Shown in pieces: positions 1-64,000 of a DNA stretch of 64,000 nucleotides. The stretch is taken from positions 2,480,001-2,544,000 of the forward strand of contig NZ_CP051299.1 in the NCBI RefSeq assembly GCF_012530535.1, written 5' to 3'. Under the pieces are notes generated by a model that saw only the letters and a program-made list of their open reading frames with translations, was not told where the DNA came from and ran no database searches. This DNA comes from Microcella flavibacter (GTDB lineage: Bacteria > Actinomycetota > Actinomycetes > Actinomycetales > Microbacteriaceae). The first letter of the stretch is position 1; every line of letters starts with the position of its first letter. Made by a program: the position numbers and the translations under genes.

Positions 1-38
1 CGGCGGTGCTCCTTGGTGACGATGAAGCGCTGGCTCAC
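1..38 (-). CDS. TniB-like transposition ATPase, N-terminal fragment
   Basis: Only the first 12 codons lie in the window, starting with GTG at 38 and reading V-S-Q-R-F-I-V-T-K-E-H-R on the minus strand. The start overlaps the transposase stop as GTGA, and an AAGGAGG ribosome site lies within the transposase 3' end. The position after a TniA-type transposase and the RFIVTKEHR start are typical of the AAA+ ATPase (TniB/IstB-like) that activates such transposases. The catalytic part is outside the window, so the assignment rests on context and this short motif. Confidence 0.6.
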   Translation of the reverse strand, partial: MSQRFIVTKEHR

Positions 39-1432
39 CTGAGGTCCTCCTTGTAGATCTTCAACGCCGACCTCGGCGCCGGAGCCGGTGCTTCGGTGAT
101 CCGTGGCGTCTCGGTAGGTGCGGCCACGAGGGCGATGCGTTCGTTGATGCCGGCTCGCAGCGCCCGGCGGCGGGCGTTGCGCGCGGCCTGGATCTCCTTG
201 AGGCTGACCTTCTGGTCGTGGTGCTCTTGGTTGACGGCCTTGCAGACGAATTCGTCGTGATCGAAGACGCGGATCTCGGTGATGTCGCGGGGGTCGTAGC
301 GGATCACGACCGAGCGTCCGACGTAGCCGGCCAGAGTTGGCGAGACGTAGCGCAGGCCCTGGAAGCGGATGCCATCGCGGCGCACGACGCGGGTCTTGGC
401 GACGGTCAACAGCAGTCCGTCGAGGTCTTCCAGGCTCTCGGGCATTCGGGGCAGCCAGCCATCGGCGATCCACGCGCTGCGCGGGGAGGTTCCGAGCTCG
501 CTGTGCGTGCGGTCGTTGTAGGTGGCCACGAACGCCTCCAGGGCGCTATCGAGTTCGGCCAGGGACAGTTTCGGTGTCGGCCAGGGGTGCCCTTCGGTGA
601 TGTGTCCGGGCAGGGTGGCGAGTAGCTCGGTGTTGATGGTGCCGAAGAACCGCTCGATCTTGCCGCGGCCCTGGGGTCGGGCGACGGTGGAGTGGATCAG
701 TCGGATGTGGAGGTCGACGGCGGTGTGGGCGAGCTGGTCACTGGTGAAGTCGCTGCCGTGGTCGACGTAGAGCACGTCGGGCAGGCCGCACATCGGCCAG
801 GCCGGGTCGGTCTTGTGCCAGATCGCTTGGCGCAGCGCCAGGGCGGTGTTCATCGCCGACGGTGCGCCCAGGAAGGCTGTGTAGCCGCAGACCGCCCGGG
901 AGCAGTCGTCGAGGATCGTTGTCAGCCATGGCCGTGCGGGCTTGCCGTCGGTGCCCACCACCAGGATGTCGAGCATGGTGTGATCGGATTGCCACATCGC
1001 GTTGGGCAGCTCTGCTTGCCGGCGGAGCACCAGCTCGTGCTTGTCGCGGTAGGACGCTGCGCCCTCCAGGGCGAGGGTGACCATGCCGGGATCCAGGGTC
1101 CGCACGATGTCCCACACCACCGAGTAGGAGGGGACCGGCCACTTCCGGGCGGCGCAGATGCCGGTGACTTTGCGGTGGATGGTGGCGATGGCCGGCCGCG
1201 GCTTGCTCAGCGCCAGGCCCTCGATCAGGTGGACGAGGTCGGGCGGAAGGCGGCGGGAGCCGGTGTCCGCTCGCGAGGCTGTCTCCAGTCCGGCGTAGCC
1301 GTCGGCGCGGTAGCGGGCGTGCCAGCGCTCCAGGGTCCGCAGCCCTACATCGGTCTCGCGAGCTAAGCGCGCGAGGGGCACCTGGTCCTCGACGTGGAGC
1401 CTGAGGATTCGCCACCGCGCTCGAGCGTCCAC
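35..1432 (-). CDS. TniA/Mu-type DDE transposase
   Basis: A 465-residue transposase is read from GTG at 1432, eight bases after the resolvase stop; the frame runs further upstream, but only as an overlap with the resolvase. An N-terminal helix-turn-helix region (LARLARETDVGLRTLERW) is followed by an rve integrase core. WQSDHTMLDI supplies the first catalytic Asp, LYVDHGSDFTS the second, and GRGKIERFFGTIN the Glu. A Mu-type C-terminal beta-barrel (VVRRDGIRFQGLRYVS) follows. These features place it with the Tn552/Tn5053 TniA family, which works with a TniB ATPase and a resolvase, both of which adjoin it here. The gene appears intact. Confidence 0.88.
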   Translation of the reverse strand: MDARARWRILRLHVEDQVPLARLARETDVGLRTLERWHARYRADGYAGLETASRADTGSRRLPPDLVHLIEGLALSKPRPAIATIHRKVTGICAARKWPVPSYSVVWDIVRTLDPGMVTLALEGAASYRDKHELVLRRQAELPNAMWQSDHTMLDILVVGTDGKPARPWLTTILDDCSRAVCGYTAFLGAPSAMNTALALRQAIWHKTDPAWPMCGLPDVLYVDHGSDFTSDQLAHTAVDLHIRLIHSTVARPQGRGKIERFFGTINTELLATLPGHITEGHPWPTPKLSLAELDSALEAFVATYNDRTHSELGTSPRSAWIADGWLPRMPESLEDLDGLLLTVAKTRVVRRDGIRFQGLRYVSPTLAGYVGRSVVIRYDPRDITEIRVFDHDEFVCKAVNQEHHDQKVSLKEIQAARNARRRALRAGINERIALVAAPTETPRITEAPAPAPRSALKIYKEDLR

Positions 1433-1439
1433 GACGCAC

Positions 1440-2036
1440 CTACTGCAAGGCGTTCTCGCGCCCGCGCTCGGCGCGCTGAAGGGCGCGGTAGACCGTGGAG
1501 CGGCCCACGCTGAACAGCTCGGCCAGCTCGCCCACGGTGTGCTCGTCGGCGGCATGTAGCTGGACGAGGTGAGCTTCTTGCCGGGGGGTGAGTTTCGGTG
1601 ACTTCCCGCGCAGCCGGCCCTTGGCCTTGGCGACCTTCATCCCCTCGCGGGTGCGGGCACGGATGAGGTCGGCTTCGAATTCGGCGACCATCGCCAGCAC
1701 GTTGAACAACAGTTTCCCCATCGGGTCGGTCGGGTCGTACACCGATCCGGCGATGCTCAGCTTCACTTCCCGCGCCGCGAGGTCGTCGGCGATCTGGTGG
1801 GCATCACGGACTGAACGCGCCAGCCGATCGAGCTTGGTGACCACGAATGTATCGCCGTCCCGACAGGCAGCCAGCGCCTGCCGCAGGCCCTCACGGTCGG
1901 CGTTGCGGCCCGTGAGCCCGTGATCGACGTAGATGCGCTTGGGATCGACGCCGAACGCCGCGAGTCCGTCACGCTGCGCGGTCAGGTCCTGCTCGTCGGT
2001 GGAGACTCGGGCATAGCCGACCTTCAAGGGGGACAT
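1440..2036 (-). CDS. Serine resolvase/invertase
   Basis: A 198-residue small serine recombinase. The N-terminus has the catalytic Ser motif GYARVSTDEQ, then VVTKLDRLARS and the EFEADLIRARTREGM helix. A C-terminal helix-turn-helix (HTVGELAELFSVGRSTVYRAL) binds DNA. It probably resolves cointegrates made by the adjoining TniA-type transposase. It is a close paralogue of the recombinase at 3417-3992, and about 60 bases upstream of both genes are related. The reading frame is complete. Confidence 0.9.
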   Translation of the reverse strand: MSPLKVGYARVSTDEQDLTAQRDGLAAFGVDPKRIYVDHGLTGRNADREGLRQALAACRDGDTFVVTKLDRLARSVRDAHQIADDLAAREVKLSIAGSVYDPTDPMGKLLFNVLAMVAEFEADLIRARTREGMKVAKAKGRLRGKSPKLTPRQEAHLVQLHAADEHTVGELAELFSVGRSTVYRALQRAERGRENALQ

Positions 2037-2169
2037 GCTCCCCAGTGTGTCATATAGCCTCCCTTCACCGGACAGTTCACCGGGCGGGTCTTACGGGACA
2101 GCCCGCCAGGCGTGCCGTCGTTCCTCTCGATAAGTAGCGGTGGTGTCCGGTGAGGGTTCCCCTTACGGG
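2037..2169. promoter_or_regulatory. Resolvase upstream region, candidate res site or transposon end
   Basis: The region between resolvase and cmtR is rich in symmetric sequence. TCACCGGACA at 2065-2074 is inverted at 2144-2153 (TGTCCGGTGA). The element TCCCGTAAGACCCGCCC, read on the minus strand at 2082-2098, recurs with one change at 3357-3373, at the same distance upstream of the second resolvase. CTTACGGG occurs again at 2162-2169. Small serine recombinases normally bind repeated half-sites just upstream of their own gene, so this may be a res site, a promoter, or the outer transposon end. The sequence alone does not separate these. Confidence 0.5.
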
Positions 2170-2201
2170 CATGCGATCGGGGCTGACGCCTGTGACCGAG
2201 T

Positions 2202-2229
2202 GTTCAGTGCGCGCTGTATAGTTCAGTCC
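2202..2229 (+). promoter_or_regulatory. cmtR promoter with repeated GTTCAGT boxes
   Basis: A TATAGT -10 box at 2217-2222 stands seven bases before the cmtR ATG, which predicts a leaderless transcript. Two direct GTTCAGT copies (2202-2208 and 2221-2227) flank the -10 box and may be operator half-sites for CmtR. The repeats are seen directly; the operator role is inferred. Confidence 0.45.
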
Positions 2230-2589
2230 ATGCTGACTATTGCTTCGCGTCTCGACGTGATGAACCGCCTGGGTCGTGCACTGGCCGACCCCACTCGATC
2301 CCGGATCATCTTGACCCTGCTCGACCATCCCGCTTACCCGGCGGAACTGGCCCGAGATCTGGACCTGACACGCCCGAACGTGTCCAACCACCTGGCATGC
2401 CTGCGCGATTGCGGGATCGTCGTCTCCGAGCCCGAGGGTCGTCGGACACGATATGAGATCGCCGATTCGCACCTGGCGCAGGCGCTGACGGCACTGGTCG
2501 ATGCCACCCTGGCAGTGGACGAAGACGCCCCGTGCATCGATCCCGCCTGCTCGCTTCCCGGATGCGACGCAGCTGGGGAGGGCGCATGA
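2230..2589 (+). CDS. cmtR: Cd(II)/Pb(II)-sensing ArsR-family repressor
   Basis: A 119-residue winged-helix regulator. The start ATG at 2230 is chosen because it aligns with the Mycobacterium CmtR start (RLGRALADPTRSRI follows) and has a -10 box seven bases upstream. Cys57 and Cys61 in the recognition helix (NHLACLRDCG) and Cys102 in the C-terminal tail (EDAPC) fall exactly where CmtR binds Cd(II) or Pb(II). A further Cys107 follows. The gene overlaps the cadD remnant by ATGA, so it should control cadmium export from the same transcript. Confidence 0.88.
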   Translation: MLTIASRLDVMNRLGRALADPTRSRIILTLLDHPAYPAELARDLDLTRPNVSNHLACLRDCGIVVSEPEGRRTRYEIADSHLAQALTALVDATLAVDEDAPCIDPACSLPGCDAAGEGA

Positions 2590-3187
2590 TCCTCACCTCG
2601 GTCTTGCAGGCGATGGGCCTGTTCGCAGCGACCAACATCGACGACATCATCGTGCTCTCCCTCTTCTTCGCGCGAGGGCAGGCCAGCGCGGCACTACCGC
2701 CCGCATTCTGGCCGGCCAGTACCTCGGATTCGCCGGCATCCTCGGTGCCGCGGTCCTGGTGACCATCGGTGCCGGAGCATTCCTGCCCTCGGCAGCCATC
2801 CCGTACTTCGGTCTCATCCCTCTGGGCCTCGGCCTCTGGGCCGCATGGCAGGCCTGGCGCGGAGACGATGACGACGATGACGACGAGGCCAAGGTTGCCG
2901 GCAAGAAGGTCGGCGTGTGGACAGTCGCAGGCGTCACCCTTGCCAACGGCGGCGACAACATCGGCGTCTACACCCCTGTCTTCCTCAGCGTGGAACCTCT
3001 CGCAGTAGTCGCCTACTGCATCGTCTTCCTCGCGCTCGTCGCGGTCCTGGTGGCCCTGGCAAAGTTCGTCGCCACCCGCCCCCCGATCGCCGAAGTGCTC
3101 GAACGCTGGGAGCACATCCTCTTCCCCATCGTTCTCATCGGCCTCGGCATCGTGATCCTCGTCAGCGGCGGAGCCTTCGGACTCTGA
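2586..3187 (+). pseudogene. cadD: CadD-type cadmium exporter, frameshifted
   Basis: Starting at ATG 2586 (ATGA overlap with cmtR), the frame encodes the CadD N-terminus with ATNIDDIIVLSLFFARG. The rest of the family sequence (GQRGTTARILAGQYLGF, then four more membrane segments, NGGDNIGVYTPVF) continues in another frame. The switch is at the GGG run 2676-2678, where one base appears to be missing. A restored protein would have about 201 residues, five to six membrane helices and a seven-Asp cytoplasmic loop. It would export cadmium under CmtR control. This is either a real inactivating deletion or a sequencing error. Confidence 0.8.
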
Positions 3188-3356
3188 TGTAGCGGCAGCG
3201 ATCCAAACGGCCCCGACCGGGCGCACCCCTCTCGGTTCAGACCGCGACACCTACCTGCAGCCAGCCCTGCGTGATCGCGGCAACAAGACCGCCACGGAGC
3301 GCTGCAAAAACCCCGCCACCAAGCGAACGAAGCCACAGGATGCTCGTCTCGACGAT

Positions 3357-3416
3357 TCCCGTAAGGCCCGCCCGCAAATCTGCCCGATGAGGGGTGGCAA
3401 ACGCTACAGCTACGGC
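3357..3416 (+). promoter_or_regulatory. Second resolvase upstream element
   Basis: TCCCGTAAGGCCCGCCC at 3357-3373 differs by one base from the element upstream of the first resolvase. The following stretch TGCCCGATGAGGGGTGGC matches 14 of 18 bases in the same place there. The two elements point in opposite directions and bracket cmtR-cadD. A recombination site or shared promoter is likely. The remaining 3188-3356 holds no recognisable gene. Confidence 0.45.
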
Positions 3417-3992
3417 ATGCTGATCGGTTATGCACGCGTGTCCACCATCGAGCAGGATCTGATTGTCCAACGCGACGCGTTGATGGCGCTCGGGGTGGAG
3501 GAGCGCAACATCCACGTCGACCACGGACTCACCGGCACGAACCGTGCCCGGCCGGGTCTGCGCGAGGCGCTCGCGGCCTGCCGGGAGGGCGACACCCTCG
3601 TGGTGTCGAAGCTTGACCGGCTCGCGCGATCGCTGCCGGATGCGCGCGACATCGCCGACGGGCTCGCAGCGAAGGGTGTGCGCCTGAGCCTCGGTGGCAG
3701 CCTCTACGACCCGACCGACCCCGTCGGCCGGCTGCTGTTCAACGTGCTCGGCATGGTCGCCGAGTTCCAAGCTGACCTCATCCGAGCTCGAACGCGCGAG
3801 GGCATGGCAGTCGCACGGGCAAAGGGCCGACTCCGCGGAAAGAAGCCAAAGCTCTCGCCGACGCAAGAGGCACACCTGGTCAGTCTCCATCGCGCGGGCG
3901 GTCACACTTCGGGTGAACTCGCCGAATTGTTCGGCGTGGTTCGCTCGACGGTCTATCGCGCTCTCGAGCGTGCCAATCGATCGGATGCCTAG
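3417..3992 (+). CDS. Serine resolvase/invertase, second copy
   Basis: A 191-residue small serine recombinase. The ATG at 3417 is preferred over an upstream in-frame ATG at 3387 because the family begins at MLIGYARVST. The order of motifs (GYARVST, VVSKLDRLARS, EFQADLIRARTREGM, C-terminal helix-turn-helix TSGELAELFGVVRSTVYRAL) is the same as in the first recombinase, with which it shares most residues. No transposase adjoins it, so it may be the surviving end of a second, decayed element or an invertase acting on the bracketed segment. Confidence 0.88.
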   Translation: MLIGYARVSTIEQDLIVQRDALMALGVEERNIHVDHGLTGTNRARPGLREALAACREGDTLVVSKLDRLARSLPDARDIADGLAAKGVRLSLGGSLYDPTDPVGRLLFNVLGMVAEFQADLIRARTREGMAVARAKGRLRGKKPKLSPTQEAHLVSLHRAGGHTSGELAELFGVVRSTVYRALERANRSDA

Positions 3993-4299
3993 AAAATAAA
4001 GACTCTTCAACCTCGGCTCTTGGAAGGTGACCGCGGCGCCCGCAGAGCAAACGCTCGTAAGCACAGCTCCAGCGAGACGCCATGCTATTCACTTGAGGCG
4101 TTTGAGCGGGCAGGATGACGAGCCGGAAGTACTCGCGTGACGTCGGATGGCAGCCGGCCCGGCACGAAACACGCAACGAGTGACATGCCCTAAGGACCGC
4201 CGAATGGTTTCGATTGCTCGCGTTGACTTGGCCGACTGATGTGGGCGCTAGATGGGGCGGTCATCGCGCCGACCACCCCATCCAGCGAGAGGTTGAACC
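3993..4299. other. Intergenic region with no gene
   Basis: I see no supported reading frame here. It separates the convergent resolvase (+) and lipoprotein operon (-). Its only clear feature is the hairpin at 4251-4282. The base composition is lower in GC than the flanking genes. Confidence 0.6.
4251..4282 (-). terminator. Hairpin after the DUF305 operon
   Basis: GATGGGGCGGTC at 4251-4262 pairs with GACCACCCCATC at 4271-4282 in 11 of 12 positions, with an eight-base loop. It lies just past the stop of the beta-propeller lipoprotein gene, where the minus-strand operon would end. There is no U tract, as is common in high-GC Actinomycetota. Confidence 0.55.
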
Positions 4300-5190
4300 T
4301 CAGAACTCGACGACCGATTCCCAGGTCGTTCCGCCGTCGTCGGACCGCTGCACCCCTGCGAGGCCCGCGACTACAAGCGCACCGCCTCGATCGACCGACA
4401 GGGCCTCCGCTCCTGCAGGTGCCGTGCCGACAGCGGTCCAGGTGAGCCCGTCCGGACTGGTTTGCACGACGCCGTTGACGTCGATGCCGGCCAGGAAAGG
4501 TGCAGCGGCCCCGGTCTGGCTGGACGAGATGAGCAGGAGAGCTGGTGCGCCCTCGACCGGCGAGAACGTCGCTCCGTCATCTGTGCTGACGAGGAGGCCC
4601 TCCTCGGTGGTCGCGAACAGCTGCTCCGCTCGAGCATCCCAGCTGAGGGTCCTGGCGGCGAGGGCGGCACCTGGTGTCCAGGTTTCTCCGCGATCGCGAC
4701 TCACCATGACAGTTCCGGTGGCAGAGTCAATCCCGGCCAGTCCATAGGACGCCAGAGCGACCCCGCCAAGGGTCATGCTGTGGAAGTCGACCTCTCCCTC
4801 GAGCGAGAGCGCCTCGGCGTCACGGCCACGGACGTTGATCTCGAACACGCCGATGTTCGCCGGCCCATCCGATCCGGGCGCGGGGTGCCCCGACAGGTAA
4901 ATGGTGTCATCGAGGCGGGCCATGCCCATGACATCACCCGTCCACTCACCCAGCCGCGTCACCTTCACAGGCTGTGCGATCGACCCGGCTGCCGAGTCAG
5001 AGGTGTCTTCTTCGGCTGCCACGCGGAGGATTCCCTCGTGGGTTGCAACGTAGATGGCACCTCGTTCCTCGTCGAGGTCGACGGCATGCACGTGCGTGAC
5101 GGCGATCGGCTCCTGGGCTGCTGCGCACCCTGCGAGCGCGACGCCGACCGTGGCGGCCGATGCGACAGCCGCCACGAGTCGCGTGCGCAT
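4300..5190 (-). CDS. Beta-propeller lipoprotein (F510_1955/BNR-like)
   Basis: A 296-residue secreted lipoprotein with a signal peptide ending in the lipobox LAGC (Cys22). The mature part has repeated beta-propeller blades with Asp-box-like motifs (SRDRGETWTPG, STDDGATFSP, SDDGGTTWESV), as in sialidase and sortilin folds. Such proteins are usually annotated as F510_1955-family glycosylhydrolases, although no sialidase catalytic set can be seen. The ATG overlaps the stop of the DUF305 gene (TGATG), so the two are translationally coupled. The steady pairing with DUF305 points to extracytoplasmic metal handling, which is inference. Confidence 0.75.
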   Translation of the reverse strand: MRTRLVAAVASAATVGVALAGCAAAQEPIAVTHVHAVDLDEERGAIYVATHEGILRVAAEEDTSDSAAGSIAQPVKVTRLGEWTGDVMGMARLDDTIYLSGHPAPGSDGPANIGVFEINVRGRDAEALSLEGEVDFHSMTLGGVALASYGLAGIDSATGTVMVSRDRGETWTPGAALAARTLSWDARAEQLFATTEEGLLVSTDDGATFSPVEGAPALLLISSSQTGAAAPFLAGIDVNGVVQTSPDGLTWTAVGTAPAGAEALSVDRGGALVVAGLAGVQRSDDGGTTWESVVEF

Positions 5191-5777
5191 CAGGACTCGA
5201 GCATCGAGCGCATCCGCTCGATCTCATCGGCCTGGCTCTCGACGATGTTCTCGGCGAGCTCCCGCACATCGGGGTGCTCACCGTCCTCGAGCACGTCCTC
5301 GGCCATGTCGATCGCGCCCTCGTGGTGGACGATCATCTGCTCGAGGAACAGGTCACCGGCGGCAGCGCCGTCGGCTTCTTCGAGCGCGTCCATGTCCTCT
5401 GACATGTCACCCATGCCGCCCATGTCGCCGGGGTCCATTCCCTCCATGCCGTCCATTCCCGACATGTCGGACATGTCAACGTCCCACTCCTCCAGCCAGG
5501 CCTCCATCTGCTCGATCTCGGGCGCCTGTGCTGCCTTGATCTGCTCGGCAATGGCGACGACGTCGGGGTCGACTCCCGTCTTGTCGAGGAGGACATCGCT
5601 CATCTCGACGGCGCCCTCGTGGTGCGGGATCATCATCTGGACGAACATGACGTCGGCCTCGTTCGCGCCGGAATCAGCTGCCGATCCGGCCGGTGCGGCG
5701 CAGGCGGTGAGGCCGAGCGCGGCGGTGATGATGAGCGCGCCGGTGGAGAGCGCGCGGAACTTCGTCGTCTTCTGCAT
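5190..5777 (-). CDS. DUF305 lipoprotein, Met- and Asp-rich
   Basis: A 195-residue lipoprotein with lipobox LTAC (Cys26). Two copies of the DUF305 helical motif are present: MMIPHHEGAVEM early in the mature protein and QMIVHHEGAIDMAEDVL near the end. Between them lies a Met/Asp/Gly-rich segment with DMSDMSGMDGMEGMD-like repeats. His-His pairs and Met repeats of this kind bind copper or silver in CopM-type DUF305 proteins. It probably sequesters metal outside the membrane. It is coupled to the following beta-propeller gene. Confidence 0.85.
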   Translation of the reverse strand: MQKTTKFRALSTGALIITAALGLTACAAPAGSAADSGANEADVMFVQMMIPHHEGAVEMSDVLLDKTGVDPDVVAIAEQIKAAQAPEIEQMEAWLEEWDVDMSDMSGMDGMEGMDPGDMGGMGDMSEDMDALEEADGAAAGDLFLEQMIVHHEGAIDMAEDVLEDGEHPDVRELAENIVESQADEIERMRSMLES

Positions 5778-5820
5778 GATCCTGCTTCTTTCGTCGTAAG
5801 TAATCGTTCGATCGCGAGAG

Positions 5821-5840
5821 GCGACGACGAAAGTCGTCGC
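5821..5840 (-). terminator. GC hairpin before the DUF305 gene
   Basis: GCGACGAC at 5821-5828 and GTCGTCGC at 5833-5840 form a perfect eight-base stem with a four-base loop. It lies between the stop of the DUF6153-like gene and the DUF305 start, so it could end or attenuate transcription coming from the upstream genes. Confidence 0.45.
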
Positions 5841-5852
5841 GTAAGCGAATGA

Positions 5853-6257
5853 TCACTGACGACTGATGCAGAGCTCCTCAAGATCCGGCGTGCGGGCAGA
5901 CACCGTCCCCCGCGTCGGCTCCTCGGCCAACACGACGGCAGGTGGAGTGATGGCGAGCCGCAACGCGAGTGCCGGCAACAAGAAAGTCACAGCCAGGAGC
6001 AATGCGATGAAGGCGCACGCCATGAGCAGGCCGGAGGGATCCTCTGCACAGTCAGCACACGCGGCCTCGCCGGAATTCACTGCTGGTGTGCTGCTGTTGG
6101 ATAGGGACTGCTGGTGAGGCTCTTCGACCGCGTGCACTGGCGCGGTCGACAACGCCGTGGTGCTGTGACTGATCGGTGCCGCGCTGTGGGCGCTCATGGA
6201 GATGCCGACGACGGCGAGCGCTGCGATGAGCAGCAGATACGCCATTCTCATCAACAT
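5853..6257 (-). CDS. Small membrane protein, DUF6153-like
   Basis: A 134-residue protein from ATG 6257, with GGGAGG ten bases upstream. It has an N-terminal membrane segment or signal anchor, a Ser/His-rich external loop containing CADCAED, and a second hydrophobic segment (LLMACAFIALLLAVTFLLPAL) with a cytoplasmic tail. This matches small proteins, often called DUF6153, found next to DUF305 genes in Micrococcales. The CxxC pair and histidines in the loop could bind metal. Function unknown. Confidence 0.6.
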   Translation of the reverse strand: MLMRMAYLLLIAALAVVGISMSAHSAAPISHSTTALSTAPVHAVEEPHQQSLSNSSTPAVNSGEAACADCAEDPSGLLMACAFIALLLAVTFLLPALALRLAITPPAVVLAEEPTRGTVSARTPDLEELCISRQ

Positions 6258-6281
6258 CGTCCAATACCTCCCGGGGTATTC

Positions 6282-7238
6282 TCACACGGTCCGTGGGCTG
6301 CGACCAGGGTAAACGCTGAGTACATGGTTGATCATCGACGCGCATCCGGCGGGGTCGCTCAATGGCAATCGATGTCCGCCGGGGAACTGGATCGCGGTGA
6401 GCTTTTCGTGCTCGCGGGCGAGAGCGTCGGCTCGCCCCGGCACCGGTACGGGGTCGGTCTCGCCATCGATGAGCCAGACGGGAACCCCCCGCGAGGCGAG
6501 CGTGTGCAGGGCGGTCTGCCACCCGGTATCGCGGATGAGGCTGTCGAACCCGGAGGTGTATCCGTGCCAGGTGTGCTGCACAGCATCCCGGGCGACCGTT
6601 ATGGGCAGACGTGGGCTGATCGCCACCGCAACCGCTTGTGCTGCGGCACGGTTGTCGCACATCCACTGGCAGACGCGCATCGCGAGCGGTCCCTGGGCGA
6701 GCAGCGCCTCGAACGAGCCCATGTGGCGCACGCGCTCGTCCGCTTCCTCGACGGTTGCGTAGAGCGGCGCGTCAAAGGCGACGACCGCTCGCGCTGCCGG
6801 GTGCCGCGCAGCAACGCGAAGAGCGAGCGATGCCCCCATCGAGTGCCCGACGATGATCGCGGGCTGTTCGTGCAGGCCGAGCTCGTGGAGCACGCCGAGG
6901 ACCGCGTCGACGTGCGCATCGGCGTCGACCGGATGGTCCAGAGCTGGGCTGGTCATGGAGGCGCCGAACCCCATCGGATCGATTGCGATCACGCAGGCGC
7001 GCCTCCCGAGGACGTCGTACGCTTCGCCCCACATCCGCTCGCTCGAGGCGAGACCCGATAGCAGCACGACGACGGCGTCACCCGTGCCGTGGATGCGCAC
7101 GCCGAGCTCGCCGGCCTGCATACGCTCTCCGGCGCCGGGGCGCCACCGGCGCGCCTCGGGCGAGCCGGCGTGCACGCCTGCCCAAGCGAGCGCGGGGGTG
7201 AACGCGGCGGCGGCGAGTGCGAAGCGGGATGCCCTCAT
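6282..7238 (-). CDS. Alpha/beta-hydrolase, exported or membrane-anchored
   Basis: A 318-residue hydrolase with an N-terminal hydrophobic leader (RFALAAAAFTPALAWAG). The nucleophile elbow GHSMG places Ser133, the oxyanion region is LLSGLASSERMW, and the terminal His lies in GGHRLPL. WLIDGETDP precedes it and probably carries the acid. The fold fits an esterase or lipase-like enzyme; the substrate cannot be told. A TACCGT box eight bases before the ATG suggests a leaderless start divergent from 7342. The DUF6153-like gene starts 24 bases after its stop. Confidence 0.8.
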   Translation of the reverse strand: MRASRFALAAAAFTPALAWAGVHAGSPEARRWRPGAGERMQAGELGVRIHGTGDAVVVLLSGLASSERMWGEAYDVLGRRACVIAIDPMGFGASMTSPALDHPVDADAHVDAVLGVLHELGLHEQPAIIVGHSMGASLALRVAARHPAARAVVAFDAPLYATVEEADERVRHMGSFEALLAQGPLAMRVCQWMCDNRAAAQAVAVAISPRLPITVARDAVQHTWHGYTSGFDSLIRDTGWQTALHTLASRGVPVWLIDGETDPVPVPGRADALAREHEKLTAIQFPGGHRLPLSDPAGCASMINHVLSVYPGRSPRTV

Positions 7239-7341
7239 GAGGATCGACGGTACTCGTCACGCGTGCATGAAGCGCTCGTCCAATGATGGGGAACGCTTCC
7301 AGTCTGCGCCGACGGGGGACTCGCGCGGTTACCGTGGGGCG

Positions 7342-7869
7342 GTGAAGTCTTCATCGCGGGTGCCCGACGCCATAGCCGCGGACGACGACCGGCCTCCACT
7401 GAGGTGGTGGCTACCGGCGGGTGTGGTCGCGGCATTGATGGTGGTTCTTACCGCTGTGGTCGTGCTGCTCGTCAGACCACCTGGTCCGCTCGATGACCCT
7501 CGTCCCGCGCTGCAGCGCGACGGTCTACTGCGGGAAGGGCCGGTGCTCGACGAGGACGTTGCAGGACTCCAGCTCGGCGATCGTGCAGTGATCCTGTTGT
7601 TCGACCGCGAGCAGCCAACGGGCTCCGAGTGGGAGCAGTGGCGCGCTGACGTGACCGCGGGAGGGGCCGAGCTCATCATCCTCACCCCGGACGCATCCGC
7701 CCATGGTGAGCTCGTCGACGTGATCCCGATGCCGGTGCCGGTGGACGGCGGCCCTCCGGTCGGCTACGCGGTGATCGATGAGGACCGGCAGGTCAGGTAC
7801 GCCACACTCGATCCGCGATACCTGCTGAACGCTTTCGAAGTGGATGTCATCACCGGAGCGGTGTCGTGA
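7342..7869 (+). CDS. Single-pass membrane protein, thioredoxin-like tail without Cys
   Basis: A 175-residue protein from GTG 7342; TACCGT at 7330-7335 gives a leaderless start. A membrane helix (LPAGVVAALMVVLTAVVVLLV) follows about 20 cytoplasmic residues. The outer part has alternating strands and helices (DRAVILLFDRE, AELIILTP) and a Pro-Pro turn before GYAVIDEDRQVRYATLD, which resembles the cis-Pro end of a thioredoxin or peroxiredoxin fold. No Cys is present, so redox activity is unlikely. The stop overlaps the next start (GTGA). I do not recognise a named family. Confidence 0.6.
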   Translation: MKSSSRVPDAIAADDDRPPLRWWLPAGVVAALMVVLTAVVVLLVRPPGPLDDPRPALQRDGLLREGPVLDEDVAGLQLGDRAVILLFDREQPTGSEWEQWRADVTAGGAELIILTPDASAHGELVDVIPMPVPVDGGPPVGYAVIDEDRQVRYATLDPRYLLNAFEVDVITGAVS

Positions 7870-8342
7870 GCACGCGGCGCGCGTCCTGGGCGACGACCTA
7901 CCGGGCCCTTCACCCGCGATCGTTGGCGATCCAGCTGACGATTCTGGTCATTGCGGAGGTGCTGGTCTTTCAGACGTACAGCGTCCACGATGCCCGCTTC
8001 AACTGGGCGACTCACTTCCTCGTCGCCCTGATCGCGGCAGCAGTGGTGTCGCTGGTGGTGCTGGAAGTTCGGGGAGCTCCTGGACCGCGATTCCTGCTGC
8101 TGCTGGTGCTCGCTCTTCACCTGTTCGCGATGGCACCGGATCTGGTCTTCCGAGCCGGAGCGCCCCATGCGCCCTGGATGGACGTTTTTCTGGGTCACAT
8201 CACCGCGCACTACCTTCCCGGCGGCGATACCGCGTGGCTCGCGATCGCCATCCTTGCTGTCGGCGTCTACGTCCTCACGCTGAGCCGCTGGTTGAAGAAC
8301 AAAGCAGACCCGAGCGATGTCGCCGCCCGGCCGACGAGCTGA
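7866..8342 (+). CDS. Polytopic membrane protein, unknown function
   Basis: A 158-residue protein with four predicted membrane helices and a short basic C-terminus. Histidines cluster near the membrane faces (VHDARFNWATHF, LALHLFAMAPDLVF, GAPHAPWMD, LGHITAHYLPGGD). It is coupled by GTGA to the single-pass protein before it, so the pair may form one complex. The surroundings are metal-handling and cell-wall genes. Metal binding by the histidines is possible but unproven. Confidence 0.6.
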   Translation: MSTRRASWATTYRALHPRSLAIQLTILVIAEVLVFQTYSVHDARFNWATHFLVALIAAAVVSLVVLEVRGAPGPRFLLLLVLALHLFAMAPDLVFRAGAPHAPWMDVFLGHITAHYLPGGDTAWLAIAILAVGVYVLTLSRWLKNKADPSDVAARPTS

Positions 8343-8444
8343 CTCCAGCGGCACCTCGCACTGGCCCTCGGCCGTGAGGCGCTGCCGGCTCGCTTGGCGG
8401 TCCTGCGATGGCAGGGAAGCAGAGAAGGGACTTACACTCAGCCC

Positions 8445-9251
8445 ATGATCATTGCCCCATCCGCCCCACGACGCGAGGCGGCGACGGCGACTCGACGGAA
8501 GCGCGTCGTGCGGCGTCGAACCTCCGTGATCAGTGTCGTGGGCGAGCTGCTCATGACGGGCGGCGTCATCGTGTTGCTCTTCCTCGGCTGGTATCTCTGG
8601 CTCGGCGACGTCATCGCCGGCTCTGCTCAGAACCAGGCAGGTGAGGAACTTCGCCAGCAGTGGCAGCTCGAGCAGTCGCCCGCGCAGGACGGCCCGCTGA
8701 TCGGCACGCCGCAAGATCCTTCATCCGCCCCCGTTCTGGAGCAGCCGACCGCGACTGCCGAACGCTTCGCCGCGATGCTCATTCCGCGTTTCGGCGCGGA
8801 TTATGTCCGTAACGTTGCCGAGGGTGTCGGACTTCGTGACGTACTGAACGACCCCGAGACGGGCGTCGGTCACTATCCCGGCACTGCCATGCCGGGAGCT
8901 GTGGGAAATTTCGCCGTCGCCGCGCACCGCACAACCTACGGGGCGCCCTTCAACCGCATCCTCGATCTTCAGGTCGACGACAGCATCTACCTGGAGACCG
9001 AAGCGGGCTGGTATCAGTACTCCTTCCGCAGCTTGGAGATCGTGGCCCCGAGTGCGGTCGATGTGCTGGAACCGGTGCCTCGTCAGCCGGGCGTGGAGCC
9101 TACGGAGCGCATCCTCACCATGACCACGTGCCATCCGATGTATTCCGCCGCCCAGCGGGCGATCGGCTACTCGGTCATGACCGCCTGGTATCCGCGGGAG
9201 GGTGGCGCACCTGCCGAACTCGTGGAGCTCGGCGCGGCCGCACCTGGGTGA
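8445..9251 (+). CDS. Class E sortase
   Basis: A 268-residue transpeptidase. The ATG at 8445 is chosen because TACACT (8433-8438) lies six bases upstream; a TTG further up is less likely. A basic N-terminus precedes one membrane helix (ELLMTGGVIVLLFLGWYLW). The catalytic His is in AVAAHRTTYGAPF, Cys in MTTCHP and Arg in SAAQRAIGYS. The TxTCHP form is typical of actinobacterial class E sortases, which join LAxTG-type proteins to the wall. No sortase substrate is visible in the window. Confidence 0.88.
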   Translation: MIIAPSAPRREAATATRRKRVVRRRTSVISVVGELLMTGGVIVLLFLGWYLWLGDVIAGSAQNQAGEELRQQWQLEQSPAQDGPLIGTPQDPSSAPVLEQPTATAERFAAMLIPRFGADYVRNVAEGVGLRDVLNDPETGVGHYPGTAMPGAVGNFAVAAHRTTYGAPFNRILDLQVDDSIYLETEAGWYQYSFRSLEIVAPSAVDVLEPVPRQPGVEPTERILTMTTCHPMYSAAQRAIGYSVMTAWYPREGGAPAELVELGAAAPG

Positions 9252-9599
9252 TCCAACCCGCAGGATCGCATTGGACGGCGCGGAGCGACCTCCCGCGCAG
9301 CATCGGAGGGAACCTTCCGCTCACTGCGCAATCCCTGCGGCCCTTGTCAACAAGTCAGATGCGCAGCCCCACACCGCCGGGCCACGGCCCCCGAACGGGG
9401 GTGAAAGCATTGCGCGGGTTCGCTATTTCGCGCTCAGGGCGTTACCGTCGACATGGTCGTGACCTCACCGTTACATTCTGAGCTCACACAATCCCTCACC
9501 CGGACGGCGCTCGTCGCCTCGGGCTGAGCGACCTATTCCAGGCTCGCGTCGGGCACCCATCCGGCCGCGCAAGCAGATGACGTAAGGCAACCTCCGACT
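9252..9599. other. Intergenic region upstream of M23 gene
   Basis: No reading frame is supported. The region contains a short hairpin, CCCCCG-AA-CGGGGG near 9386-9400, that may end sortase transcription. AT-richer sequence near 9460-9490 may hold the promoter of the endopeptidase gene. I looked for a cyclic-di-AMP riboswitch, common before actinobacterial wall hydrolases, and could not find its conserved core. Confidence 0.4.
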
Positions 9600-10691
9600 G
9601 TGACGGATGCTTCATTGCGGCCCGCTGGGCAGCTAACCCAAGGCCCCGTGACCGACATTCTCCAGTCGCTTCCCCGCCCCGCAAGCGCGGACTCTCTGCC
9701 GGCTGCGTCGATCGTTCTGCCGCCGGCCGCCCTTGCCGAGAGCAGCCGGCGCGCGCTCCGCGAGGCCGAGAAGGCCGCCACCCCTGCACGGCGCCGAGCA
9801 CGCAAAACCGCCGCCGCTGCGCGACCTACCCCCGCCACAGTCCGCCCCAGCACTAGAAGCGCATCCGGTCGCCGAACGACCGAGAGTTCATCGCGTCCGG
9901 CCGTAGTGCGGAAGCCCCTCGCGGCTCGCCTTGCACAGAAGGCCTTCCCGCCAATCGTGATGCTCGCAGTCGGGGCATTGCTCGTCGGCACGAACGTGCC
10001 CGCGGTGGCGCTGCTCGACCCGGAGGCGACGCCCGCATCCGAAGCGTTCTCCTCAGTCTCCACCGCAGCGACGGGCGGCACCATCGAGGCGGGCCCGGTG
10101 CGCGAGCCCGCTCAGGTCATGGACGTCTCCAGCAGCGCCGACGCTGTGGTGCCTGTCGCCACCCGCGATGACTGGACGGTCACGGAGCCTGTCAAGGAGC
10201 CCGAACCGGTGTACGTGCAGGCTCCGCGGGAGAGCTACGCGTCACAGAACGCGTCGTACACCACGACGGGGACGGGTGCGGTGCGGTGGCCGTTCCCCTA
10301 TGCGGCGGAGATCAGCTCGCCCTTCGGCAACCGTGTGGCACCCTGCCGGGGCTGCTCGAGCTACCACCAGGGCTTGGACTTGGCGGCACCGAACGGCACC
10401 CCGATCTACAGCATCGCTGACGGGGTGGTGGTCGCTCACTCCGAGGGCGGCGCGTACGGCAACAACGTCAGCATCGAGCACGTGGTGAACGGGCAGAAGG
10501 TCGTCTCCCTCTACGCGCACATGGTGTGGGGTTCCTCACCGCTGGTCGTTGGTCAGCAGGTGCTGGCCGGAGAGTTCGTCGGTCAAGTCGGCAACACCGG
10601 CGCCTCCACGGGTAACCACCTGCACCTGGAAGTCATTCTTGGCGGGGCCAAGATCGACCCGTACGCCTGGCTTTCCGCCAACGCCAGCTGA
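9600..10691 (+). CDS. M23 peptidoglycan endopeptidase, membrane anchored
   Basis: A 363-residue protein from GTG 9600. An Ala/Arg/Pro-rich cytoplasmic segment of about 115 residues leads to one membrane helix (FPPIVMLAVGALLVGTNVPAVALL). A linker of about 100 residues follows, then a LytM/M23 domain. Zinc ligands are visible in SSYHQGLDLAAPNG (His, Asp) and GNHLHLEV (HxH). It should cut peptide cross-links outside the cell. An unusual Cys pair (APCRGCSSYH) sits next to the first zinc ligand. Confidence 0.85.
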   Translation: MTDASLRPAGQLTQGPVTDILQSLPRPASADSLPAASIVLPPAALAESSRRALREAEKAATPARRRARKTAAAARPTPATVRPSTRSASGRRTTESSSRPAVVRKPLAARLAQKAFPPIVMLAVGALLVGTNVPAVALLDPEATPASEAFSSVSTAATGGTIEAGPVREPAQVMDVSSSADAVVPVATRDDWTVTEPVKEPEPVYVQAPRESYASQNASYTTTGTGAVRWPFPYAAEISSPFGNRVAPCRGCSSYHQGLDLAAPNGTPIYSIADGVVVAHSEGGAYGNNVSIEHVVNGQKVVSLYAHMVWGSSPLVVGQQVLAGEFVGQVGNTGASTGNHLHLEVILGGAKIDPYAWLSANAS

Positions 10692-10877
10692 CTCCCGCGG
10701 CGTCGATAGTGAAAGATTTCGGCGCACCGGATGTGCCGAGGGCGCCTGCAAACCGCGCGGATCCACGTTTCGATAACGGGAACGTCGCCTAGGGCGCGCG
10801 GACGCGGTCTGTTGTTAGCGTGGCCAAAGGTGCGCGAGTGAGTGCAGCCGTAACGCTCTTCCTGGGGGAATGAGTTC

Positions 10878-12277
10878 ATGAGCATGAGCGACAGTACGGC
10901 CGGTGCTCCCGAGCGGGGCCGTGGAGCGAAGATGGTTGTGTCCGCACGACAGCGCCGACGCACCGCGTTCTTTGCTGGATCACAGTTGCGCTATTGGTCG
11001 GCACGCTCGGCACCACCTCCGACGACCCGGCGGCGTTCGCCGCGAATTACCCGACCTGGGAAGACGTGCAAGCAGCCAATGCCGACGTCGGTCGGGCCGC
11101 GCAAGAAGCCGCCGCGGTGCGGTCGCTGATCGCAGGACTCCGACAGCAAGTGGATGCGGCGCGAGCTGAATCTGATCGGGCCGGAAACGAGTACTACGAA
11201 GCGCAAGCGAACTTCGATGACGCCGAGTTTGAAGCAGCCGAGCTGCAAGCGGAGGCAGATACGGCCCAGTCGCAAGCCGATGAGTCGAAGCAGCGGGCCG
11301 GAAGGTTTGCGGCCGAACTCAGCCGCTCTGGCGGCGGCGATCTGTCCGCTGCGCTCTTCGGCAACCCCGACCAGGCCGATGCGCTGCTGTCGCGTCTGGG
11401 CAATGCGAGCAAGATCATGGAGCAGGCCGAGGGCTTTTACGCCGAGGCCCGCCGCGACCAGCAGGCCGCACAGTCTTTGAGCGACCAGGCGCAAGTCGCC
11501 CGGACCCTGCGGGATGAGCTACGCCCAGTCGCTGAGGAGGCCTTCCTCCGCGCCCAGGCCGCTCAGAGGACCTCCGAGGCCGCACTGACCTCCCAGCAAG
11601 AGAACGAGGTGCGGCTCGAGTTGCAGCTGCAAGCGCTCGAGTGCGCGCTCACCGTGACCGAGGCGCAGTACCAGGAGGGAGAGCGGATCCGCATCGAGGA
11701 GGAGCGCAAGCGCCGCGAGGCTGCGGAGGCGGCCGCCCGTGCAGAGCGTGAGCGAGCTGCCGCTGCGGCGGCTGAGGCTGAGCGAATCCGCCGCGAGCAG
11801 GAGGCGGCCGCGAATGTCGGTGGCGGCGGCAACGCCGGCGCTGCCCCCAGTGTGGGAGCTCCAGTCGCGAGCGGTTGGGCGCGCCCGTCTTACGGTTACG
11901 TCTCCTCGCATTACGGCTGGCGCATCCACCCGATCTATGGCGACAGTCGCTTGCACGCAGGGACCGGTTTCGCCGCGGGTGCAGGCTCCGCCGTGATGGC
12001 CGTCGCCGCGGGCACAGAGACCTTTTCCGGTTGGAATGGCAACTTCGGCAACTACATCGTGATCGATCACGGCAACGGGCTGACCTCCAGCTACGCCCAC
12101 ATGCTGAACGGAAGCCTTCGGGTCGGCGCGGGGCAACGGGTGTCCGCCGGGCAACAGATCGGCGGAGTCGGAACTACGGGCGCCTCAACCGGCAACCACC
12201 TCCATTTCGAGATGCGCACCAACGGAAGCTCATTCGACCCCTACACCTACTCGCGTGCGCGCGGGGTCGTCCTGTAG
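10878..12277 (+). pseudogene. M23 endopeptidase with coiled coil, frameshifted signal region
   Basis: ATG 10878 opens a basic N-terminus (SARQRRRTAFFAG) in one frame. The expected membrane segment (ITVALLVGTLG) and all of the following protein continue in another, with one base missing near 10977-10979. The second frame encodes a long Ala/Gln/Glu-rich coiled coil of about 250 residues and a C-terminal M23 domain with HYGWRIHPIYG, LHAGTGF and GNHLHFEM. The usual Asp of HxGxD is replaced (HAGTGF). The architecture resembles EnvC/RipA-type wall hydrolases. A start only at TTG 10994 would remove the export signal, so a frameshift or sequence error is the better reading. Confidence 0.7.
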
Positions 12278-12302
12278 CTCCGATCTGCAGGCGTGATACC
12301 GC

Positions 12303-12315
12303 GACGGTTCATTTC
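12303..12315 (+). repeat. 13-base direct repeat, also at 15108-15120
   Basis: GACGGTTCATTTC occurs at 12303-12315 and again at 15108-15120. The two copies enclose the DUF305 membrane gene, the resA'-resB' scar and the APC permease. They could mark an inserted or recombined segment, but a 13-base match may also arise by chance. Confidence 0.25.
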
Positions 12316-12454
12316 GCTTCGAAGTGATTGTGGCGGCGTCATGTCGCACCTTCTCGTACAGCTGGGTCGTCCTTACTCCATCGCTCCGAACCGGTCAAGG
12401 CATTGCCCGCGCAGTCTGATTAGTGCTTCGGTGAATGCCCATCTGGAGGTTCTG

Positions 12455-13072
12455 ATGGCTAAGAAGGGCACGCCCACCGGTACCCGACATGAGGCGATGC
12501 ACGAAGATGAATCCGACCAAAAGCGGGGCCACGGTACTCCACAGAAGTACCTTCGGTTCGCGGCGATGATCGTGACGTCCATGGTTGTCATGTACTTCGT
12601 CATGTTCGCCAGCGTTTGGGAGTGGTCGCACATCCGCTTCAGCGAAAGCCGAGTCTTCATGGCCGTGACAATGGGCGGCACGATGGGGTTGGTGATGCTT
12701 GCCTGGATGCTCGGGATGTACAAGAGCGTGAAAGGGAACATCGCGGTTGTCGTCGGCAGCGTGCTCCTGATTACCGGCGGCATCGCGCTAGACCGAAGCC
12801 AAGCCACAGTCGATGATGCCGGCTTCATGCAAGCGATGATTCCCCACCACTCCATGGCCATCACGCGCTCAGAGCGGTTCCAGAATGCTGACGTCCGCGT
12901 GTGCGAGCTCGCGGTGGAGATCAGCGAGGCGCAGAGGCGTGAGATCGATGAGATGGACTGGCTGATTCGCGACATCGCTGAGAACGGACTAGCGACGACT
13001 GCGGAAGCCGCGGCGGGGCGGGAAGTCCCGGACTTCAGTCAAGCCGCCGCGCGAAGTTGCGACACCGATTGA
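12455..13072 (+). CDS. Membrane-anchored DUF305 protein
   Basis: A 205-residue protein from ATG 12455 with GGAGG nine bases upstream. Three Met-rich membrane helices (YLRFAAMIVTSMVVMYFVMF, a MGGTMGLVMLAWMLGMY segment, and IAVVVGSVLLITGGIAL) precede a DUF305 domain with MQAMIPHHSMAITRSE. Compared with the lipoprotein at 5190-5777, the HH motif is kept but the second repeat is absent. Met-rich helices plus HHxM suggest copper or silver binding at the membrane. It stands alone on the plus strand. Confidence 0.8.
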   Translation: MAKKGTPTGTRHEAMHEDESDQKRGHGTPQKYLRFAAMIVTSMVVMYFVMFASVWEWSHIRFSESRVFMAVTMGGTMGLVMLAWMLGMYKSVKGNIAVVVGSVLLITGGIALDRSQATVDDAGFMQAMIPHHSMAITRSERFQNADVRVCELAVEISEAQRREIDEMDWLIRDIAENGLATTAEAAAGREVPDFSQAAARSCDTD

Positions 13073-13239
13073 AGCGCGCCAGCTGACAGCTGATCGCTCA
13101 CGATGTTGGCATGAGGAGGGCTATCGGCCCTTGTCTACGGATATCAAGCGCCGGAAGCTACAGTCCAACCATGCGGACCGTGGACGACGGAAGTGTCGCC
13201 CGCAAGAGCAGGCTCGCTGCACAGCGTCAGCCGTAGCGC

Positions 13240-13652
13240 TCAGTCTGTCTGCCGGGGGCCGCTACGGTGCGCTCGCACCAAATCATCGACGAACTGCTCG
13301 ATGTTCGGATCGTCACCGCGCGAGAGGCCCGCGTACTGCAGCCGCACGCCGTCACCGCGCTGCTCGGCGACCACCCACAGGCGGCGCCGCGGCACCCACA
13401 GGCTCACGACGAGCCCGCCGAGGATACGGTGTCGAAGCTCTCGCCCGTGTCGAGCACGCCCTCGAACGAGACGGGCGCCTGGCGATCCTCGGGCGCGACG
13501 ACCGTGTACGCGCCGTCGCCCGAGATGTAGCCCTGGCCGGTGCCCGAGCGGTAGTCGTCGGCGAGGCGGTCGCCCTCGGTGGGTGCACACGCCGCGACAG
13601 CGAGGGCGGTTGCGGCGATTGCAGCAAAGGCGGCGATGACGCGGGTTCTCAC
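13240..13652 (-). pseudogene. Deletion scar joining ResA/TlpA start to ResB end
   Basis: From GTG 13652 the frame encodes a lipoprotein signal (lipobox VAAC) and the first mature residues of a ResA/TlpA-like thioredoxin lipoprotein (GTGQGYISGDGAYT, SFEGVLDTGESFDT). It stops at 13404, before any CxxC motif. Near 13425 another frame takes over with GLVVSLWVPRRRLWV and YAGLSRGDDP, the C-terminus of the cytochrome c assembly protein ResB, ending at 13240. In the usual order resA-ccdA-resB-ccsB, one internal deletion would give exactly this joint. No functional protein is expected. Confidence 0.65.
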
Positions 13653-13807
13653 ACTGCTCCATAGACGATTGAGGTTTCCGGCAAGTTTGCACCCACTCCC
13701 TGGCAGGCAGTGTGTGGACGAGGTGGCGCCTCGCGCGCTTGCCGGGCCACATCGTGGGCCGATTATGGGGTGACAGAGCCGGCCTCCCACGCCATAGAGT
13801 GTCGACG

Positions 13808-15094
13808 GTGACCAATGAGAAGAAGCTCACCCTCGCTGGATCGGTTTCACTCGGTGCGGGGGTGATGATCGGCGCAGGTATCTTCGCCCTGGTCGGTCAG
13901 GTTGCCGGTCTCGCGGGAGACTGGTTCCCTGTTGCGTTCTTCGGGGGCGCTGTCGTCGCTGGCGTCAGCTCCTATGCGTACATCCGCTACTCGAGCGTCA
14001 ATCCGTCCTCGGGCGGCATCGCGATGCTGCTGAAGGATGCGTACGGTCCGGGGGTCGTCGCCGGCTCGTTCTCGCTGTTCATGTACGTGTCGATGGTTGT
14101 CGCGGAGAGCCTGCTCGCTCGAACGTTCGGTACGTACCTCCTCACGCCCTTCGGGCTTCAGGGTTCCGTGGTGCTGGTGCCCGTGGTGGGCGTGCTCGCG
14201 ATCACTGCCGCGACAATCGTGAATCTGATCGGCAACCGCCTGGTCGAGGGGTCGGCGACGACGACGGCCATCCTCAAGATCGCCGGCATCGCGGTCCTCG
14301 CGATCGCGGGGCTCATCGGCGCATCGCTGACAGGGGAGGGGCTGTTCGCGAACACTTCGGGCCAACCCGCGGACGTCATCGGGGTCCTCGCCGGAACCAC
14401 GCTCTGCGTGCTCGCCTACAAGGGCTTCACGACGATCACCAACCAGGGTGATGACATTCGCGATCCCGACAAGAACATCGGCCGGTCGATCATGATCTCG
14501 ATCTCGATCTGCACCGTGCTGTACCTGCTCATCACCGCGTCGGTGCAGTCCAGCCTCGGCGCCGAGGGCGCGGTCGAGGCGAGGGACTTCGCTCTCGCGA
14601 GGGCGGCCGAGCCTTTGTTCGGGACGTGGGGCGTGGGCCTCACTGTCGCGATCGCCGTCATCGCCACTCTCTCGGGTCTGCTCGCCAGCCTGTACTCGGT
14701 TTCGCGGCTCTACGGGATGCTGCAGAGCATGGATCAAGCGCCGTCGCTTCCGGCGCGCATTCCGCATCAGCCGCTACTCATCACGGCAGCCCTCGCGATC
14801 GTGGTCACTGTCGCGCTGGACTTGAGTCAGATCGCATCCATGGGCGCTCTGCTGTATCTGAGTATGGACATCGCCGTGCAGTGGGGCCTCGTCCGGCCGC
14901 TGCGCGATAAGGTTCATGCTCGTCGATGGGTGCCGGTCCTGGCGATCGTCCTGGATCTGTCGCTACTCGTGCCGTTCATCATTGTCAAGGTTCAAACGGA
15001 CCCGCTCACGATCGTCGTCGCAGCTGCCGTTGGATCGGCCATCGTCATCGCACAAGTTCTCGCGGTCCGGGTCCGGACGCGATCCAAAAACTAG
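13808..15094 (+). CDS. APC-family amino acid permease
   Basis: A 428-residue transporter from GTG 13808. TAGAGT at 13795-13800 lies seven bases upstream, which supports this start over GTG 13799. The first helix has the APC glycine motif LGAGVMIGAGIFALVG, and about 12 membrane helices follow. It probably imports or exchanges amino acids by proton symport; the substrate cannot be told. It diverges from the resA'-resB' remnant and has no operon partner. Confidence 0.82.
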   Translation: MTNEKKLTLAGSVSLGAGVMIGAGIFALVGQVAGLAGDWFPVAFFGGAVVAGVSSYAYIRYSSVNPSSGGIAMLLKDAYGPGVVAGSFSLFMYVSMVVAESLLARTFGTYLLTPFGLQGSVVLVPVVGVLAITAATIVNLIGNRLVEGSATTTAILKIAGIAVLAIAGLIGASLTGEGLFANTSGQPADVIGVLAGTTLCVLAYKGFTTITNQGDDIRDPDKNIGRSIMISISICTVLYLLITASVQSSLGAEGAVEARDFALARAAEPLFGTWGVGLTVAIAVIATLSGLLASLYSVSRLYGMLQSMDQAPSLPARIPHQPLLITAALAIVVTVALDLSQIASMGALLYLSMDIAVQWGLVRPLRDKVHARRWVPVLAIVLDLSLLVPFIIVKVQTDPLTIVVAAAVGSAIVIAQVLAVRVRTRSKN

Positions 15095-15317
15095 AGCTTC
15101 CGGCATTGACGGTTCATTTCCAACCCACGCGAACTAAGCGGATGACATAAGACGGGTTATCCGACGGCCCGTGCTCCAAGGTGTTCGCTGGCCAAAGGTC
15201 GGCCAGAGATCGAGCGACCGAGGCCGGCGCTGGCGCCCTCCCCCGCCGCGGCCCGCTCATCCGCGCGGGTAGGCTGAGAGCATCCGGCACGCCCTCGAAT
15301 CTGGAGCCCTCGCCACC

Positions 15318-17696
15318 GTGAATCAGCCCACGCCGCACGCCGCCGCCCCCGACGACTCCGGGGAGCAGCACCCGGCGCACGACGAGATGGATCACGAGCG
15401 CCGCCACCACCCCGACACCGTCGACGACGCGGCCGCGACCCCCGACAAGGAGCAGCCGTACGAGGCGCTCGGGCTCAAGACCGACGAGTACGAGGCCATC
15501 AAGGCGCTGCTCGGCCGGCGCCCCACGAGCGGCGAGCTCGCCATGTACTCGGTGATGTGGAGCGAGCACTGCTCGTACAAGTCGTCGAAGGTGCACCTCA
15601 AGCAGTTCGGCCAGAAGGTCAACGACGAGATGCGGAAGCACCTCATGGTCGGCATGGGCGAGAACGCGGGCGTCGTCGACGTCGGCGAGGGCTGGGCCGT
15701 CACCTTCAAGATCGAGAGCCACAACCACCCCAGCTACATCGAGCCCTTCCAGGGCGCGGCGACGGGCGTCGGCGGCATCGTGCGCGACATCATCTCGATG
15801 GGCGCGCGCCCCGTCGCCGTCATGGATGCTCTGCGCTTCGGCGCCATCGACCACCCCGACACGGCGCGCGTCGTCCCCGGCGTCGTCAGCGGCATCAGCC
15901 ACTACGGCAACTGCCTGGGCCTTCCGAACATCGGTGGCGAGACCGTCTTCGACTCCGTGTACCAGGCCAACCCGCTCGTCAACGCGCTCGCCGTCGGCGT
16001 GCTGCGCCACGAGGACCTGCACCTCGCCAACGCCCGCGGCATCGGCAACAAGGTCGTGCTCTTCGGGGCGCGCACGGGCGGCGACGGAATCGGCGGCGCA
16101 TCCATTCTCGCGAGCGACACGTTCAGCGAGGGCGGGCCGACGAAGCGCCCGGCCGTGCAGGTCGGCGACCCCTTCGCCGAGAAGGTGCTCATCGAGTGCT
16201 GCCTCGAGCTGTACCGCGGCGACCTCGTGGAGGGCATCCAGGATCTCGGCGCCGCCGGCATCTCATGCGCCACGAGCGAGCTCGCGTCGAACGGCGACGG
16301 CGGCATGGTCATCGACCTCGACGCCGTGCTGCTGCGCGACCCGTCGCTCACGGCGGAGGAGATCCTCATGTCGGAGAGCCAGGAGCGCATGATGGCGATC
16401 GTCGCGCCCGACAAGCTCGATGCGTTCCTCGCCGTGACCGCCAAGTGGGATGTCGAGACGAGCGTCCTCGGCGAGGTCACCGACACCGGGCGCCTCGTGA
16501 TCCACTGGCGCGGCGAGACGATCGTCGACGTCGACCCGACCACGGTCGCCGTCGACGGCCCGGTCTACAACCGCCCGTTCCACCGGCCCGAATGGCTGGA
16601 TGCCCTGCAGGCCGACGGCGCCGCCCGACTCGCTCGCCCCGCTGACGACGCCGAGCTGCGCGCGCAGGCGCTGCAGGTGCTCGGCGGCCCGAACCTCGCC
16701 GACACGGCCTGGATCACCAACCAGTACGACTACTACGTCATGGGCAACACGGCCCTCGCGACGCCCGACGACGCCGGCATGATCCGCGTCGACGAAGAGA
16801 GCGGTCTCGGCGTCGCGCTCGCGACCGACGCCAACGGCCGCTACTGCCAGCTCGACCCGTACGTCGGCGCGCAGCTCGCGCTCGCCGAGGCGTACCGCAA
16901 CGTCGCGACCTCGGGCGCGACTCCCCTCGCGGTCTCGGACTGCCTCAACTTCGGCAGCCCCGAGAACCCCGACGTCATGTGGCAGTTCGAGCGGGCCGTC
17001 ACGGGTCTCGCCGACGCGTGCCTCGAGCTGGGCATCCCCGTCACGGGCGGCAACGTCTCGTTCTACAACCAGACCGGCGACGTGCCCATCCACCCGACCC
17101 CCGTCGTCGCCGTCTTGGGCGTCATCGACCACGTCGACCGCCGCCTGCCAGCGGGCTGGCAGGACGAGGGCGAGAACCTCTACCTGCTCGGGCTAACGCG
17201 CGACGAGCTCGACGGCTCGGTGTGGGCCGACGTCGTGCACGGCCACCTCGGCGGACTGCCCCCGCAGCTCGACCTCGCGGCCGAGAAGAACCTCGCGGGG
17301 CTGATGTCGGCCGCGGCCGAGGAGGGGCTCGTCACCTCCGCGCACGACCTGTCCGAGGGCGGCCTGCTCGCGACCCTGGCGGAAGGTGTCCTGCGCTTCG
17401 GCGTCGGCGCGCGCGTCTGGCTCACGGAGCTCATGGAGCGCGACGGGGTGGATGCTGTCGCCGCACTCCTCTCCGAGTCGCAGGCCCGCGTGCTCGTGTC
17501 GGTGGCTCGCGAAGACGACGTGAAGTTCCGCGGCCTGTGCGAGGGGCGCGACGTGCCCGTGCTGCGCGTCGGCGTCACCGACAGCGAGGTCGACGGCCTC
17601 GAGATCCAGGACCGCTTCACGCTCTCGCTCGCCGAGCTGCTCCGCGCGCACCGCGCAACCCTGCCCGAGCGTTTCGGCGCGGTCGTCGGGGGCTAG
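15318..17696 (+). CDS. purL: Phosphoribosylformylglycinamidine synthase subunit II
   Basis: A 792-residue enzyme that turns FGAR, ATP and glutamine-derived ammonia into FGAM in purine synthesis, working with PurQ and PurS (not in the window). [12 protein letters not shown] holds the catalytic His. [21 protein letters not shown] is the nucleotide region, [10 protein letters not shown] and [13 protein letters not shown] follow, and a second half of the same fold has [10 protein letters not shown]. The first 45 residues, rich in Asp/His/Pro, are not part of the family core, so the true start may be later. It is an isolated core gene between two accessory blocks. Confidence 0.95.
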
Positions 17697-17708
17697 ATGT
17701 ACTGAGTC

Positions 17709-17831
17709 ATGACCTGGTTGATTGGCAGGGCCTTGACCGTCGAACGCGTCGCCCAGGGCCGCCCAGTCGCTCACGTCGCAGCCGAGCTGGGCGTCTCACG
17801 ACAGGCCACTTATCGCGGGGTCCGTCGGTTC
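17709..17831 (+). pseudogene. IS481-like transposase N-terminal remnant
   Basis: Just after purL, ATG 17709 opens a frame with GRPVAHVAAELGVSRQATY followed by RGVRRF. This is the helix-turn-helix start of an IS481-type transposase. The similarity ends near 17831, and the rest of that frame, which stays open into the multicopper oxidase gene, has no transposase features. It looks like the scar of an insertion that marks the left edge of the following island. Confidence 0.6.
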
Positions 17832-18299
17832 CCGTCTGCGTTTCCCTTCGAGCCGCTCTTCGGCCCGGCTGGAGGCCCCTCGCGAATCTTCATCGTGAGC
17901 GCGTCCGCGGCGACGCAAACGACGGACAGACGTCGCTCCAACTGGCCTGCCATAGAACCCGCGCGGATCCAGGACGAAACCCTGGGTCCGCGTTCAGCGA
18001 TAGAGACCTTCGACCCTATCCCTCAAGGAATATCCGCGGAATACTCGAGACGTTATCGATACACCGGAGTCGGAGCGTCGTTGTGGAGTCAGCCCCTGCG
18101 CTCGCGTCCCTTTCGGCGGCCCGTCAGCCGTCGCGGTGAGGGAGGCGGGCGTATGCCGCTCCTCGGCGAACACTGGTCCGACGCTACGGCGCCCGGTCTT
18201 CATCTCCACCGGACAGCGCCGACCCTGCACTCCGACGCCGACGACCGGGGCACCGTCGTGACCGAGGACACCGGGATCGACACTCCAGAGAGGACCGGC
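17832..18299. other. Island-edge intergenic region
   Basis: No gene is supported here apart from the open frame shared with the oxidase. The region holds the hairpin at 17962-17992 and an AT-richer stretch at about 18020-18065 where a promoter for the copper operon could lie. I find no clear CsoR or other operator. Confidence 0.4.
17962..17992 (+). terminator. Strong hairpin downstream of purL
   Basis: CGCGGATCCAGG at 17962-17973 pairs with CCTGGGTCCGCG at 17981-17992, 11 of 12 positions with one G-U, across a seven-base loop. It lies 265 bases after purL and before the copper operon, so it may insulate the two, although an IS-derived origin is also possible. Confidence 0.45.
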
Positions 18300-19793
18300 A
18301 TGACCCCCGCGAGCCGCAGCCCCAGCATGACCAGGCGCGGCTTCCTCGCCGTGGGCACCGGCACCATCGCCGCGGTCGCTCTCGCTTCCTGCGCGACCCG
18401 GCCGCGCTACGTCACTCCGACCGGCGCGGCGGTGCGTCAGGCAGAACGTGCCCGCGGCGGGACCGGCCGGGTCGCCCGTGTCGACCTGGTGGCCGCCCCG
18501 ACGCAGATCGACCTCGCCGGCACCACGGCGAAGACCTGGAGCTTCGGGCCGGTGCCGGCGCCGACGATTCGGCTGACAGCGGGTGACACGCTGCGCGCAA
18601 CCGTGCGCAACCGGCTCCCCGCCGATACGTCCGTGCACTGGCACGGGCTGGCGCTGCGCAACGACATGGACGGTGTCCCCGGCGCGACCCAGGCGCCGAT
18701 CGGCGCAGGCGAGGACTTCACGTATGAGTTCGTCACCGCGCAACCGGGCACCTACTGGTTCCATCCGCACGTCGGCGCCCAGCTGGACCGTGGCCTGTAC
18801 GGGGCACTCATCGTCGATGACCCGGACGAGCCCCTGGCCTACGACGAGGAGTGGGTGGTGATCCTCGACGACTGGCTCGACGGGGTGACCGGCACCCCCG
18901 ACGAGGTGCTCGAGGAGCTGCGCGGAGGGATGGGCGGGATGATGGGCGGCGGTGGCCACATGATGATGGGTGCGCGCTCAGCGCTGCTCGGCGGGGACGC
19001 CGGCGACGTGTTCTACCCGCACTACCTCATCAACGGCCGCCCGCCCGCCGACCCGGAGACCTTCACCAGCACCCCCGGACGACGTCTGCGGATCAGGATC
19101 ATCAACGCGGGCAGCGACACCGCGTTCCGGGTGGCGCTCGGCGGTCACAAACTTACCGTCACCCACAGCGACGGGTTCCCGGTGGACCCGGTGGAAACCG
19201 ACTCGGTCCTGATCGGCATGGGTGAGCGCTACGACGCGCTGGTCACCCTCCGCGATGGCGCGTTTCCGCTCGTCGCCGCCGCGGAAGGCAAAGGCGAGAT
19301 GGCGCAGGCGATCGTCCGCACCGGGTCAGGCGATACCCCACGCGCATCGGCGACCCTCCCCGAACTGTCCGGCTCGGTGCTCACCGCGAGCGGCCTCGCC
19401 GCCGACCGGAGCGTCGTGCTCCCGACGCGCGCGGTCGACCGTGAGCTGACGGCGACCCTGTCCGGCTCGATGATGGGGTACGACTGGGCGATCAATGGGC
19501 GCCGGTTCGACCCGGCCGAGCCGTTGGCCGGCGCGCTCGGCGTGACGCAGGGCGAGCGTGTGCGGCTGCGCATCGAGAACACGACCCAGATGTGGCATCC
19601 GTTCCACCTGCACGGGCACACCTACCAGCACTCCGGAGCGGGACCGCGCAAGGACACCTCGATCATCCTCCCGGGCAAGTCCTTGACAGTCGAGTTCGAC
19701 GCCGACAACCCTGGGCTCTGGGCGGCGCACTGTCACAACATCTATCACGCCGAGGCCGGGATGATGACCATCCTCGGTTACCACGCCGCCTGA
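18300..19793 (+). CDS. Multicopper oxidase, Tat-exported lipoprotein
   Basis: A 497-residue oxidase from ATG 18300 with GAGAGG upstream. A twin-arginine signal (MTRRGFLAV, Arg12-Arg13) ends in lipobox LASC (Cys31), so the folded enzyme is exported and tethered. Copper ligands are HWHG (113-116), WFHPH (155-157), HPFHLHGH (433-440) and HCHNIYHAE (477-483), all four expected clusters. A Met-rich insert ([16 protein letters not shown]) is like CueO/CopA Met loops that bind Cu(I). It probably oxidises Cu(I) to less toxic Cu(II). It heads an operon with a P1B ATPase 28 bases downstream. Confidence 0.9.
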
Positions 19794-19821
19794 GAACCTC
19801 GATCAGAGAGAGTCCGAACCC

Positions 19822-22368
19822 ATGCACACACGAACCGTTGTCCTGGAAGTCGTCGGCGTCCACTGGGCGTCGTCGAAGTCGATCGTCGAGGCGACCCTCC
19901 TTCGTCAAGCAGGTGTCACCTCGGTGGAGGCCAACCCGGTCGCCCAGACCGCGAACGTCACCTACGACCCCGAACTCACCACTCAGGCCCAGTTGCGCCA
20001 ATGGATCGTCGAGTGCGGGTATCACTGCGCCGGCCAGTCCGTCCCGAATCACATCTGCGATCCCGCCCACGGCGAGCACGAGGCATCGCACGGCAATCAC
20101 AACCACCCTCACGTATCCGCGACCGTTGAGCATGCGGCGCCCGATGTCAATCCGGTTCCTCCGGAGTCGACGCATGAGCACCCAGGGCTCGACCAGGCAG
20201 GGGAGGGGCACGGCACGCACCAGTCGGCGGCCGGGCAGGTCGTCGCCGAGCCGGACGGGGTCAGGGACCATGACGCTCATGCCGCCCCGGCCCGCAGCAG
20301 CCAGGACGTGATGGGGCACGGAGGCGGCCATGGCGGCATGTCGATGGCGTCAATGATCCGCGACATGCGCAACCGGTTCCTGTTCGCGCTGATCATGTCG
20401 ATCCCGATCACTCTGTTCTCCCCGATCGGGCGGGAAGTTCTGGGCTTCACGGCGCCTGCACCGTTCGGGCTGCGGGATGACGTGATCTCCCTGATCCTGT
20501 CCCTGCCCGTGATGTTCTACTCGGCCTGGATCTTCTTCGACGGTGCGTTCAGAGCCCTGAGGGCGCGAACACTGGACATGATGGTGCTCGTCGCCGTCGG
20601 CGTCGGCGCAGGATGGCTCTACAGCTTCATCGTCACCCTCACAGGAGGCGGCGAGGTGTTCTACGAAGCCGCGACCGTGCTGGCGACGTTCGTGTTGCTC
20701 GGCCACTGGGTGGAAATGCGTGCTCGCGGGGGAGCGAACGACGCGATCCGCCGCCTGTTGGAACTCGCTCCCGCTCGTGCCATCGTGATCCGCGACGGGC
20801 AAGAGCTCGAGGTATCCACGTCCGAGGTCATCCCCGGTGACCTGATGCTTGTACGTCCCGGCGCGAAGGTCCCCACCGACGGGGAGGTCGAAGACGGCGA
20901 ATCCGAGGTCGACGAGTCGATGGTCACCGGCGAGAGCATGCCGGTGGAGAAAGCGCCTGGGTCCATGGTTATCGGCGCGACCGTGAACACCGTCGGCACC
21001 CTCCGGGTGCGCGCCACCAAGGTCGGCGCCGACACCGCCTTGGCCCAGATCGTCAAGCTGGTGCAGGAGGCGCAGAACTCCAAAGCCCCCGGTCAGCGGC
21101 TCGCGGACCGCGCCGCGTTCTGGTTGGTGCTGGTCGCCCTGATCGGCGGAAGCGCGACCTTCCTGACCTGGTGGCTGACCGGCGCGCCCGTGCCGACCGC
21201 GATCCTGTTCGCGATCACCGTCGTCGTCATCACCTGCCCGGACGCGCTCGGTCTGGCTACCCCCACCGCGATCATGGTCGGCACCGGGCTCGGCGCCCGA
21301 AGGGGAGTGCTGTTCAAGAACGCTACCGGCATCGAGACCGCCGCCCGCATCGACACCGTCGTCCTCGACAAGACCGGTACCCTCACCAAGGGAGAACCAG
21401 AGGTCACCGACTATGTGCCCGTCGGCGAGGACGACCTTGAGCTGCTCGCGCTGGTGGCCGCCGTCGAACGCGAGTCCGAGCACCCCCTCGCGAAGGCAGT
21501 CGTCGCCTACGCCGAAGCCCGGAACATCCCGCGACGCGCCGCTTCCGCCTTTCGCAACGTCGCGGGGAAGGGGGCGATCGCCACCGTCGATGGCCGGGAG
21601 GTGGCTCTGGGCAACATGCGCCTGATGGCGCAGGAGGGCATCGACATCTCCCCGGTCGAGGACGCCCAGAAGTCCCTCGCCGAGAGCGGGCGCACGGCGA
21701 TCATGTTCGCCGTCGACGGGGAGGTCGCTGGCGTCATCGCACTCGCCGACGCCCCCCGCGAGACCGCCAGAGCCGCTATCGACGCCCTCCATGAGTCCGG
21801 CATTGAGGTGGTGATGCTCACCGGCGACAACCAGCCGACCGCCGAGCGCATCGCATCCCTGCTGGGCATCGACACGGTGATCGCCGAGGTGCTGCCAGAG
21901 GACAAGAGCGCGAAGATCGCCGAACTGCAGCGGGCTGGGAAGAAGGTGGCCATGGTCGGTGACGGCGTCAACGACGCCCCTGCCCTCGCCCAGGCCGACC
22001 TCGGCATCGCCATCGGCGCTGGCACGGATGTCGCCATCGAGACCGCTGACGTGGTGCTGATGCGTTCGGATCCTCTGGATGTCGCGGTCGCGCTGCGGAT
22101 CGGGAAGGGAACACTGCGGAAGATGCGGCAGAACCTGGGCTGGGCCATCGGTTACAACGCCATCGCGCTGCCCATCGCCGCCGGCGTGTTCTTCCCCGCG
22201 TTCGGGATCATGCTCTCCCCGGAGATCGCCGCGATCAGCATGTCCGGCTCGAGCGTGATCGTCGCCGTGAACGCCCTGTTGCTGAAGCGACTCCGGCTGC
22301 CGGCTCAGGAAACCCCCGCGGCGGCGAGCAGTCCCGAGCAGGTGCCCGTCCCCAGCGGTGTCCGGTAG
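19822..22368 (+). CDS. P1B-type heavy-metal ATPase with CPD motif
   Basis: An 848-residue transport ATPase. The N-terminus has an HMA-like fold in which the metal-binding CxxC is replaced (GVHWASSKS). A His-rich linker of about 100 residues follows ([25 protein letters not shown]). Eight membrane helices, TGES, DKTGT (Asp516), the HP motif SEHPLAKA, and TGDNQPTA and [10 protein letters not shown] are present. The membrane metal site is CPD (472-474) rather than CPC or CPH, so ligand chemistry and substrate may differ from CopA or CopB. With the oxidase beside it, copper or silver export is the best guess. Confidence 0.88.
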
Positions 22369-22399
22369 AGCCCCTCATCAGCTACACGCAAAGAAAGCG

Positions 22400-24823
22400 A
22401 TGAACTCAATGAGCACACGTTCAACACGGACGGGCACCGATCCGGTTCTCGACCCGGCGCAGCTGGAGCGGATCAACGCCTGGTGGCGGGCGGCCAACTA
22501 TCTCTCGGTCGGGCAGATCTACCTGCTGGACAACCCGCTGCTTCGGGAGCCGCTACTGCCGGAGCACATCAAGCCCCGGCTGCTCGGGCACTGGGGAACC
22601 ACGCCGGGGCTGAACTTCATCTACGCCCACCTGAACCGGGCCATCATGCAGCGCGATCTGAACACGATCTACGTCATGGGTCCGGGCCACGGCGGGCCGG
22701 GGCCCGTCGCCGCGTCGTGGCTGGAGGGCAGCTACACCGAAACGTACCCGAACATCGCCCAGGATGCCGTGGGCATGCGGCGGCTGTTCCGGCAGTTCTC
22801 CTTCCCCGGGGGTATCCCCAGCCATGTCGCGCCGGAGACGCCCGGCTCCATCCACGAGGGCGGCGAGCTCGGATACGCGCTCTCGCATGCCTACGGGGCG
22901 GCGTTCGACAACCCCGACCTGATCGTGGCGGCGGTGGTCGGCGACGGGGAGGCGGAGACCGGGCCGCTGGCGGCGAGCTGGCAGTCCAACAAGTTCGTCG
23001 ACCCCGCCCGGGACGGCACGGTGCTGCCGATCCTGCACTTGAACGGCTACAAGATCGCCAACCCAACCGTGCTGGCGAGGATCAGCCCCGAAGAGCTGGA
23101 CCACCTGCTGCGCGGCTACGGGCACGCCCCGCACTACGTCGAAGGCGACGACCCCACGCAGATGCACCAGGACTTCGCCCGCACTCTGGACGCCTGCTTG
23201 GACGAGATCCGCGAGATCAAGGACCGCGCACGGGACGGGGACACGCGCCGTCCGATGTGGCCGATGATCGTGCTGCGCTCTCCGAAAGGGTGGACCGGGC
23301 CGAAGGAGGTCGACGGCAAGAAGGTCGAGGGCAGCTGGCGCTCTCATCAGGTCCCGTTCACTCAGGCACGAGAAAACCCCGAACATCGGGCGATCCTAGA
23401 AGCGTGGATGCGCAGCTACCGGCCCGAGGAGCTCTTCGACGAAGCCGGAGCACCGATCGAGGCGATCGCGACCCTGCGTCCCGACGGCGACCGCCGGATG
23501 AGCGCCAACCCGCACAGCAACGGCGGCGGGCTGCTGCGCGACCTGCGGATGCCCGACTTCCGCGACCACGCCCTGCTGGTGCCGACCGCTGGGACGGTCA
23601 CCGGCGAGTCCACCCGGGTGCTCGGTGGGCTGCTGCGCGACGTGATGCTCGCCAACACGGACAACTTCCGGGTCTTCGCACCCGACGAGAACAACTCGAA
23701 CCGGCTCGACGCCGTGCTCGAGGCCACCGACCGGGCGTGGAACGCCGCCACCGCCGCCGACGACGACCACCTCGCCGTCGAGGGCCGGGTGATGGAGATC
23801 CTCTCCGAACACACCCTGCAGGGCTGGCTGGAGGGCTACCTCCTCACGGGCCGGCACGGATTCTTCTCCTGCTACGAGGGCTTCATCCACATCGTGGACT
23901 CGATGTTCAACCAGCACGCCAAATGGCTGACCACCACGAACGACATCCCGTGGCGGCGCCCGGTCGCGTCCCTGAACTATCTCCTCACCTCCCACGTGCG
24001 GCGCCAGGACAACAACGGCTTCTCCCACCAGGACCCCGGCTTCATCGACCACGTCGTCAACAAGAAGCCGGACGTGATCCGGGTGTACCTGCCGCCGGAC
24101 GCGAACACGCTCCTGTCCGTCGCCGACCACTGCCTGCGCAGCCGCCAGTACGTCAACGTCATCGTCGCCGGCAAGCAGCCCCAGCTGCAGTTCCTGACCA
24201 TGGAGCAGGCGATCGAGCACTGCACCAAGGGCATCGGAATCTGGGACTGGGCCAGTAGCGACGACGGACAGGAACCTGACGTCGTCATGGCCTGCGCCGG
24301 CGACGTGCCGACCATGGAGACCCTCGCCGCCGTGATGATCCTGAAATACCACTTCCCCGACCTGCGCATCCGGGTCGTCAACGTCGTCGACCTCATGCGG
24401 TTGAAAGACCAGCGGGCGCACCCGCACGGCCTGTCCGACGAGGACTTTGATGCCCTGTTCACCACGCACGCGCCCGTCGTGTTCGCGTACCACGGCTACC
24501 CGACTCTCATTCACCGGCTCACCTACCGGCGGGCGAACCACGCGAACATGCACATCCACGGCTACCAGGAGGAGGGGACGACCACGACCCCGTTCGACAT
24601 GTGCGTACTCAACGAACTCGACCGCTACCACCTGGCCATCGACGTCATCGACCGGGTGCCGCGGCTGCGCGACGTGTCCGCACACGTCCGCGATGAGCTG
24701 CGCAACGCCCTCATCCGTCACCGCACCTACATTCGCGAGCACGGCGAGGACCTTTCCGAGATCCGCGACTGGACATGGTCAGCGGAGACGGTCCCTTCGG
24801 TCCGCCTCGACGAATCGCCATGA
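22400..24823 (+). CDS. xfp: Phosphoketolase (Xfp)
   Basis: An 807-residue thiamine diphosphate enzyme that splits xylulose 5-P or fructose 6-P with phosphate into acetyl-P and GAP or erythrose 4-P. ATG 22400 is preferred to an upstream GTG inside the ATPase gene. Family signatures are [64 protein letters not shown] and FFSCYEGF. Length fits the family. Its stop overlaps the next start as ATGA. No acetate kinase or phosphotransacetylase is in the window to use the acetyl-P. Confidence 0.95.
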
Positions 24824-27800
24824 AGAGGCCGCCGTCACCTCCCCCTCACGCTCATCAGTTCGAGTCGGCCTACGAGGCGGTGTTGTTCGACATGGATGGT
24901 GTGGTCACCGACACCGCCACCATCCATGCCGCCGCCTGGCAGCGACTCTTCGACGAGGTCCTCCAGGACCCCCGCGCCCACGACGCGGACCTGCGGCCGT
25001 TCGATCCTGTGGAGGACTATCGCCTGTACGTCGATGGCCGAAGCCGCGAGGATGGGGTCGCGGCCTTCCTGGCCGCCCGTGGAATCGAGCTCGAGCCCCG
25101 ACGGCTCGGCGACTCAGAGTGGTCGATCGCGGGGCTCGCCGAACGCAAGAACGACCTGTTTCTGGCCGAACTCGGTACACGAGGTCTGCGGAGCTACCCA
25201 GGCACGACGGACCTGCTGGGCCGGCTTCGCGCCGGCGGCATTCCGGTCGGCCTGGTCACCGCGAGTCGCAACGCCCACCGGATGCTGGCTGAGGCGGGCT
25301 TGGCTGGCATGTTCGACGTGGTCGTGGACGGGGAGATCGCTGCGGAGCAGCATCTGCCGGGCAAACCTGACCCGGCGATGTTCCTCGAGGCCGCCCGTCG
25401 CCTGGGAGTCCAGCCGCAGAGCACCGCGGTTGTCGAGGACGCGATCTCCGGGGTTCAGGCCGCTCATGAGGGCGGATTCGGACTGGTTGTCGGGATCGCG
25501 CGTGAAGGACGTCGGGATGCCCTCGAAGCCAACGGGGCTGACGTCGTCCTGAACGATGTCAGTGAGCTGGACCTCGGTGCCCACATCACCGACCCGTGGA
25601 CCCTCACGTACTCCGGATTCGACCCCGCCCATGAAGGGCATCGGGAGGTGCTGGCAGCACTGGGGAACGGATACCTGGTCACTCGCGGCTCCCGGCCGGA
25701 GCACCGCGACGACGGGACGCACTACCCGGGGACATACCTCGCAGGTGTGTACAACCGCCTCACCAGCCGCATCCACGGTCGGAGCATGGAGGAGGAACAT
25801 CTCGTCAACACGCCGAACTGGCTTCCTCTCGACATCCGAGTCGCCGCCGGACCATGGTGGTCCAGCGGTCGAGTCGCTATGCGCGACGAGCGACGGGATG
25901 TGAGCCTGCGCGAGGGGATCTCCACCCGGCACGTAACCCTCCTCGGCGCCGACGGAGCTGAGCTGAGCGTCGTGCAACGATCCTTCGCTTCCATGGACGA
26001 CCCGCATCTGGCCGTGCAGGAGACCACCCTCACTGCCTCCGGTTGGAGTGGGACGGTCACGCTCCGCGCTGGCCTCGATGCAGGTGTGGGCAACAGGAAC
26101 GTCGCCGAGTATGTCGGATCGGACACCACCCACCTCGGCCCCCCGACGTTCAGCCAGGATGGGGACGTCCTTCTCTGCGAGGTGCGAACCAGGAACAGCG
26201 AGATCGACATCGCCTCGGCCATCCACCTTCGACTCGAGGGAGCTGACGGAGTGTGGCCCGACGCGCGCACACGGCCGGGACGCCGCTACACCAGAGACGT
26301 CGAGCTGGCGCTCATTGACGGGCAACCCGCTACCCTCACCAAGACGGCCGCGATCTTCACCTCGCGCGACCCCGCGATCGCGTCGCCGGCGATCGCCGCA
26401 CTCGATCGACTTGAGGAGCATGGCCGGGACACCCGCGGCCTGGAGGACCGCCACCGGGCCGCCTGGGAGCGACTCTGGCAGCGCTTTCCCCTGACCGTCG
26501 ACGCCGACCCGCGCAGCCAACTCGTTCTCAACCTTCACATCTTCCACCTCATGCAGACGCTCTCCCCCCACACCGCAGCCTTGGATGCCGGCGTGCCGGC
26601 ACGGGGCCTGCACGGCGAGGGGTACCGCGGGCACGTGTTCTGGGACGAGCTCTTCGTTCTTCCGGTACTCGGCCTTCGGCTGCCACAAGTCGCCCGCGCG
26701 ATGCTGCAATACCGATGGCACCGGCTGGGGGCCGCCCGCTCCGCGGCACGGGAGAACGGCATGCCCGGAGCGCTCTTTCCCTGGCAGAGCGGCAGCGACG
26801 GACGCGAGGAGACACCAGATCACCTCTACAACCCCCACTCCCAACGGTGGATGCCCGACCACTCGCACCTGCAGCGCCACGTCGGTTTGGCAGTCGCATA
26901 CAACGCCTGGCAGCACTATCAGGTCACCGGCGACCTCGAGTGGCTTGCCGGGCAGGGTGCCGATCTCATCATCGAAGTCGCCCGGTATTTCGCCGCCTGC
27001 GCCGTTCACGACCCCCATACCGACCGCTTCCATATCGCCGGCGTGATGGGCCCGGACGAGTACCACGACGGATACGGCCACGGCGTCCGCGACAACACCT
27101 ACACGAACGTGATGGTCGCATGGGTGTGCGCCCGCGCCGTCGACGCCCTCCAGGAGTTGGCCGGCCACCCCCGCGACGATGTCGTGGCGCGACTCCGGAT
27201 CGGAGAGGCAGAGATCGCACGCTGGGAGCACGTCAGCCAGCGGCTCGCGATCGCCGTTCACGCCGACGGAATACTCAGCCAGTTCGACGGGTACGAGGAT
27301 CTCATCGAGCTCGACTGGACCGCCTACCGGGACCGGTATGAGAACATCGGCCGGCTCGACCTCATCCTCGAATCCGAGGACGACAGCACCAATCGGTACA
27401 AGCTGGCCAAACAGCCCGACGTCATCATGCTCGTCTATCTGCTTGGCCAGGATGGGCTCCTGCAGCAGCTGGCTGGGCTCGGCTACCCCTTCTCGCAGGA
27501 CGACCTCGTCCGCACCGTGACCTACTACCTCGAGCGCACCTCCAACGGCTCCACCCTCAGCCGAGTCGTTAGCGCCTCCGTCCTCGCCGGCCTCGACGAA
27601 TCCCGATCGTGGTCCCTGTTCCGCGAGGCGCTCATCGCCGACCTGGATGACACCCAGGGGGGAACGACCCGCGAAGGCATCCACCTCGGCGCAATGGCCG
27701 GCACCATCGACCTCGTCGCGCGATCGTTCGTCGGGCTGAGCTACGAACCGACCCGGGTCAGCTTCGCTCCACGACTGCCGCCGCGACTTCCGAGCATCCG

Positions 27801-28023
27801 TCTCCAGTTCGCCTACCGGGGGCACCTGATCGACCTTGAACTCGACCACCAGGCCCTCCGACTGCAGCTGCTGCCCAGCCCAGCACCGCCGATCCGTCTC
27901 CGAGTCGCCATCGAGGAGGTCTCGCTCGCGGGCGGCGAGTCGCACACGTTCGCCCTGGCTCACGAGTTCCAACCGGAAGAACCCCCCGAGAAGTACCACA
28001 CCGAGAGAAGGGCACGCTCATGA
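24820..28023 (+). CDS. Beta-phosphoglucomutase / GH65 disaccharide phosphorylase fusion
   Basis: A 1067-residue two-domain protein. Residues about 18-250 are a HAD phosphatase-fold beta-phosphoglucomutase ([10 protein letters not shown] with Asp24 and Asp26, [25 protein letters not shown]). Residues about 280-1050 are a GH65 phosphorylase with the general acid in GPDEYHDG (Glu747) and [10 protein letters not shown] in the sugar site. GH65 enzymes use phosphate to split trehalose, maltose, kojibiose or similar into beta-glucose 1-P plus glucose, and the mutase makes glucose 6-P. The fusion would pass beta-glucose 1-P directly. Exact disaccharide uncertain. ATGA overlaps on both sides. Confidence 0.9.
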
Positions 28024-29069
28024 GCAAGATCAAGGTCGGCGTCAATGGGTACGGAGTGATCGGCAAGCGCGTCGCGGACGCCGTCGTGCTGCAGCCCGAC
28101 ATGGAGTTGGTCGGCATTGCCGACATCGCCACCGACTGGCGCATCAAATCCGTGCGGGGTCGAATTCCCCTCTTCGCCGCCACTGACCAAGCGCTCACCG
28201 CGATGGCGGCGGAAGGATTGAGCGCAGCGGGTGGCCTCGAGGACCTGCTGGCGGCATCCGACATCATCATCGACACCACCCCCAAGCACGTCGCCGCGGG
28301 CAATCTGCAACGCTACCGCGCGGCCGGGGTGAAGGCAGTCTTCCAGGGTGGCGAATCCCACGAGGTGACCGGACACTCCTTCGTCGCTCAAGCGAACTAT
28401 CACAGCGCTCTGGGCCGCGACACCACCCGCGTCGTGTCCTGCAACACCACGAGCATCGTTCGTGTACTCGGCGCTCTCGACACCGCCGGGCTACTTCTCC
28501 GGGCCCGCGGGGTGCTCATCCGACGCGCCACCGATCCGTGGGAATCCCATCTCGGCGGCATCATGAACACGATGGTCCCCGAGCCGACCATCCCCTCCCA
28601 TCAAGGCCCCGACGCGCAAACTGTGCTACCCGGCCTCGACCTGGTGACAATCGCCGCCAAGGGTGCCCACACCCAGACGCACAACCACTACTGGACGATC
28701 CAATTGACCCGGCACGCGACGCGGGAGGAAGTGCTTGCCGCTCTGCGCGCCGCCCCCCGAATCGCGTTCATACGGATGTCCGACGGTCTGATCGCCCTCA
28801 ACTCCACGATCGAACTGATGCGCGATCTCGGCCGCCCCCGAGGCGATATGTGGGAGGTGGCGGTGTGGGAGGACCTCGTCACCGTTCAGGGCGACGAGCT
28901 CTTTCTGACCTATCAGGTCTACAACGAAGCCATCGTCGTGCCCGAAACCATCGACGCGATCCGGGCACTGACCCGGACCGCCCCCGACGCCGCCGCCTCG
29001 ATGCACATTACCGACGCCACTCTCGGGATGCTCCAGGACTTCCTGCCACCCACCGTGCCGAACAGCTGA
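28020..29069 (+). CDS. Type II (archaeal-like) glyceraldehyde-3-P dehydrogenase
   Basis: A 349-residue dehydrogenase whose order of motifs follows the archaeal type II family, not bacterial GapA. It has a Rossmann start VGVNGYGVIGKRVADAV, the active site VVSCNTTSIVR with Cys141, HQGPDAQTVLP, and AAKGAHTQTHNHYW. Type II enzymes oxidise GAP with NAD(P) and phosphate. Here it would take up the GAP produced by the phosphoketolase encoded two genes earlier. Its ATG overlaps the stop of the fusion gene. I cannot tell the cofactor preference by eye. Confidence 0.88.
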   Translation: MSKIKVGVNGYGVIGKRVADAVVLQPDMELVGIADIATDWRIKSVRGRIPLFAATDQALTAMAAEGLSAAGGLEDLLAASDIIIDTTPKHVAAGNLQRYRAAGVKAVFQGGESHEVTGHSFVAQANYHSALGRDTTRVVSCNTTSIVRVLGALDTAGLLLRARGVLIRRATDPWESHLGGIMNTMVPEPTIPSHQGPDAQTVLPGLDLVTIAAKGAHTQTHNHYWTIQLTRHATREEVLAALRAAPRIAFIRMSDGLIALNSTIELMRDLGRPRGDMWEVAVWEDLVTVQGDELFLTYQVYNEAIVVPETIDAIRALTRTAPDAAASMHITDATLGMLQDFLPPTVPNS

Positions 29070-29106
29070 ACGCGAGCAACACCGCGCGAAGGAGAAAACG
29101 ATAGCT

Positions 29107-29163
29107 ATGGTGTCAATGTCAGGGCGCTCGGCAGGACTTCTGCTGTGGTCGAACTCGCGATGA
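29107..29163 (+). CDS. 18-codon leader ORF coupled to ubiB-like gene
   Basis: A short frame with AAGGAG 12 bases upstream encodes MVSMSGRSAGLLLWSNSR. Its TGA overlaps the ATG at 29160 as ATGA, the same coupling used elsewhere in this operon. It may serve only to carry ribosomes to the kinase start. No run of regulatory codons is evident, so amino-acid attenuation is unlikely. Confidence 0.45.
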   Translation: MVSMSGRSAGLLLWSNSR

Positions 29164-30803
29164 CCACTCATCGCAACCGGTATCGACGCATCGGCGCCAT
29201 CCTCGAGCGTCACGGGCTCGGTCTGGCCACGGGAGCCCTTGGGCTGAACGGGTGGATCCCCTTCAACAAGGGTATCCTCGGGCATCCGAGCCGGGAGGCG
29301 CCCTACACGAGCCCGGACCATGTCAGGCTGGCGCTGGAGGAACTCGGTCCCACCTTCATCAAGCTCGGCCAGCTGCTGTCTACCCGGACCGACCTGCTTT
29401 CCCCTGACTATCTCGCTGAGCTCGCCAAGCTGCAGGACGACGCGCCTCCTGAGGACTGGGAACCGATCAGGGCCGTGATCCGAGAGGAGCTCGGCGCCGA
29501 ACCCGAACAGGTATTCGCGCAGTTCGACAGACAGCCGCTCGCTGCGGCGTCGATCGGTCAGGCCTATGCGGCGACTCTTCAGGACGGCACGCAAGTCGTC
29601 GTGAAGGTCCGTCGGCCAGGTGTGGTCGCCCAGGTCGCCGAAGACCTGGAGATCCTGCAGAACCTCGCCGAGCGTGCGGACAAGCGATGGGAGGCTGCGC
29701 GTCATTACAACCTGATCGGAATTGTCGAGGATTTCTCCCGAACGCTACGCGCGGAGCTCGACTACCTCCAGGAGGGGCGAAGTGCGGAACGATTCGCCAC
29801 CGATTTTGCCGACTCGCCCGATGTCGCCATCCCGCGGGTGTTCTGGGAGACGACCACCTCACGAGTGTTGACCCTGGAGCGGATGCAGGGGATCGGCATC
29901 GATGACATCTCCGCCCTCGACGCCGCTCGCATCGACCGGCACCAACTCGCCCAACGGGGCGCGAACCTCATCCTCACCATGATCTTCGAGAACCGCTTCT
30001 TTCACGCCGACCCCCACCCCGGCAACATGTTCGTTCAGGCCAACGGCTCGATCGCCTTGATCGATTTCGGAATGGTCGGGGAGCTTGACGAGGACGTGGC
30101 GGACGAACTCTCCGACGTGCTGCTGGCCATTGCCGAGGGAGACGACGACGCGCTCACCACGGCGCTCGTGAAACTGTCGATCACGAAGGACAGCTTCGAC
30201 CGAACCGAGCTCCGCCGCTCCCTCGCCACCTTCCTCTCGAATTACCGCGGCCGCCCACTATCCGAGATCAACGTCACCCACCTTCTCGGACAGTTGCTCG
30301 CCCTTCTGCGCCAGCATCATCTCCAGCTCCCGCATGAGACGGCGCTGCTGTTCAAGGTGCTCATGATGGCGGAGGGCTTGGCGGCACGACTCGACCCGCC
30401 GTTCGAGATGCTGCAGGCGCTCACCCCCTTCTCGGAGCGGCTTGTGCAGAGACGGCTCTCGCTTCCTGCCCTTGCGAAGCGCTGGGCGCGGGCATCTGCG
30501 AATACACGAGACTTCCTCCTCGAGTTGCCCGGGGCGCTCCGCCGAGCGGGCCAGATCCTGGAGACCAGCGGCTTGGAGGTGCACCTGCGCGCCCGCGAAC
30601 TGGAACCGCTCGTCGGCCGCGCCGAGCGCATCGGCAATCGCCTCATCGCCGGGATGATCGCCGCCGCGCTGATCAACGGCATCGGCGAGCTCGTCAGCGG
30701 CAACGCCCGGTGGCGACCGCGGGAAGGCGCCATGATCCGCGCTGGCGCCACCATGATCAGCGCCCTGGGCGGCTACCTCCTGTGGACTACGCGGCGGCGA
30801 TGA
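29160..30803 (+). CDS. ABC1/AarF/UbiB-family atypical kinase
   Basis: A 547-residue protein; ATG 29160 is favoured over GTG 29145 because of the coupled leader ORF. The family signature KxGQ is in TFIKLGQLLSTR, and the Ala-rich nucleotide loop (PLAAASIGQAYAA) replaces the glycine loop. VVVKVRRPG holds the ATP Lys, FFHADPHPGNM the catalytic loop and LIDFGMVG the metal Asp. Two hydrophobic C-terminal segments suggest membrane attachment. The family supports isoprenoid quinone biosynthesis or lipid homeostasis. In this operon it may help respiratory quinones under metal stress, which is speculative. Confidence 0.88.
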   Translation: MTTHRNRYRRIGAILERHGLGLATGALGLNGWIPFNKGILGHPSREAPYTSPDHVRLALEELGPTFIKLGQLLSTRTDLLSPDYLAELAKLQDDAPPEDWEPIRAVIREELGAEPEQVFAQFDRQPLAAASIGQAYAATLQDGTQVVVKVRRPGVVAQVAEDLEILQNLAERADKRWEAARHYNLIGIVEDFSRTLRAELDYLQEGRSAERFATDFADSPDVAIPRVFWETTTSRVLTLERMQGIGIDDISALDAARIDRHQLAQRGANLILTMIFENRFFHADPHPGNMFVQANGSIALIDFGMVGELDEDVADELSDVLLAIAEGDDDALTTALVKLSITKDSFDRTELRRSLATFLSNYRGRPLSEINVTHLLGQLLALLRQHHLQLPHETALLFKVLMMAEGLAARLDPPFEMLQALTPFSERLVQRRLSLPALAKRWARASANTRDFLLELPGALRRAGQILETSGLEVHLRARELEPLVGRAERIGNRLIAGMIAAALINGIGELVSGNARWRPREGAMIRAGATMISALGGYLLWTTRRR

Positions 30804-30828
30804 CGTTGCGCTCGGAGAAGGCACATCA

Positions 30829-30951
30829 ATGAGCAGGACCCACGTCGGTGACACAGGCAGGGGCGAGAGCCTGCCCGTCGGCTCTCGCGGTCGTGAAGGG
30901 CCCCCGCCACCACCCGGCGAGGGCCCTTCGAGCCTGCGGAGAGCGACCTAG
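30829..30951 (+). pseudogene. Truncated ORF at the island right edge
   Basis: After GGAGAAG a 40-codon frame starts at ATG 30829 (MSRTHVGDTGRGESLP), 25 bases after the kinase stop. It runs through two hairpins into the 3' end of the convergent actP gene. The good ribosome site with no recognisable product suggests the first codons of a gene whose body was lost when the island joined core DNA. Confidence 0.35.
30864..30929. terminator. Two hairpins between convergent transcripts
   Basis: CGAGAGCC (30864-30871) pairs perfectly with GGCTCTCG (30880-30887). GAAGGGCCCCCGCC (30895-30908) pairs with GGCGAGGGCCCTTC (30916-30929) in 13 of 14 positions, across a seven-base loop. They sit between the island operon (+) and actP (-), and the second can end transcription from both sides. 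Confidence 0.75.
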
Positions 30952-32561
30952 TGGTCGACCGACTTCTCGGCGCCGACTCCGGTGAGGGAGCGCACCTCCA
31001 TCTCGGCCTGCTTGTCCAGGCTCTCCTTGTTCTTGTCGAGCATCGTGCCCAGCCAGCCCAGGAAGAAGGCCAGCGGGATGGAGACGATGCCGGGGTTCGA
31101 CAGCGGGAAGATGCTGAAGTCGACGCCCTGGATCATCGAGGTCGGGCCGCCCGAGACGACCGGCGAGAGGCTGATCAGCAGGATCGCCGAGCCGAGACCG
31201 CCGTACATGCTGAACAGCGCGCCCTGGGTGGTGAAGCGGCGCCAGAACAGCGAGTAGATGATCGTCGGCAGGTTCGCCGAGGCGGCCACCGCGAAGGCGA
31301 GCGCGACGAGGAACGCGACGTTCTGCCCGTTGGCCCCGATGCCGCCGATGATGGCGACGATGCCGATGACGATGACCGTGCGACGGGCCACCTTGACCTC
31401 GGCGCCGGCGGGCGGGTCGCCCTTCTTGATGACGCTCGCGTAGATGTCGTGCGAGAAGGATGCCGCCGCCGTGATCGTGAGACCGGCCACGACCGCGAGG
31501 ATCGTCGCGAAGGCGATCGCCGAGATGATGCCGAGCAGCACCGAGCCGCCCAGCTCGAAGGCGAGCAGCGGGGCCGCGGAGTTGGCGCCGCCCGGAGCAG
31601 CGGCGATGCGCTCGGCGCCGATGAGGGCCGCCGCGCCGTAGCCGAGCACGAGGGTGAACAGGTAGAAGATGCCGATGAGCCAGATGGCCCAGACCACGCT
31701 CTTCCGGGCCTCCTTCGCCGTCGGCACCGTGTAGAAGCGCATGAGCACGTGCGGCAGGGCCGCGGTGCCGAGCACGAGCGCGAGGCCGAGCGAGAGGAAG
31801 TCGAGGCGACTGACGTCGCTGATGCCGTACTGCAGGCCCGGAGCGAGCACCGCGGGGTTGCCCGAGGTCTCGACGGCCGAGTCGAGCAGCGTCGACAGGT
31901 TGAAGCCGTTGAGCGCGAGCACCCAGATCGTCATGATGCCGGCGCCCGCGATGAGCAGCACCGCCTTGATGATCTGCACCCAGGTGGTGCCCTTCATGCC
32001 GCCGACGAGCACGTAGAGGATCATGAGCGCGCCGACGACGGCGATGACGACCGACTGGCCGACCCGCTCCTCGATGCCGAGCAGCAGGGCCACGAGCCCT
32101 CCGGCGCCCGCCATCTGCGCGAGCAGGTAGAAGAAGCAGACGACGAGGGTCGAGATCGCGGCGGCGATGCGCACGGGGCGCTGCTTGAGGCGGAACGCCA
32201 GCACGTCGGCCATCGTGAACTTGCCGGTGTTGCGCAGCAGCTCGGCGACGAGCAGCAGGGCCACGACCCAGGCCACGAGGAACCCGATCGAGTAGAGGAA
32301 CCCGTCGTAGCCGTTGATCGCGATGGCGCCGACGATGCCGAGGAACGAGGCGGCCGAGAGGTAGTCGCCCGCGATGGCCGAGCCGTTCTGGCCGCCCGTG
32401 AACGAGCGCCCGGCGGCGTAGTAGTCGGCCGCGGTCTTGTTGTTGCGCGATGCCCGGAACACGATGATCATCGTGACCGCCACGAAGGCGCCGAAGATCG
32501 CGATGTTGAGGATCGGGTCGCCCGGCGAGGTCGAGGCGGTGTCGGCGGCGAGACGCAGCAT
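30948..32561 (-). CDS. actP: Cation/acetate symporter (SSS family)
   Basis: A 537-residue sodium:solute symporter from ATG 32561, which overlaps the DUF485 stop (TGATG). About 13 membrane helices are present. Family motifs are YYAAGRSFTGGQNG, IAGDYLSAASFLG, LPHVLMRFYT and SFSHDIYAS. ActP/MctC-type proteins import acetate, propionate or pyruvate. The DUF485 partner just upstream is the usual companion. The acetate gene name rests on these motifs; the actual monocarboxylate is unknown. Confidence 0.88.
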   Translation of the reverse strand: MLRLAADTASTSPGDPILNIAIFGAFVAVTMIIVFRASRNNKTAADYYAAGRSFTGGQNGSAIAGDYLSAASFLGIVGAIAINGYDGFLYSIGFLVAWVVALLLVAELLRNTGKFTMADVLAFRLKQRPVRIAAAISTLVVCFFYLLAQMAGAGGLVALLLGIEERVGQSVVIAVVGALMILYVLVGGMKGTTWVQIIKAVLLIAGAGIMTIWVLALNGFNLSTLLDSAVETSGNPAVLAPGLQYGISDVSRLDFLSLGLALVLGTAALPHVLMRFYTVPTAKEARKSVVWAIWLIGIFYLFTLVLGYGAAALIGAERIAAAPGGANSAAPLLAFELGGSVLLGIISAIAFATILAVVAGLTITAAASFSHDIYASVIKKGDPPAGAEVKVARRTVIVIGIVAIIGGIGANGQNVAFLVALAFAVAASANLPTIIYSLFWRRFTTQGALFSMYGGLGSAILLISLSPVVSGGPTSMIQGVDFSIFPLSNPGIVSIPLAFFLGWLGTMLDKNKESLDKQAEMEVRSLTGVGAEKSVDH

Positions 32562-32920
32562 CAGCGCACCCCCTCGTTCTTCTCGAGGCGCTCGCGGATC
32601 GCGCGGGCGCCGGGGTCGAGGTTGCGGTTCGCGTAGGAGACGTAGGTCATCGTCACGATGAACGTCGTCGCGACCTGCGACAGGCCGAGCAGGATGCCGA
32701 CGTTGACGCTGCCGAACACGGGCTGCGCCATGAAGTCGGGCGCGTAGCCGGCGAGCAGCACGAACGAGATGTACCAGAGCAGGCACACGGCGGTCACGGG
32801 CAGCACGAAGCCGCGGTGCTTGCGGCGCAGCGTCGTGAACTCCTCCGAGCTCTGCGTCTCACGGAACACCGCGGCCGTCTGGCCGGACGAGTGCTCCTCG
32901 GTCAGGGCGTCATTGCCCAT
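32561..32920 (-). CDS. DUF485 membrane protein (YjcH-like)
   Basis: A 119-residue protein with two membrane helices (VLPVTAVCLLWYISFVLLAGYAP and VGILLGLSQVATTFIVTMTY) and the DUF485 motif LRRKHRGFVLP. GAGGAGAG stands shortly before the ATG. It is normally encoded next to ActP-type symporters and is coupled to it here. It may stabilise or regulate the transporter. Confidence 0.88.
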   Translation of the reverse strand: MGNDALTEEHSSGQTAAVFRETQSSEEFTTLRRKHRGFVLPVTAVCLLWYISFVLLAGYAPDFMAQPVFGSVNVGILLGLSQVATTFIVTMTYVSYANRNLDPGARAIRERLEKNEGVR

Positions 32921-33068
32921 GATCTCTCCTCGAGGTCGACGGCGGCGACGTCCTCGTCGGCGTCGGTGCCGTGCATGGTGGCGGTGCGGGGGGATGGTTC
33001 AGGGGTGGTGCGCGCCCACACTCCCCCCGACGGGGGCCGGGAGGAACGCCCGGCGCGCTCGTCGGCGG

Positions 33069-33096
33069 CGAGCGGCACCGCTCGTGCGACGAGCGG
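33069..33096. promoter_or_regulatory. Palindromic operator candidate, symporter/LytS divergence
   Basis: CGAGCGGCACCGCTCG at 33069-33084 is a perfect palindrome with seven-base arms. A third CGAGCGG half-site follows at 33090-33096. It lies in the 244 bases between the divergent DUF485-actP and LytS-LytT operons. Binding by the LytTR regulator encoded nearby is a reasonable guess, although LytTR sites are usually direct repeats. Confidence 0.4.
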
Positions 33097-33164
33097 CGCT
33101 CCGCCGCCATCCATCGCCCCCTCGATGCGCCCGCCGCCGCCCGCGTCGCCTACGGTGGATGCTC

Positions 33165-34376
33165 GTGACCGAGTCAGTGCTGCTCGCCCTCGCCGTCGGC
33201 GTGCTCGTCGGCGTGGCGATCGCCGTGCTCGGCGTCGTCGCCTGGCGCGTGGTCAGGCTCTCGCGCGAGATGGGCACGGCCGCCGAGCGGGCCACCTACT
33301 CGACGCTGCACCTCGCCAGCCAGGCCGCGACGCACCTGCGCGGCGGGCTCGACACCGGCGATCCGCAGCGGGCGCTGCGCCCCCTGCGCGCGCTGCTCGA
33401 CTGCCGCGTGCTCGCGCTCGCCGACGAGCACGGCGTGCTCGCGCTCGACGCCGCCTCGGGCGACCAGCGCCTCGCCGGCGAGCTCAAGGCCATCGCCGAG
33501 AGCCTCGCCGAGGAGGTGCGGCGCGGCGACAAGCCGCAGGTGTTCCGCGGCATCGACCCGAGCCGGCGCGGCGTCGCCAACACCGATGCCGTCGCGGCGC
33601 CCATCCTCGCCGGCGACCGCGTGGCGGGCGTCATCATCGCCTTCTCGCCCGCCGTGCGCCCCGGCCTCGTGCGCGCCACCGGCGAGGTCGCCGAATGGGT
33701 CTCGGCGCAGCTCGAGCTCGCCGAGCTCGACGCCAGCCGCGCCGCCCTCGCCGAGGCCGAGGTGAAGGCCCTGCGCAGCCAGATCAGTCCGCACTTCATC
33801 TACAACGCCCTCACCGCCATCGCCAGCACCATCACGACGAACCCGCCGCGGGCGCGCGACCTCGTGCTCGAGTTCGCCGACTTCACGCGGTACTCCTTCC
33901 GCCGGCAGGGCGACTTCACGACCCTCGCCGACGAGCTCAAGAGCGTCGACTCCTACCTGCAGCTCGAGCGCGCGCGCTTCGGCGACCGCCTCACCCTCAC
34001 CCTGCAGGTCGCCCCCGAGGTGCTGCCGACGGTCATCCCCTTCCTCAGCGTGCAGCCGCTCGTCGAGAACGCCGTGCGGCACGGGCTCGAGCCCAAGGCC
34101 GCCGGCGGCCGCATCACCATCCGGGCGAGCGACGCGGGCGCCTTCGCGCTCATCGAGATCGAGGACGACGGGGTCGGCATCGATCCCGAGCTGCTGCGGG
34201 GCATCCTGGCGGGGCGGCCCTCGGTCGACCACGTGGGGGTGCGCAACGTGGATGCCCGGCTGCGGCAGCTCTACGGCGACGAGCACGGCCTCACCGTCGA
34301 GACGAACCTCGATGCCGGCACCCTCGTGCGCATGCGCGTGCCCAAATCGCAGCCCGACAACGCCGTAGGAGACTGA
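33165..34376 (+). CDS. LytS-type sensor histidine kinase
   Basis: A 403-residue kinase. GTG 33165 is chosen because TACGGT (33151-33156) lies eight bases upstream; ATG 33159 is the alternative. One N-terminal membrane helix (LLALAVGVLVGVAIAVLGVVAW) is followed by a GAF-like domain at about 50-190 and then the His_kinase box QISPHFIYNALTAIA. An HATPase domain has LVENAVRHG and DDGVGI. LytS/BtsS-type kinases sense pyruvate or similar acids in several bacteria, and symporter genes flank this one on both sides. The response regulator starts five bases after its stop. Confidence 0.87.
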   Translation: MTESVLLALAVGVLVGVAIAVLGVVAWRVVRLSREMGTAAERATYSTLHLASQAATHLRGGLDTGDPQRALRPLRALLDCRVLALADEHGVLALDAASGDQRLAGELKAIAESLAEEVRRGDKPQVFRGIDPSRRGVANTDAVAAPILAGDRVAGVIIAFSPAVRPGLVRATGEVAEWVSAQLELAELDASRAALAEAEVKALRSQISPHFIYNALTAIASTITTNPPRARDLVLEFADFTRYSFRRQGDFTTLADELKSVDSYLQLERARFGDRLTLTLQVAPEVLPTVIPFLSVQPLVENAVRHGLEPKAAGGRITIRASDAGAFALIEIEDDGVGIDPELLRGILAGRPSVDHVGVRNVDARLRQLYGDEHGLTVETNLDAGTLVRMRVPKSQPDNAVGD

Positions 34377-34381
34377 GGCCC

Positions 34382-35140
34382 ATGCTGACCGTGCTCATCG
34401 CCGACGACGAGCAGCCCGCGCTCGACGAGCTGGCCTACCTGCTCGGCCACGACGCGCGCATCGGCGCCGTGCACCGGGCCTCGAACGGCGCCGACGCCCT
34501 GCGCATCCTCACGCAGGAGGACATCGACGCCGTCTTCCTCGACATCCACATGCCGGGCCTCAGCGGCATCGACCTCGCGCGCGCGCTCGGGCACTTCGAC
34601 CGCCGCCCGCCCTTCGTCTTCGTCACCGCCGACGAGGAGCGCGCCGTCGAGGCCTTCGATCTCGCCGCCGTCGACTACCTGCTGAAGCCCGTGCGCACCG
34701 AGCGGCTCGAGCGCGCCGTCGGGCGACTCATCGAGGCGCGCGCGGCCGCGAGCGCGCCGCCCGCGACCGGGCCGATCCCCGTCACCGCGCCCGCCCGCCC
34801 CGAGCTCGTCGCCGTCAGCCTCGGCGGCACGACGCGCATGATCCGGCAGGATGCGATCCACTACGTGCAGGCCCAGGGCGACTACGCGCGGCTGCACACC
34901 GACGAGGGCAGCTACCTCGTGCGCGTGCCCATGAGCGACCTCGAGCAGCAGTGGGCCGCCGCCGGCTTCGTGCGCATCCACCGCTCGTACCTCGTCGCCC
35001 TCGGGCACGTCGAGCGCCTGCGCCTCGGCGCCAGCAACCCCACGGTGCTCGTCGGCGGGGTCGAGCTGCCCGTCAGCCGCCGCCTGCTGCCGTCGCTGCG
35101 CGACCGGGTCGCCGCGAGCCGGGTGCGGCCCCGCGCGTGA
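34382..35140 (+). CDS. LytTR-type response regulator
   Basis: A 252-residue regulator. The receiver domain has the acidic pair ADDE, phosphorylation Asp54 in VFLDIHMPG, and the switch region VDYLLKPV. A Pro/Ala linker leads to a C-terminal LytTR DNA-binding domain (IRQDAIHYVQAQGDYARLH, RIHRSYLV). It partners the kinase just upstream. Its stop overlaps the next start (GTGA), so it is co-translated with the symporter genes it may control. Confidence 0.9.
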   Translation: MLTVLIADDEQPALDELAYLLGHDARIGAVHRASNGADALRILTQEDIDAVFLDIHMPGLSGIDLARALGHFDRRPPFVFVTADEERAVEAFDLAAVDYLLKPVRTERLERAVGRLIEARAAASAPPATGPIPVTAPARPELVAVSLGGTTRMIRQDAIHYVQAQGDYARLHTDEGSYLVRVPMSDLEQQWAAAGFVRIHRSYLVALGHVERLRLGASNPTVLVGGVELPVSRRLLPSLRDRVAASRVRPRA

Positions 35141-35526
35141 GCACCGCGGAGCCGACCCCGGCGAGCACCCCGCCGGCGCGGGTCAGCGTCACCGCGCCCC
35201 GGCAGGGGGCGCCGCTCGCGGCTGCGGCCGGGCATCCCGCCCTCGATCGCAGCGACACCGCGACCGTCTACGTGCGCTCCCTCATCCGCTCGCAGCTGCG
35301 CCTCGCGCTCGTGTGCGCCGCGGGCTTCGTCGTCAGCCTCGGGATGCTCTGGCTCGTGCTCGCCGCCGCCCCCGGCCTCGACGCCGTCGTCGTCGCCGGG
35401 GTGCCCGTCAGCTGGCTGCTGCTCGCCTTCGGCAGCTACCCCGCGATCATCGCCTTCGCGCTCATCTTCATCGTGGCGAGCGGGCGCAACGAGGCGGGTT
35501 ACCGCTCGCTGACGGAGCAGTCGTGA
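35137..35526 (+). CDS. Small two-helix membrane partner of SSS symporter
   Basis: A 129-residue protein with a Pro/Ala-rich start, then a membrane helix (LALVCAAGFVVSLGMLWLVL) and a second (SWLLLAFGSYPAIIAFALIFIVA). Its size, two helices and place between regulator and symporter mirror the DUF485-ActP pair on the other side, so it probably is a diverged DUF485-type subunit. It overlaps its neighbours by GTGA at both ends. Confidence 0.7.
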   Translation: MSTAEPTPASTPPARVSVTAPRQGAPLAAAAGHPALDRSDTATVYVRSLIRSQLRLALVCAAGFVVSLGMLWLVLAAAPGLDAVVVAGVPVSWLLLAFGSYPAIIAFALIFIVASGRNEAGYRSLTEQS

Positions 35527-36995
35527 ACCCCGCCCTCGGCTACATCGCCATCGCGACCGTCACCCTCATGACGGCCTTCATCGGCTTCTTCGGCCTGCGC
35601 ATCTCGCGCACGACGCGCGACTTCTACGTCGCCTCGCGCACGGTGAAGCCGTGGTGGAACGCGAGCGCCATCGGCGGCGAGTACCTCTCGGCCGCGAGCG
35701 TGCTCGGCGTGGCCGGGCTGATCCTGCTGCAGGGCGCGGGCGGGCTGTGGTTCCCGATCGGGTACACGGCCGGCTACCTCATGCTGCTGCTCTTCGTCGC
35801 CGCGCCGCTGCGGCGGTCGGGCGCGTACACGATCCCCGACTTCACGCGGGCGCGGCTCGAGTCGCAGGGCGTGCGGCGGCTGACGAGCATCCTCGTCATC
35901 CTCATCGGCTGGTTCTACATCGTGCCGCAGCTGCAGGGCGCGGCCCTCACCATCCGCATCACGACGGGGCTGCCCTCCTGGATCGGCGCGGTCGCGGTGG
36001 CCGTCATCGTCGGCCTCATCGTCGCCGCGGGCGGGATGCGCTCCATCACCTTCGTCCAGGCGTTCCAGTTCTGGCTGAAGCTCACGGCGATCGCCGTGCC
36101 GGTGGTGTTCCTGCTGATCGCGGTGGCCGGCGGCGCGGGCACGGCGCTGGAGACGGCCGAGGCCTTCCCGGCGGCCCTCGGCCCCGCATCCCTCGACGGC
36201 TACGCCACCGTCTCGCTCGTCATCGCGCTGCTGCTCGGCACCATGGGCCTGCCGCATGTGCTCGTGCGCTTCTACACGAACCCCGACGGCCCGGCCGCGC
36301 GGCGCACGACCCTCATCGTGCTCGGGCTGCTGTCGGTGTTCTACCTGTTCCCGACGATCGTCGGGCTGCTCGGCCGAGCGCTCGCCCCCGAGCTCGCCGA
36401 GAGCGGCGAGGCCGACGCCCTCGTGCTGCTGCTGCCCGGCCTCGTCATCGGCGGCCCGCTCGGCGACGCCCTCACCGCTCTCGTCATCGCCGGAGCCTTC
36501 GGCGCCTTCCTCTCCACCAGCTCGGGGCTCGTCATCTCGCTCGCGGGCGTCATCTCGCAGGAGGTCGCCGGCGGCTCGGTGCGGGGCTTCCGCATCGCCG
36601 CGATCGCCTCCTCGCTCGTGCCGCTCGCCGTCGCCCTGCTGCTCGAACCGGGCGGGCTCGCCGGCAGCGTCGGGCTCGTGTTCGCCTTCACCGCGTCGAC
36701 GCTGTGCCCCGTGCTCGTGCTCGGCATCTGGTGGCGGGGCCTCACCGCCCGCGGCGCCATCGTCGGGATGCTCGGCGGCGGCCTCGCCTGCGGCCTCGCC
36801 ATCCTGCTCGGGCCGATCCTCACGGCCGCCGGCGCCCCCGACTGGGCGCAGTCGGCCCTGCAGCAGCCCGCCGCCTGGACCGTTCCGCTGGCCTTCGCGC
36901 TGACGGTGCTGGTCTCCCGGCTCGACCGCCGCCGCGTCCCGCGCGGGGCCGACCGCTTCCTCGCGCGCCTGCACGTGCCCGAGCGCGCCGAGTAG
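35523..36995 (+). CDS. SSS-family symporter, second copy
   Basis: A 490-residue sodium:solute symporter from GTG 35523 with about 13 helices. Motifs match those in actP (DFYVASRTVKPWWNASAIGG, EYLSAASVLG, GLPHVLVRFYTNPDG, GLVISLAGVISQEV), but overall identity is modest. It ends a four-gene operon after a LytS/LytT pair, a pattern like BtsSR-controlled pyruvate uptake. The substrate is probably a short carboxylate. Confidence 0.85.
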   Translation: MNPALGYIAIATVTLMTAFIGFFGLRISRTTRDFYVASRTVKPWWNASAIGGEYLSAASVLGVAGLILLQGAGGLWFPIGYTAGYLMLLLFVAAPLRRSGAYTIPDFTRARLESQGVRRLTSILVILIGWFYIVPQLQGAALTIRITTGLPSWIGAVAVAVIVGLIVAAGGMRSITFVQAFQFWLKLTAIAVPVVFLLIAVAGGAGTALETAEAFPAALGPASLDGYATVSLVIALLLGTMGLPHVLVRFYTNPDGPAARRTTLIVLGLLSVFYLFPTIVGLLGRALAPELAESGEADALVLLLPGLVIGGPLGDALTALVIAGAFGAFLSTSSGLVISLAGVISQEVAGGSVRGFRIAAIASSLVPLAVALLLEPGGLAGSVGLVFAFTASTLCPVLVLGIWWRGLTARGAIVGMLGGGLACGLAILLGPILTAAGAPDWAQSALQQPAAWTVPLAFALTVLVSRLDRRRVPRGADRFLARLHVPERAE

Positions 36996-37104
36996 CCCGC
37001 GCCGGGCATCCCGCCGCCGCCTGCCGCCCGGCCCCGCCGCCCTGCCGCCCTGCCCCGCCGCCTCGCCCCGCCCCTGGGCCGCCGCCCGTCGCCCACCGGC
37101 TGTC

Positions 37105-37183
37105 CGCGATCAGGACGCGGACGGTCGGGGTCGGCGTGTCGCCGCATGACTCGGGTCGACACGCCGCGCGACTCCTGATCGCG
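37105..37183. repeat. Intergenic palindromic repeat, copy 1
   Basis: Outer arms CGCGATCAGGA (37105-37115) and TCCTGATCGCG (37173-37183) are a perfect inverted repeat. Inner arms GGCGTGTCG and CGACACGCC flank the shared core GCCGCATGACT. The core and the CGACTCCTG edge match copy 2, 38 bases downstream. Confidence 0.7.
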
Positions 37184-37220
37184 GGCACCCCGGAGCCGCT
37201 CGCCCGTCCTGCCTGGCACG

Positions 37221-37295
37221 AATGCAGGAGTTCGGCGACCGAGGTCGGTGTGTCGCCGCATGACCAGAGTCGACGCGCCGTGCGACTCCTGCATT
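37221..37295. repeat. Intergenic palindromic repeat, copy 2
   Basis: Outer arms AATGCAGGAGT (37221-37231) and ACTCCTGCATT (37285-37295) match perfectly. The interior GTGTGTCGCCGCATGA and GTCGACGCGCCG is closely related to copy 1 and to the copy at 59722-59800. Confidence 0.75.
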
Positions 37296-37386
37296 TGCGC
37301 ACGCCTGAGCCGAGCATCCCGACGCCGGGCCGTCCCGCGGCCGGGTCCCGCCGCCGGGTCCCGCCGCGTCGCCCCCGCGCCGCCGG

Positions 37387-38337
37387 TCAGGCGGCGGGCA
37401 GCACCGGCCCGGTCGGCCGACGCCGCACCCGCAGCCGCCCCTGCGCGAGCAGCACCCCGAGGATGACGAGGGCGGCGCCGACGGGCTCGTTCCAGACGAG
37501 GCGCTCGCCGAGCACGAGGATGCCGAGCAGCACGCCGATGACCGGCGTGATGTACGTGACGGTGGATGCCCGCGTCGCGCCCCACGCGCGCACGACGTTC
37601 TGGTTCCAGACGTAGGCGAGCCCGGTCCCGAGGGCCCCGAGGGCCACCACCGTCCCGACCACGGTCGGCGTCAGCGAGACCGGATCGAGCCCGATGATCG
37701 GCGTGAGCGCCAGCAGCACGACCGCCGCGATGCCGATGTACGCCGCCGTCATGGCCAGTGCGCTGAGCCCGGTCGCGGCGAGGTGGCGGCGCATGTACGA
37801 GAGGCTGAAGCCGTAGCAGGCGGTCGCGCCGAGCATGGCGAGCTGGGGCAGCAGGTCGCCGCCGAGCTCGACGCCCTGCCACGGCCCGATGATGACGACG
37901 ACGCCGAGGATGCCGATGCCGATGCCGAGCACCTGCGCCCGGTCGAGCCGCTCGACGCGCAGCACGAGCGCCGCGATGAGCGCGGTCATGATCGGGGTCG
38001 TGGCGTTGTAGACGCTCGCGAGCCCCGAGGCGACGTACTGCTGCGCCCACGAGAACAGCAGGTACGGCACGACGCAGAACATCACGCCGATGACGGCGAG
38101 GTGCCCCCAGACCGGGCCCCAGGCGGGTAGGCGGTCGCGGGTGACGAGCACGAGCAGCAGCAGCGTGACGGCGCCGAGGACGGCGCGGGCGGTGGCCACC
38201 TGCACGGGCGAGAGGCCCGTGAGGGCGAGGGCGATGAAGAGGAAGCTGGCGCCCCAGACGAGCCCGGCGAGCCCGAACTGGGCGGCGATCCAGCCCTCGC
38301 GGGGCCGCGCCGCGTCCGCCGGAGCGGGCGCGCTCAC
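37387..38337 (-). CDS. EamA/DMT-family transporter
   Basis: A 316-residue, ten-helix transporter from GTG 38337, which overlaps the chorismate mutase stop (GTGA). Two EamA repeats are visible, one starting LAGLVWGASFLFIALAL and a second ending ERLVWNEPVGAALVILGV. Members export amino acids, purines or other metabolites. Coupling to chorismate mutase suggests, without proof, an aromatic compound. Confidence 0.85.
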   Translation of the reverse strand: MSAPAPADAARPREGWIAAQFGLAGLVWGASFLFIALALTGLSPVQVATARAVLGAVTLLLLVLVTRDRLPAWGPVWGHLAVIGVMFCVVPYLLFSWAQQYVASGLASVYNATTPIMTALIAALVLRVERLDRAQVLGIGIGILGVVVIIGPWQGVELGGDLLPQLAMLGATACYGFSLSYMRRHLAATGLSALAMTAAYIGIAAVVLLALTPIIGLDPVSLTPTVVGTVVALGALGTGLAYVWNQNVVRAWGATRASTVTYITPVIGVLLGILVLGERLVWNEPVGAALVILGVLLAQGRLRVRRRPTGPVLPAA

Positions 38338-38645
38338 TCCGCGGCCGCGACGGAGCCGGTGGAGGCGATCTGCTCGTGGTGGTGGATGACCTCGGCGACG
38401 ATGAACGTCAGGAACTTCTCGGCGAAGGCCGGGTCGAGCTCGGCCTCCTCGGCGAGGCTGCGCAGCCGGGCGATCTGCACGCGCTCGCGCTCGGGGTCGG
38501 AGGCGGGCAGGCCGGTGACGGCCTTGAGCCGCCCGACGCTCTGCGTGCACTTGAACCGCTCGGCGAGCAGGTGCACGAGGGCCGCATCGATGTTGTCGAT
38601 GCTCTTGCGCAGGGAGCCGAGCTCGGCGAGGGCCGCATCATCCAT
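38334..38645 (-). CDS. Chorismate mutase, AroQ type
   Basis: A 103-residue all-helical protein with LRKSIDNIDAALVHLLAERF, where the N-terminal Arg binds the substrate, and ERFKCTQSVGRLK, with the second basic residues. It converts chorismate to prephenate for Phe and Tyr synthesis. No prephenate dehydratase is fused. TACGCT stands six bases before the ATG, predicting a leaderless transcript shared with the EamA gene. Confidence 0.85.
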   Translation of the reverse strand: MDDAALAELGSLRKSIDNIDAALVHLLAERFKCTQSVGRLKAVTGLPASDPERERVQIARLRSLAEEAELDPAFAEKFLTFIVAEVIHHHEQIASTGSVAAAE

Positions 38646-38696
38646 GCTCCGAGCGTATCCGTCGCGCAGGCGCTCGTCAGCGCCGGGATGCGCGGC

Positions 38697-39611
38697 TCAG
38701 CGGTGGCGGATGCGCTGGGCGATCGCGGCCCACGCGCCGACGGCCCGCTCGGCTACCCAGACGGGCGCCCAGAGCGCGGCATCCCCCCGGTAGTGGTCGG
38801 CCCCGCCCGCACGGCGGCGCCCGACCTCGGCGACGATCACGGTGCCGAGCGCGGCCGCGGCCAGCAGCGGCGGCTTGCGGGCGGCCAGCAAGATGCTCGG
38901 CAGCAACGCCAGCTCGCCGGCGACCCGCGCGGGGTGGCCGAACGAGTCGCCCGCCTGCCGCAGCCGCTGGCGCCAGAAGCGCGGCACGCTCGGAGCGAGG
39001 CGCTCCACGTAGACGTCGAGCGCCGTCACCACCTCGCCGCCGACGGAGTCGACGATGCGCTGCAGCTCGGGCACGTCGTGCAGCAGCGGGCTCTCCTTAC
39101 CGCCGACCGCCTGGAAGGTGTCGCGGCAGATGACGGCCGTGGCGCGCTCGTCGCCGACGAACCAGGGCGAGACCACGGCGCGCGTCACGAGACTGCGCGC
39201 GGTGTCCCAGCGCGCGTGCCACGGCTGCGGGCGCAGCACCGTCTGGGGCAGCACGATGTCGGCCTCGGGGGCCGCCTCGAGCAGGGCCACGAGGCTGTCG
39301 CGGTCGTAGCGAACGTCGTGCGCGGCGATGATCGCCCGCGGGCGCAGGCCCGGCAGGCGCCCGGTGTGCACGCCGTGGGCGGTGCCGTGCCGGCCGGTGA
39401 CCCGGGGCTGCCCGGGCCGGTGGTGCCGCACCGAGTCGGGCAGCGCATGCGCGTGCACGGCGGCGAGCGCGGGTGCCGAGTCGTCGATCACGGTGACGGG
39501 CATCCATTCGGCGATGGATGCCGCGTACCGTGCGACCTCGGCGATGGGCCCGGGCTCGCGCCAGCGGAGGGTGAGGACGTACTCGGCGTCGGTGAACGCC
39601 TCGTCGTTCAT
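38697..39611 (-). CDS. Family 2-like glycosyltransferase
   Basis: A 304-residue protein with a GT-A start (EYVLTLRWREPGPIAEVARYA) and ARAIIAAHDVRYDRDSLVALL-like strand (DVRYD likely metal site). VCRDTFQAVGG resembles the acceptor loop of GT2 enzymes. A C-terminal hydrophobic patch may touch the membrane. It is coupled by ATGA to the HDO-like gene, a neighbourhood often seen in Actinomycetota. The substrate is unknown. Confidence 0.7.
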   Translation of the reverse strand: MNDEAFTDAEYVLTLRWREPGPIAEVARYAASIAEWMPVTVIDDSAPALAAVHAHALPDSVRHHRPGQPRVTGRHGTAHGVHTGRLPGLRPRAIIAAHDVRYDRDSLVALLEAAPEADIVLPQTVLRPQPWHARWDTARSLVTRAVVSPWFVGDERATAVICRDTFQAVGGKESPLLHDVPELQRIVDSVGGEVVTALDVYVERLAPSVPRFWRQRLRQAGDSFGHPARVAGELALLPSILLAARKPPLLAAAALGTVIVAEVGRRRAGGADHYRGDAALWAPVWVAERAVGAWAAIAQRIRHR

Positions 39612-40804
39612 CGCCGGATGCCGCCCGTGCGCTCGACGGGGAGGGTGATGGGGCGATCGTCGACGAGGGGCGCCTCGGCGGCGCGATCGGCGCGCAGCAC
39701 CTCGTCGCGGCCGATCGCGTCGCAGTCGCGGAGGGCGCTGCGGCCGACCTTCCAGCGCACGACCTCGTGCTCGGTGATCCAGCGCTCGACGGCGACGCCG
39801 ATCGCGGCGCCGAGGAGCACGTCGTCGAGCAGCGCGGGCTCGGCCTCGACCAGTCCGGCGGCGATGCGGGCGCGGCCCGCGCCGGCGCCGCGGGCGGCGT
39901 CGGACTGCAGGAGGGGCTTGCCGAGTCGGCCGAGGGCAGCGACCACGGCGGTCTCGATCGAGGTCTCGACCGAGCCGGTGGTGGTGCGCAGGCCGTAGAA
40001 GAGGCCGCGCAGGCGGTCGTGGCGCGCGAGCATGGCCGTCGTGTTCACGGCGGTCAGCACGCGCACGTCGACCACGTCGACGTAGCAGCCGCGCTGGGTC
40101 TGCAGGCGCTGGTCGCCGAGCCGCGCGAGCAGGCCGGCGGCCGCGGTCGCGTCGTCGGCGACGACGCGCTGGTCGGCGTCGACGAGCACGGAGCGGATCG
40201 ACCGGGCCACGAGGTGCTCGCGCAGCTGCGCGGCGGTCGCGTGCTGGGCGAGGTAGCAGTAGGGGCGCGCGGCGTCCGCGTCATCGATGATGCCGTCGAG
40301 CGTCGCGGCGACCGCGTCGGCGACGTCGTCGCCGGTCGCGAGCGCGCCGCGGGCGAGTCGTGCGGAGGGCAGGTGCACCTCCTGGCGCAGGGACTCCTCG
40401 AGGGCCACCTCGAGGTTCTCGCGCACGGCGAGGAGCAGCGGATCGGCGGCCCAGCGCGCATCCACCCGGCCGAGGCCGCCGGCGTCGAGCGCGCCGAAGC
40501 AGAGCAGCGCGAGCTGCAGGTCGTCATCGGTGAGGATGTCGGGGCTCGCGATGATCGCGCGCTCGACCTGGGCGTCGAAGGACGACACGATCGGCGGAGC
40601 GCCGACGCGACCGGTGAGCACGGCGATGAGCGCCGCGCTGACGGGTCCGCGGGGGGTCGGGATGGGCAGGGGTTCGACGGGGGCGGTGCGGGCGGCCGAA
40701 CGGGTGCGGCGCGGGGTGGTCTGGGTGGCGGTGCGGGGGGCACGGCTCTCGGGGGCGCCGTCCGGATCGGCGTCCGCGCCGGGAGCGGGGGGTGCGAGTG
40801 TCAT
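39608..40804 (-). CDS. HDO-like (iron-containing redox enzyme family) protein, divergent
   Basis: A 398-residue protein with a Pro/Arg-rich start. The helical core VSAALIAVLTG, FGALDAGGLGRVDARW and VRENLEVALEESLRQEV, then YVDVVDVRVLTAVNTTAMLARHDRLRG, resembles actinobacterial haem-oxygenase-like di-iron oxidases (often called iron-containing redox enzyme family). The stretch that normally carries the ADEYGG metal ligands is replaced (LARLGDQRLQTQRG). It may therefore be inactive or bind metal differently. TAGCTT six bases before the ATG suggests a leaderless start. Confidence 0.5.
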   Translation of the reverse strand: MTLAPPAPGADADPDGAPESRAPRTATQTTPRRTRSAARTAPVEPLPIPTPRGPVSAALIAVLTGRVGAPPIVSSFDAQVERAIIASPDILTDDDLQLALLCFGALDAGGLGRVDARWAADPLLLAVRENLEVALEESLRQEVHLPSARLARGALATGDDVADAVAATLDGIIDDADAARPYCYLAQHATAAQLREHLVARSIRSVLVDADQRVVADDATAAAGLLARLGDQRLQTQRGCYVDVVDVRVLTAVNTTAMLARHDRLRGLFYGLRTTTGSVETSIETAVVAALGRLGKPLLQSDAARGAGAGRARIAAGLVEAEPALLDDVLLGAAIGVAVERWITEHEVVRWKVGRSALRDCDAIGRDEVLRADRAAEAPLVDDRPITLPVERTGGIRR

Positions 40805-40884
40805 TCTGCGAAGCTACGGAGCCTGAGCGATCGATGCCAGGGGCTTGACAGGGTGTCAGAAGTAGGTCACCCTCGTCCGTCTCG

Positions 40885-41511
40885 TCAGCCCGCGCCGGTG
40901 ACGCGGGCGAGGAGAGCGGCCCGCACGCCGGGCCAGTCGTCGATCGTGATGGAGAAGACCGCCGCATCGCGCCAGGTGCCGTCGGCGCGCTGCTGGTCGC
41001 GGCGGGTGATGCCCTCGAACGTCGCCCCGAGCCGCGCGATCGCGGCGCGCGAGCGGGCGTTGCGCACGTCGGCCTGCAGCTTCACCCGGCCGTAGCCGTG
41101 GTCGAAGAGGTGGCCGAGCAGCAGCAGCTTGCATGCCGGGTTGACCGTGCCGCCCCACGCCTCGGGGGCGTAGGCGGTGTATCCGATGTGCGCCGACTCC
41201 GTGCGCGCGACGAGGTCGGTGATCGTGCTCGTGCCGATCACACGGCCGGCGAGCGCGCCCGCCGTCGCCCGCACGACGCGCACCTGCGGCCGCGGCTCGG
41301 GCAGCTCGGGCCGCACCGGCAGGTACTGCACGACCCAGGCGTCGAAGGCCTCGCCCTCGCGGAATGCCGCGGGGCCGCCGCCCCAGCCGCCGGCGAAGAC
41401 CTCCGGCCGCGCGAGGGCGTCGCGCAGGCCCGGCAGATGAGCCGACTCGAAGGGCTCCAACCGCACCCCGTGCCCCTCGAGCACGTCGGCGGGCAGCGGG
41501 CGGGCGGTCAC
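40885..41511 (-). CDS. GNAT-family N-acetyltransferase (RimJ-like)
   Basis: A 208-residue protein from GTG 41511. The RimJ/RimL pattern is visible: GHGVRLEPFESAHLPGL at the start, AHIGYTAYAPEAWGGTVN and LLLGHLFDHGYGRVKLQADVRNARSRAAIARLGATFEG. The enzyme would move acetyl from acetyl-CoA to a protein N-terminus or small amine. It follows purA by six bases and probably shares its transcript. Confidence 0.85.
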   Translation of the reverse strand: MTARPLPADVLEGHGVRLEPFESAHLPGLRDALARPEVFAGGWGGGPAAFREGEAFDAWVVQYLPVRPELPEPRPQVRVVRATAGALAGRVIGTSTITDLVARTESAHIGYTAYAPEAWGGTVNPACKLLLLGHLFDHGYGRVKLQADVRNARSRAAIARLGATFEGITRRDQQRADGTWRDAAVFSITIDDWPGVRAALLARVTGAG

Positions 41512-41517
41512 GCGGGC

Positions 41518-42804
41518 CTAGTCGAGCAGGTCGTGGCGCACGACGATCTCGTCGCGGCCGGGGCCGACGCCGATGGCCGAGATGCGCGCACCGCTCATCG
41601 CCTCGATGGCGATGACGTAGTCCTGCGCGTTCTTCGGCAGCTCCTCGAAGGTGCGGGCGCCCGAGATGTCCTCGCTCCAGCCCGGCAGCTCCTCGTAGAT
41701 CGGGGTCGCGTGGTGGAAGTCGCTCTGCGAGACGGGCACCTCGTCGACGCGCACGCCGTCGACGTCGTAGGCGACGCAGACGGGGATGCGCTCGAGGCCG
41801 GTGAGCACGTCGAGCTTCGTCATCACGTAGTCGGTGACCCCGTTGACGCGGGCCGAGTAGCGGGCGATGGGGGCGTCGTACCAGCCGCAGCGGCGGGGGC
41901 GACCCGTCGTGGTGCCGTACTCGTGCCCCGCATCCCGCAGGAAATCGCCGGAGGCGTCGAATAGCTCCGTCGGGAACGGGCCCGCGCCGACGCGCGTCGT
42001 GTACGCCTTGACGATGCCGATGACCCGGTCGATGCGGTTGGGCGCGATGCCCGAGCCGGTGGCCGCGCCGCCGCTCGTCGAGCTCGACGAGGTGACGAAG
42101 GGGTAGGTGCCGTGGTCGACGTCGAGCATGGTGGCCTGGCCGCCCTCGAAGAGCACGGTATCGCCGCGCTCGAGGGCCTGGTGCAGCTCGAGGCCGGTGT
42201 CGACCACCATGGGGCGCAGGCGCTCGGTGTACGACAGCAGGTCCTCGACGATCTCGTCGACGGTGATCGCGCGGCGGTTGTAGACCTTCACCAGCAGGTG
42301 GTTCTTCTGGTGCAGGGCGCCCTCGACCTTCTGCCGCAGGATGTTCTCGTCGAAGAGATCCTGCATGCGGATCCCGACGCGGTTGATCTTGTCGGCGTAG
42401 GTCGGCCCGATGCCGCGGCCGGTGGTGCCGATCTGGCGCTTGCCGAGGAACCGCTCCGTCACCTTGTCGAGGGTGCGGTGGTAGTGGGTGATGACGTGCG
42501 CGTTGGCGCTGATGCGCAGGCGCGAGACGTCGACGCCTCGGGCCACGAGCGCGTCGAGCTCCTCGAAGAGCACGGCGATGTCGATGACGACGCCGCCCGC
42601 GATGACGGGCGTGACGCCCGGAGTGAGGATGCCGCTCGGCAGCAGGTGCAGGGCGTACTTCTCGTCGCCGATGACGACGGTGTGCCCGGCGTTGTTGCCG
42701 CCGTTGAACTTGACGACGTAGTCGATGCGGCCGGCGAGCAGATCGGTCGCCTTGCCCTTGCCTTCGTCGCCCCACTGGGCGCCGATGATGACGGCGGCTG
42801 GCAT
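41518..42804 (-). CDS. purA: Adenylosuccinate synthetase
   Basis: A 428-residue enzyme joining IMP and aspartate with GTP, the first step from IMP to AMP. The P-loop is [14 protein letters not shown] (His and Asp of catalysis nearby), followed by [44 protein letters not shown] and [12 protein letters not shown]. Length is normal. AAGGG lies before the ATG. Together with purL it is the second purine gene in the window. Confidence 0.97.
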
Positions 42805-42877
42805 GGTGGTCCCTTCGGGTGGAAATGGGATTGCATCTCACCCTATCTGGCGTCGTGTTCGGGGCGATGGTACGTTT

Positions 42878-42907
42878 GTTCTGCGAACACTCGTTCGCTA
42901 TGTGAAC
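42878..42907. promoter_or_regulatory. Two GTTC-GAAC palindromes before the thiolysis operon
   Basis: GTTCTGCGAAC (42878-42888) and GTTCGCTATGTGAAC (42893-42907) are palindromes with four-base arms and 3- and 7-base spacers. They lie between the divergent purA and pcaI-like genes. They may be an operator for an aromatic-catabolism regulator encoded elsewhere; the TetR gene downstream has a different palindrome. Confidence 0.4.
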
Positions 42908-42972
42908 CAACGCTCGGCGCCCCGTGGCGCCGGCGGTGCGCGCGACGGAGCGCGCCTGACGAGGGGAGCGCC

Positions 42973-43722
42973 GTGATCGCGAAGATCGCGCCATCGATCC
43001 GGGATGCCCTCGCCGACGTCGCCGACGGCGCGACCGTCATGATCGGCGGCTTCGGCCTCGCCGGGCAGCCCGCCGCCCTCATCGAGGGCCTCATCGAGCA
43101 CGGCGCCTCGGATCTCACCGTGGTCTCGAACAACGCGGGCAACGGCGACCACGGCCTCGCCGCGCTCCTCGCCGCGGGTCGCGTGCGGCGCATCGTCTGC
43201 TCCTTCCCCCGCCAGACCGACTCATGGGTCTTCGACGAGCTGTACCGCTCCGGCCGCATCGAGCTCGAGCTCGTGCCGCAGGGCAACCTCGCCGAGCGCA
43301 TCCGGGCCGCGGGCGCCGGCATCGGCGCCTTCTACACGCCCACCGGCGCCGGCACCCTGATCGCCGAGGGCAAGGAGGTGCGCGAGTTCGACGGTCGCCC
43401 GCACATCCTCGAGCTGCCCCTGCACGCCGACCTGGCCCTCATCAGCGCCTACCGCGCCGACGCGCTCGGCAACCTCGTCTACCGCCGCACGAGCCGCAAC
43501 TTCGGCCCGCTCATGGCGGCCGCGGCGCGCACCACCGTCGCGCAGGTCGACCGCGTCGTGCCGGTGGGGGCGCTCGACCCCGAGGCCGTCGTCACGCCGG
43601 GCATCTACGTGCAGCGCGTCGTCGAGGTCGGCGACCGCGACTGGCTCGACGCGGAGGGCGCCCTGCGCCCGGTCGCCGAGCGGGCAGCCGCCGAGGCGAG
43701 CACGGGAGGGGCATCCGCATGA
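42973..43722 (+). CDS. 3-oxoacid/3-oxoadipate CoA-transferase subunit A
   Basis: A 249-residue subunit from GTG 42973 with GAGGGG upstream. ATVMIGGFGLAGQPAALIE is the CoA-binding start, and VSNNAGNGDHGLAALLAAG and YTPTGAGT follow. It pairs with the B subunit (ATGA overlap) to move CoA from succinyl-CoA to 3-oxoadipate, or to a similar 3-oxoacid. The thiolase behind it favours the beta-ketoadipate pathway (PcaI). Confidence 0.88.
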   Translation: MIAKIAPSIRDALADVADGATVMIGGFGLAGQPAALIEGLIEHGASDLTVVSNNAGNGDHGLAALLAAGRVRRIVCSFPRQTDSWVFDELYRSGRIELELVPQGNLAERIRAAGAGIGAFYTPTGAGTLIAEGKEVREFDGRPHILELPLHADLALISAYRADALGNLVYRRTSRNFGPLMAAAARTTVAQVDRVVPVGALDPEAVVTPGIYVQRVVEVGDRDWLDAEGALRPVAERAAAEASTGGASA

Positions 43723-44453
43723 CCGACACGCACTCCGCACCGGCCGCATCGGCCGCGGCAGAAGCCGCGCCCGCCGCCGGCGCCGCCCGCCTCGACCGCA
43801 CCGCCCTCGCCGCGCGCATCGCCGCCGACATCGCCCCCGGCTCCTTCGTCAACCTCGGCATCGGCGCGCCCACCCTCGTCGCCGATCACCTGCGCCCCGA
43901 GGACGGCGTGACCCTGCATACCGAGAACGGCATGCTCGGCATGGGGCCCGCCGCGAGCGGCGACGCCGTCGACCCCGACCTCATCAACGCGGGCAAGATC
44001 CCGGTGACCGAGCTGCCCGGCGCCGCGTACTTCCACCACGCCGACTCCTTCGCGATGATGCGCGGCGGGCACCTCGACGTCTGCGTGCTCGGGGCCTTCC
44101 AGGTCTCGGCGCAGGGCGACCTCGCGAACTGGTCGACGGGCTCCCCCGACGCCATCCCCGCCGTCGGCGGCGCGATGGACCTCGCCCTCGGCGCCCGCAG
44201 CGTCTGGGTGATGATGGATCTGCTGACGAAGTCCGGCGCCTCCAAGCTCGTCGCGGCGTGCAGCTACCCGCTCACCGCGGTCGGCTGCGTCTCGCGCGTG
44301 TATACGGATCACGGCATCTTCGAGCCCGGGGCCGAGGGGCTGCGGCTCGTCGAGTCGTTCGGCGCCCCGCACGCCGAGCTCGAGGCGCTCGTGGGCCTGC
44401 CGCTGCGGGCCGATCCAGCCGCCCGACCCGAGGCCGAGGAGGCCAGAGCATGA
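43719..44453 (+). CDS. 3-oxoacid/3-oxoadipate CoA-transferase subunit B
   Basis: A 244-residue subunit with an Ala-rich start of about 25 residues not shared by the family. SFVNLGIGAPTLVADHL precedes the catalytic Glu69 in HTENGMLGMGP, and GGHLDVCVLGAFQVSAQGDLANW follows. It completes the transferase with the preceding gene and overlaps the thiolase gene by ATGA, so all three should be made together. Confidence 0.9.
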   Translation: MTDTHSAPAASAAAEAAPAAGAARLDRTALAARIAADIAPGSFVNLGIGAPTLVADHLRPEDGVTLHTENGMLGMGPAASGDAVDPDLINAGKIPVTELPGAAYFHHADSFAMMRGGHLDVCVLGAFQVSAQGDLANWSTGSPDAIPAVGGAMDLALGARSVWVMMDLLTKSGASKLVAACSYPLTAVGCVSRVYTDHGIFEPGAEGLRLVESFGAPHAELEALVGLPLRADPAARPEAEEARA

Positions 44454-45622
44454 CCGCTGCCGTCATCTACGACGCCGTGCGCACACCGTTCGGCCGCATC
44501 GGGAAGGCGCTCGCGGGCATCCGCCCCGACGACCTCGCCGCCTCGACGCTGCGCGCCCTCGTTGACCGCCACCCGGGGCTCGACCCCGCCCGCATCGAGG
44601 ACGTCATCCTCGGCGACGCGAATCAGGCAGGCGAGGACAACCGCAACGTGGCCCGCATGGCCGCGCTGCTCGCGGGACTGCCGACCTCCGTGCCGGGTGT
44701 CACCGTCAATCGGCTCTGCGGCTCGAGCGTCGAGAGCGTCATCCAGGCCTCGCGCGCGATCGAGGCGGGGGATGCCGCGCTCATGGTCGCCGGCGGCGTC
44801 GAGTCGATGAGCCGGGCGCCCTGGGTCGTGCAGAAGCCGAGCCGCGCCTACCCCGTCGGGCACGAGCAGATGCACTCGACGACCCTCGGATGGCGCATGA
44901 CGAACCCGCGCATGGACGCGCGCTGGACGGTCGCGCTGGGCGAGACCGCCGAGATCCTCGCCGACCGCTTTGACATCACCCGCGAGGAGCAGGATGCCTT
45001 CGCCGTGCGCTCGCACCAGCGCGCCGCCGCCGCCTGGGATGCGGGGCGGTACGACGCCGAGATCGTTCCCGTCCCGGGCGTCGACCTCGCGCGCGACGAG
45101 GGCATCCGCGCCGATTCGACGATGGATGCCCTCGCCGGGCTCTCCCCGGTGTTCCGACCCGAGGGCGGCACCGTGACGGCGGGCAACTCCTCCCCCCTCA
45201 ACGACGGCGCGAGCATGCTGCTCATCGGGTCGGAGGGCGCGCTCGACGCCGAGCCCCTCGCCCGCATCACCGGCCGTGGAACGGCCGGCAACGACCCCGA
45301 CGTCTTCGGCATCGCCCCCGTCGAGGCGGCGAACCGGGCACTCGCCCGCGCCGGGCGCACCTGGGCCGACGTCGACCTCGTCGAGCTCAATGAGGCCTTC
45401 GCCGCGCAGAGCCTCGCCTGCCTGCGGCTCTGGACGGAGCTCGACCCCGAGAAGGTGAACGTCGACGGCGGCGCGATCGCCCTCGGCCACCCGCTCGGCG
45501 CCTCCGGCGGCCGCATCATCGGCCACCTCGCGCACGCCCTGCGTGCCCGCGGCGGCGGCATCGGCGTCGCCGCGATCTGCATCGGCGTCGGGCAGGGCCT
45601 CGCGGTGGTCGTCGAGGCCTAG
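44450..45622 (+). CDS. Acetyl-CoA acyltransferase (PcaF-like thiolase)
   Basis: A 390-residue thiolase. The acyl-accepting Cys90 is in NRLCGSSVESV, the His in IALGHPLGASGGR and the second Cys in AICIGVGQG. Behind a CoA-transferase pair it would split 3-oxoadipyl-CoA into succinyl-CoA and acetyl-CoA. Ring-cleavage genes (pcaGHBC or cat) are absent nearby, so a role in ketone-body or other 3-oxoacid use is also possible. Confidence 0.88.
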   Translation: MTAAVIYDAVRTPFGRIGKALAGIRPDDLAASTLRALVDRHPGLDPARIEDVILGDANQAGEDNRNVARMAALLAGLPTSVPGVTVNRLCGSSVESVIQASRAIEAGDAALMVAGGVESMSRAPWVVQKPSRAYPVGHEQMHSTTLGWRMTNPRMDARWTVALGETAEILADRFDITREEQDAFAVRSHQRAAAAWDAGRYDAEIVPVPGVDLARDEGIRADSTMDALAGLSPVFRPEGGTVTAGNSSPLNDGASMLLIGSEGALDAEPLARITGRGTAGNDPDVFGIAPVEAANRALARAGRTWADVDLVELNEAFAAQSLACLRLWTELDPEKVNVDGGAIALGHPLGASGGRIIGHLAHALRARGGGIGVAAICIGVGQGLAVVVEA

Positions 45623-45668
45623 CGCCGCTCGACGGCGTGGCGCAGGCGGCCCCGACGGCTCCGACGGC

Positions 45669-46400
45669 TCAGTCGGCCCAGCGGCCGCGGGCCGCGCCCG
45701 TGCCGGCGCCCGCGTCGGCGAGCACGGCGGCGAGCGAGCCCGGGGTCATGCCGAGGCGCTGCTCGGTCGCCGTGAAGACGAGCGCGTCGGCGGCGGGCGC
45801 ATCCACCACCCCCATCGCGTGGTGCTGCACGGCGACGCCGTCGGCGAGCGCCGTCAGCATGCGCGCGTCGTCGTCGGGGTCGGCGCTCGTCGCGAGCCCG
45901 ACGTCGACCGCGCGCCGGATGACGCCCGCGAGCAGCGCCTCGCACGCGTGGTGGTGCCGCACGAGCGTCTGGGCGAGGGCGGGGTTGCGGGGCGCCTCGC
46001 TCCAGGCGTCGATCCAGACCAGGTAGTGGTCCTCCGGCGTCGTCGCGAGCCAGGCGGCGAGCGCCGGCACCGGCTCGAGCGAGGCGAGCAGCGCCGAGTC
46101 GGCCGCGAGCTCGGCGGTGGCCGCGCGGTCGAAGGCGACCGCCATGAGCTCCTCGCGGGTGGCGAAGTAGTGGCGGATGAGCCCGTGCACGACGCCGACC
46201 TCGGCCGCGACCTCGCGCAGCGTCACGCTCGCGAAGCCCTTGCGGGCGACGATGCCGAGGGTGGCGCGCAGGATCTCCTCGCGGCGCTCCTCCGAGCTCT
46301 TGCGCCCCGCGGGCTTGCGCTCGACCGCAGAGGCCCCGGCGGCGGCCGGGACGGCGGCCACGGAGGCGTCGGGCGCGGCGTCGCGGTCGGTCTCGGGCAC
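45669..46400 (-). CDS. TetR-family repressor
   Basis: A 243-residue regulator from GTG 46400. After an Ala-rich leader comes the TetR helix-turn-helix ([21 protein letters not shown], then [19 protein letters not shown]). The ligand domain has [16 protein letters not shown] and [16 protein letters not shown] lies six bases before the start. The palindrome at 46428-46445 covers its -35 region, pointing to self-repression. It may control the thiolysis operon, but no copy of that palindrome is found there. Confidence 0.87.
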
Positions 46401-46427
46401 CCGTCGAGTGTAGGGCGGCGACGCGCG

Positions 46428-46445
46428 GTTGTCCGCTCGGACAAC
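46428..46445. promoter_or_regulatory. TetR operator, perfect palindrome
   Basis: GTTGTCCGCTCGGACAAC has eight-base arms and a two-base centre. It lies 28 bases upstream of the TetR start, over the -35 position of a TACACT promoter at 46407-46412 (minus strand). The same palindrome lies 66 bases before the divergent DUF2256 gene, which it may also control. Confidence 0.55.
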
Positions 46446-46510
46446 TGGCTCGACCGACCGTCGCGGCGGCCGCACAGCCCGCATCCACGCGCGCCCGCGA
46501 CACTGACCGT

Positions 46511-46960
46511 ATGGGCCGGAAGCGCGAGGCGAGCGACACCGCGGCGGATGCGCGCGCCGACAAGACCTGCGCGAGCTGCGGGCGCCGCATCGAGTGGCGG
46601 GCGGCGTGGGCGCGCGACTGGGAGGCGGTGCGCTACTGCAGCGACGCCTGCCGGGCCCGCACGGTGCGGCCCGTCGACCGGGCGCTCGAGGAGAGCATCC
46701 GCGGCCTGCTCGCGCAGCGCGCGCACGACGCCACCATCTGCCCGAGCGAGGCCGCCCGCGCGGTCGCCGCGGCGGACGGCGCAACCGGCCACGCGACCGA
46801 CGGTGGCACCGACGATGACGCCTGGCGCGCCCTCATGGAGCCCGCACGCCGCGCCGCCCGCCGACTCGTCGCCGCGGGCGAGGTGGAGATCACGCAGGGC
46901 GGCCGGGTCGTCGACCCGTCGACCGCGAAGGGGCCGATCCGGGTGCGGCGCGCGCGCTGA
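46511..46960 (+). CDS. DUF2256 + DUF3253 protein, zinc finger
   Basis: A 149-residue fusion. The N-terminal half has [16 protein letters not shown] and RYCSDACR, four Cys that should hold zinc, as in DUF2256. The C-terminal half ([44 protein letters not shown]) is DUF3253, which has a winged-helix pattern. DNA or RNA binding is likely but untested. TetR-type operator lies upstream. Confidence 0.8.
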
Positions 46961-46975
46961 GCGCCGCCGACCGCC

Positions 46976-47344
46976 TCAGTCGACCGGCGTCTGCTGGTGC
47001 GCCCCGATGCGCCAGCGGCCCTCGTGGTACAGGTACGTCGTCGAGGCGCGCAGCTCGACGGGGCTGCCGTCGCGGCGGGCGCTGACCCGGTACGCCAGCA
47101 CGGCCGCGCGGTCGCCGAGGCGCACCACGCGGTGCTCGCTCATCGCGTACTCGTCCCACGTCGAGCCCTGCAGCGCGGCGATGATCGCGCCGCGCTCGAT
47201 CACCGAGCCGGGGGTGATCATCACCGCGTCCCCGGTCATCGCGTGATGGAAGTGGGTGCCGCCGTCGCCTCGCACGAGCGCGTCCCACCCCTCGTGCTCC
47301 TGGTGGATGAGTCGGGCGGGCAGATCATCGGTGATCGCGGTCAT
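46976..47344 (-). CDS. NTF2-like (SnoaL/DUF4440) protein
   Basis: A 122-residue cone-fold protein. HQEHEGWDALVRGDGGTHFHHAMTGDAVMI is a typical NTF2 start, and TTYLYHEGRWRIGAHQQTPVD the typical end. Family members are small enzymes or binding proteins. No catalytic set can be named here. Confidence 0.75.
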   Translation of the reverse strand: MTAITDDLPARLIHQEHEGWDALVRGDGGTHFHHAMTGDAVMITPGSVIERGAIIAALQGSTWDEYAMSEHRVVRLGDRAAVLAYRVSARRDGSPVELRASTTYLYHEGRWRIGAHQQTPVD

Positions 47345-47416
47345 GCGCCCAGTCCATCGGTCGCGGCGGGCGCGGTCAAGAGCGCATCGCGCGCGCCGCG
47401 CAGCGATGCATCGCGG

Positions 47417-48103
47417 TCAGGATGCTCCGGCCGGCGCCGCGTGCACGCGCACCCACTCGTGCATCACGACGGCCGCGGCGGCGCCGGCGTTCATCGACCG
47501 CGTCGACCCGAACTGCCGGATCTCGACGACCTCGGAGGCCGCGGCGAGCGCCTCGACGCTCACGCCCGGGCCCTCCTGGCCGAAGAGCAGCAGGCAGCGC
47601 TCGGGCAGCGGCCGGGCGTCCACCGCCCTGCTGCCCTCGACGTTGTCGACCGCCACGATCACGAGGTCGTGCGCGCGCGCGAAGTCGACGAGCTCGGCGA
47701 CGGTCCCGTGGTGCCGCACGTGCTGGTAGCGGTCGGTGACCATGGCCCCGCGCTTGTTCCAGCGGCGGCGGCCGACGATGTGCACCTCGGCGGCGAGAAA
47801 CGCGTTGGCCGTGCGCACGATCGAGCCGATGTTCATGTCGTGCTGCCAGTTCTCGATCGCGACGTGGAACGGGTGCCGCCGCTCGTCGAGGTCGGCGACG
47901 ATGGCGGCCATGCTCCAGTAGCGGTAGCGATCGACGACGTTGCGGGCGTCGCCCTCGCGCAGCAGCTCGGGGTCGAGTCGCGGGTCGTCGGGCCAGGGCT
48001 CGGGGTGCGGGCCGACGCCGTGCGCGGGGGCGGGCTCGCCCGGCGCGCCCACCGGATCGCCGGTCGCGGGCAGCGGGTCGCCCGGCGGCGTCGAGTCGGT
48101 CAC
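47417..48103 (-). CDS. SpoU/TrmH-family RNA 2'-O-methyltransferase
   Basis: A 228-residue SPOUT enzyme. NIGSIVRTANAF is motif 1 with the catalytic Arg, LLLFGQEGPGVS motif 2 and STRSMNAGAAAAVVMHEW motif 3. It methylates a ribose in tRNA or rRNA; the exact site is unclear. The first 45 residues are Pro/Gly-rich and extra. TAGCCT lies six bases before GTG 48103, giving a leaderless start. Confidence 0.87.
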   Translation of the reverse strand: MTDSTPPGDPLPATGDPVGAPGEPAPAHGVGPHPEPWPDDPRLDPELLREGDARNVVDRYRYWSMAAIVADLDERRHPFHVAIENWQHDMNIGSIVRTANAFLAAEVHIVGRRRWNKRGAMVTDRYQHVRHHGTVAELVDFARAHDLVIVAVDNVEGSRAVDARPLPERCLLLFGQEGPGVSVEALAAASEVVEIRQFGSTRSMNAGAAAAVVMHEWVRVHAAPAGAS

Positions 48104-48150
48104 GCGCCCAGGCTACGCAGTCGGCCGACCCCGCGGAGCGGGGAGCCGGC

Positions 48151-48239
48151 GTGCCGGAACTCCTGCAATCCCGGCCCGAACCTCCCCTCTGCCCGCGGCG
48201 CTGTCGGGCCGCCCGCGGCAGATGCAGGAGTTGCGGCAC
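48151..48239. repeat. Intergenic palindromic repeat with TGCAGGAGT arm
   Basis: Arms GTGCCGGAACTCCTGCA (48151-48167) and TGCAGGAGTTGCGGCAC (48223-48239) match in 16 of 17 positions. The inner GCCCGCGG and CCGCGGC-type sequence differs from the other copies. It sits between the divergent SpoU gene and the DNA methyltransferase gene. Confidence 0.6.
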
Positions 48240-48274
48240 GCGAGCCCGCGGTGCGCGGCTGTTAATCTCGGGCC

Positions 48275-49162
48275 ATGACCGAGACGGGGGCCGAGCATCC
48301 GGATGCCCCGCTCTGGCACCCCGGCAGCCCCGACCTGCTCGTGCACGGCGACAACCTCGCGGTCATGCGCCGCCTGCCCGACGCGAGCATGCGACTGATC
48401 TACCTGGATCCGCCGTTCAACACCGGCCGGCCCCAGCAGCGACGCACCACCTCGCACGTGCGCGAGGCCGAGCCCGGCGATGCCACCGCCTGGCGCGGCT
48501 TCGGCGGCCAGAGCTACATCCGCACCGTCGAGGCCCTCACCAGCTACGACGACCGCTTCGCCGACTACTGGGCCTTCCTCGCGCCGCGCCTCGAGCAGGC
48601 GTGGCGGCTGCTCGACGAGCGCGGCACGCTCTACCTGCACCTCGACTACCGCGAGGCGCACTACGCGAAGGTCGCGCTCGATGCGCTGTTCGGCCGCGAC
48701 TGCTTCCTCAACGAGATCATCTGGGCCTACGACTACGGGGCGAAGTCGCGCCGGCGCTGGCCGACGAAGCACGACACGATCCTCGTCTACGTCAAGAATC
48801 CGAAGGCCTACTTCTTCGATTCGAAGGAGGTCGATCGCGAGCCGTACATGGCGCCGGGGCTCGTGACGGCCGAGAAGGCGGTGCGCGGCAAGCTGCCGAC
48901 CGACGTCTGGTGGCACACGATCGTGACGACGACCGGGCGCGAGAAGACCGGGTACCCGACGCAGAAGCCGCTCGGCATCCTGCGCCGCATCGTGCAGGCC
49001 TCCACCGCCGAGGGCGACTGGGTGCTCGATCCCTTCGCGGGCAGCGGCACGACCGCCGAGGCGGCCCGCCTGCTCGGGCGCCGCGTCATCGCGATCGACG
49101 AGAGCGAGGCGGCCCTCGCCGTCATGCAGCGGCGCCTCGGGCTCGACGTCACCCGGGCCTGA
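48275..49162 (+). CDS. Orphan site-specific DNA methyltransferase, beta class
   Basis: A 295-residue adenine-N6 or cytosine-N4 methyltransferase. Motif IV DPPFNTGR (Asp45) comes before motif I FAGSGTTAEAA (from residue 254), the beta-class order, with YPTQKP just ahead. No restriction endonuclease gene is beside it, so it is an orphan and may regulate or protect. TAATCT lies six bases before the ATG. Target sequence unknown. Confidence 0.87.
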   Translation: MTETGAEHPDAPLWHPGSPDLLVHGDNLAVMRRLPDASMRLIYLDPPFNTGRPQQRRTTSHVREAEPGDATAWRGFGGQSYIRTVEALTSYDDRFADYWAFLAPRLEQAWRLLDERGTLYLHLDYREAHYAKVALDALFGRDCFLNEIIWAYDYGAKSRRRWPTKHDTILVYVKNPKAYFFDSKEVDREPYMAPGLVTAEKAVRGKLPTDVWWHTIVTTTGREKTGYPTQKPLGILRRIVQASTAEGDWVLDPFAGSGTTAEAARLLGRRVIAIDESEAALAVMQRRLGLDVTRA

Positions 49163-49204
49163 GCCGGGCATCCCGTCGCCGCGACCCGCCGGTAGGCTCG
49201 CCCC

Positions 49205-50002
49205 ATGGCTGACCGCAGTGAGATCGAGTGCTGGCTGACCGACATGGACGGCGTGCTCGTCCACGAGAACACCGCGCTGCCCGGGGCCGCGGCGCTCATC
49301 CAGCAGTGGCGCGACACCGGCACCCCGTTCCTCGTGCTGACGAACAACTCGATCTTCACGCCGCGCGACCTCGCGGCCCGCCTGCGCTCGAGCGGCCTCG
49401 ACGTGCCCGAGGAGTCGATCTGGACGAGCGCGCTCGCCACCGCCGACTTCTGCGCCAGCCAGATGCCCGGCGGCAGCGCCTTCGTCATCGGCGAGGCCGG
49501 CATCACCACGGCCCTGCACGAGGCGGGCTTCATCATGACCGAGACGAACCCCGACTACGTCGTCGTCGGCGAGACCCGCAACTACTCCTTCGACGCCATC
49601 ACGAAGGCCATCCGCCTCATCGGCAACGGCGCGCGCTTCATCGCGACGAACCCCGACGCGACCGGCCCGAGCGCCGAGGGCCCGATGCCCGCGACGGGCG
49701 CGATCAGCGCCCTCATCACGAAGGCCACGGGCAAGGAGCCCTACGTGGTCGGCAAGCCGAACCCGATGATGTTCCGCTCGGCCATGAACCGCATCGGCGC
49801 GCACAGCGAGAACACCGCGATGATCGGCGACCGCATGGACACCGACATCGTCGCCGGCATCGAGGCCGGGCTGCACACCATCCTCGTGATGACGGGCATC
49901 GCCGACGAGCGCGAGATCGCCCGCTACCCCTTCCGCCCGAGCGAGATCCTCGCCGGCGTGCACGAGCTCGTCAGCAGCGAGCCCCTCGAAGTCGAGATGT
50001 AG
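49205..50002 (+). CDS. HAD-IIA family sugar phosphatase (NagD-like)
   Basis: A 265-residue HAD enzyme: WLTDMDGVLVHEN (nucleophile Asp), VLTNNS, GKPNPMMFR and MIGDRMDTDIVAGIEAGL. The large cap between motifs II and III defines class IIA (NagD, phosphoglycolate or nucleotide phosphatases). TAGGCT six bases before ATG 49205 suggests leaderless transcription. Confidence 0.88.
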   Translation: MADRSEIECWLTDMDGVLVHENTALPGAAALIQQWRDTGTPFLVLTNNSIFTPRDLAARLRSSGLDVPEESIWTSALATADFCASQMPGGSAFVIGEAGITTALHEAGFIMTETNPDYVVVGETRNYSFDAITKAIRLIGNGARFIATNPDATGPSAEGPMPATGAISALITKATGKEPYVVGKPNPMMFRSAMNRIGAHSENTAMIGDRMDTDIVAGIEAGLHTILVMTGIADEREIARYPFRPSEILAGVHELVSSEPLEVEM

Positions 50003-50067
50003 CCCCGGCGCGCGGCGGTGCTGCGGGATGCCCGGCGCGCGTCGAGCGCGGTGCGGGGTCGCCCGCC

Positions 50068-51210
50068 TCAGCCGATCGGCGGCGTCAGCGAGCCGGTGAT
50101 CGGCTCGCCCGAGCTGCGCGTGACGAAGCAGCGGTAGGTGCGCTCGCCGTCGGCCCAGTCCTCGGCCGACACCGGGTACGAGCCCGCCACCTGCAGGTCG
50201 CGGAACGCCGAGGCCACCCCGAGGTCGACCAGTCCGGCCGTGCGGCACAGGGTCGGGATCTCGGCCGCGAGCGCCTCCTCCCCCGGGTAAGCCGAGACCT
50301 CCTCGCCGGGAAGCGTGCCGGCGACGATGAGCTGCGCGGCGTGCGGGGCGGCGCAGTCGACGACCGTGTACTCCTCCTGCCACGGGTCGACGAAGGGGTC
50401 GAGGCACTCCCCGCCGACGAGCGCGTCCCAGTCGTGCACGCCGGCCGGCAGCGGGCCGGTCGCGGGCGCGACGGTCTCGCTCGGCTCGGGCGGCGGGGTC
50501 GCGGTGGCGCTCGGCTCGGCGGCCGGCGACGCGCTCTCGGTCGGCGCGGCGGAGGACGAGAGGCCGGGCCCCGTCGAGGCGACCGGCCCGAAGCCGACGA
50601 GCCCCGGCAGGCGCATGCCGATGATGAAGGCGGCGATCGCGGCGACGAGCACGCCGAGCCCGATGGCGATGCCGATGAGCACCTTCTGGCTGCGGGGGAG
50701 GCCCGGGGCGGGGGCCGTCGCGCCGGAAGCGGTCGGCGGCGCGGCCGCGGCGGCGCGACGGGCGGGACGGGGCTCGTCGGGGCGACGGGCGAGCAGCGGC
50801 TCATCCTGGTACTCGACGAAGGCGGCGTCGCCGAAGACCGTGTCGAGGGTCGACGGGCCGGAGGGGGCGGGGTCGAGGGCGCTCGCGTCGACGAGGAGCT
50901 CGGTGGGGGCATCCACGTTCGCGGGGGGCGGCGGATCGAGCAGCGCGCCCATCGGCACGCCCGGGGTGAGCAGCTGCTCGACCGGCACGGCCTGCGTCGT
51001 GAGATCCTCGATGGCGACCGGCTCGGTCGGCGGACCGGCGTCGGGCTCGGGCTCGGGCTCGACGAGCGAGGGCGGCTCGACCGCGGGCGGCGGCTCGACC
51101 GAGGTCGGCGGATCGACCGCGACTGCGGGCTCGCCGGCGGCCTCCGCGGCCCGGGCCTCGCGCCGCGAGGGCAGCGCGCCCTCGTCGTGCTCCGGCCGGT
51201 CGTCGGTCAT
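50068..51210 (-). CDS. Septum_form-domain membrane protein
   Basis: A 380-residue protein from ATG 51210, with TAGGGT seven bases upstream. About 210 residues of Pro/Ala/Glu-rich cytoplasmic sequence precede a membrane helix (VLIGIAIGLGVLVAAIAAFIIG). A Ser/Thr/Pro linker leads to an outer domain with GECLDPF, VDCAAPHAAQLIVAG and YRCFV, as in the actinobacterial septum formation family. Four Cys may form disulfides. Exact role in division or the wall is unknown. Confidence 0.72.
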   Translation of the reverse strand: MTDDRPEHDEGALPSRREARAAEAAGEPAVAVDPPTSVEPPPAVEPPSLVEPEPEPDAGPPTEPVAIEDLTTQAVPVEQLLTPGVPMGALLDPPPPANVDAPTELLVDASALDPAPSGPSTLDTVFGDAAFVEYQDEPLLARRPDEPRPARRAAAAAPPTASGATAPAPGLPRSQKVLIGIAIGLGVLVAAIAAFIIGMRLPGLVGFGPVASTGPGLSSSAAPTESASPAAEPSATATPPPEPSETVAPATGPLPAGVHDWDALVGGECLDPFVDPWQEEYTVVDCAAPHAAQLIVAGTLPGEEVSAYPGEEALAAEIPTLCRTAGLVDLGVASAFRDLQVAGSYPVSAEDWADGERTYRCFVTRSSGEPITGSLTPPIG

Positions 51211-51220
51211 GCGCTCGACC

Positions 51221-51769
51221 CTAGGCGAGCCCGAGGTCGGCGAGCCCGATGGCGGCCCGGTACTCGTACCCGGCATCCTCGATGACCTGCTGCGCGCCGG
51301 TCGCGCGGTCGACGACGACGGCCACCGCGACGACGATCGCGCCGACCTTCTCGAGCGCGGCCGCGGCGGCGAGCGGCGAGCCGCCGGTGGTCGACGTGTC
51401 CTCGAGCACGATGACGCGCTTGCCCTCGAGCTCGGGGCCCTCGACCTGCTTGCCGCGGCCGTGGTCCTTCGGCTCCTTGCGCACGACGAAGGCGTCGTAG
51501 GCGTGCCCGGCGGCGGCGCCCTGGTGCAGCACGGCGGCCGCGATCGGGTCGGCGCCCATGGTGAGCCCGCCGACGGCGGCGACGTCGGGGATGTCCGCGA
51601 TGAGCTCGGTCATGACGCGGCCGATGAGCGGGGCGACGCGGTGGTCGAGGCTGACCTTGCGCAGATCGATGTAGTACGTCGCCTTCTTGCCGCTCGTGAG
51701 GGTGAAGTCGCCGTGGAACACGGCCTCGTCGCGGATGTACTGGATCAGCTGCTCGCGTGCGTCGGTCAC
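51221..51769 (-). CDS. pyrE: Orotate phosphoribosyltransferase
   Basis: A 182-residue enzyme making OMP from orotate and PRPP in pyrimidine synthesis. SGKKATYYIDLRKV binds orotate, VRKEPKDHGRGKQVEG is the flexible loop and VIVLEDTSTTGGS the PRPP motif. TAGGCT lies six bases before GTG 51769. It stands apart from other pyr genes. Confidence 0.95.
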   Translation of the reverse strand: MTDAREQLIQYIRDEAVFHGDFTLTSGKKATYYIDLRKVSLDHRVAPLIGRVMTELIADIPDVAAVGGLTMGADPIAAAVLHQGAAAGHAYDAFVVRKEPKDHGRGKQVEGPELEGKRVIVLEDTSTTGGSPLAAAAALEKVGAIVVAVAVVVDRATGAQQVIEDAGYEYRAAIGLADLGLA

Positions 51770-51853
51770 GCGGCCAGCCTACCGGCGGGCCGGATGCCGC
51801 CCGCGGGCGCCGGGAGCGCGGGGGCCGCGGCCGCGCGACCGTACGCTGGGCTC

Positions 51854-52690
51854 ATGCGCATCGCCACCTGGAACGTCAACTCGATCCGCACCCGCAAGCA
51901 GCGCGTCGTCGACTGGCTCGTCAGCGCCGACGTCGACGTGCTGGCGATGCAGGAGATCAAGTGCAAGAACGAGCAGTTCCCGCTCGAGGTCTTTGAGGAG
52001 GCCGGCTACGAGGTGCAGATCCACGGCCTCAACCAGTGGAACGGCGTCGCGATCGCCAGCCGCCGCCCCATGACCGACGTCGAGGTCGGCTTCGCGGGCC
52101 AGCCCGGCTTCGCGAAGGGGCATGAGGGTCCGGATGCTCCGCAGGAGGCCCGTGCGCTCGGCGTCACCGTCGACGGGGTGCGCGTCTGGAGCCTCTACAT
52201 CCCGAACGGCCGCGCCCTCGACGACCCGCACATGGACTACAAGCTGCGGTTCCTCGAGGCGCTGAGCCTCGACGCCGAGCGCTGGCAGCGCGAGAACCCG
52301 GGGGCGCCGCTCGCGCTCACGGGGGATTTCAACGTCGCGCCGACCGATGCCGACATGGGCGACCCGAGCTTCGTGCCGGGCGTCTCGACCCACATCTCCC
52401 CCGCCGAGCGCGCCGCCTTCGCCCGCTTCGAGCAGGTCGCCATGACGGACGTCGTGCGCCCGCTCGTCCCGGAGGGCTTCACCTTCTGGGACTACAAGCA
52501 GCTGCGGTTCCCGCGCGACGAGGGCATGCGCATCGACTTCGTGCTCGGCTCGCCGGCGTTCGCCGACCGGGTGGTGGACGCCCGCATCGAGCGCGAGCAG
52601 CGCAAGGGCGACGCCCCGAGCGACCACGTGCCCGTGCTCGTCGAGCTCTCGGAGGACGAGGACGACGACGACCGGCCGATGATCTTCTAG
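51854..52690 (+). CDS. xthA: Exodeoxyribonuclease III
   Basis: A 278-residue AP endonuclease/exonuclease of base-excision repair. MRIATWNVNSIRTR, MQEIKCKNEQFP (metal Glu), SLYIPNGRALDDP, LTGDFNVAPTDAD and the final SDHVPV (catalytic His) are all present. An acidic tail (EDEDDDD) follows. TACGCT six bases before ATG 51854 marks a leaderless start. Confidence 0.95.
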   Translation: MRIATWNVNSIRTRKQRVVDWLVSADVDVLAMQEIKCKNEQFPLEVFEEAGYEVQIHGLNQWNGVAIASRRPMTDVEVGFAGQPGFAKGHEGPDAPQEARALGVTVDGVRVWSLYIPNGRALDDPHMDYKLRFLEALSLDAERWQRENPGAPLALTGDFNVAPTDADMGDPSFVPGVSTHISPAERAAFARFEQVAMTDVVRPLVPEGFTFWDYKQLRFPRDEGMRIDFVLGSPAFADRVVDARIEREQRKGDAPSDHVPVLVELSEDEDDDDRPMIF

Positions 52691-52745
52691 GCGGTCGAGC
52701 GGCGGCCGAGCATCCCGCCGTGCCCGCTCAGCCCCCTCAGCCTGC

Positions 52746-53549
52746 TCAGCCCAGCGACACCAGCTGCGTCAGATCGTCGCCCGGCAGCTCGTCGACCGTC
52801 GCCGTGACGGTGAGATCCTGCAGCGAGACCCCGCCGCCGCGCACGCTGAGGAAGGCGGTGTCGCTCGCGTCGCGCCCCGCGGCGATGCGCAGCAGCGAGG
52901 AGCGCGGGGCGAGCGTGGTGGCGTCGACGACGCACCAGCGGCCGTCGATCGCGGCCTCGGCGACGGCGTGGAAGTCCATCGGGTCGAGCCCCGGCGCGTA
53001 GACCGAGGCGAGCCGCGCGGGCACGTCGAGCGCGCGCAGCAGCCCGACGACGAGGTGCGCGTAGTCGCGGCAGACGCCCTGGCCCGAGAGCAGCGTGCGC
53101 ACGGCGCCGTCGGTCGGCAGGCTCGAGCCGGGCACGTAGGCGAGGCGCTCGCCCACCCACGAGCTCACGCCGAACAGCAGGTCCGTGCCCGACAGGCCGC
53201 GGAACTCCCGGTGCGCGGTCGGCCCGAGCGAGTCCGACTCGCTGTAGCGGCTCGGCCGCAGGTACACGACCTCGTCGACCGCGGAGACGGCGAGCGGCTC
53301 GGCGCGGCCCTCGACCGTCGCGCGGTACGACACCCGCACCTCGCCCGCGCCGACGTCGACGAGGTGCAGGCGCGTGCCGTGCGGGTCGACGACCTCGGTG
53401 GCGCGCAGCCCCCGGCCCTCCTGGGTGATCTCGAGGTGCTCGTCGAGGGAGGGGGCGGGGGCGTGCGCGGCGACGGAGAGCACGAGGCGGGCATCCCCCG
53501 TCGCCGCCAGCGTCATGTCGGCCGTGGAGTGTCTGCGCATGCGCTGCAT
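52746..53549 (-). CDS. Transglutaminase-like cysteine protease family protein
   Basis: A 267-residue protein; ATG 53549 is chosen among several in-frame Met codons. An N-terminal beta domain is followed by the transglutaminase core with Cys in GQGVCRDYAHL, His in MDFHAVAEA and Asp in CVVDATTLAP. No export signal is seen, so it is probably cytoplasmic and acts as a protease or amidase. Confidence 0.85.
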   Translation of the reverse strand: MQRMRRHSTADMTLAATGDARLVLSVAAHAPAPSLDEHLEITQEGRGLRATEVVDPHGTRLHLVDVGAGEVRVSYRATVEGRAEPLAVSAVDEVVYLRPSRYSESDSLGPTAHREFRGLSGTDLLFGVSSWVGERLAYVPGSSLPTDGAVRTLLSGQGVCRDYAHLVVGLLRALDVPARLASVYAPGLDPMDFHAVAEAAIDGRWCVVDATTLAPRSSLLRIAAGRDASDTAFLSVRGGGVSLQDLTVTATVDELPGDDLTQLVSLG

Positions 53550-53605
53550 CCTGACAGGTCGGCGTCGCGCCGTCGTCATAGGCGGGAGCGGTACAGTCCG
53601 GTCTC

Positions 53606-54220
53606 GTGGGTATCGACGACTGGGCCGTGGCCATCATGGAGACCCTCGGCGTGTTCGGTGCCGGGCTGCTCGTGGCGATCGAGAGCATCTTCCCGCCCAT
53701 CCCGAGCGAGATCATCCTGCCGCTCGCCGGCTTCACGGCGAGCCAGGGGTCCTTCACCGTCGCCGGCGCGATCATCGCCACGACGATCGGCTCGATCGTC
53801 GGCGCCGTGGGGCTCTACTACCTCGGCCAGGTGCTCGGCGTCGTCCGCCTGCGGCGCTGGGCCGAGAAAGTGCCGCTCATGAGCGGCGAGGACGTCGACA
53901 AGGCCATGGCGTGGTTCCACCGTCACGGCAAGACCGCCGTCTTCACGGGGCGCTTCGTGCCCATCGTGCGCAGCCTCGTCTCCATCCCCGCGGGCGTCGA
54001 CCGCATGCCGCTGCCGCTGTTCCTGCTGCTGACGACCCTCGGCTCCGGCCTGTGGAACAGCCTCTTCGTCGTGCTCGGCTTCGTCCTCGGCGAGAACTGG
54101 ACGGTCGTGGAGCAGTTCATGGGCACGTACTCGCGCGCGATCGTCGTGATCGTCGTCATCGCGGTGCTCGTGATCGCGGTGCTGCGCATCCGCCGTCGCC
54201 GTCGCGCCGCCGAGCGGTAA
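53606..54220 (+). CDS. DedA-family membrane protein
   Basis: A 204-residue protein with five to six membrane segments. The family motifs FPPIPSEIILPLAGF and TGRFVPIVRSLVSIPAG are complete. DedA proteins act in lipid scrambling and membrane homeostasis (undecaprenyl-P or phospholipid flipping). TACAGT eight bases before GTG 53606 suggests leaderless transcription. Confidence 0.9.
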   Translation: MGIDDWAVAIMETLGVFGAGLLVAIESIFPPIPSEIILPLAGFTASQGSFTVAGAIIATTIGSIVGAVGLYYLGQVLGVVRLRRWAEKVPLMSGEDVDKAMAWFHRHGKTAVFTGRFVPIVRSLVSIPAGVDRMPLPLFLLLTTLGSGLWNSLFVVLGFVLGENWTVVEQFMGTYSRAIVVIVVIAVLVIAVLRIRRRRRAAER

Positions 54221-54247
54221 CGAGCGGTCCCGAGGGATCGCGGGCGG

Positions 54248-55174
54248 TCAGCGCGGCGCGAGGAGCGCTGCCACCACCACGAGCGCGGGCACCGAGAGCG
54301 CCGTCGTGATGAGCACCGTGTCGCGGGCGACGACGACCGCCCGGTCGTAGCGCTGCGCGTACTGGAACACGTTCTGGCCCGCGGGCAGCGCCGCGAGGGT
54401 GACGACGGTGAAGAGCTCGGCGCCCTCGAGGCCGACGACGTAGGCGCCGACGATCCAGGCGACGATCGGCATGACGACGATCTTGAGCCCGGTCGCGAGC
54501 AGCACGTCGCGCCGGCCCGATCCGGGTTCGAGCACGCGCTGACCCGTGAGCGAGAGGCCGAGCACGAACAGCACGATCGGCACGGCGGCGCCGCCGAGCA
54601 GGCGGAACGGCTCCACCACCGGGTCGGGCAGCTCGACGCCCGTCACCGCGATGACGACGCCGAGCAGCGAGCCGATGATGAGCGGGCTGCGGAACGGCTG
54701 CGTCAGCACCCGCCCGAGCGAGAGCCGGCCGCTCGTCGAGACGTCGAGCACGGTGAGCGCGATCGGCGCGATAACGACGAGCTGCAGCAGGATGACCGGG
54801 GCCGAGAGCGCCGGATCCCCCAGCACGTACGCCGCGAGCGGCAGACCGATGTTGTTGGCGTTCGTGTAGCTCGACCCCAGGGCCCCGATGGTGGATTCCG
54901 CCGCCCCGCGCCGCCATACCAGCCGCGCGACGAGCGCGTAGGCCACGAGGCAGAGCACCGCGGCGGCCGCCGAGACGGGCAGCAGCGCCGAGAAGAGCTG
55001 CCCGACGTCGGCGTCGGCGAGAACGGTGAACAGCAGCGCCGGCGAGAACACGAAGAAGGCCGCGCGCCCGAGCGCGGTGTCGCTGCCCGCGGGCAGCACC
55101 CGCAGCCGGCCGACGAGGTAGCCGATGGCCACGATCGCGCCGATGATCGCGAACCCCGTGAGCACTCCGGCCAT
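54248..55174 (-). CDS. AEC-family (auxin efflux carrier-like) transporter
   Basis: A 308-residue protein with ten membrane helices. GSSYTNANNIGLPLAAYVLG in the first half and TLAALPAGQNVFQYAQRY in the second are the two AEC crossover motifs. Bacterial members carry malate, malonate or other organic acids. The gene is convergent with dedA and stands alone. Confidence 0.87.
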   Translation of the reverse strand: MAGVLTGFAIIGAIVAIGYLVGRLRVLPAGSDTALGRAAFFVFSPALLFTVLADADVGQLFSALLPVSAAAAVLCLVAYALVARLVWRRGAAESTIGALGSSYTNANNIGLPLAAYVLGDPALSAPVILLQLVVIAPIALTVLDVSTSGRLSLGRVLTQPFRSPLIIGSLLGVVIAVTGVELPDPVVEPFRLLGGAAVPIVLFVLGLSLTGQRVLEPGSGRRDVLLATGLKIVVMPIVAWIVGAYVVGLEGAELFTVVTLAALPAGQNVFQYAQRYDRAVVVARDTVLITTALSVPALVVVAALLAPR

Positions 55175-55364
55175 CCGCCCAGTCTCGCGCCTCCGCGTGC
55201 GAGCAGCGGACCGGGCGGACCGCTCGCCGACTGTCGGCGGCGGATACGAGCGCAGAATCCTGCGTGCACGCAGTTTTCATGCGCTGACCACAACCCTCCG
55301 TCCACGTCTCCTGCGTAGGCTCGGATCGCCGCGCACGCGGCCGAACTCGACGAAGGAGGGATCC

Positions 55365-56822
55365 ATGACCGACACCGCCCGCACCACCGGCGCCCGCACC
55401 ATCATCGGCGAGCCCGAGGTCGTCGAGGACGCCCGCCCGATCACCGCCGTCGAGATCGTCGCCGACCCCGCCTGGGGGCGCCTCGAGCAGGCCGCGCTCG
55501 CGATCCGACCCCACCAGGTGAAGGACGGCTCGATCCCCGAGCGGGATGCCCACGCCGAGGCCGCCCGTCACGTCGCCGTGATCGTCGACGCCCTGCGGCA
55601 CTTCGCGCCGCGCATCCCGCACGATCGCGACTACCTGCTCGCCGCCGTCGCCGATTTCGAGACCTGGCGCGACGGCGGGTTCGGCGTGCCCGACTTCTAC
55701 GACGCGCTCGCCGCCTTCGCGCCCGCCGCCGACCGCCGCGACGGCGCCGCGCACCTCGTGGTGTTCCCGATGTACACGCAGAACGGCTCGACCGACCGCC
55801 TCATCGAGGCCGTCGTGATCGAGGTCATCTGGCCCGACTTCATCGCCGAGCTCGAGGCCGGCGAGTACGCGAACCCGCTGTACCTGGGGCTGCGGTTCGC
55901 CGGCTTCACGCCCGGCTACGACACCAACTCGGCCGTGCTGTTCCCCGAGTCGGTGGCCGTGACCCCGCGCGTTCCCGAGGGCGCTCCCGCGGGCACGCCC
56001 GCCGCCCTGCCGACCTTCACCTGGGGCGCGATCTTCGCCGACCGCGAGGCGGCCCGATACCGCCGGGTCGTGCGCGCGGCCGCCGAGATCACCAAGCTCG
56101 AGCTGCCCGAGGGCGCCGCCCGGCTGCTCGAGGATCAGCAGCTCGCCGAGCGCACCTTCGTGATGTGGGACATGATCCACGACCGCACCCACATGCGCGG
56201 CGACCTGCCCTTCGACCCCTTCATGATCAAGCAGCGCATGCCGTTCTTCCTCTACTCCCTCGAGGAGATGCGCTGCGACCTCACCGCGTTCCGCGAGGCC
56301 GTGCGCCTGCAGCGGGACGAGGCGACCGACGCCGTCACGCGCGAGCACGCCCAGCTCGTGCAGTACGCGATCATCTTCGACCGCATCTTCCGCTTCTCGA
56401 TCACCGGCACGCGCGTGCGCAACTACGACGCGGTCGGCGGCCAGCTGCTGTTCGCCTGGATGCACCAGAAGGGCGTGCTGCACTGGACGGACACCCGGCT
56501 CGCCATCGACTGGGATGCCGTTCCCGACGTCGTCGTCGCCCTCAGCGACGCGATCAACGACCTGTACTGGGCCTCGATCGACCGCCCGAAGGGCGCGCAC
56601 TGGCTCGCCGCCTACGCGCTCGTCTCGTCGACCCTCACCCCGCACCCCGCCTCGACGTGGGCGGCCGGCCTGCCGCGCGAGGTGCTCGAGGGCCCGCTCA
56701 AGGGCTGGACGGATCTCGTGATGGACGACGAGTTCCCGCTGTCGATGTTCTTCGAGGCGCTGCAGAAGAAGATGGGCGTCGTGATCGAATCCACCGCCGG
56801 CATCACCGGGCGCACCGCGTGA
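55365..56822 (+). CDS. DUF6421 family protein
   Basis: A 485-residue soluble protein with GAAGGAGG before ATG 55365. It matches a conserved actinobacterial family of unknown function. His and acidic residues cluster at TFVMWDMIHDRTHMRGDLPFDPF, with a HDRxH pattern that could bind metal, and at YSLEEMRCDLTAFREA. It overlaps a short-chain dehydrogenase by GTGA, so the two may act in one pathway. Confidence 0.75.
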   Translation: MTDTARTTGARTIIGEPEVVEDARPITAVEIVADPAWGRLEQAALAIRPHQVKDGSIPERDAHAEAARHVAVIVDALRHFAPRIPHDRDYLLAAVADFETWRDGGFGVPDFYDALAAFAPAADRRDGAAHLVVFPMYTQNGSTDRLIEAVVIEVIWPDFIAELEAGEYANPLYLGLRFAGFTPGYDTNSAVLFPESVAVTPRVPEGAPAGTPAALPTFTWGAIFADREAARYRRVVRAAAEITKLELPEGAARLLEDQQLAERTFVMWDMIHDRTHMRGDLPFDPFMIKQRMPFFLYSLEEMRCDLTAFREAVRLQRDEATDAVTREHAQLVQYAIIFDRIFRFSITGTRVRNYDAVGGQLLFAWMHQKGVLHWTDTRLAIDWDAVPDVVVALSDAINDLYWASIDRPKGAHWLAAYALVSSTLTPHPASTWAAGLPREVLEGPLKGWTDLVMDDEFPLSMFFEALQKKMGVVIESTAGITGRTA

Positions 56823-57469
56823 CCGCCGAGGGCCGCACGATCCTCGTCGCCGGCGCGGGCGGCACCGCCGGGCGCGCGGTCTGCGCGGCCCTCACCGCGG
56901 GCGGCGCGCACGTCGTCGCGCTCGGCTCGCGCGCGGCATCGCTGTCGGGCGTCGCGGCGGCCGAGACGCACGCGATCGATCTGGCCGATCAGGATGCCGT
57001 CGCCGCACTCGCGGCGGATGTCCGAGCCCGGTGGGGCGGGGTCGACGGCCTCGTGCACCTCGTCGGCGGCTGGCGCGGCGGCGCGGGCGAGGCCGACTGG
57101 GAGTGGCTCGAGCGCCGCGTGCTCACCACCCTGCGGGTCGCGAGCCGCGAGCTGCGCGACGACCTCAGCGCGTCGAGCGCGGGCCGCCTGGTCGCCGTGA
57201 GCAGTGCATCCGTCGCCGAACCGCGCTGGGGCATGGCCAACTACGTCACCCTCAAGGCGGCCGTCGAGACGTGGATGGCCGCGCTCGCGACGGGCTGGCG
57301 CGTGAAGGGCACGCCGACGGCCGCGATCACCTTCGTCGTGCGCTCGCTCGATGACGAGGGCGTGGTCGACGCGCTCGCCGAGAGCATCGCGGCGCTGTGG
57401 GAGCTGCCGCACGCGCAGCTCAACGGGGCGCTCGTATCTCTCGGCGACGGGAAGGTCGTCGAGGAGTAG
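56819..57469 (+). CDS. Short-chain dehydrogenase/reductase
   Basis: A 216-residue SDR from GTG 56819. GAGGTAGRAVCAAL is the cofactor glycine loop, VDGLVHLVGGW the NAG-equivalent strand, and SSASVAEPRWGMANYVTLKAAV carries Ser, Tyr and Lys of catalysis (YxxxK as YVTLK). It is short for the family. Its coupling to DUF6421 is the only hint to its substrate. Confidence 0.82.
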   Translation: MTAEGRTILVAGAGGTAGRAVCAALTAGGAHVVALGSRAASLSGVAAAETHAIDLADQDAVAALAADVRARWGGVDGLVHLVGGWRGGAGEADWEWLERRVLTTLRVASRELRDDLSASSAGRLVAVSSASVAEPRWGMANYVTLKAAVETWMAALATGWRVKGTPTAAITFVVRSLDDEGVVDALAESIAALWELPHAQLNGALVSLGDGKVVEE

Positions 57470-57565
57470 GCGCGGCGGGGTCCGGGGCGTCCGCACCGCT
57501 CCCACGGCCGCGGATCCGTCGCGCGACGGATGCCGCGCGGGCGCCCCGGCGGCTACCGTGCTGAG

Positions 57566-58960
57566 GTGACCTCCGCCGACCTCGATCTCGACTCCGACGG
57601 CCACTGGCGCCGGCCCCGGCCGGGCCGCGCCGGCATGCGCGCCGACGCGCTGCTCGCCCTCGGCATCGCGGCGGGCGGCGCCTTCGCCGTGTGGCTCTAC
57701 GCCTCGGCGGGCTTCTTCGGCGAGGCCGCCCCGCCCGAGCCGTGGGAGGCCGCGCTCATGATCATCGGGTTCTCGGGCCCGCTCGTCTGGCGCCGCTTCG
57801 CCCCGATCACGGTCACCGTCGTCATCTCGGTCGTCTACTTCCTCGGCATCACGGCCGAGGTGCCCGAGGTGCTGTTCAGCAACATCGCGCTCTTCTCGGC
57901 GATGTACTCGATCGGCGCGTGGAGCCGCACCCGCCGGGCCGCCCTCATCGGCCGCATCGTGATCGTCAACGGCATGTTCGGCTGGCTGTTCTGGTCGACC
58001 ACGCAGGCCGCCTTTGACACCTCGATGGTCGACGAGGACGCCGGCATCGGCCTCATCGCCCCCGGCGTCGCCTTCGGCCTCATCTCGGTGCTCACCAACG
58101 TGCTCTACTTCGCCGGCGCCTGGGCCTTCGGCGACCGCGCGTGGCACGCCGCGCGCGAGCGCGCCGAGCTGAAGGCGAGCACCGAGGAGCTCGCCCGCGA
58201 GCGGGAGCGCACGGCCGAGCAGGCCGTCGCCCTCGACCGGGTGCGCATCGGGCGCGAGCTGCACGACGTCGTCGCGCACCACGTCTCGGTCATGGGCATC
58301 CAGGCGGGGGCCGCCCGCCGCGCGCTCGCCGGCGGCCGCCCCGATGCCGCCGCCGCGGCCGGGCGCTCCCTCGAGGCCATCGAGGGCTCGGCGCGGCAGG
58401 CCGTCGACGAGCTGCACCGGCTCGTGTCGACCCTGCGCCGCGCCGACGAGGTCGACGGCACCGCCGAGGACGGCCCCAGCACGCGCGGCACCGCGCAGCT
58501 CGAGTCGCTCGTCGAGGAGGTGCGCGGCACCGGCCGCGTCGCCGCGCTGACCGTCGTCGGCGAGCCCGTCGCCCTCTCGCCCCTCATCGACACGACGCTA
58601 TACCGGGTCGCCCGCGAGGCCGTCACCAACAGCCTCAAGCACGCCGGCGCCTCGGCCGCGCTCGACGTGCGCCTGCGCTACACCGAGCGGGCCGTCGAGC
58701 TCGAGGTCGCCGACACCGGGGTGGGGGCGCGCGGGGCGCGGCCCGCGGCGCGCGCGGGCTCGGCCGCCGGATCCGGCTCGGGGGGCGGGCTCGGGCAGGT
58801 GGGCATGCGCGAGCGCCTCGCCGCCATCGGCGGCACGCTCGAGGCCGGGCCGCGCAGCCGCGGCGGCTACCTCGTGCGGGCATCCGTGCCGCTCGTCGTG
58901 GCGGAGCCGGCCGCGCCCGCCGTCCCCGCCGAGGACGTGCGCACCGGGGCCGCCTCGTGA
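57566..58960 (+). CDS. NarL-type sensor histidine kinase
   Basis: A 464-residue HisKA_3 kinase from GTG 57566, with TACCGT six bases upstream. Four to five membrane helices occupy residues about 25-180 with no large outer domain. The phospho-accepting His233 is in RELHDVVAHHVSVM, and the ATPase part has AREAVTNSLKHA and GQVGMRERLAAIGG. Such kinases often sense membrane or wall stress. The regulator overlaps by GTGA. Confidence 0.9.
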   Translation: MTSADLDLDSDGHWRRPRPGRAGMRADALLALGIAAGGAFAVWLYASAGFFGEAAPPEPWEAALMIIGFSGPLVWRRFAPITVTVVISVVYFLGITAEVPEVLFSNIALFSAMYSIGAWSRTRRAALIGRIVIVNGMFGWLFWSTTQAAFDTSMVDEDAGIGLIAPGVAFGLISVLTNVLYFAGAWAFGDRAWHAARERAELKASTEELARERERTAEQAVALDRVRIGRELHDVVAHHVSVMGIQAGAARRALAGGRPDAAAAAGRSLEAIEGSARQAVDELHRLVSTLRRADEVDGTAEDGPSTRGTAQLESLVEEVRGTGRVAALTVVGEPVALSPLIDTTLYRVAREAVTNSLKHAGASAALDVRLRYTERAVELEVADTGVGARGARPAARAGSAAGSGSGGGLGQVGMRERLAAIGGTLEAGPRSRGGYLVRASVPLVVAEPAAPAVPAEDVRTGAAS

Positions 58961-59664
58961 CCGCCATCCGCGTGCTGCTCGTCGACGACCACGACCTCGT
59001 GCGCATGGGCTTCCGCACCATCCTCGAGTCGGAGCCCGGCATCGAGGTCGTCGGCGAGGCCCGCGATGGCGCCGAGGCGATCCTCCGCGCCGCCGAGCTC
59101 GCCCCCGACGTCGTCTGCATGGACGTGCAGATGCCCGGCATGGACGGCCTCGAGGCCACGCGCCGCATCGTCGCCGAGCGGTCCGCCCGAGCGGTGCGGG
59201 ATGCTCCCGGCAGCGCCGCGACCGGCCCCGGCGTGCTCGTTCTCACCACCTTCGACCGCGACGACTACCTGTTCGCCGCGCTCGACGCGGGGGCCAGCGG
59301 GTTCCTGCTGAAGAACGCGAGCCCCGAGAAGCTCGTCGACGCCGTGCAGGTCGTCGCGGCGGGCGATGCCCTGCTCGCCCCCGACGTGACCCGCCGGGTG
59401 ATCGAGCGCGCCACGAGCGAGCGCGAGGCCGCGCGGCCCGCCGACGCGCGCCTGCACGACCTCACCGAGCGCGAGGCCGAGGTGCTGCGCCTGCTCGCCC
59501 GCGGTCGCAGCAACGCCGAGCTCGCCGCCGAGCTCTGGCTCGGCGAGGCGACCGTGAAGACCCACGTCTCGAAGGTGCTGCTGAAGCTCGGGCTGCGCGA
59601 CCGCGTGCACGCGGTGGTCTTCGCCTACGAGAACGGCGTGGCCGTTCCGGGCGACGCGGCGTAG
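58957..59664 (+). CDS. NarL/LuxR-type response regulator
   Basis: A 235-residue regulator from GTG 58957. The receiver has VDDHDLVRMG and Asp56 in CMDVQMPGMDG. An insertion of about 15 residues (RDAPGSAATGPGV) follows, then TTFDRDDYLFAAL and a LuxR helix-turn-helix (LTEREAEVLRLLARGRSNAEL). With the kinase it forms one two-component unit, and the ABC exporter downstream is a possible target. Confidence 0.92.
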   Translation: MTAIRVLLVDDHDLVRMGFRTILESEPGIEVVGEARDGAEAILRAAELAPDVVCMDVQMPGMDGLEATRRIVAERSARAVRDAPGSAATGPGVLVLTTFDRDDYLFAALDAGASGFLLKNASPEKLVDAVQVVAAGDALLAPDVTRRVIERATSEREAARPADARLHDLTEREAEVLRLLARGRSNAELAAELWLGEATVKTHVSKVLLKLGLRDRVHAVVFAYENGVAVPGDAA

Positions 59665-59987
59665 GCCGACCCGCGCCGGCTCCCGGTGCGGCCCGGTGCC
59701 GCCGCAGCCATCGACCGTGCGCGAATGCAGGACTTCTGCGACGCACTCCGGCGTGTCGCCGCGTCATGCGGATCGACGCGCCGGAGGAGTCCTGCATTCG
59801 TGCACACCTGAGCGCCGACCGCGGCCGGACCAGCCCGCACTGCCGAGCGACACCGATCCGTGCCGCCCCGCCGCACCCCCGCCCGCCTCCCCCGCGAGGG
59901 GGAGCCCCGCACCGCACGACCACCCGTCAGGCGGATGCCCGCGCGCACCCGCGCTGCCTACCGTGGTACCCGACGGAAGGGGCATCC
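59665..59987. other. Gene-free region with palindromic repeat
   Basis: The region holds the palindromic repeat at 59722-59800. A possible promoter for the ABC genes is TACCGT near 59959, followed by GGAAGGGG just before ATG 59988. No reading frame is supported. Confidence 0.55.
59722..59800. repeat. Intergenic palindromic repeat, TGCAGGA arms
   Basis: Arms CGAATGCAGGAC (59722-59733) and GTCCTGCATTCG (59789-59800) match perfectly. Inner arms CCGGCGTGTCG and CGACGCGCCGG flank CCGCGTCATGCGGAT, close to copies at 37105 and 37221. Confidence 0.75.
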
Positions 59988-60869
59988 ATGCTCGAGATCA
60001 GCGACGTGACCAAGCACTTCGGCGAGCGCCGCGCACTGGACTCGGTGAGCTTCACGGTCGGCGAGGGCCGGCTGACGGGGTTCGTCGGGGGCAACGGCGC
60101 CGGCAAGACGACGACCATGCGCATCATGCTCGGCGTGCTCGCCGCCGACAGCGGCACGGTGTCGCTCGACGGCCGGCCGCTCACCGCGGACGACCGCCGT
60201 CGCTTCGGCTACATGCCGGAGGAGCGCGGCCTGTACCCGAAGATGAAGGTGCACGAGCAGCTCGTCTACCTCGCCCGGCTGCGCGGCCTGCGCGCGGGCG
60301 ACGCCGCGACGAAGGCCGACGAGCTCATCGACCGCCTCGAGCTGACCGAGCGCCGGGACGAGCCGATCGAGAAGCTCTCGCTCGGCAACCAGCAGCGCGC
60401 GCAGATCGCCGCCGCCCTCGTGCACGACCCGGACGTGCTCGTGCTCGACGAGCCCTTCTCGGGCCTCGACCCGATGGCCGTCGAGACGGTGCTCGGGGTG
60501 CTCTCCGAGCGGGCCGCCCGCGGCGTGCCCGTGCTGTTCTCCAGCCACCAGCTCGACGTGGTCGAGCGCCTCTGCGACGACATCGTCGTCATCGCCGGCG
60601 GCCGCATCCGCGCCGCGGGCACCCGCGATGAGCTGCGCGAGGCGAACGCCGGCAAGCAGTACGAGCTGCAGGTCGCCGACGACGCCGCGTGGGTGCGCGA
60701 GCTGCCCGAGGTCGACGTCGTCGAGTTCGACGGCGGCTACGTGCTCTTCGAGGCCGAGCCCGCCGGCGCCCAGTCGGTGCTGCAGCACGCGGCCCGCCGC
60801 GGCGCGGTGCACCGCTTCGCGCCCCGCCGCCCCACCCTGACCGAGATCTTCCGAGAGGTCGTGCAGTGA
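59988..60869 (+). CDS. ABC transporter ATPase, NatA-like
   Basis: A 293-residue ATPase: Walker A GGNGAGKTTTM, Q-loop MPEERGLYP, signature LSLGNQQRAQ (a variant of LSGGQ), Walker B VLVLDEPFSGLDP and the H-loop SSHQLD. The C-terminal DUF4162-type domain is typical of NatA/YhaQ exporters. It drives the permease encoded next (TGATG overlap). GGAAGGGG lies upstream. Confidence 0.92.
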   Translation: MLEISDVTKHFGERRALDSVSFTVGEGRLTGFVGGNGAGKTTTMRIMLGVLAADSGTVSLDGRPLTADDRRRFGYMPEERGLYPKMKVHEQLVYLARLRGLRAGDAATKADELIDRLELTERRDEPIEKLSLGNQQRAQIAAALVHDPDVLVLDEPFSGLDPMAVETVLGVLSERAARGVPVLFSSHQLDVVERLCDDIVVIAGGRIRAAGTRDELREANAGKQYELQVADDAAWVRELPEVDVVEFDGGYVLFEAEPAGAQSVLQHAARRGAVHRFAPRRPTLTEIFREVVQ

Positions 60870-62044
60870 TGACCACCACGCAGAACCGCCCGCAGCCCTC
60901 CGGCCGCCCGAGCGCCGCCGAGCAGCGCGAGGCCCGCAACGCCGCCGCGCCGAAGCTCGGCTTCACCAGCGCCGTCGGCCTCGTCGCCGGCCGCGAGATC
61001 AGCAGCCGCATCCGGTCGAAGTCGTTCATCATCTCGACGGTGATCCTGCTCGTCGCGGTGCTCGCCTCCATCGTCGTGAGCGGCATCGTCAGCCGCACGG
61101 CGGGCGACGACACGACGCCCGTGGCCGCGGTCGGCGGCGTCGCGTCGGTCTTCGACGAGGTCGAGGGCTACGAGGTCACCGACGTCGGCTCGCTCGCCGA
61201 GGCCGAGGCGCTCGTCGAGGAGGGCGAGGTCGACGCCGCCGTCGTCCCCGTCGAGAACCCCGTCGAGGGCGGCCCGACCGTCGAGGTCGTCGCGCTCGAA
61301 TCGGCGCCCGGCGGCCTGCTGCAGGCGCTGTCGATCGTGCCCGAGGTGCGGCTGCTCGATCCCGCCCCGGCCGAGAACGTGTTCGGCTACCTCGTGGCCT
61401 TCGGCTTCGGGCTGCTGTTCCTCTTCGCCGCGAGCACCTTCGGCGGCACGATCGCGCAGAGCGTGGTGGAGGAGAAACAGACCCGCATCGTCGAGATCCT
61501 GCTCTCGGCTGTGCCGGCCCGAGCGCTGCTGGCGGGCAAGGTGCTCGGCAACTCCGTGCTCGCGCTGGGTCAGATCGTGGCGATCGCCGTGCTCGCCGCG
61601 GTCGGCCTCATGGTGATCGGGCAGGACGTACTGCTGAGCGACCTGGGCCCCTCGGTGCTCTGGTTCCTGGTCTTCTTCGCCATCGGGTTCGTGCTGCTGG
61701 CCTCGATGTACGCGGCTGCGGCATCCCTCGTCAGTCGCATGGAGGACACCGGTGCGGTGCTCGCCCCGCTCATCTACCTCGTGATGGTGCCGTACTTCCT
61801 GGTCATCTTCTTCTACGAGAACGAGCTGGTGCTGACGATCATGTCGTACGTGCCGTTCTCGGCCCCGGTCGGGATGCCCATGCGCGTGTTCCTCGGAGAG
61901 GCCCAGTGGTGGGAGCCCCTGCTCTCGCTCGTGGTGCTCGTCGTGTCGACCGCGCTCGTGGTCGCCCTCGGGGCCCGGATCTACCAGAACTCGCTGCTGC
62001 GCACGGGCGGCCGCGTCAAGCTCGGCGAGGCCCTCAAGGGCTGA
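60869..62044 (+). CDS. ABC-2 type permease, NatB-like
   Basis: A 391-residue permease with a long outer loop of about 120 residues between the first helix (FIISTVILLVAVLASIVVSG) and five C-terminal helices. SFGGTIAQSVVEEKQTRIVEILLSAVP-like sequence (VEEKQTRIVEILL) is the coupling region of NatB proteins. It may export sodium or a peptide; the substrate is not evident. Confidence 0.9.
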   Translation: MTTTQNRPQPSGRPSAAEQREARNAAAPKLGFTSAVGLVAGREISSRIRSKSFIISTVILLVAVLASIVVSGIVSRTAGDDTTPVAAVGGVASVFDEVEGYEVTDVGSLAEAEALVEEGEVDAAVVPVENPVEGGPTVEVVALESAPGGLLQALSIVPEVRLLDPAPAENVFGYLVAFGFGLLFLFAASTFGGTIAQSVVEEKQTRIVEILLSAVPARALLAGKVLGNSVLALGQIVAIAVLAAVGLMVIGQDVLLSDLGPSVLWFLVFFAIGFVLLASMYAAAASLVSRMEDTGAVLAPLIYLVMVPYFLVIFFYENELVLTIMSYVPFSAPVGMPMRVFLGEAQWWEPLLSLVVLVVSTALVVALGARIYQNSLLRTGGRVKLGEALKG

Positions 62045-62211
62045 GCCGGAGAGGTCGGCGGCGGTCGGGTGCGGGCGCGCCCGGCCGCCGTCGTCGGGAA
62101 TGCCGGGCGCGGTGGCGCCGTTGGCCCGGGTGCGGCGTCGCGGAAGCGGCGCCGTTCCTCGTTCCCGGGCGCATCGCGAGCGACATCACCCGCGCACCCT
62201 GGAGCGACGAC

Positions 62212-62799
62212 ATGAGCCTCACCACCACCCGCCGGGCCGAGACCGCGGCCCCCATCCTCGACGTGCTCGCCGAGCGCTGGAGCACCCGCGCCTTCGCCGG
62301 CTCGCCCGCCGTCGACGAGTCCGCGATCGCCTCGATGCTCGAGGCCGCCCGCTGGAGCCCCTCGGCGAACAACTCGCAGCCCTGGCGCTTCGTCGTCGCC
62401 CGCCGCGGATCCTCGGCCTTCGACACGATCGTCGAGCACCTCGTCGGCTTCAACCGCGACTGGGCGCAGCACGCGCCGCTGCTCGTCGCCGGCCTCATCG
62501 AGCCCGTCGGCGCCGACGGCCGCCCGCGCGCCCTCGCCCTGCACGACCTCGGCCAGGCGATGGCGCATCTCAGCGTGCAGGCGCACGCCGAGGGGCTGCT
62601 CGTGCACCAGATGGCCGGGCTCGACGCGGCGGGGCTGCACACCGCGCTCGGCCTCGACGCGGGCCTGCAGCTGGTGACGGTGAGCGCGGTCGGCGCCCTC
62701 GGCGATGCGGATGCTCTGCACGAGGCCCTGCGCGAGCGCGAGACCGCCCCGCGCACGCGCCTCGAGCGCGCCGAGCTCGTGGTGCTCGACGGGCGCTGA
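62212..62799 (+). CDS. Nitroreductase-family flavoprotein
   Basis: A 195-residue FMN enzyme. RWSTRAFAGSPAVDE, ARWSPSANNSQPWRFVV and LGLDAGLQLVTVSAVGALGD outline the fold. An NADH-dependent reductase of quinones or nitro compounds is expected. No operon partner is apparent. Confidence 0.87.
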   Translation: MSLTTTRRAETAAPILDVLAERWSTRAFAGSPAVDESAIASMLEAARWSPSANNSQPWRFVVARRGSSAFDTIVEHLVGFNRDWAQHAPLLVAGLIEPVGADGRPRALALHDLGQAMAHLSVQAHAEGLLVHQMAGLDAAGLHTALGLDAGLQLVTVSAVGALGDADALHEALRERETAPRTRLERAELVVLDGR

Positions 62800-62862
62800 G
62801 CCGGGCATCCCGAACCGCACCCGACGCGCGCCCCGCCCGCCGCGCGGTGGGAGAATGAGCGC

Positions 62863-63936
62863 GTGACGCGACTTCATGACACCACGTACCGGGGCTTCGC
62901 CAGCGACAACTACGCGGGGGTGCACCCCGAGGTGCTGCAGGCTCTGGCCGCGGCCAACGAGGGCCACCAGATCGCCTACGGCGAGGACCAGTACACGGCC
63001 CGCCTCGCCGAGGTCGTGAAGGCCGAGTTCGGCGAGCAGGCCGAGGTGTTCCCGGTGTTCAACGGCACGGGCGCGAACGTGCTCGCCCTCACGGCGCTCA
63101 TGCCGCGCTGGGGCGCCGTGATCGCGAGCGGCACCGCGCACATCCACACCGACGAGGGCGGGGCGCCCGAGCGCGTCAGCGGACTCAAGCTCTTCACGGT
63201 GCCGACGCCCGACGGCAAGCTGACGCCCGAGCTCGTCGACACGGAGGCCTTCGGCTGGGGCGACGAGCACCGCGCGCAGCCGCTCGCCGTGAGCATCACC
63301 AACACCACCGAGGTCGGCACCGTCTACACGCCGGACGAGGTGCGCGCCCTCGCCGACCACGCGCACGCCCGCGGCATGGCCCTGCACCTCGACGGCGCCC
63401 GCGTCTGGAACGCCGCCGCCGCCCTCGGCACGAGCCTGCGCGCCTTCACCGCCGACGCGGGCGTCGACGTGCTCTCGCTCGGCGGCACCAAGAACGGCCT
63501 GCTCGGCGCCGAGGCGATCGTCGTGCTCGACCCCTCGCGCGTCGAGGGGCTCGTCTACCTGCGCAAGATGAGCATGCAGCTCGCGAGCAAGATGCGCTTC
63601 ATCTCGGCGCAGCTGCTGACGCTGTTCGACGACGGGCTGGGCATCCGCTCGGCGTCGCACGCCAACGCCATGGCCGCACGCCTGCGGGCCGGCCTCGAGG
63701 GGATGCTCGCCGAGGGCGCCGTGCCCGCCGAGTCGCTCGGCTTCAGCCAGGCGACCCAGGCCAACGCGGTGTTCGCGCTCCTCCCCAACGACGCCGCCGA
63801 CCGGATCCGCGAGCGCTTCCGCTTCTACGACTGGGATCGCGCCGCCGGCGAGGTGCGCTGGATGTGCGCCTTCGACACCACCGAGGCCGACATCGACGCG
63901 TTCCTCGCGGTCGTGCGCGAGGAGCTGACCCGCTAG
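62863..63936 (+). CDS. Low-specificity L-threonine aldolase
   Basis: A 357-residue PLP enzyme splitting threonine to glycine and acetaldehyde. FASDNYAGVHPEVLQAL is the start, LHLDGARVWNAA the PLP Asp region and SLGGTKNGLLGAEA carries the Lys. The length and order match the beta-eliminating lyase/aldolase family. GTG 62863 is preceded by a GAGAAT box six bases away. Confidence 0.9.
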   Translation: MTRLHDTTYRGFASDNYAGVHPEVLQALAAANEGHQIAYGEDQYTARLAEVVKAEFGEQAEVFPVFNGTGANVLALTALMPRWGAVIASGTAHIHTDEGGAPERVSGLKLFTVPTPDGKLTPELVDTEAFGWGDEHRAQPLAVSITNTTEVGTVYTPDEVRALADHAHARGMALHLDGARVWNAAAALGTSLRAFTADAGVDVLSLGGTKNGLLGAEAIVVLDPSRVEGLVYLRKMSMQLASKMRFISAQLLTLFDDGLGIRSASHANAMAARLRAGLEGMLAEGAVPAESLGFSQATQANAVFALLPNDAADRIRERFRFYDWDRAAGEVRWMCAFDTTEADIDAFLAVVREELTR

Positions 63937-63940
63937 CGAC

Positions 63941-64000
63941 TCACTCTTCGCGCTGGCGAAGTACGAACTGCGCCATGTGGGGAACAGTGAAGGCCACCAG
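63941..64000 (-). CDS. C-terminal fragment of a minus-strand gene
   Basis: The last 60 bases, read on the minus strand, encode LVAFTVPHMAQFVLRQREE followed by TGA at 63941. The residue mix is plausible for a protein end, and it sits convergent to the aldolase gene. It is too short to identify. Confidence 0.3.
   Translation of the reverse strand: MVAFTVPHMAQFVLRQREE

Follow-up and report, generated by a model that had tools for sequence, protein, structure and literature searches.

A 13.2-kb insertion in the chromosome of Microcella flavibacter joins metal-handling genes to genes of sugar metabolism, and this linkage is not peculiar to that genome. The island lies within a stretch of 64,000 nucleotides (hereafter the window) and carries six co-directional genes (18,300–30,803) that encode a multicopper oxidase, a P1B ATPase, a phosphoketolase, a fusion of beta-phosphoglucomutase and GH65 (bPGM-GH65), a type II GAPDH and an ABC1 kinase. 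The best explanation, which we hold to be about as likely as not, is a mobile resistance module against copper, or soft metals more generally, the carbon half of which would bypass or substitute metal-poisoned steps.

Blastn comparison with three sister genomes reveals that the insertion, which coincides with the six genes, has no counterpart at the same site in any of them (Table 1). Sister-genome homology ends at 17696 and restarts at 30895 in G018 or at 30948 in G023 and G003, and purL and the symporter that flank the island are near each other in the sister genomes. Within the genus, purL is present in 25 of 26 genomes and the symporter is matched in 13 of 26, the window's own genome counted. 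The island has a G+C content of about 0.65–0.69 versus 0.72–0.77 to its right, and close to its left end lies a transposase-like remnant with a weak HTH_23 match (E 7.8e-4, under the Pfam cut-off), which presumably resembles IS481. The initial annotation described a same-strand run with ATGA overlaps from phosphoketolase to GAPDH, and the coordinates bear this out: all six genes are on the plus strand, ATGA overlaps join phosphoketolase to bPGM-GH65 and bPGM-GH65 to type II GAPDH, and gaps of 28, 31 and 90 bp separate oxidase from ATPase, ATPase from phosphoketolase, and type II GAPDH from ABC1 kinase, respectively.

Table 1. Features of the island and its chromosomal flanks (window coordinates)
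Feature	Position	Strand	Basis
purL, left chromosomal flank, outside island	15318..17696	+	NF002290 above cut-off
Whole inserted island, between purL and actP/MctC-like symporter	17697..about 30894		blastn
Helix-turn-helix remnant, transposase-like	17709..17860, end approximate	+	ORF opening at 17709, open in the oxidase-ORF frame
Exported multicopper oxidase, 497 aa	18300..19793	+	three Cu-oxidase Pfam domains
P1B metal ATPase, CPD subtype, 848 aa	19822..22368	+	TIGR01525/TIGR01511 above cut-off
Phosphoketolase, 807 aa	22400..24823	+	NF003619 above cut-off; three XFP domains
Beta-phosphoglucomutase-family HAD fused to GH65, 1067 aa	24820..28023	+	TIGR02009; GH65 N/m/C Pfam domains
Type II (archaeal-type) GAPDH, 349 aa	28020..29069	+	TIGR01546 and NF003251 above cut-offs
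ABC1/UbiB-like atypical kinase	29160..30803	+	PF03109, E 5.6e-81
Monocarboxylate/acetate-type symporter, right chromosomal flank, outside island	30948..32522	-	NF058657 above cut-off

Between 17500 and 31200, scans that say little in a G+C-rich genome found no sigma-70-like promoter (0.8 expected) and five terminator-like sites (3.9 expected), and the sole plus-strand terminator-like site within the island sits inside the ATPase gene. Scanning the window for Rfam families and tRNAs gave no matches, and none of the six island genes encodes a copper regulator. A copper-box-like pattern, which we take to be that of actinobacterial RicR, was dismissed as a sign of copper control since it occurs in the window without excess (7 found versus 8.18 expected). 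Cysteine depletion was likewise rejected as a sign of copper hardening, the island proteins not being cysteine-poor when compared to 45 proteins from six genome regions.

The leader of the oxidase (RRGFLAVG...LASC), read by eye, contains a twin-arginine motif and, after it, a lipobox-like cysteine, and its score against the CopA/PcoA-type oxidase model TIGR01480 is 276.9 bits, below the cut-off of 478.95. The ATPase carries the motifs [12 protein letters not shown](X)4P and MSGSS, and its ion-pathway motif is CPD rather than CPC. It differs from P1B-1 Cu(I) ATPases of the CopA type, which combine CPC in TM6 with CxxC domains, as no CxxC is found in its first 200 residues, and from the CopB-type P1B-3 pumps, which have CPH in TM6. 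CPD is also the usual ATPase type at related loci. The CPD ATPases form a single clade (52 of 52) that is seen in Actinomycetota, Pseudomonadota and Chloroflexota, and they are coupled to islands of putative substitute enzymes in many lineages.

In the carbon half, the phosphoketolase is the single match to its family in the genome, the rest of which encodes one type I GapA and has AckA and Pta genes side by side. The bPGM part of the fusion scores 159.9 against TIGR02009 (cut-off 153.35) and 104.9 against TIGR01990 (cut-off 189.4), and the best solved relative of the fusion is 9lb6, titled trehalose-6-phosphate hydrolase, followed by the kojibiose phosphorylase 3wiq. The type II GAPDH scores well above the cut-offs of TIGR01546 (309.1 vs 232.9 bits) and NF003251 (433 vs 185 bits), its solved relatives are 2czc, 1b7g, 1cf2 and 2yyy, and Cys141 in the SCNTT motif is invariant in 14 of 14 aligned sequences, the alignment including 2czc and 1b7g. 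Type II GAPDH also relies on an active-site cysteine, which counts against the copper module.

In the proposed mechanism, the CPD-type ATPase in the cell membrane would export copper, for which its specificity is predicted, and the exported oxidase would oxidise it, the genes presumably being induced by the metal. The carbon half would meanwhile sustain ATP and carbon flow as copper poisons lower glycolysis: GH65 would phosphorolyse a stored alpha-glucoside, with trehalose or trehalose 6-phosphate as the best guess, to beta-glucose-1-phosphate with no ATP spent, and the fused bPGM would convert this to glucose-6-phosphate. Phosphoketolase would form acetyl-phosphate from fructose-6-phosphate or xylulose-5-phosphate, from which the chromosomal AckA/Pta could make ATP or acetyl-CoA, and the non-homologous type II GAPDH, putatively the more metal-tolerant enzyme, would replace the copper-sensitive GapA. 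The premise of the initial annotation that copper inactivates the canonical GapA of Staphylococcus aureus is upheld by the available part of PMC6350627, which reports inhibition by copper(I), and PRPP synthetase of the same species is also inhibited by copper according to the available part of PMC10249872.

Conservation of the linkage was examined in the best 80 matches to an alignment of the island proteins, a selection that favours near relatives and includes near duplicates (e.g. L053, with a near-identical island, L059–L061, and L068 and L072 from one MAG). Actinobacteria account for 35 of these loci, of which the 30 of at least 14 kb were tested, with one to four seed proteins per gene category, and the 32 control regions came from eight type II GAPDH-carrying genomes other than those of the 80 loci. 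When compared to these controls, which were hand-picked and unmatched for mobile elements, so that a comparison with other islands would be stricter, a P1B ATPase is near type II GAPDH at 30/30 loci, the GH65 fusion at 22/30, phosphoketolase at 18/30, multicopper oxidase at 15/30, and CsoR and DUF305 at 10/30 each, every one of them against 0/32. Furthermore, 24 of the 35 actinobacterial loci (16 of 23 groups when counted by genus or MAG) combine a P1B ATPase with phosphoketolase or with the GH65 fusion, as do 6 of the 19 plasmid regions. The search for co-occurrence of the two halves that the initial annotation had proposed therefore shows that the pairing recurs, and is not confined to M. 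flavibacter. Among 199 relatives, type II GAPDH (E<=1e-20) is present in 13 and the CPD ATPase in 18, both being found in 12 (Fisher p ~4e-14, or ~4e-12 once the window genome and its near twin are left out), and in one relative (G066) the two lie on separate contigs.

Because these genes also lie together in many further genomes, the clustering of the six exceeds chance. It might nevertheless reflect hitchhiking, in which unrelated adaptive genes gather on shared mobile elements with no joint function, and this would suit the location of the loci on plasmids and islands, the additional presence of merA or alkylmercury lyase nearby, and the lack of matching for mobile elements in the 32 control regions. 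Such an explanation is nonetheless rather improbable, as these gene families have come together repeatedly, in many orders and in several phyla: 20 gene orders exist among 38 loci, some of them cut by contig ends. That the oxidase directly precedes the ATPase in only 4 of the 38 counts against the copper module. Hitchhiking is also countered by the translational overlaps in the island and by the correlated divergence of the module genes, which change in step in 15 pairs (Mantel r 0.51–0.87), the observed value being reached in 0 of 999 permutations in 14 pairs and in 3 of 999 in one. In addition, two phosphoketolase clades were recruited into the same module: in a tree of 32 phosphoketolases, eight loci group together with support 1.0 and a further 19 with support 0.775.

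An energy-stress or low-oxygen module, in which phosphorolysis, phosphoketolase and type II GAPDH supply ATP once respiration fails, with metal genes co-travelling because metal-rich habitats are often anoxic, is unlikely overall but retains appreciable weight. Near proteobacterial type II GAPDH there are genes for acetate kinase, CFA synthase, CBS, arginine deiminase, PFOR or a Crp/Fnr regulator, as this explanation would predict. In the actinobacterial loci, however, universal stress proteins are near only 3/30, and CBS, arginine deiminase and PFOR are near 0/30 (single proteobacterial seeds, which may miss distant forms), whereas P1B ATPase, oxidase and CsoR genes are frequent. On these neighbour counts from 30 loci, a plain hypoxia cluster was set aside as the main actinobacterial reading, and copper is preferred to the hypoxia or dormancy alternative that the initial annotation had raised. 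Its copper-stress carbon route accordingly gains from the recurring linkage and from the preference for copper in Actinobacteria, but not beyond that phylum, where the partners are equally energy-stress-like: any copper marker is found in 27 of 45 loci, the copper signal is weaker, and genes that fit energy stress (arginine deiminase, PFOR, acetate kinase or CBS) occur in several loci.

Plasmids carry the module set too, as judged from 19 regions read of 35 records found, with CopY, a CsoR-like regulator, CueP, oxidase and copper-binding genes as neighbours. In other loci GlgP, with or without PGM, is near type II GAPDH (4/19 plasmid regions vs 1/32 controls with the GlgP seed), which is weak evidence because GlgP is a common gene. 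In Citricoccus, phosphoketolase and GH65 lie about 4 kb from a copper ATPase, and no type II GAPDH is listed. The Georgenia, Gemmatirosa and Ancylobacter regions were matched through phosphoketolase alone, no metal-resistance genes are listed near it on the Georgenia and Ancylobacter plasmids and the Gemmatirosa record is unannotated; these count against a phosphoketolase-metal linkage as a general rule.

Accounts of copper resistance usually invoke export, oxidation and sequestration. The same partnership of metal export and spare sugar enzymes in many unrelated bacteria suggests that resistance may partly mean replacing poisoned metabolism. We tentatively propose, with rather more doubt than belief, a widespread, horizontally spread strategy of target replacement and bypass, in which mobile metal islands bring substitutes for copper-poisoned steps: type II GAPDH for GapA, phosphoketolase and phosphorolysis round lower glycolysis, and PRPP synthetase in Proteobacteria. 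Should the carbon half contribute to resistance, the means by which bacteria withstand metals would also include replacement or bypass of the metabolic targets that are poisoned, in parallel with plasmid-borne drug-insensitive targets against antibiotics; this would assign a role to the type II GAPDH of bacteria and to the CPD ATPases and indicate which enzymes of soil bacteria copper really disables.

Among known systems, GAPDH-ArsJ arsenate resistance, in which a type I GAPDH makes the substrate that ArsJ exports, resembles the island in placing a GAPDH within a metalloid-resistance locus, but the island GAPDH is type II and no such transporter is among the six genes. A related scheme, in which type II GAPDH would form a metal- or oxyanion-glycerate phosphate adduct for export by a recurrent EamA transporter, is highly improbable: such a transporter is near 21/30 actinobacterial loci versus 1/32 controls and adjoins pfkA and type II GAPDH in Meiothermus, yet it is absent from the six island genes, the gene table, itself incomplete, of the 19 plasmid regions around type II GAPDH lists no arsenic gene, and phosphoketolase and GH65 play no part in the scheme. 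The copper-resistance regions of Rhodococcus plasmid pRHL3, which has a CsoR-like regulator, and Nocardia plasmid pNF1 differ in listing no phosphoketolase, GH65 fusion or type II GAPDH within 10 kb, but have in common with the island a CPD ATPase of the same clade, a multicopper oxidase and DUF305. The low-oxygen-activated lxa locus of Burkholderia cenocepacia, with six universal stress proteins, is likewise a stress locus with a central-carbon enzyme, phosphofructokinase (available part of PMC6127331); the terms "ATPase", "heavy metal" and "phosphoketolase" are absent from the text of that source, and none of the six island genes encodes a universal stress protein. Finally, the rhizobial P1B ATPases of group VIc, a CPD subtype of three proteins described in the available part of PMC5552934, have few N-terminal histidines, unlike the island ATPase with 16 in residues 70–180, but CPD, YN(X)4P and MSGSS are common to both.

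The six-gene arrangement reported by the initial annotation, in which copper-detoxification genes and a glycolytic bypass share an operon-like island, is borne out, and the evidence for it is now stronger than a sequence reading alone could give. The first two gaps between the genes measure 28 and 31 bp, the next two junctions are 4-base ATGA overlaps and the last gap is 90 bp; the genome is a single contig of 2.62 Mb (window at positions 2480001-2544000).

Coordinates of the features (window positions unless a locus or genome is named; G003, G018 and G023 are sister genomes)
Feature	Position	Remarks
One Mu-type transposase gene, two resolvase-type serine recombinase genes	35-1555, 1440-2036, 3387-3992	Near the left end of the window
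BNR-repeat, DUF305 and CopM-like DUF305 genes	4300-5777, 12293-13072	Second foreign-looking stretch, left of purL
End of homology to two sister genomes	15198-15227	Left of purL
End of homology to the three sister genomes	17696	Base within purL
Upstream limit of the open multicopper oxidase frame	17709	Weak transposase-like helix-turn-helix remnant
Likely start of the multicopper oxidase	18300	ATG ahead of a twin-arginine and lipobox-like leader
Six co-directional genes	18300-30803	Multicopper oxidase, P1B ATPase, phosphoketolase, bPGM-GH65 fusion, type II GAPDH, ABC1 kinase, in this order
Return of homology, G018	30895	
Return of homology, G023 and G003	30948	
EamA (DMT) transporter	L064:6202-7206	Example from one locus
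L052	G022:C1:1809500-1829499	Pieces of an additional type II GAPDH and GH65 gene

In relatives, this ATPase recurs around the type II GAPDH with phosphoketolase and the GH65 fusion, in varying order. When 84,980 species genomes were scanned, 560 matches were confirmed, and the best 80 of these, which were analysed, include 35 actinobacterial loci, 30 of them with at least 14 kb of sequence and used for the main count. Near these 30, a P1B ATPase is always present (30/30; CPD type in 28/30), accompanied by the GH65 fusion in 22, an EamA transporter in 21, phosphoketolase in 18, the oxidase in 15, ABC1 in 13, and CsoR and DUF305 in 10 each. In 32 control regions, each 20 kb long and taken from eight type II GAPDH-bearing genomes, each of these genes scored 0/32, save ABC1 and EamA (1/32 each). 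With short loci included, the ATPase is found in 32 of the 35 actinobacterial loci among the best 80, and the three without it are all short (5.7-11.2 kb of sequence). The metal and carbon halves are also conserved together, as a search across genomes found the ATPase plus phosphoketolase or GH65 in 24/35 of these loci; by genus or MAG group within the best 80, the ATPase occurs in 21/23 and the combination in 16/23. The EamA transporter recurs in Actinobacteria and other phyla, and is missing from the six genes of the window.

The divergences of the six genes are correlated pairwise (Mantel r 0.51 to 0.87 over 15 gene pairs), and among 999 permutations none matches the observed value for 14 pairs and 3 do for the remaining one. 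Yet 20 gene orders were counted among 38 loci, some of them interrupted by contig ends, a picture of one reshuffled module. A tree of 32 phosphoketolases puts eight island copies, those of Microbacterium, Agromyces, Cryobacterium and their relatives, in a clade of their own (support 1.0). This clade is closer to enzymes from Georgenia, Gemmatirosa and Ancylobacter plasmids than to the window's clade, which has 19 copies (support 0.775), and the Nocardioides enzyme stands apart from both. These separate island clades point to more than one recruitment of phosphoketolase. One relative (G099) has two islands (L040 and L045), whose phosphoketolases share 65% and 89% identity with that of the window and, judged by the matching loci L068 and L072, belong to two clades. 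In five loci from BMS3Abin03, Chloroflexi, Ardenticatenia and Anaerolineales records (L096, L097, L099, L117 and L118), a CPD ATPase lies directly downstream of the type II GAPDH or one gene from it, with no phosphoketolase or GH65 within the stretches examined, which suggests that pump and GAPDH may be the more ancient core of the module.

The 52 CPD ATPases examined group together in a single clade (support 1.0), separate from 27 CPC, 8 CPH and 2 SPC pumps. An N-terminal CxxC is absent from all 52, and the TM8 motif is MSGSS in 46 of them and MSGST in the other 6. A 2017 survey classed three rhizobial CPD pumps as a subtype (PMC5552934). Because of the neighbouring genes, copper is the likely substrate.

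Comparison with the sister genomes indicates that the island is an insertion. There, purL and the right-hand symporter lie near each other (143 bp apart in G003, and about 280 bp and 2.6 kb apart in G023 and G018, respectively), and base composition agrees, with a G+C content of about 65-69% in the island versus 72-77% on its right. A metagenome genome (G011) carries the same island next to purL, with 97.5% identity across 15.5 kb and a right flank unlike the window's. Together with the genes on the left side, the homology end left of purL indicates that purL has inserted, copper-associated DNA on both sides.

Type II GAPDH (E<=1e-20) was also found on mobile DNA, in 35 of 72,556 plasmid records, 16 of which are typed conjugative. 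Among 19 regions of these records, 13 contain a P1B ATPase, 8 phosphoketolase or GH65 and 6 both, and at least one copper marker is present in 16. The gene order in Rhodococcus pyridinivorans is phosphoketolase, GH65, ATPase, GAPDH and CopY. The set in Corynebacterium marinum and C. comes has an oxidase, CueP, a CPH-type ATPase and a two-component system as its neighbours, so the carbon half is independent of the CPD pump.

At the same threshold, type II GAPDH is rare and scattered: 13 of 199 relatives have it, as do 2 of 394 genomes sampled from the class, the window's genome counted. This genome has one ordinary type I GapA and single, adjoining acetate kinase and phosphotransacetylase genes, and no phosphoketolase match was found in it outside the island; the phosphoketolase route is therefore a gained function, whereas type II GAPDH adds another version of a function already present. 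The CPD motif occurs in 18 of the 199 relatives, 12 of which also have type II GAPDH (Fisher p about 4e-14, and 4e-12 once the window genome and its near twin are removed, values that give direction rather than exact odds since the genomes are not independent). In one relative (G066) the two lie on separate contigs, with phosphoketolase adjoining the CPD pump (L198) and CPC and CPH pumps adjoining GAPDH (L038). Six relatives have the CPD motif and lack type II GAPDH; phosphoketolase lies next to the pump in G043 and G085, and not in G087, G091, G151 or G168. The L052 fragments are apparently a decayed copy; the L052 relative also has a six-gene island (L049), in which phosphoketolase is cut off where the examined stretch stops. 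The type II GAPDH genes of G003 and G135 (L050 and L051) are broken across reading frames.

The initial annotation proposed that the island may serve cells under copper stress and gave a hypoxia or dormancy cluster as the alternative. Among the best 80 matches, copper genes are the neighbours of the actinobacterial type II GAPDH; 3 of the 30 loci have a universal stress protein nearby, and seeds for CBS, arginine deiminase and PFOR found no match near any of them. In Actinobacteria, gene neighbourhood makes the copper-stress interpretation plausible and better supported than the alternative; elsewhere, however, copper and energy-stress signals are mixed. A copper marker of any kind is present in 27 of 45 non-actinobacterial loci among the best 80, and the 28 long ones include a P1B ATPase in 14 and an oxidase in 2. 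A larger central-metabolism reserve lies near type II GAPDH on several plasmids and chromosomes, variously comprising PRPP synthetase, a thymidine-phosphorylase-family protein, acetate kinase, GlgP with PGM, enolase with PEP synthase, arginine deiminase and PFOR. Along with the first three of these, four proteobacterial loci (L134, L127, L131 and L132) carry CFA synthase, a MerR-family regulator and a distant phosphoketolase-like protein, so that their set for backup metabolism is a larger one. In S. aureus, copper is known to target GAPDH (PMC6350627) and PRPP synthetase (PMC10249872). The other reserve functions fit general energy stress.

As for mechanism, the identities of the six genes, the chromosomal AckA/Pta and the conserved linkage are established here. 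Phosphoketolase produces acetyl-phosphate, and GH65 phosphorylases release beta-glucose-1-phosphate, which bPGM then converts. The GH65 fusion would act on trehalose or trehalose-6-phosphate; the best solved relative is titled trehalose-6-phosphate hydrolase, and in Croceicoccus a GH65 gene adjoins otsB. Given that GlgP lies near type II GAPDH in other phyla, with or without PGM, the common principle may be to break down stored sugar by phosphorolysis. The type II GAPDH may also be the more metal-tolerant form. The GapA of the window genome has two close cysteines (ASCTTNC), whereas the type II enzyme has the SCNTT cysteine and no second one, the only sequence hint in this direction, as overall cysteine content gives no support.

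No report of this linkage was found among the papers listed for phosphoketolase with copper, GAPDH, plasmid, genomic-island or metal-gene terms in the open-access literature searched, subscription journals being mostly outside it. PMC2858755 and PMC8066212 each contain all three terms of one such search; the passages in the former deal with something else. A word search of an Alteromonas copper-island paper (PMC8478169) found glyceraldehyde, GAPDH and phosphoketolase all absent. For Pseudomonas aeruginosa, PMC7448275 counts type II glyceraldehyde-3-phosphate dehydrogenase as an accessory element of group bin20, alongside an ICE relaxase and a SoxR regulator of the MerR family.
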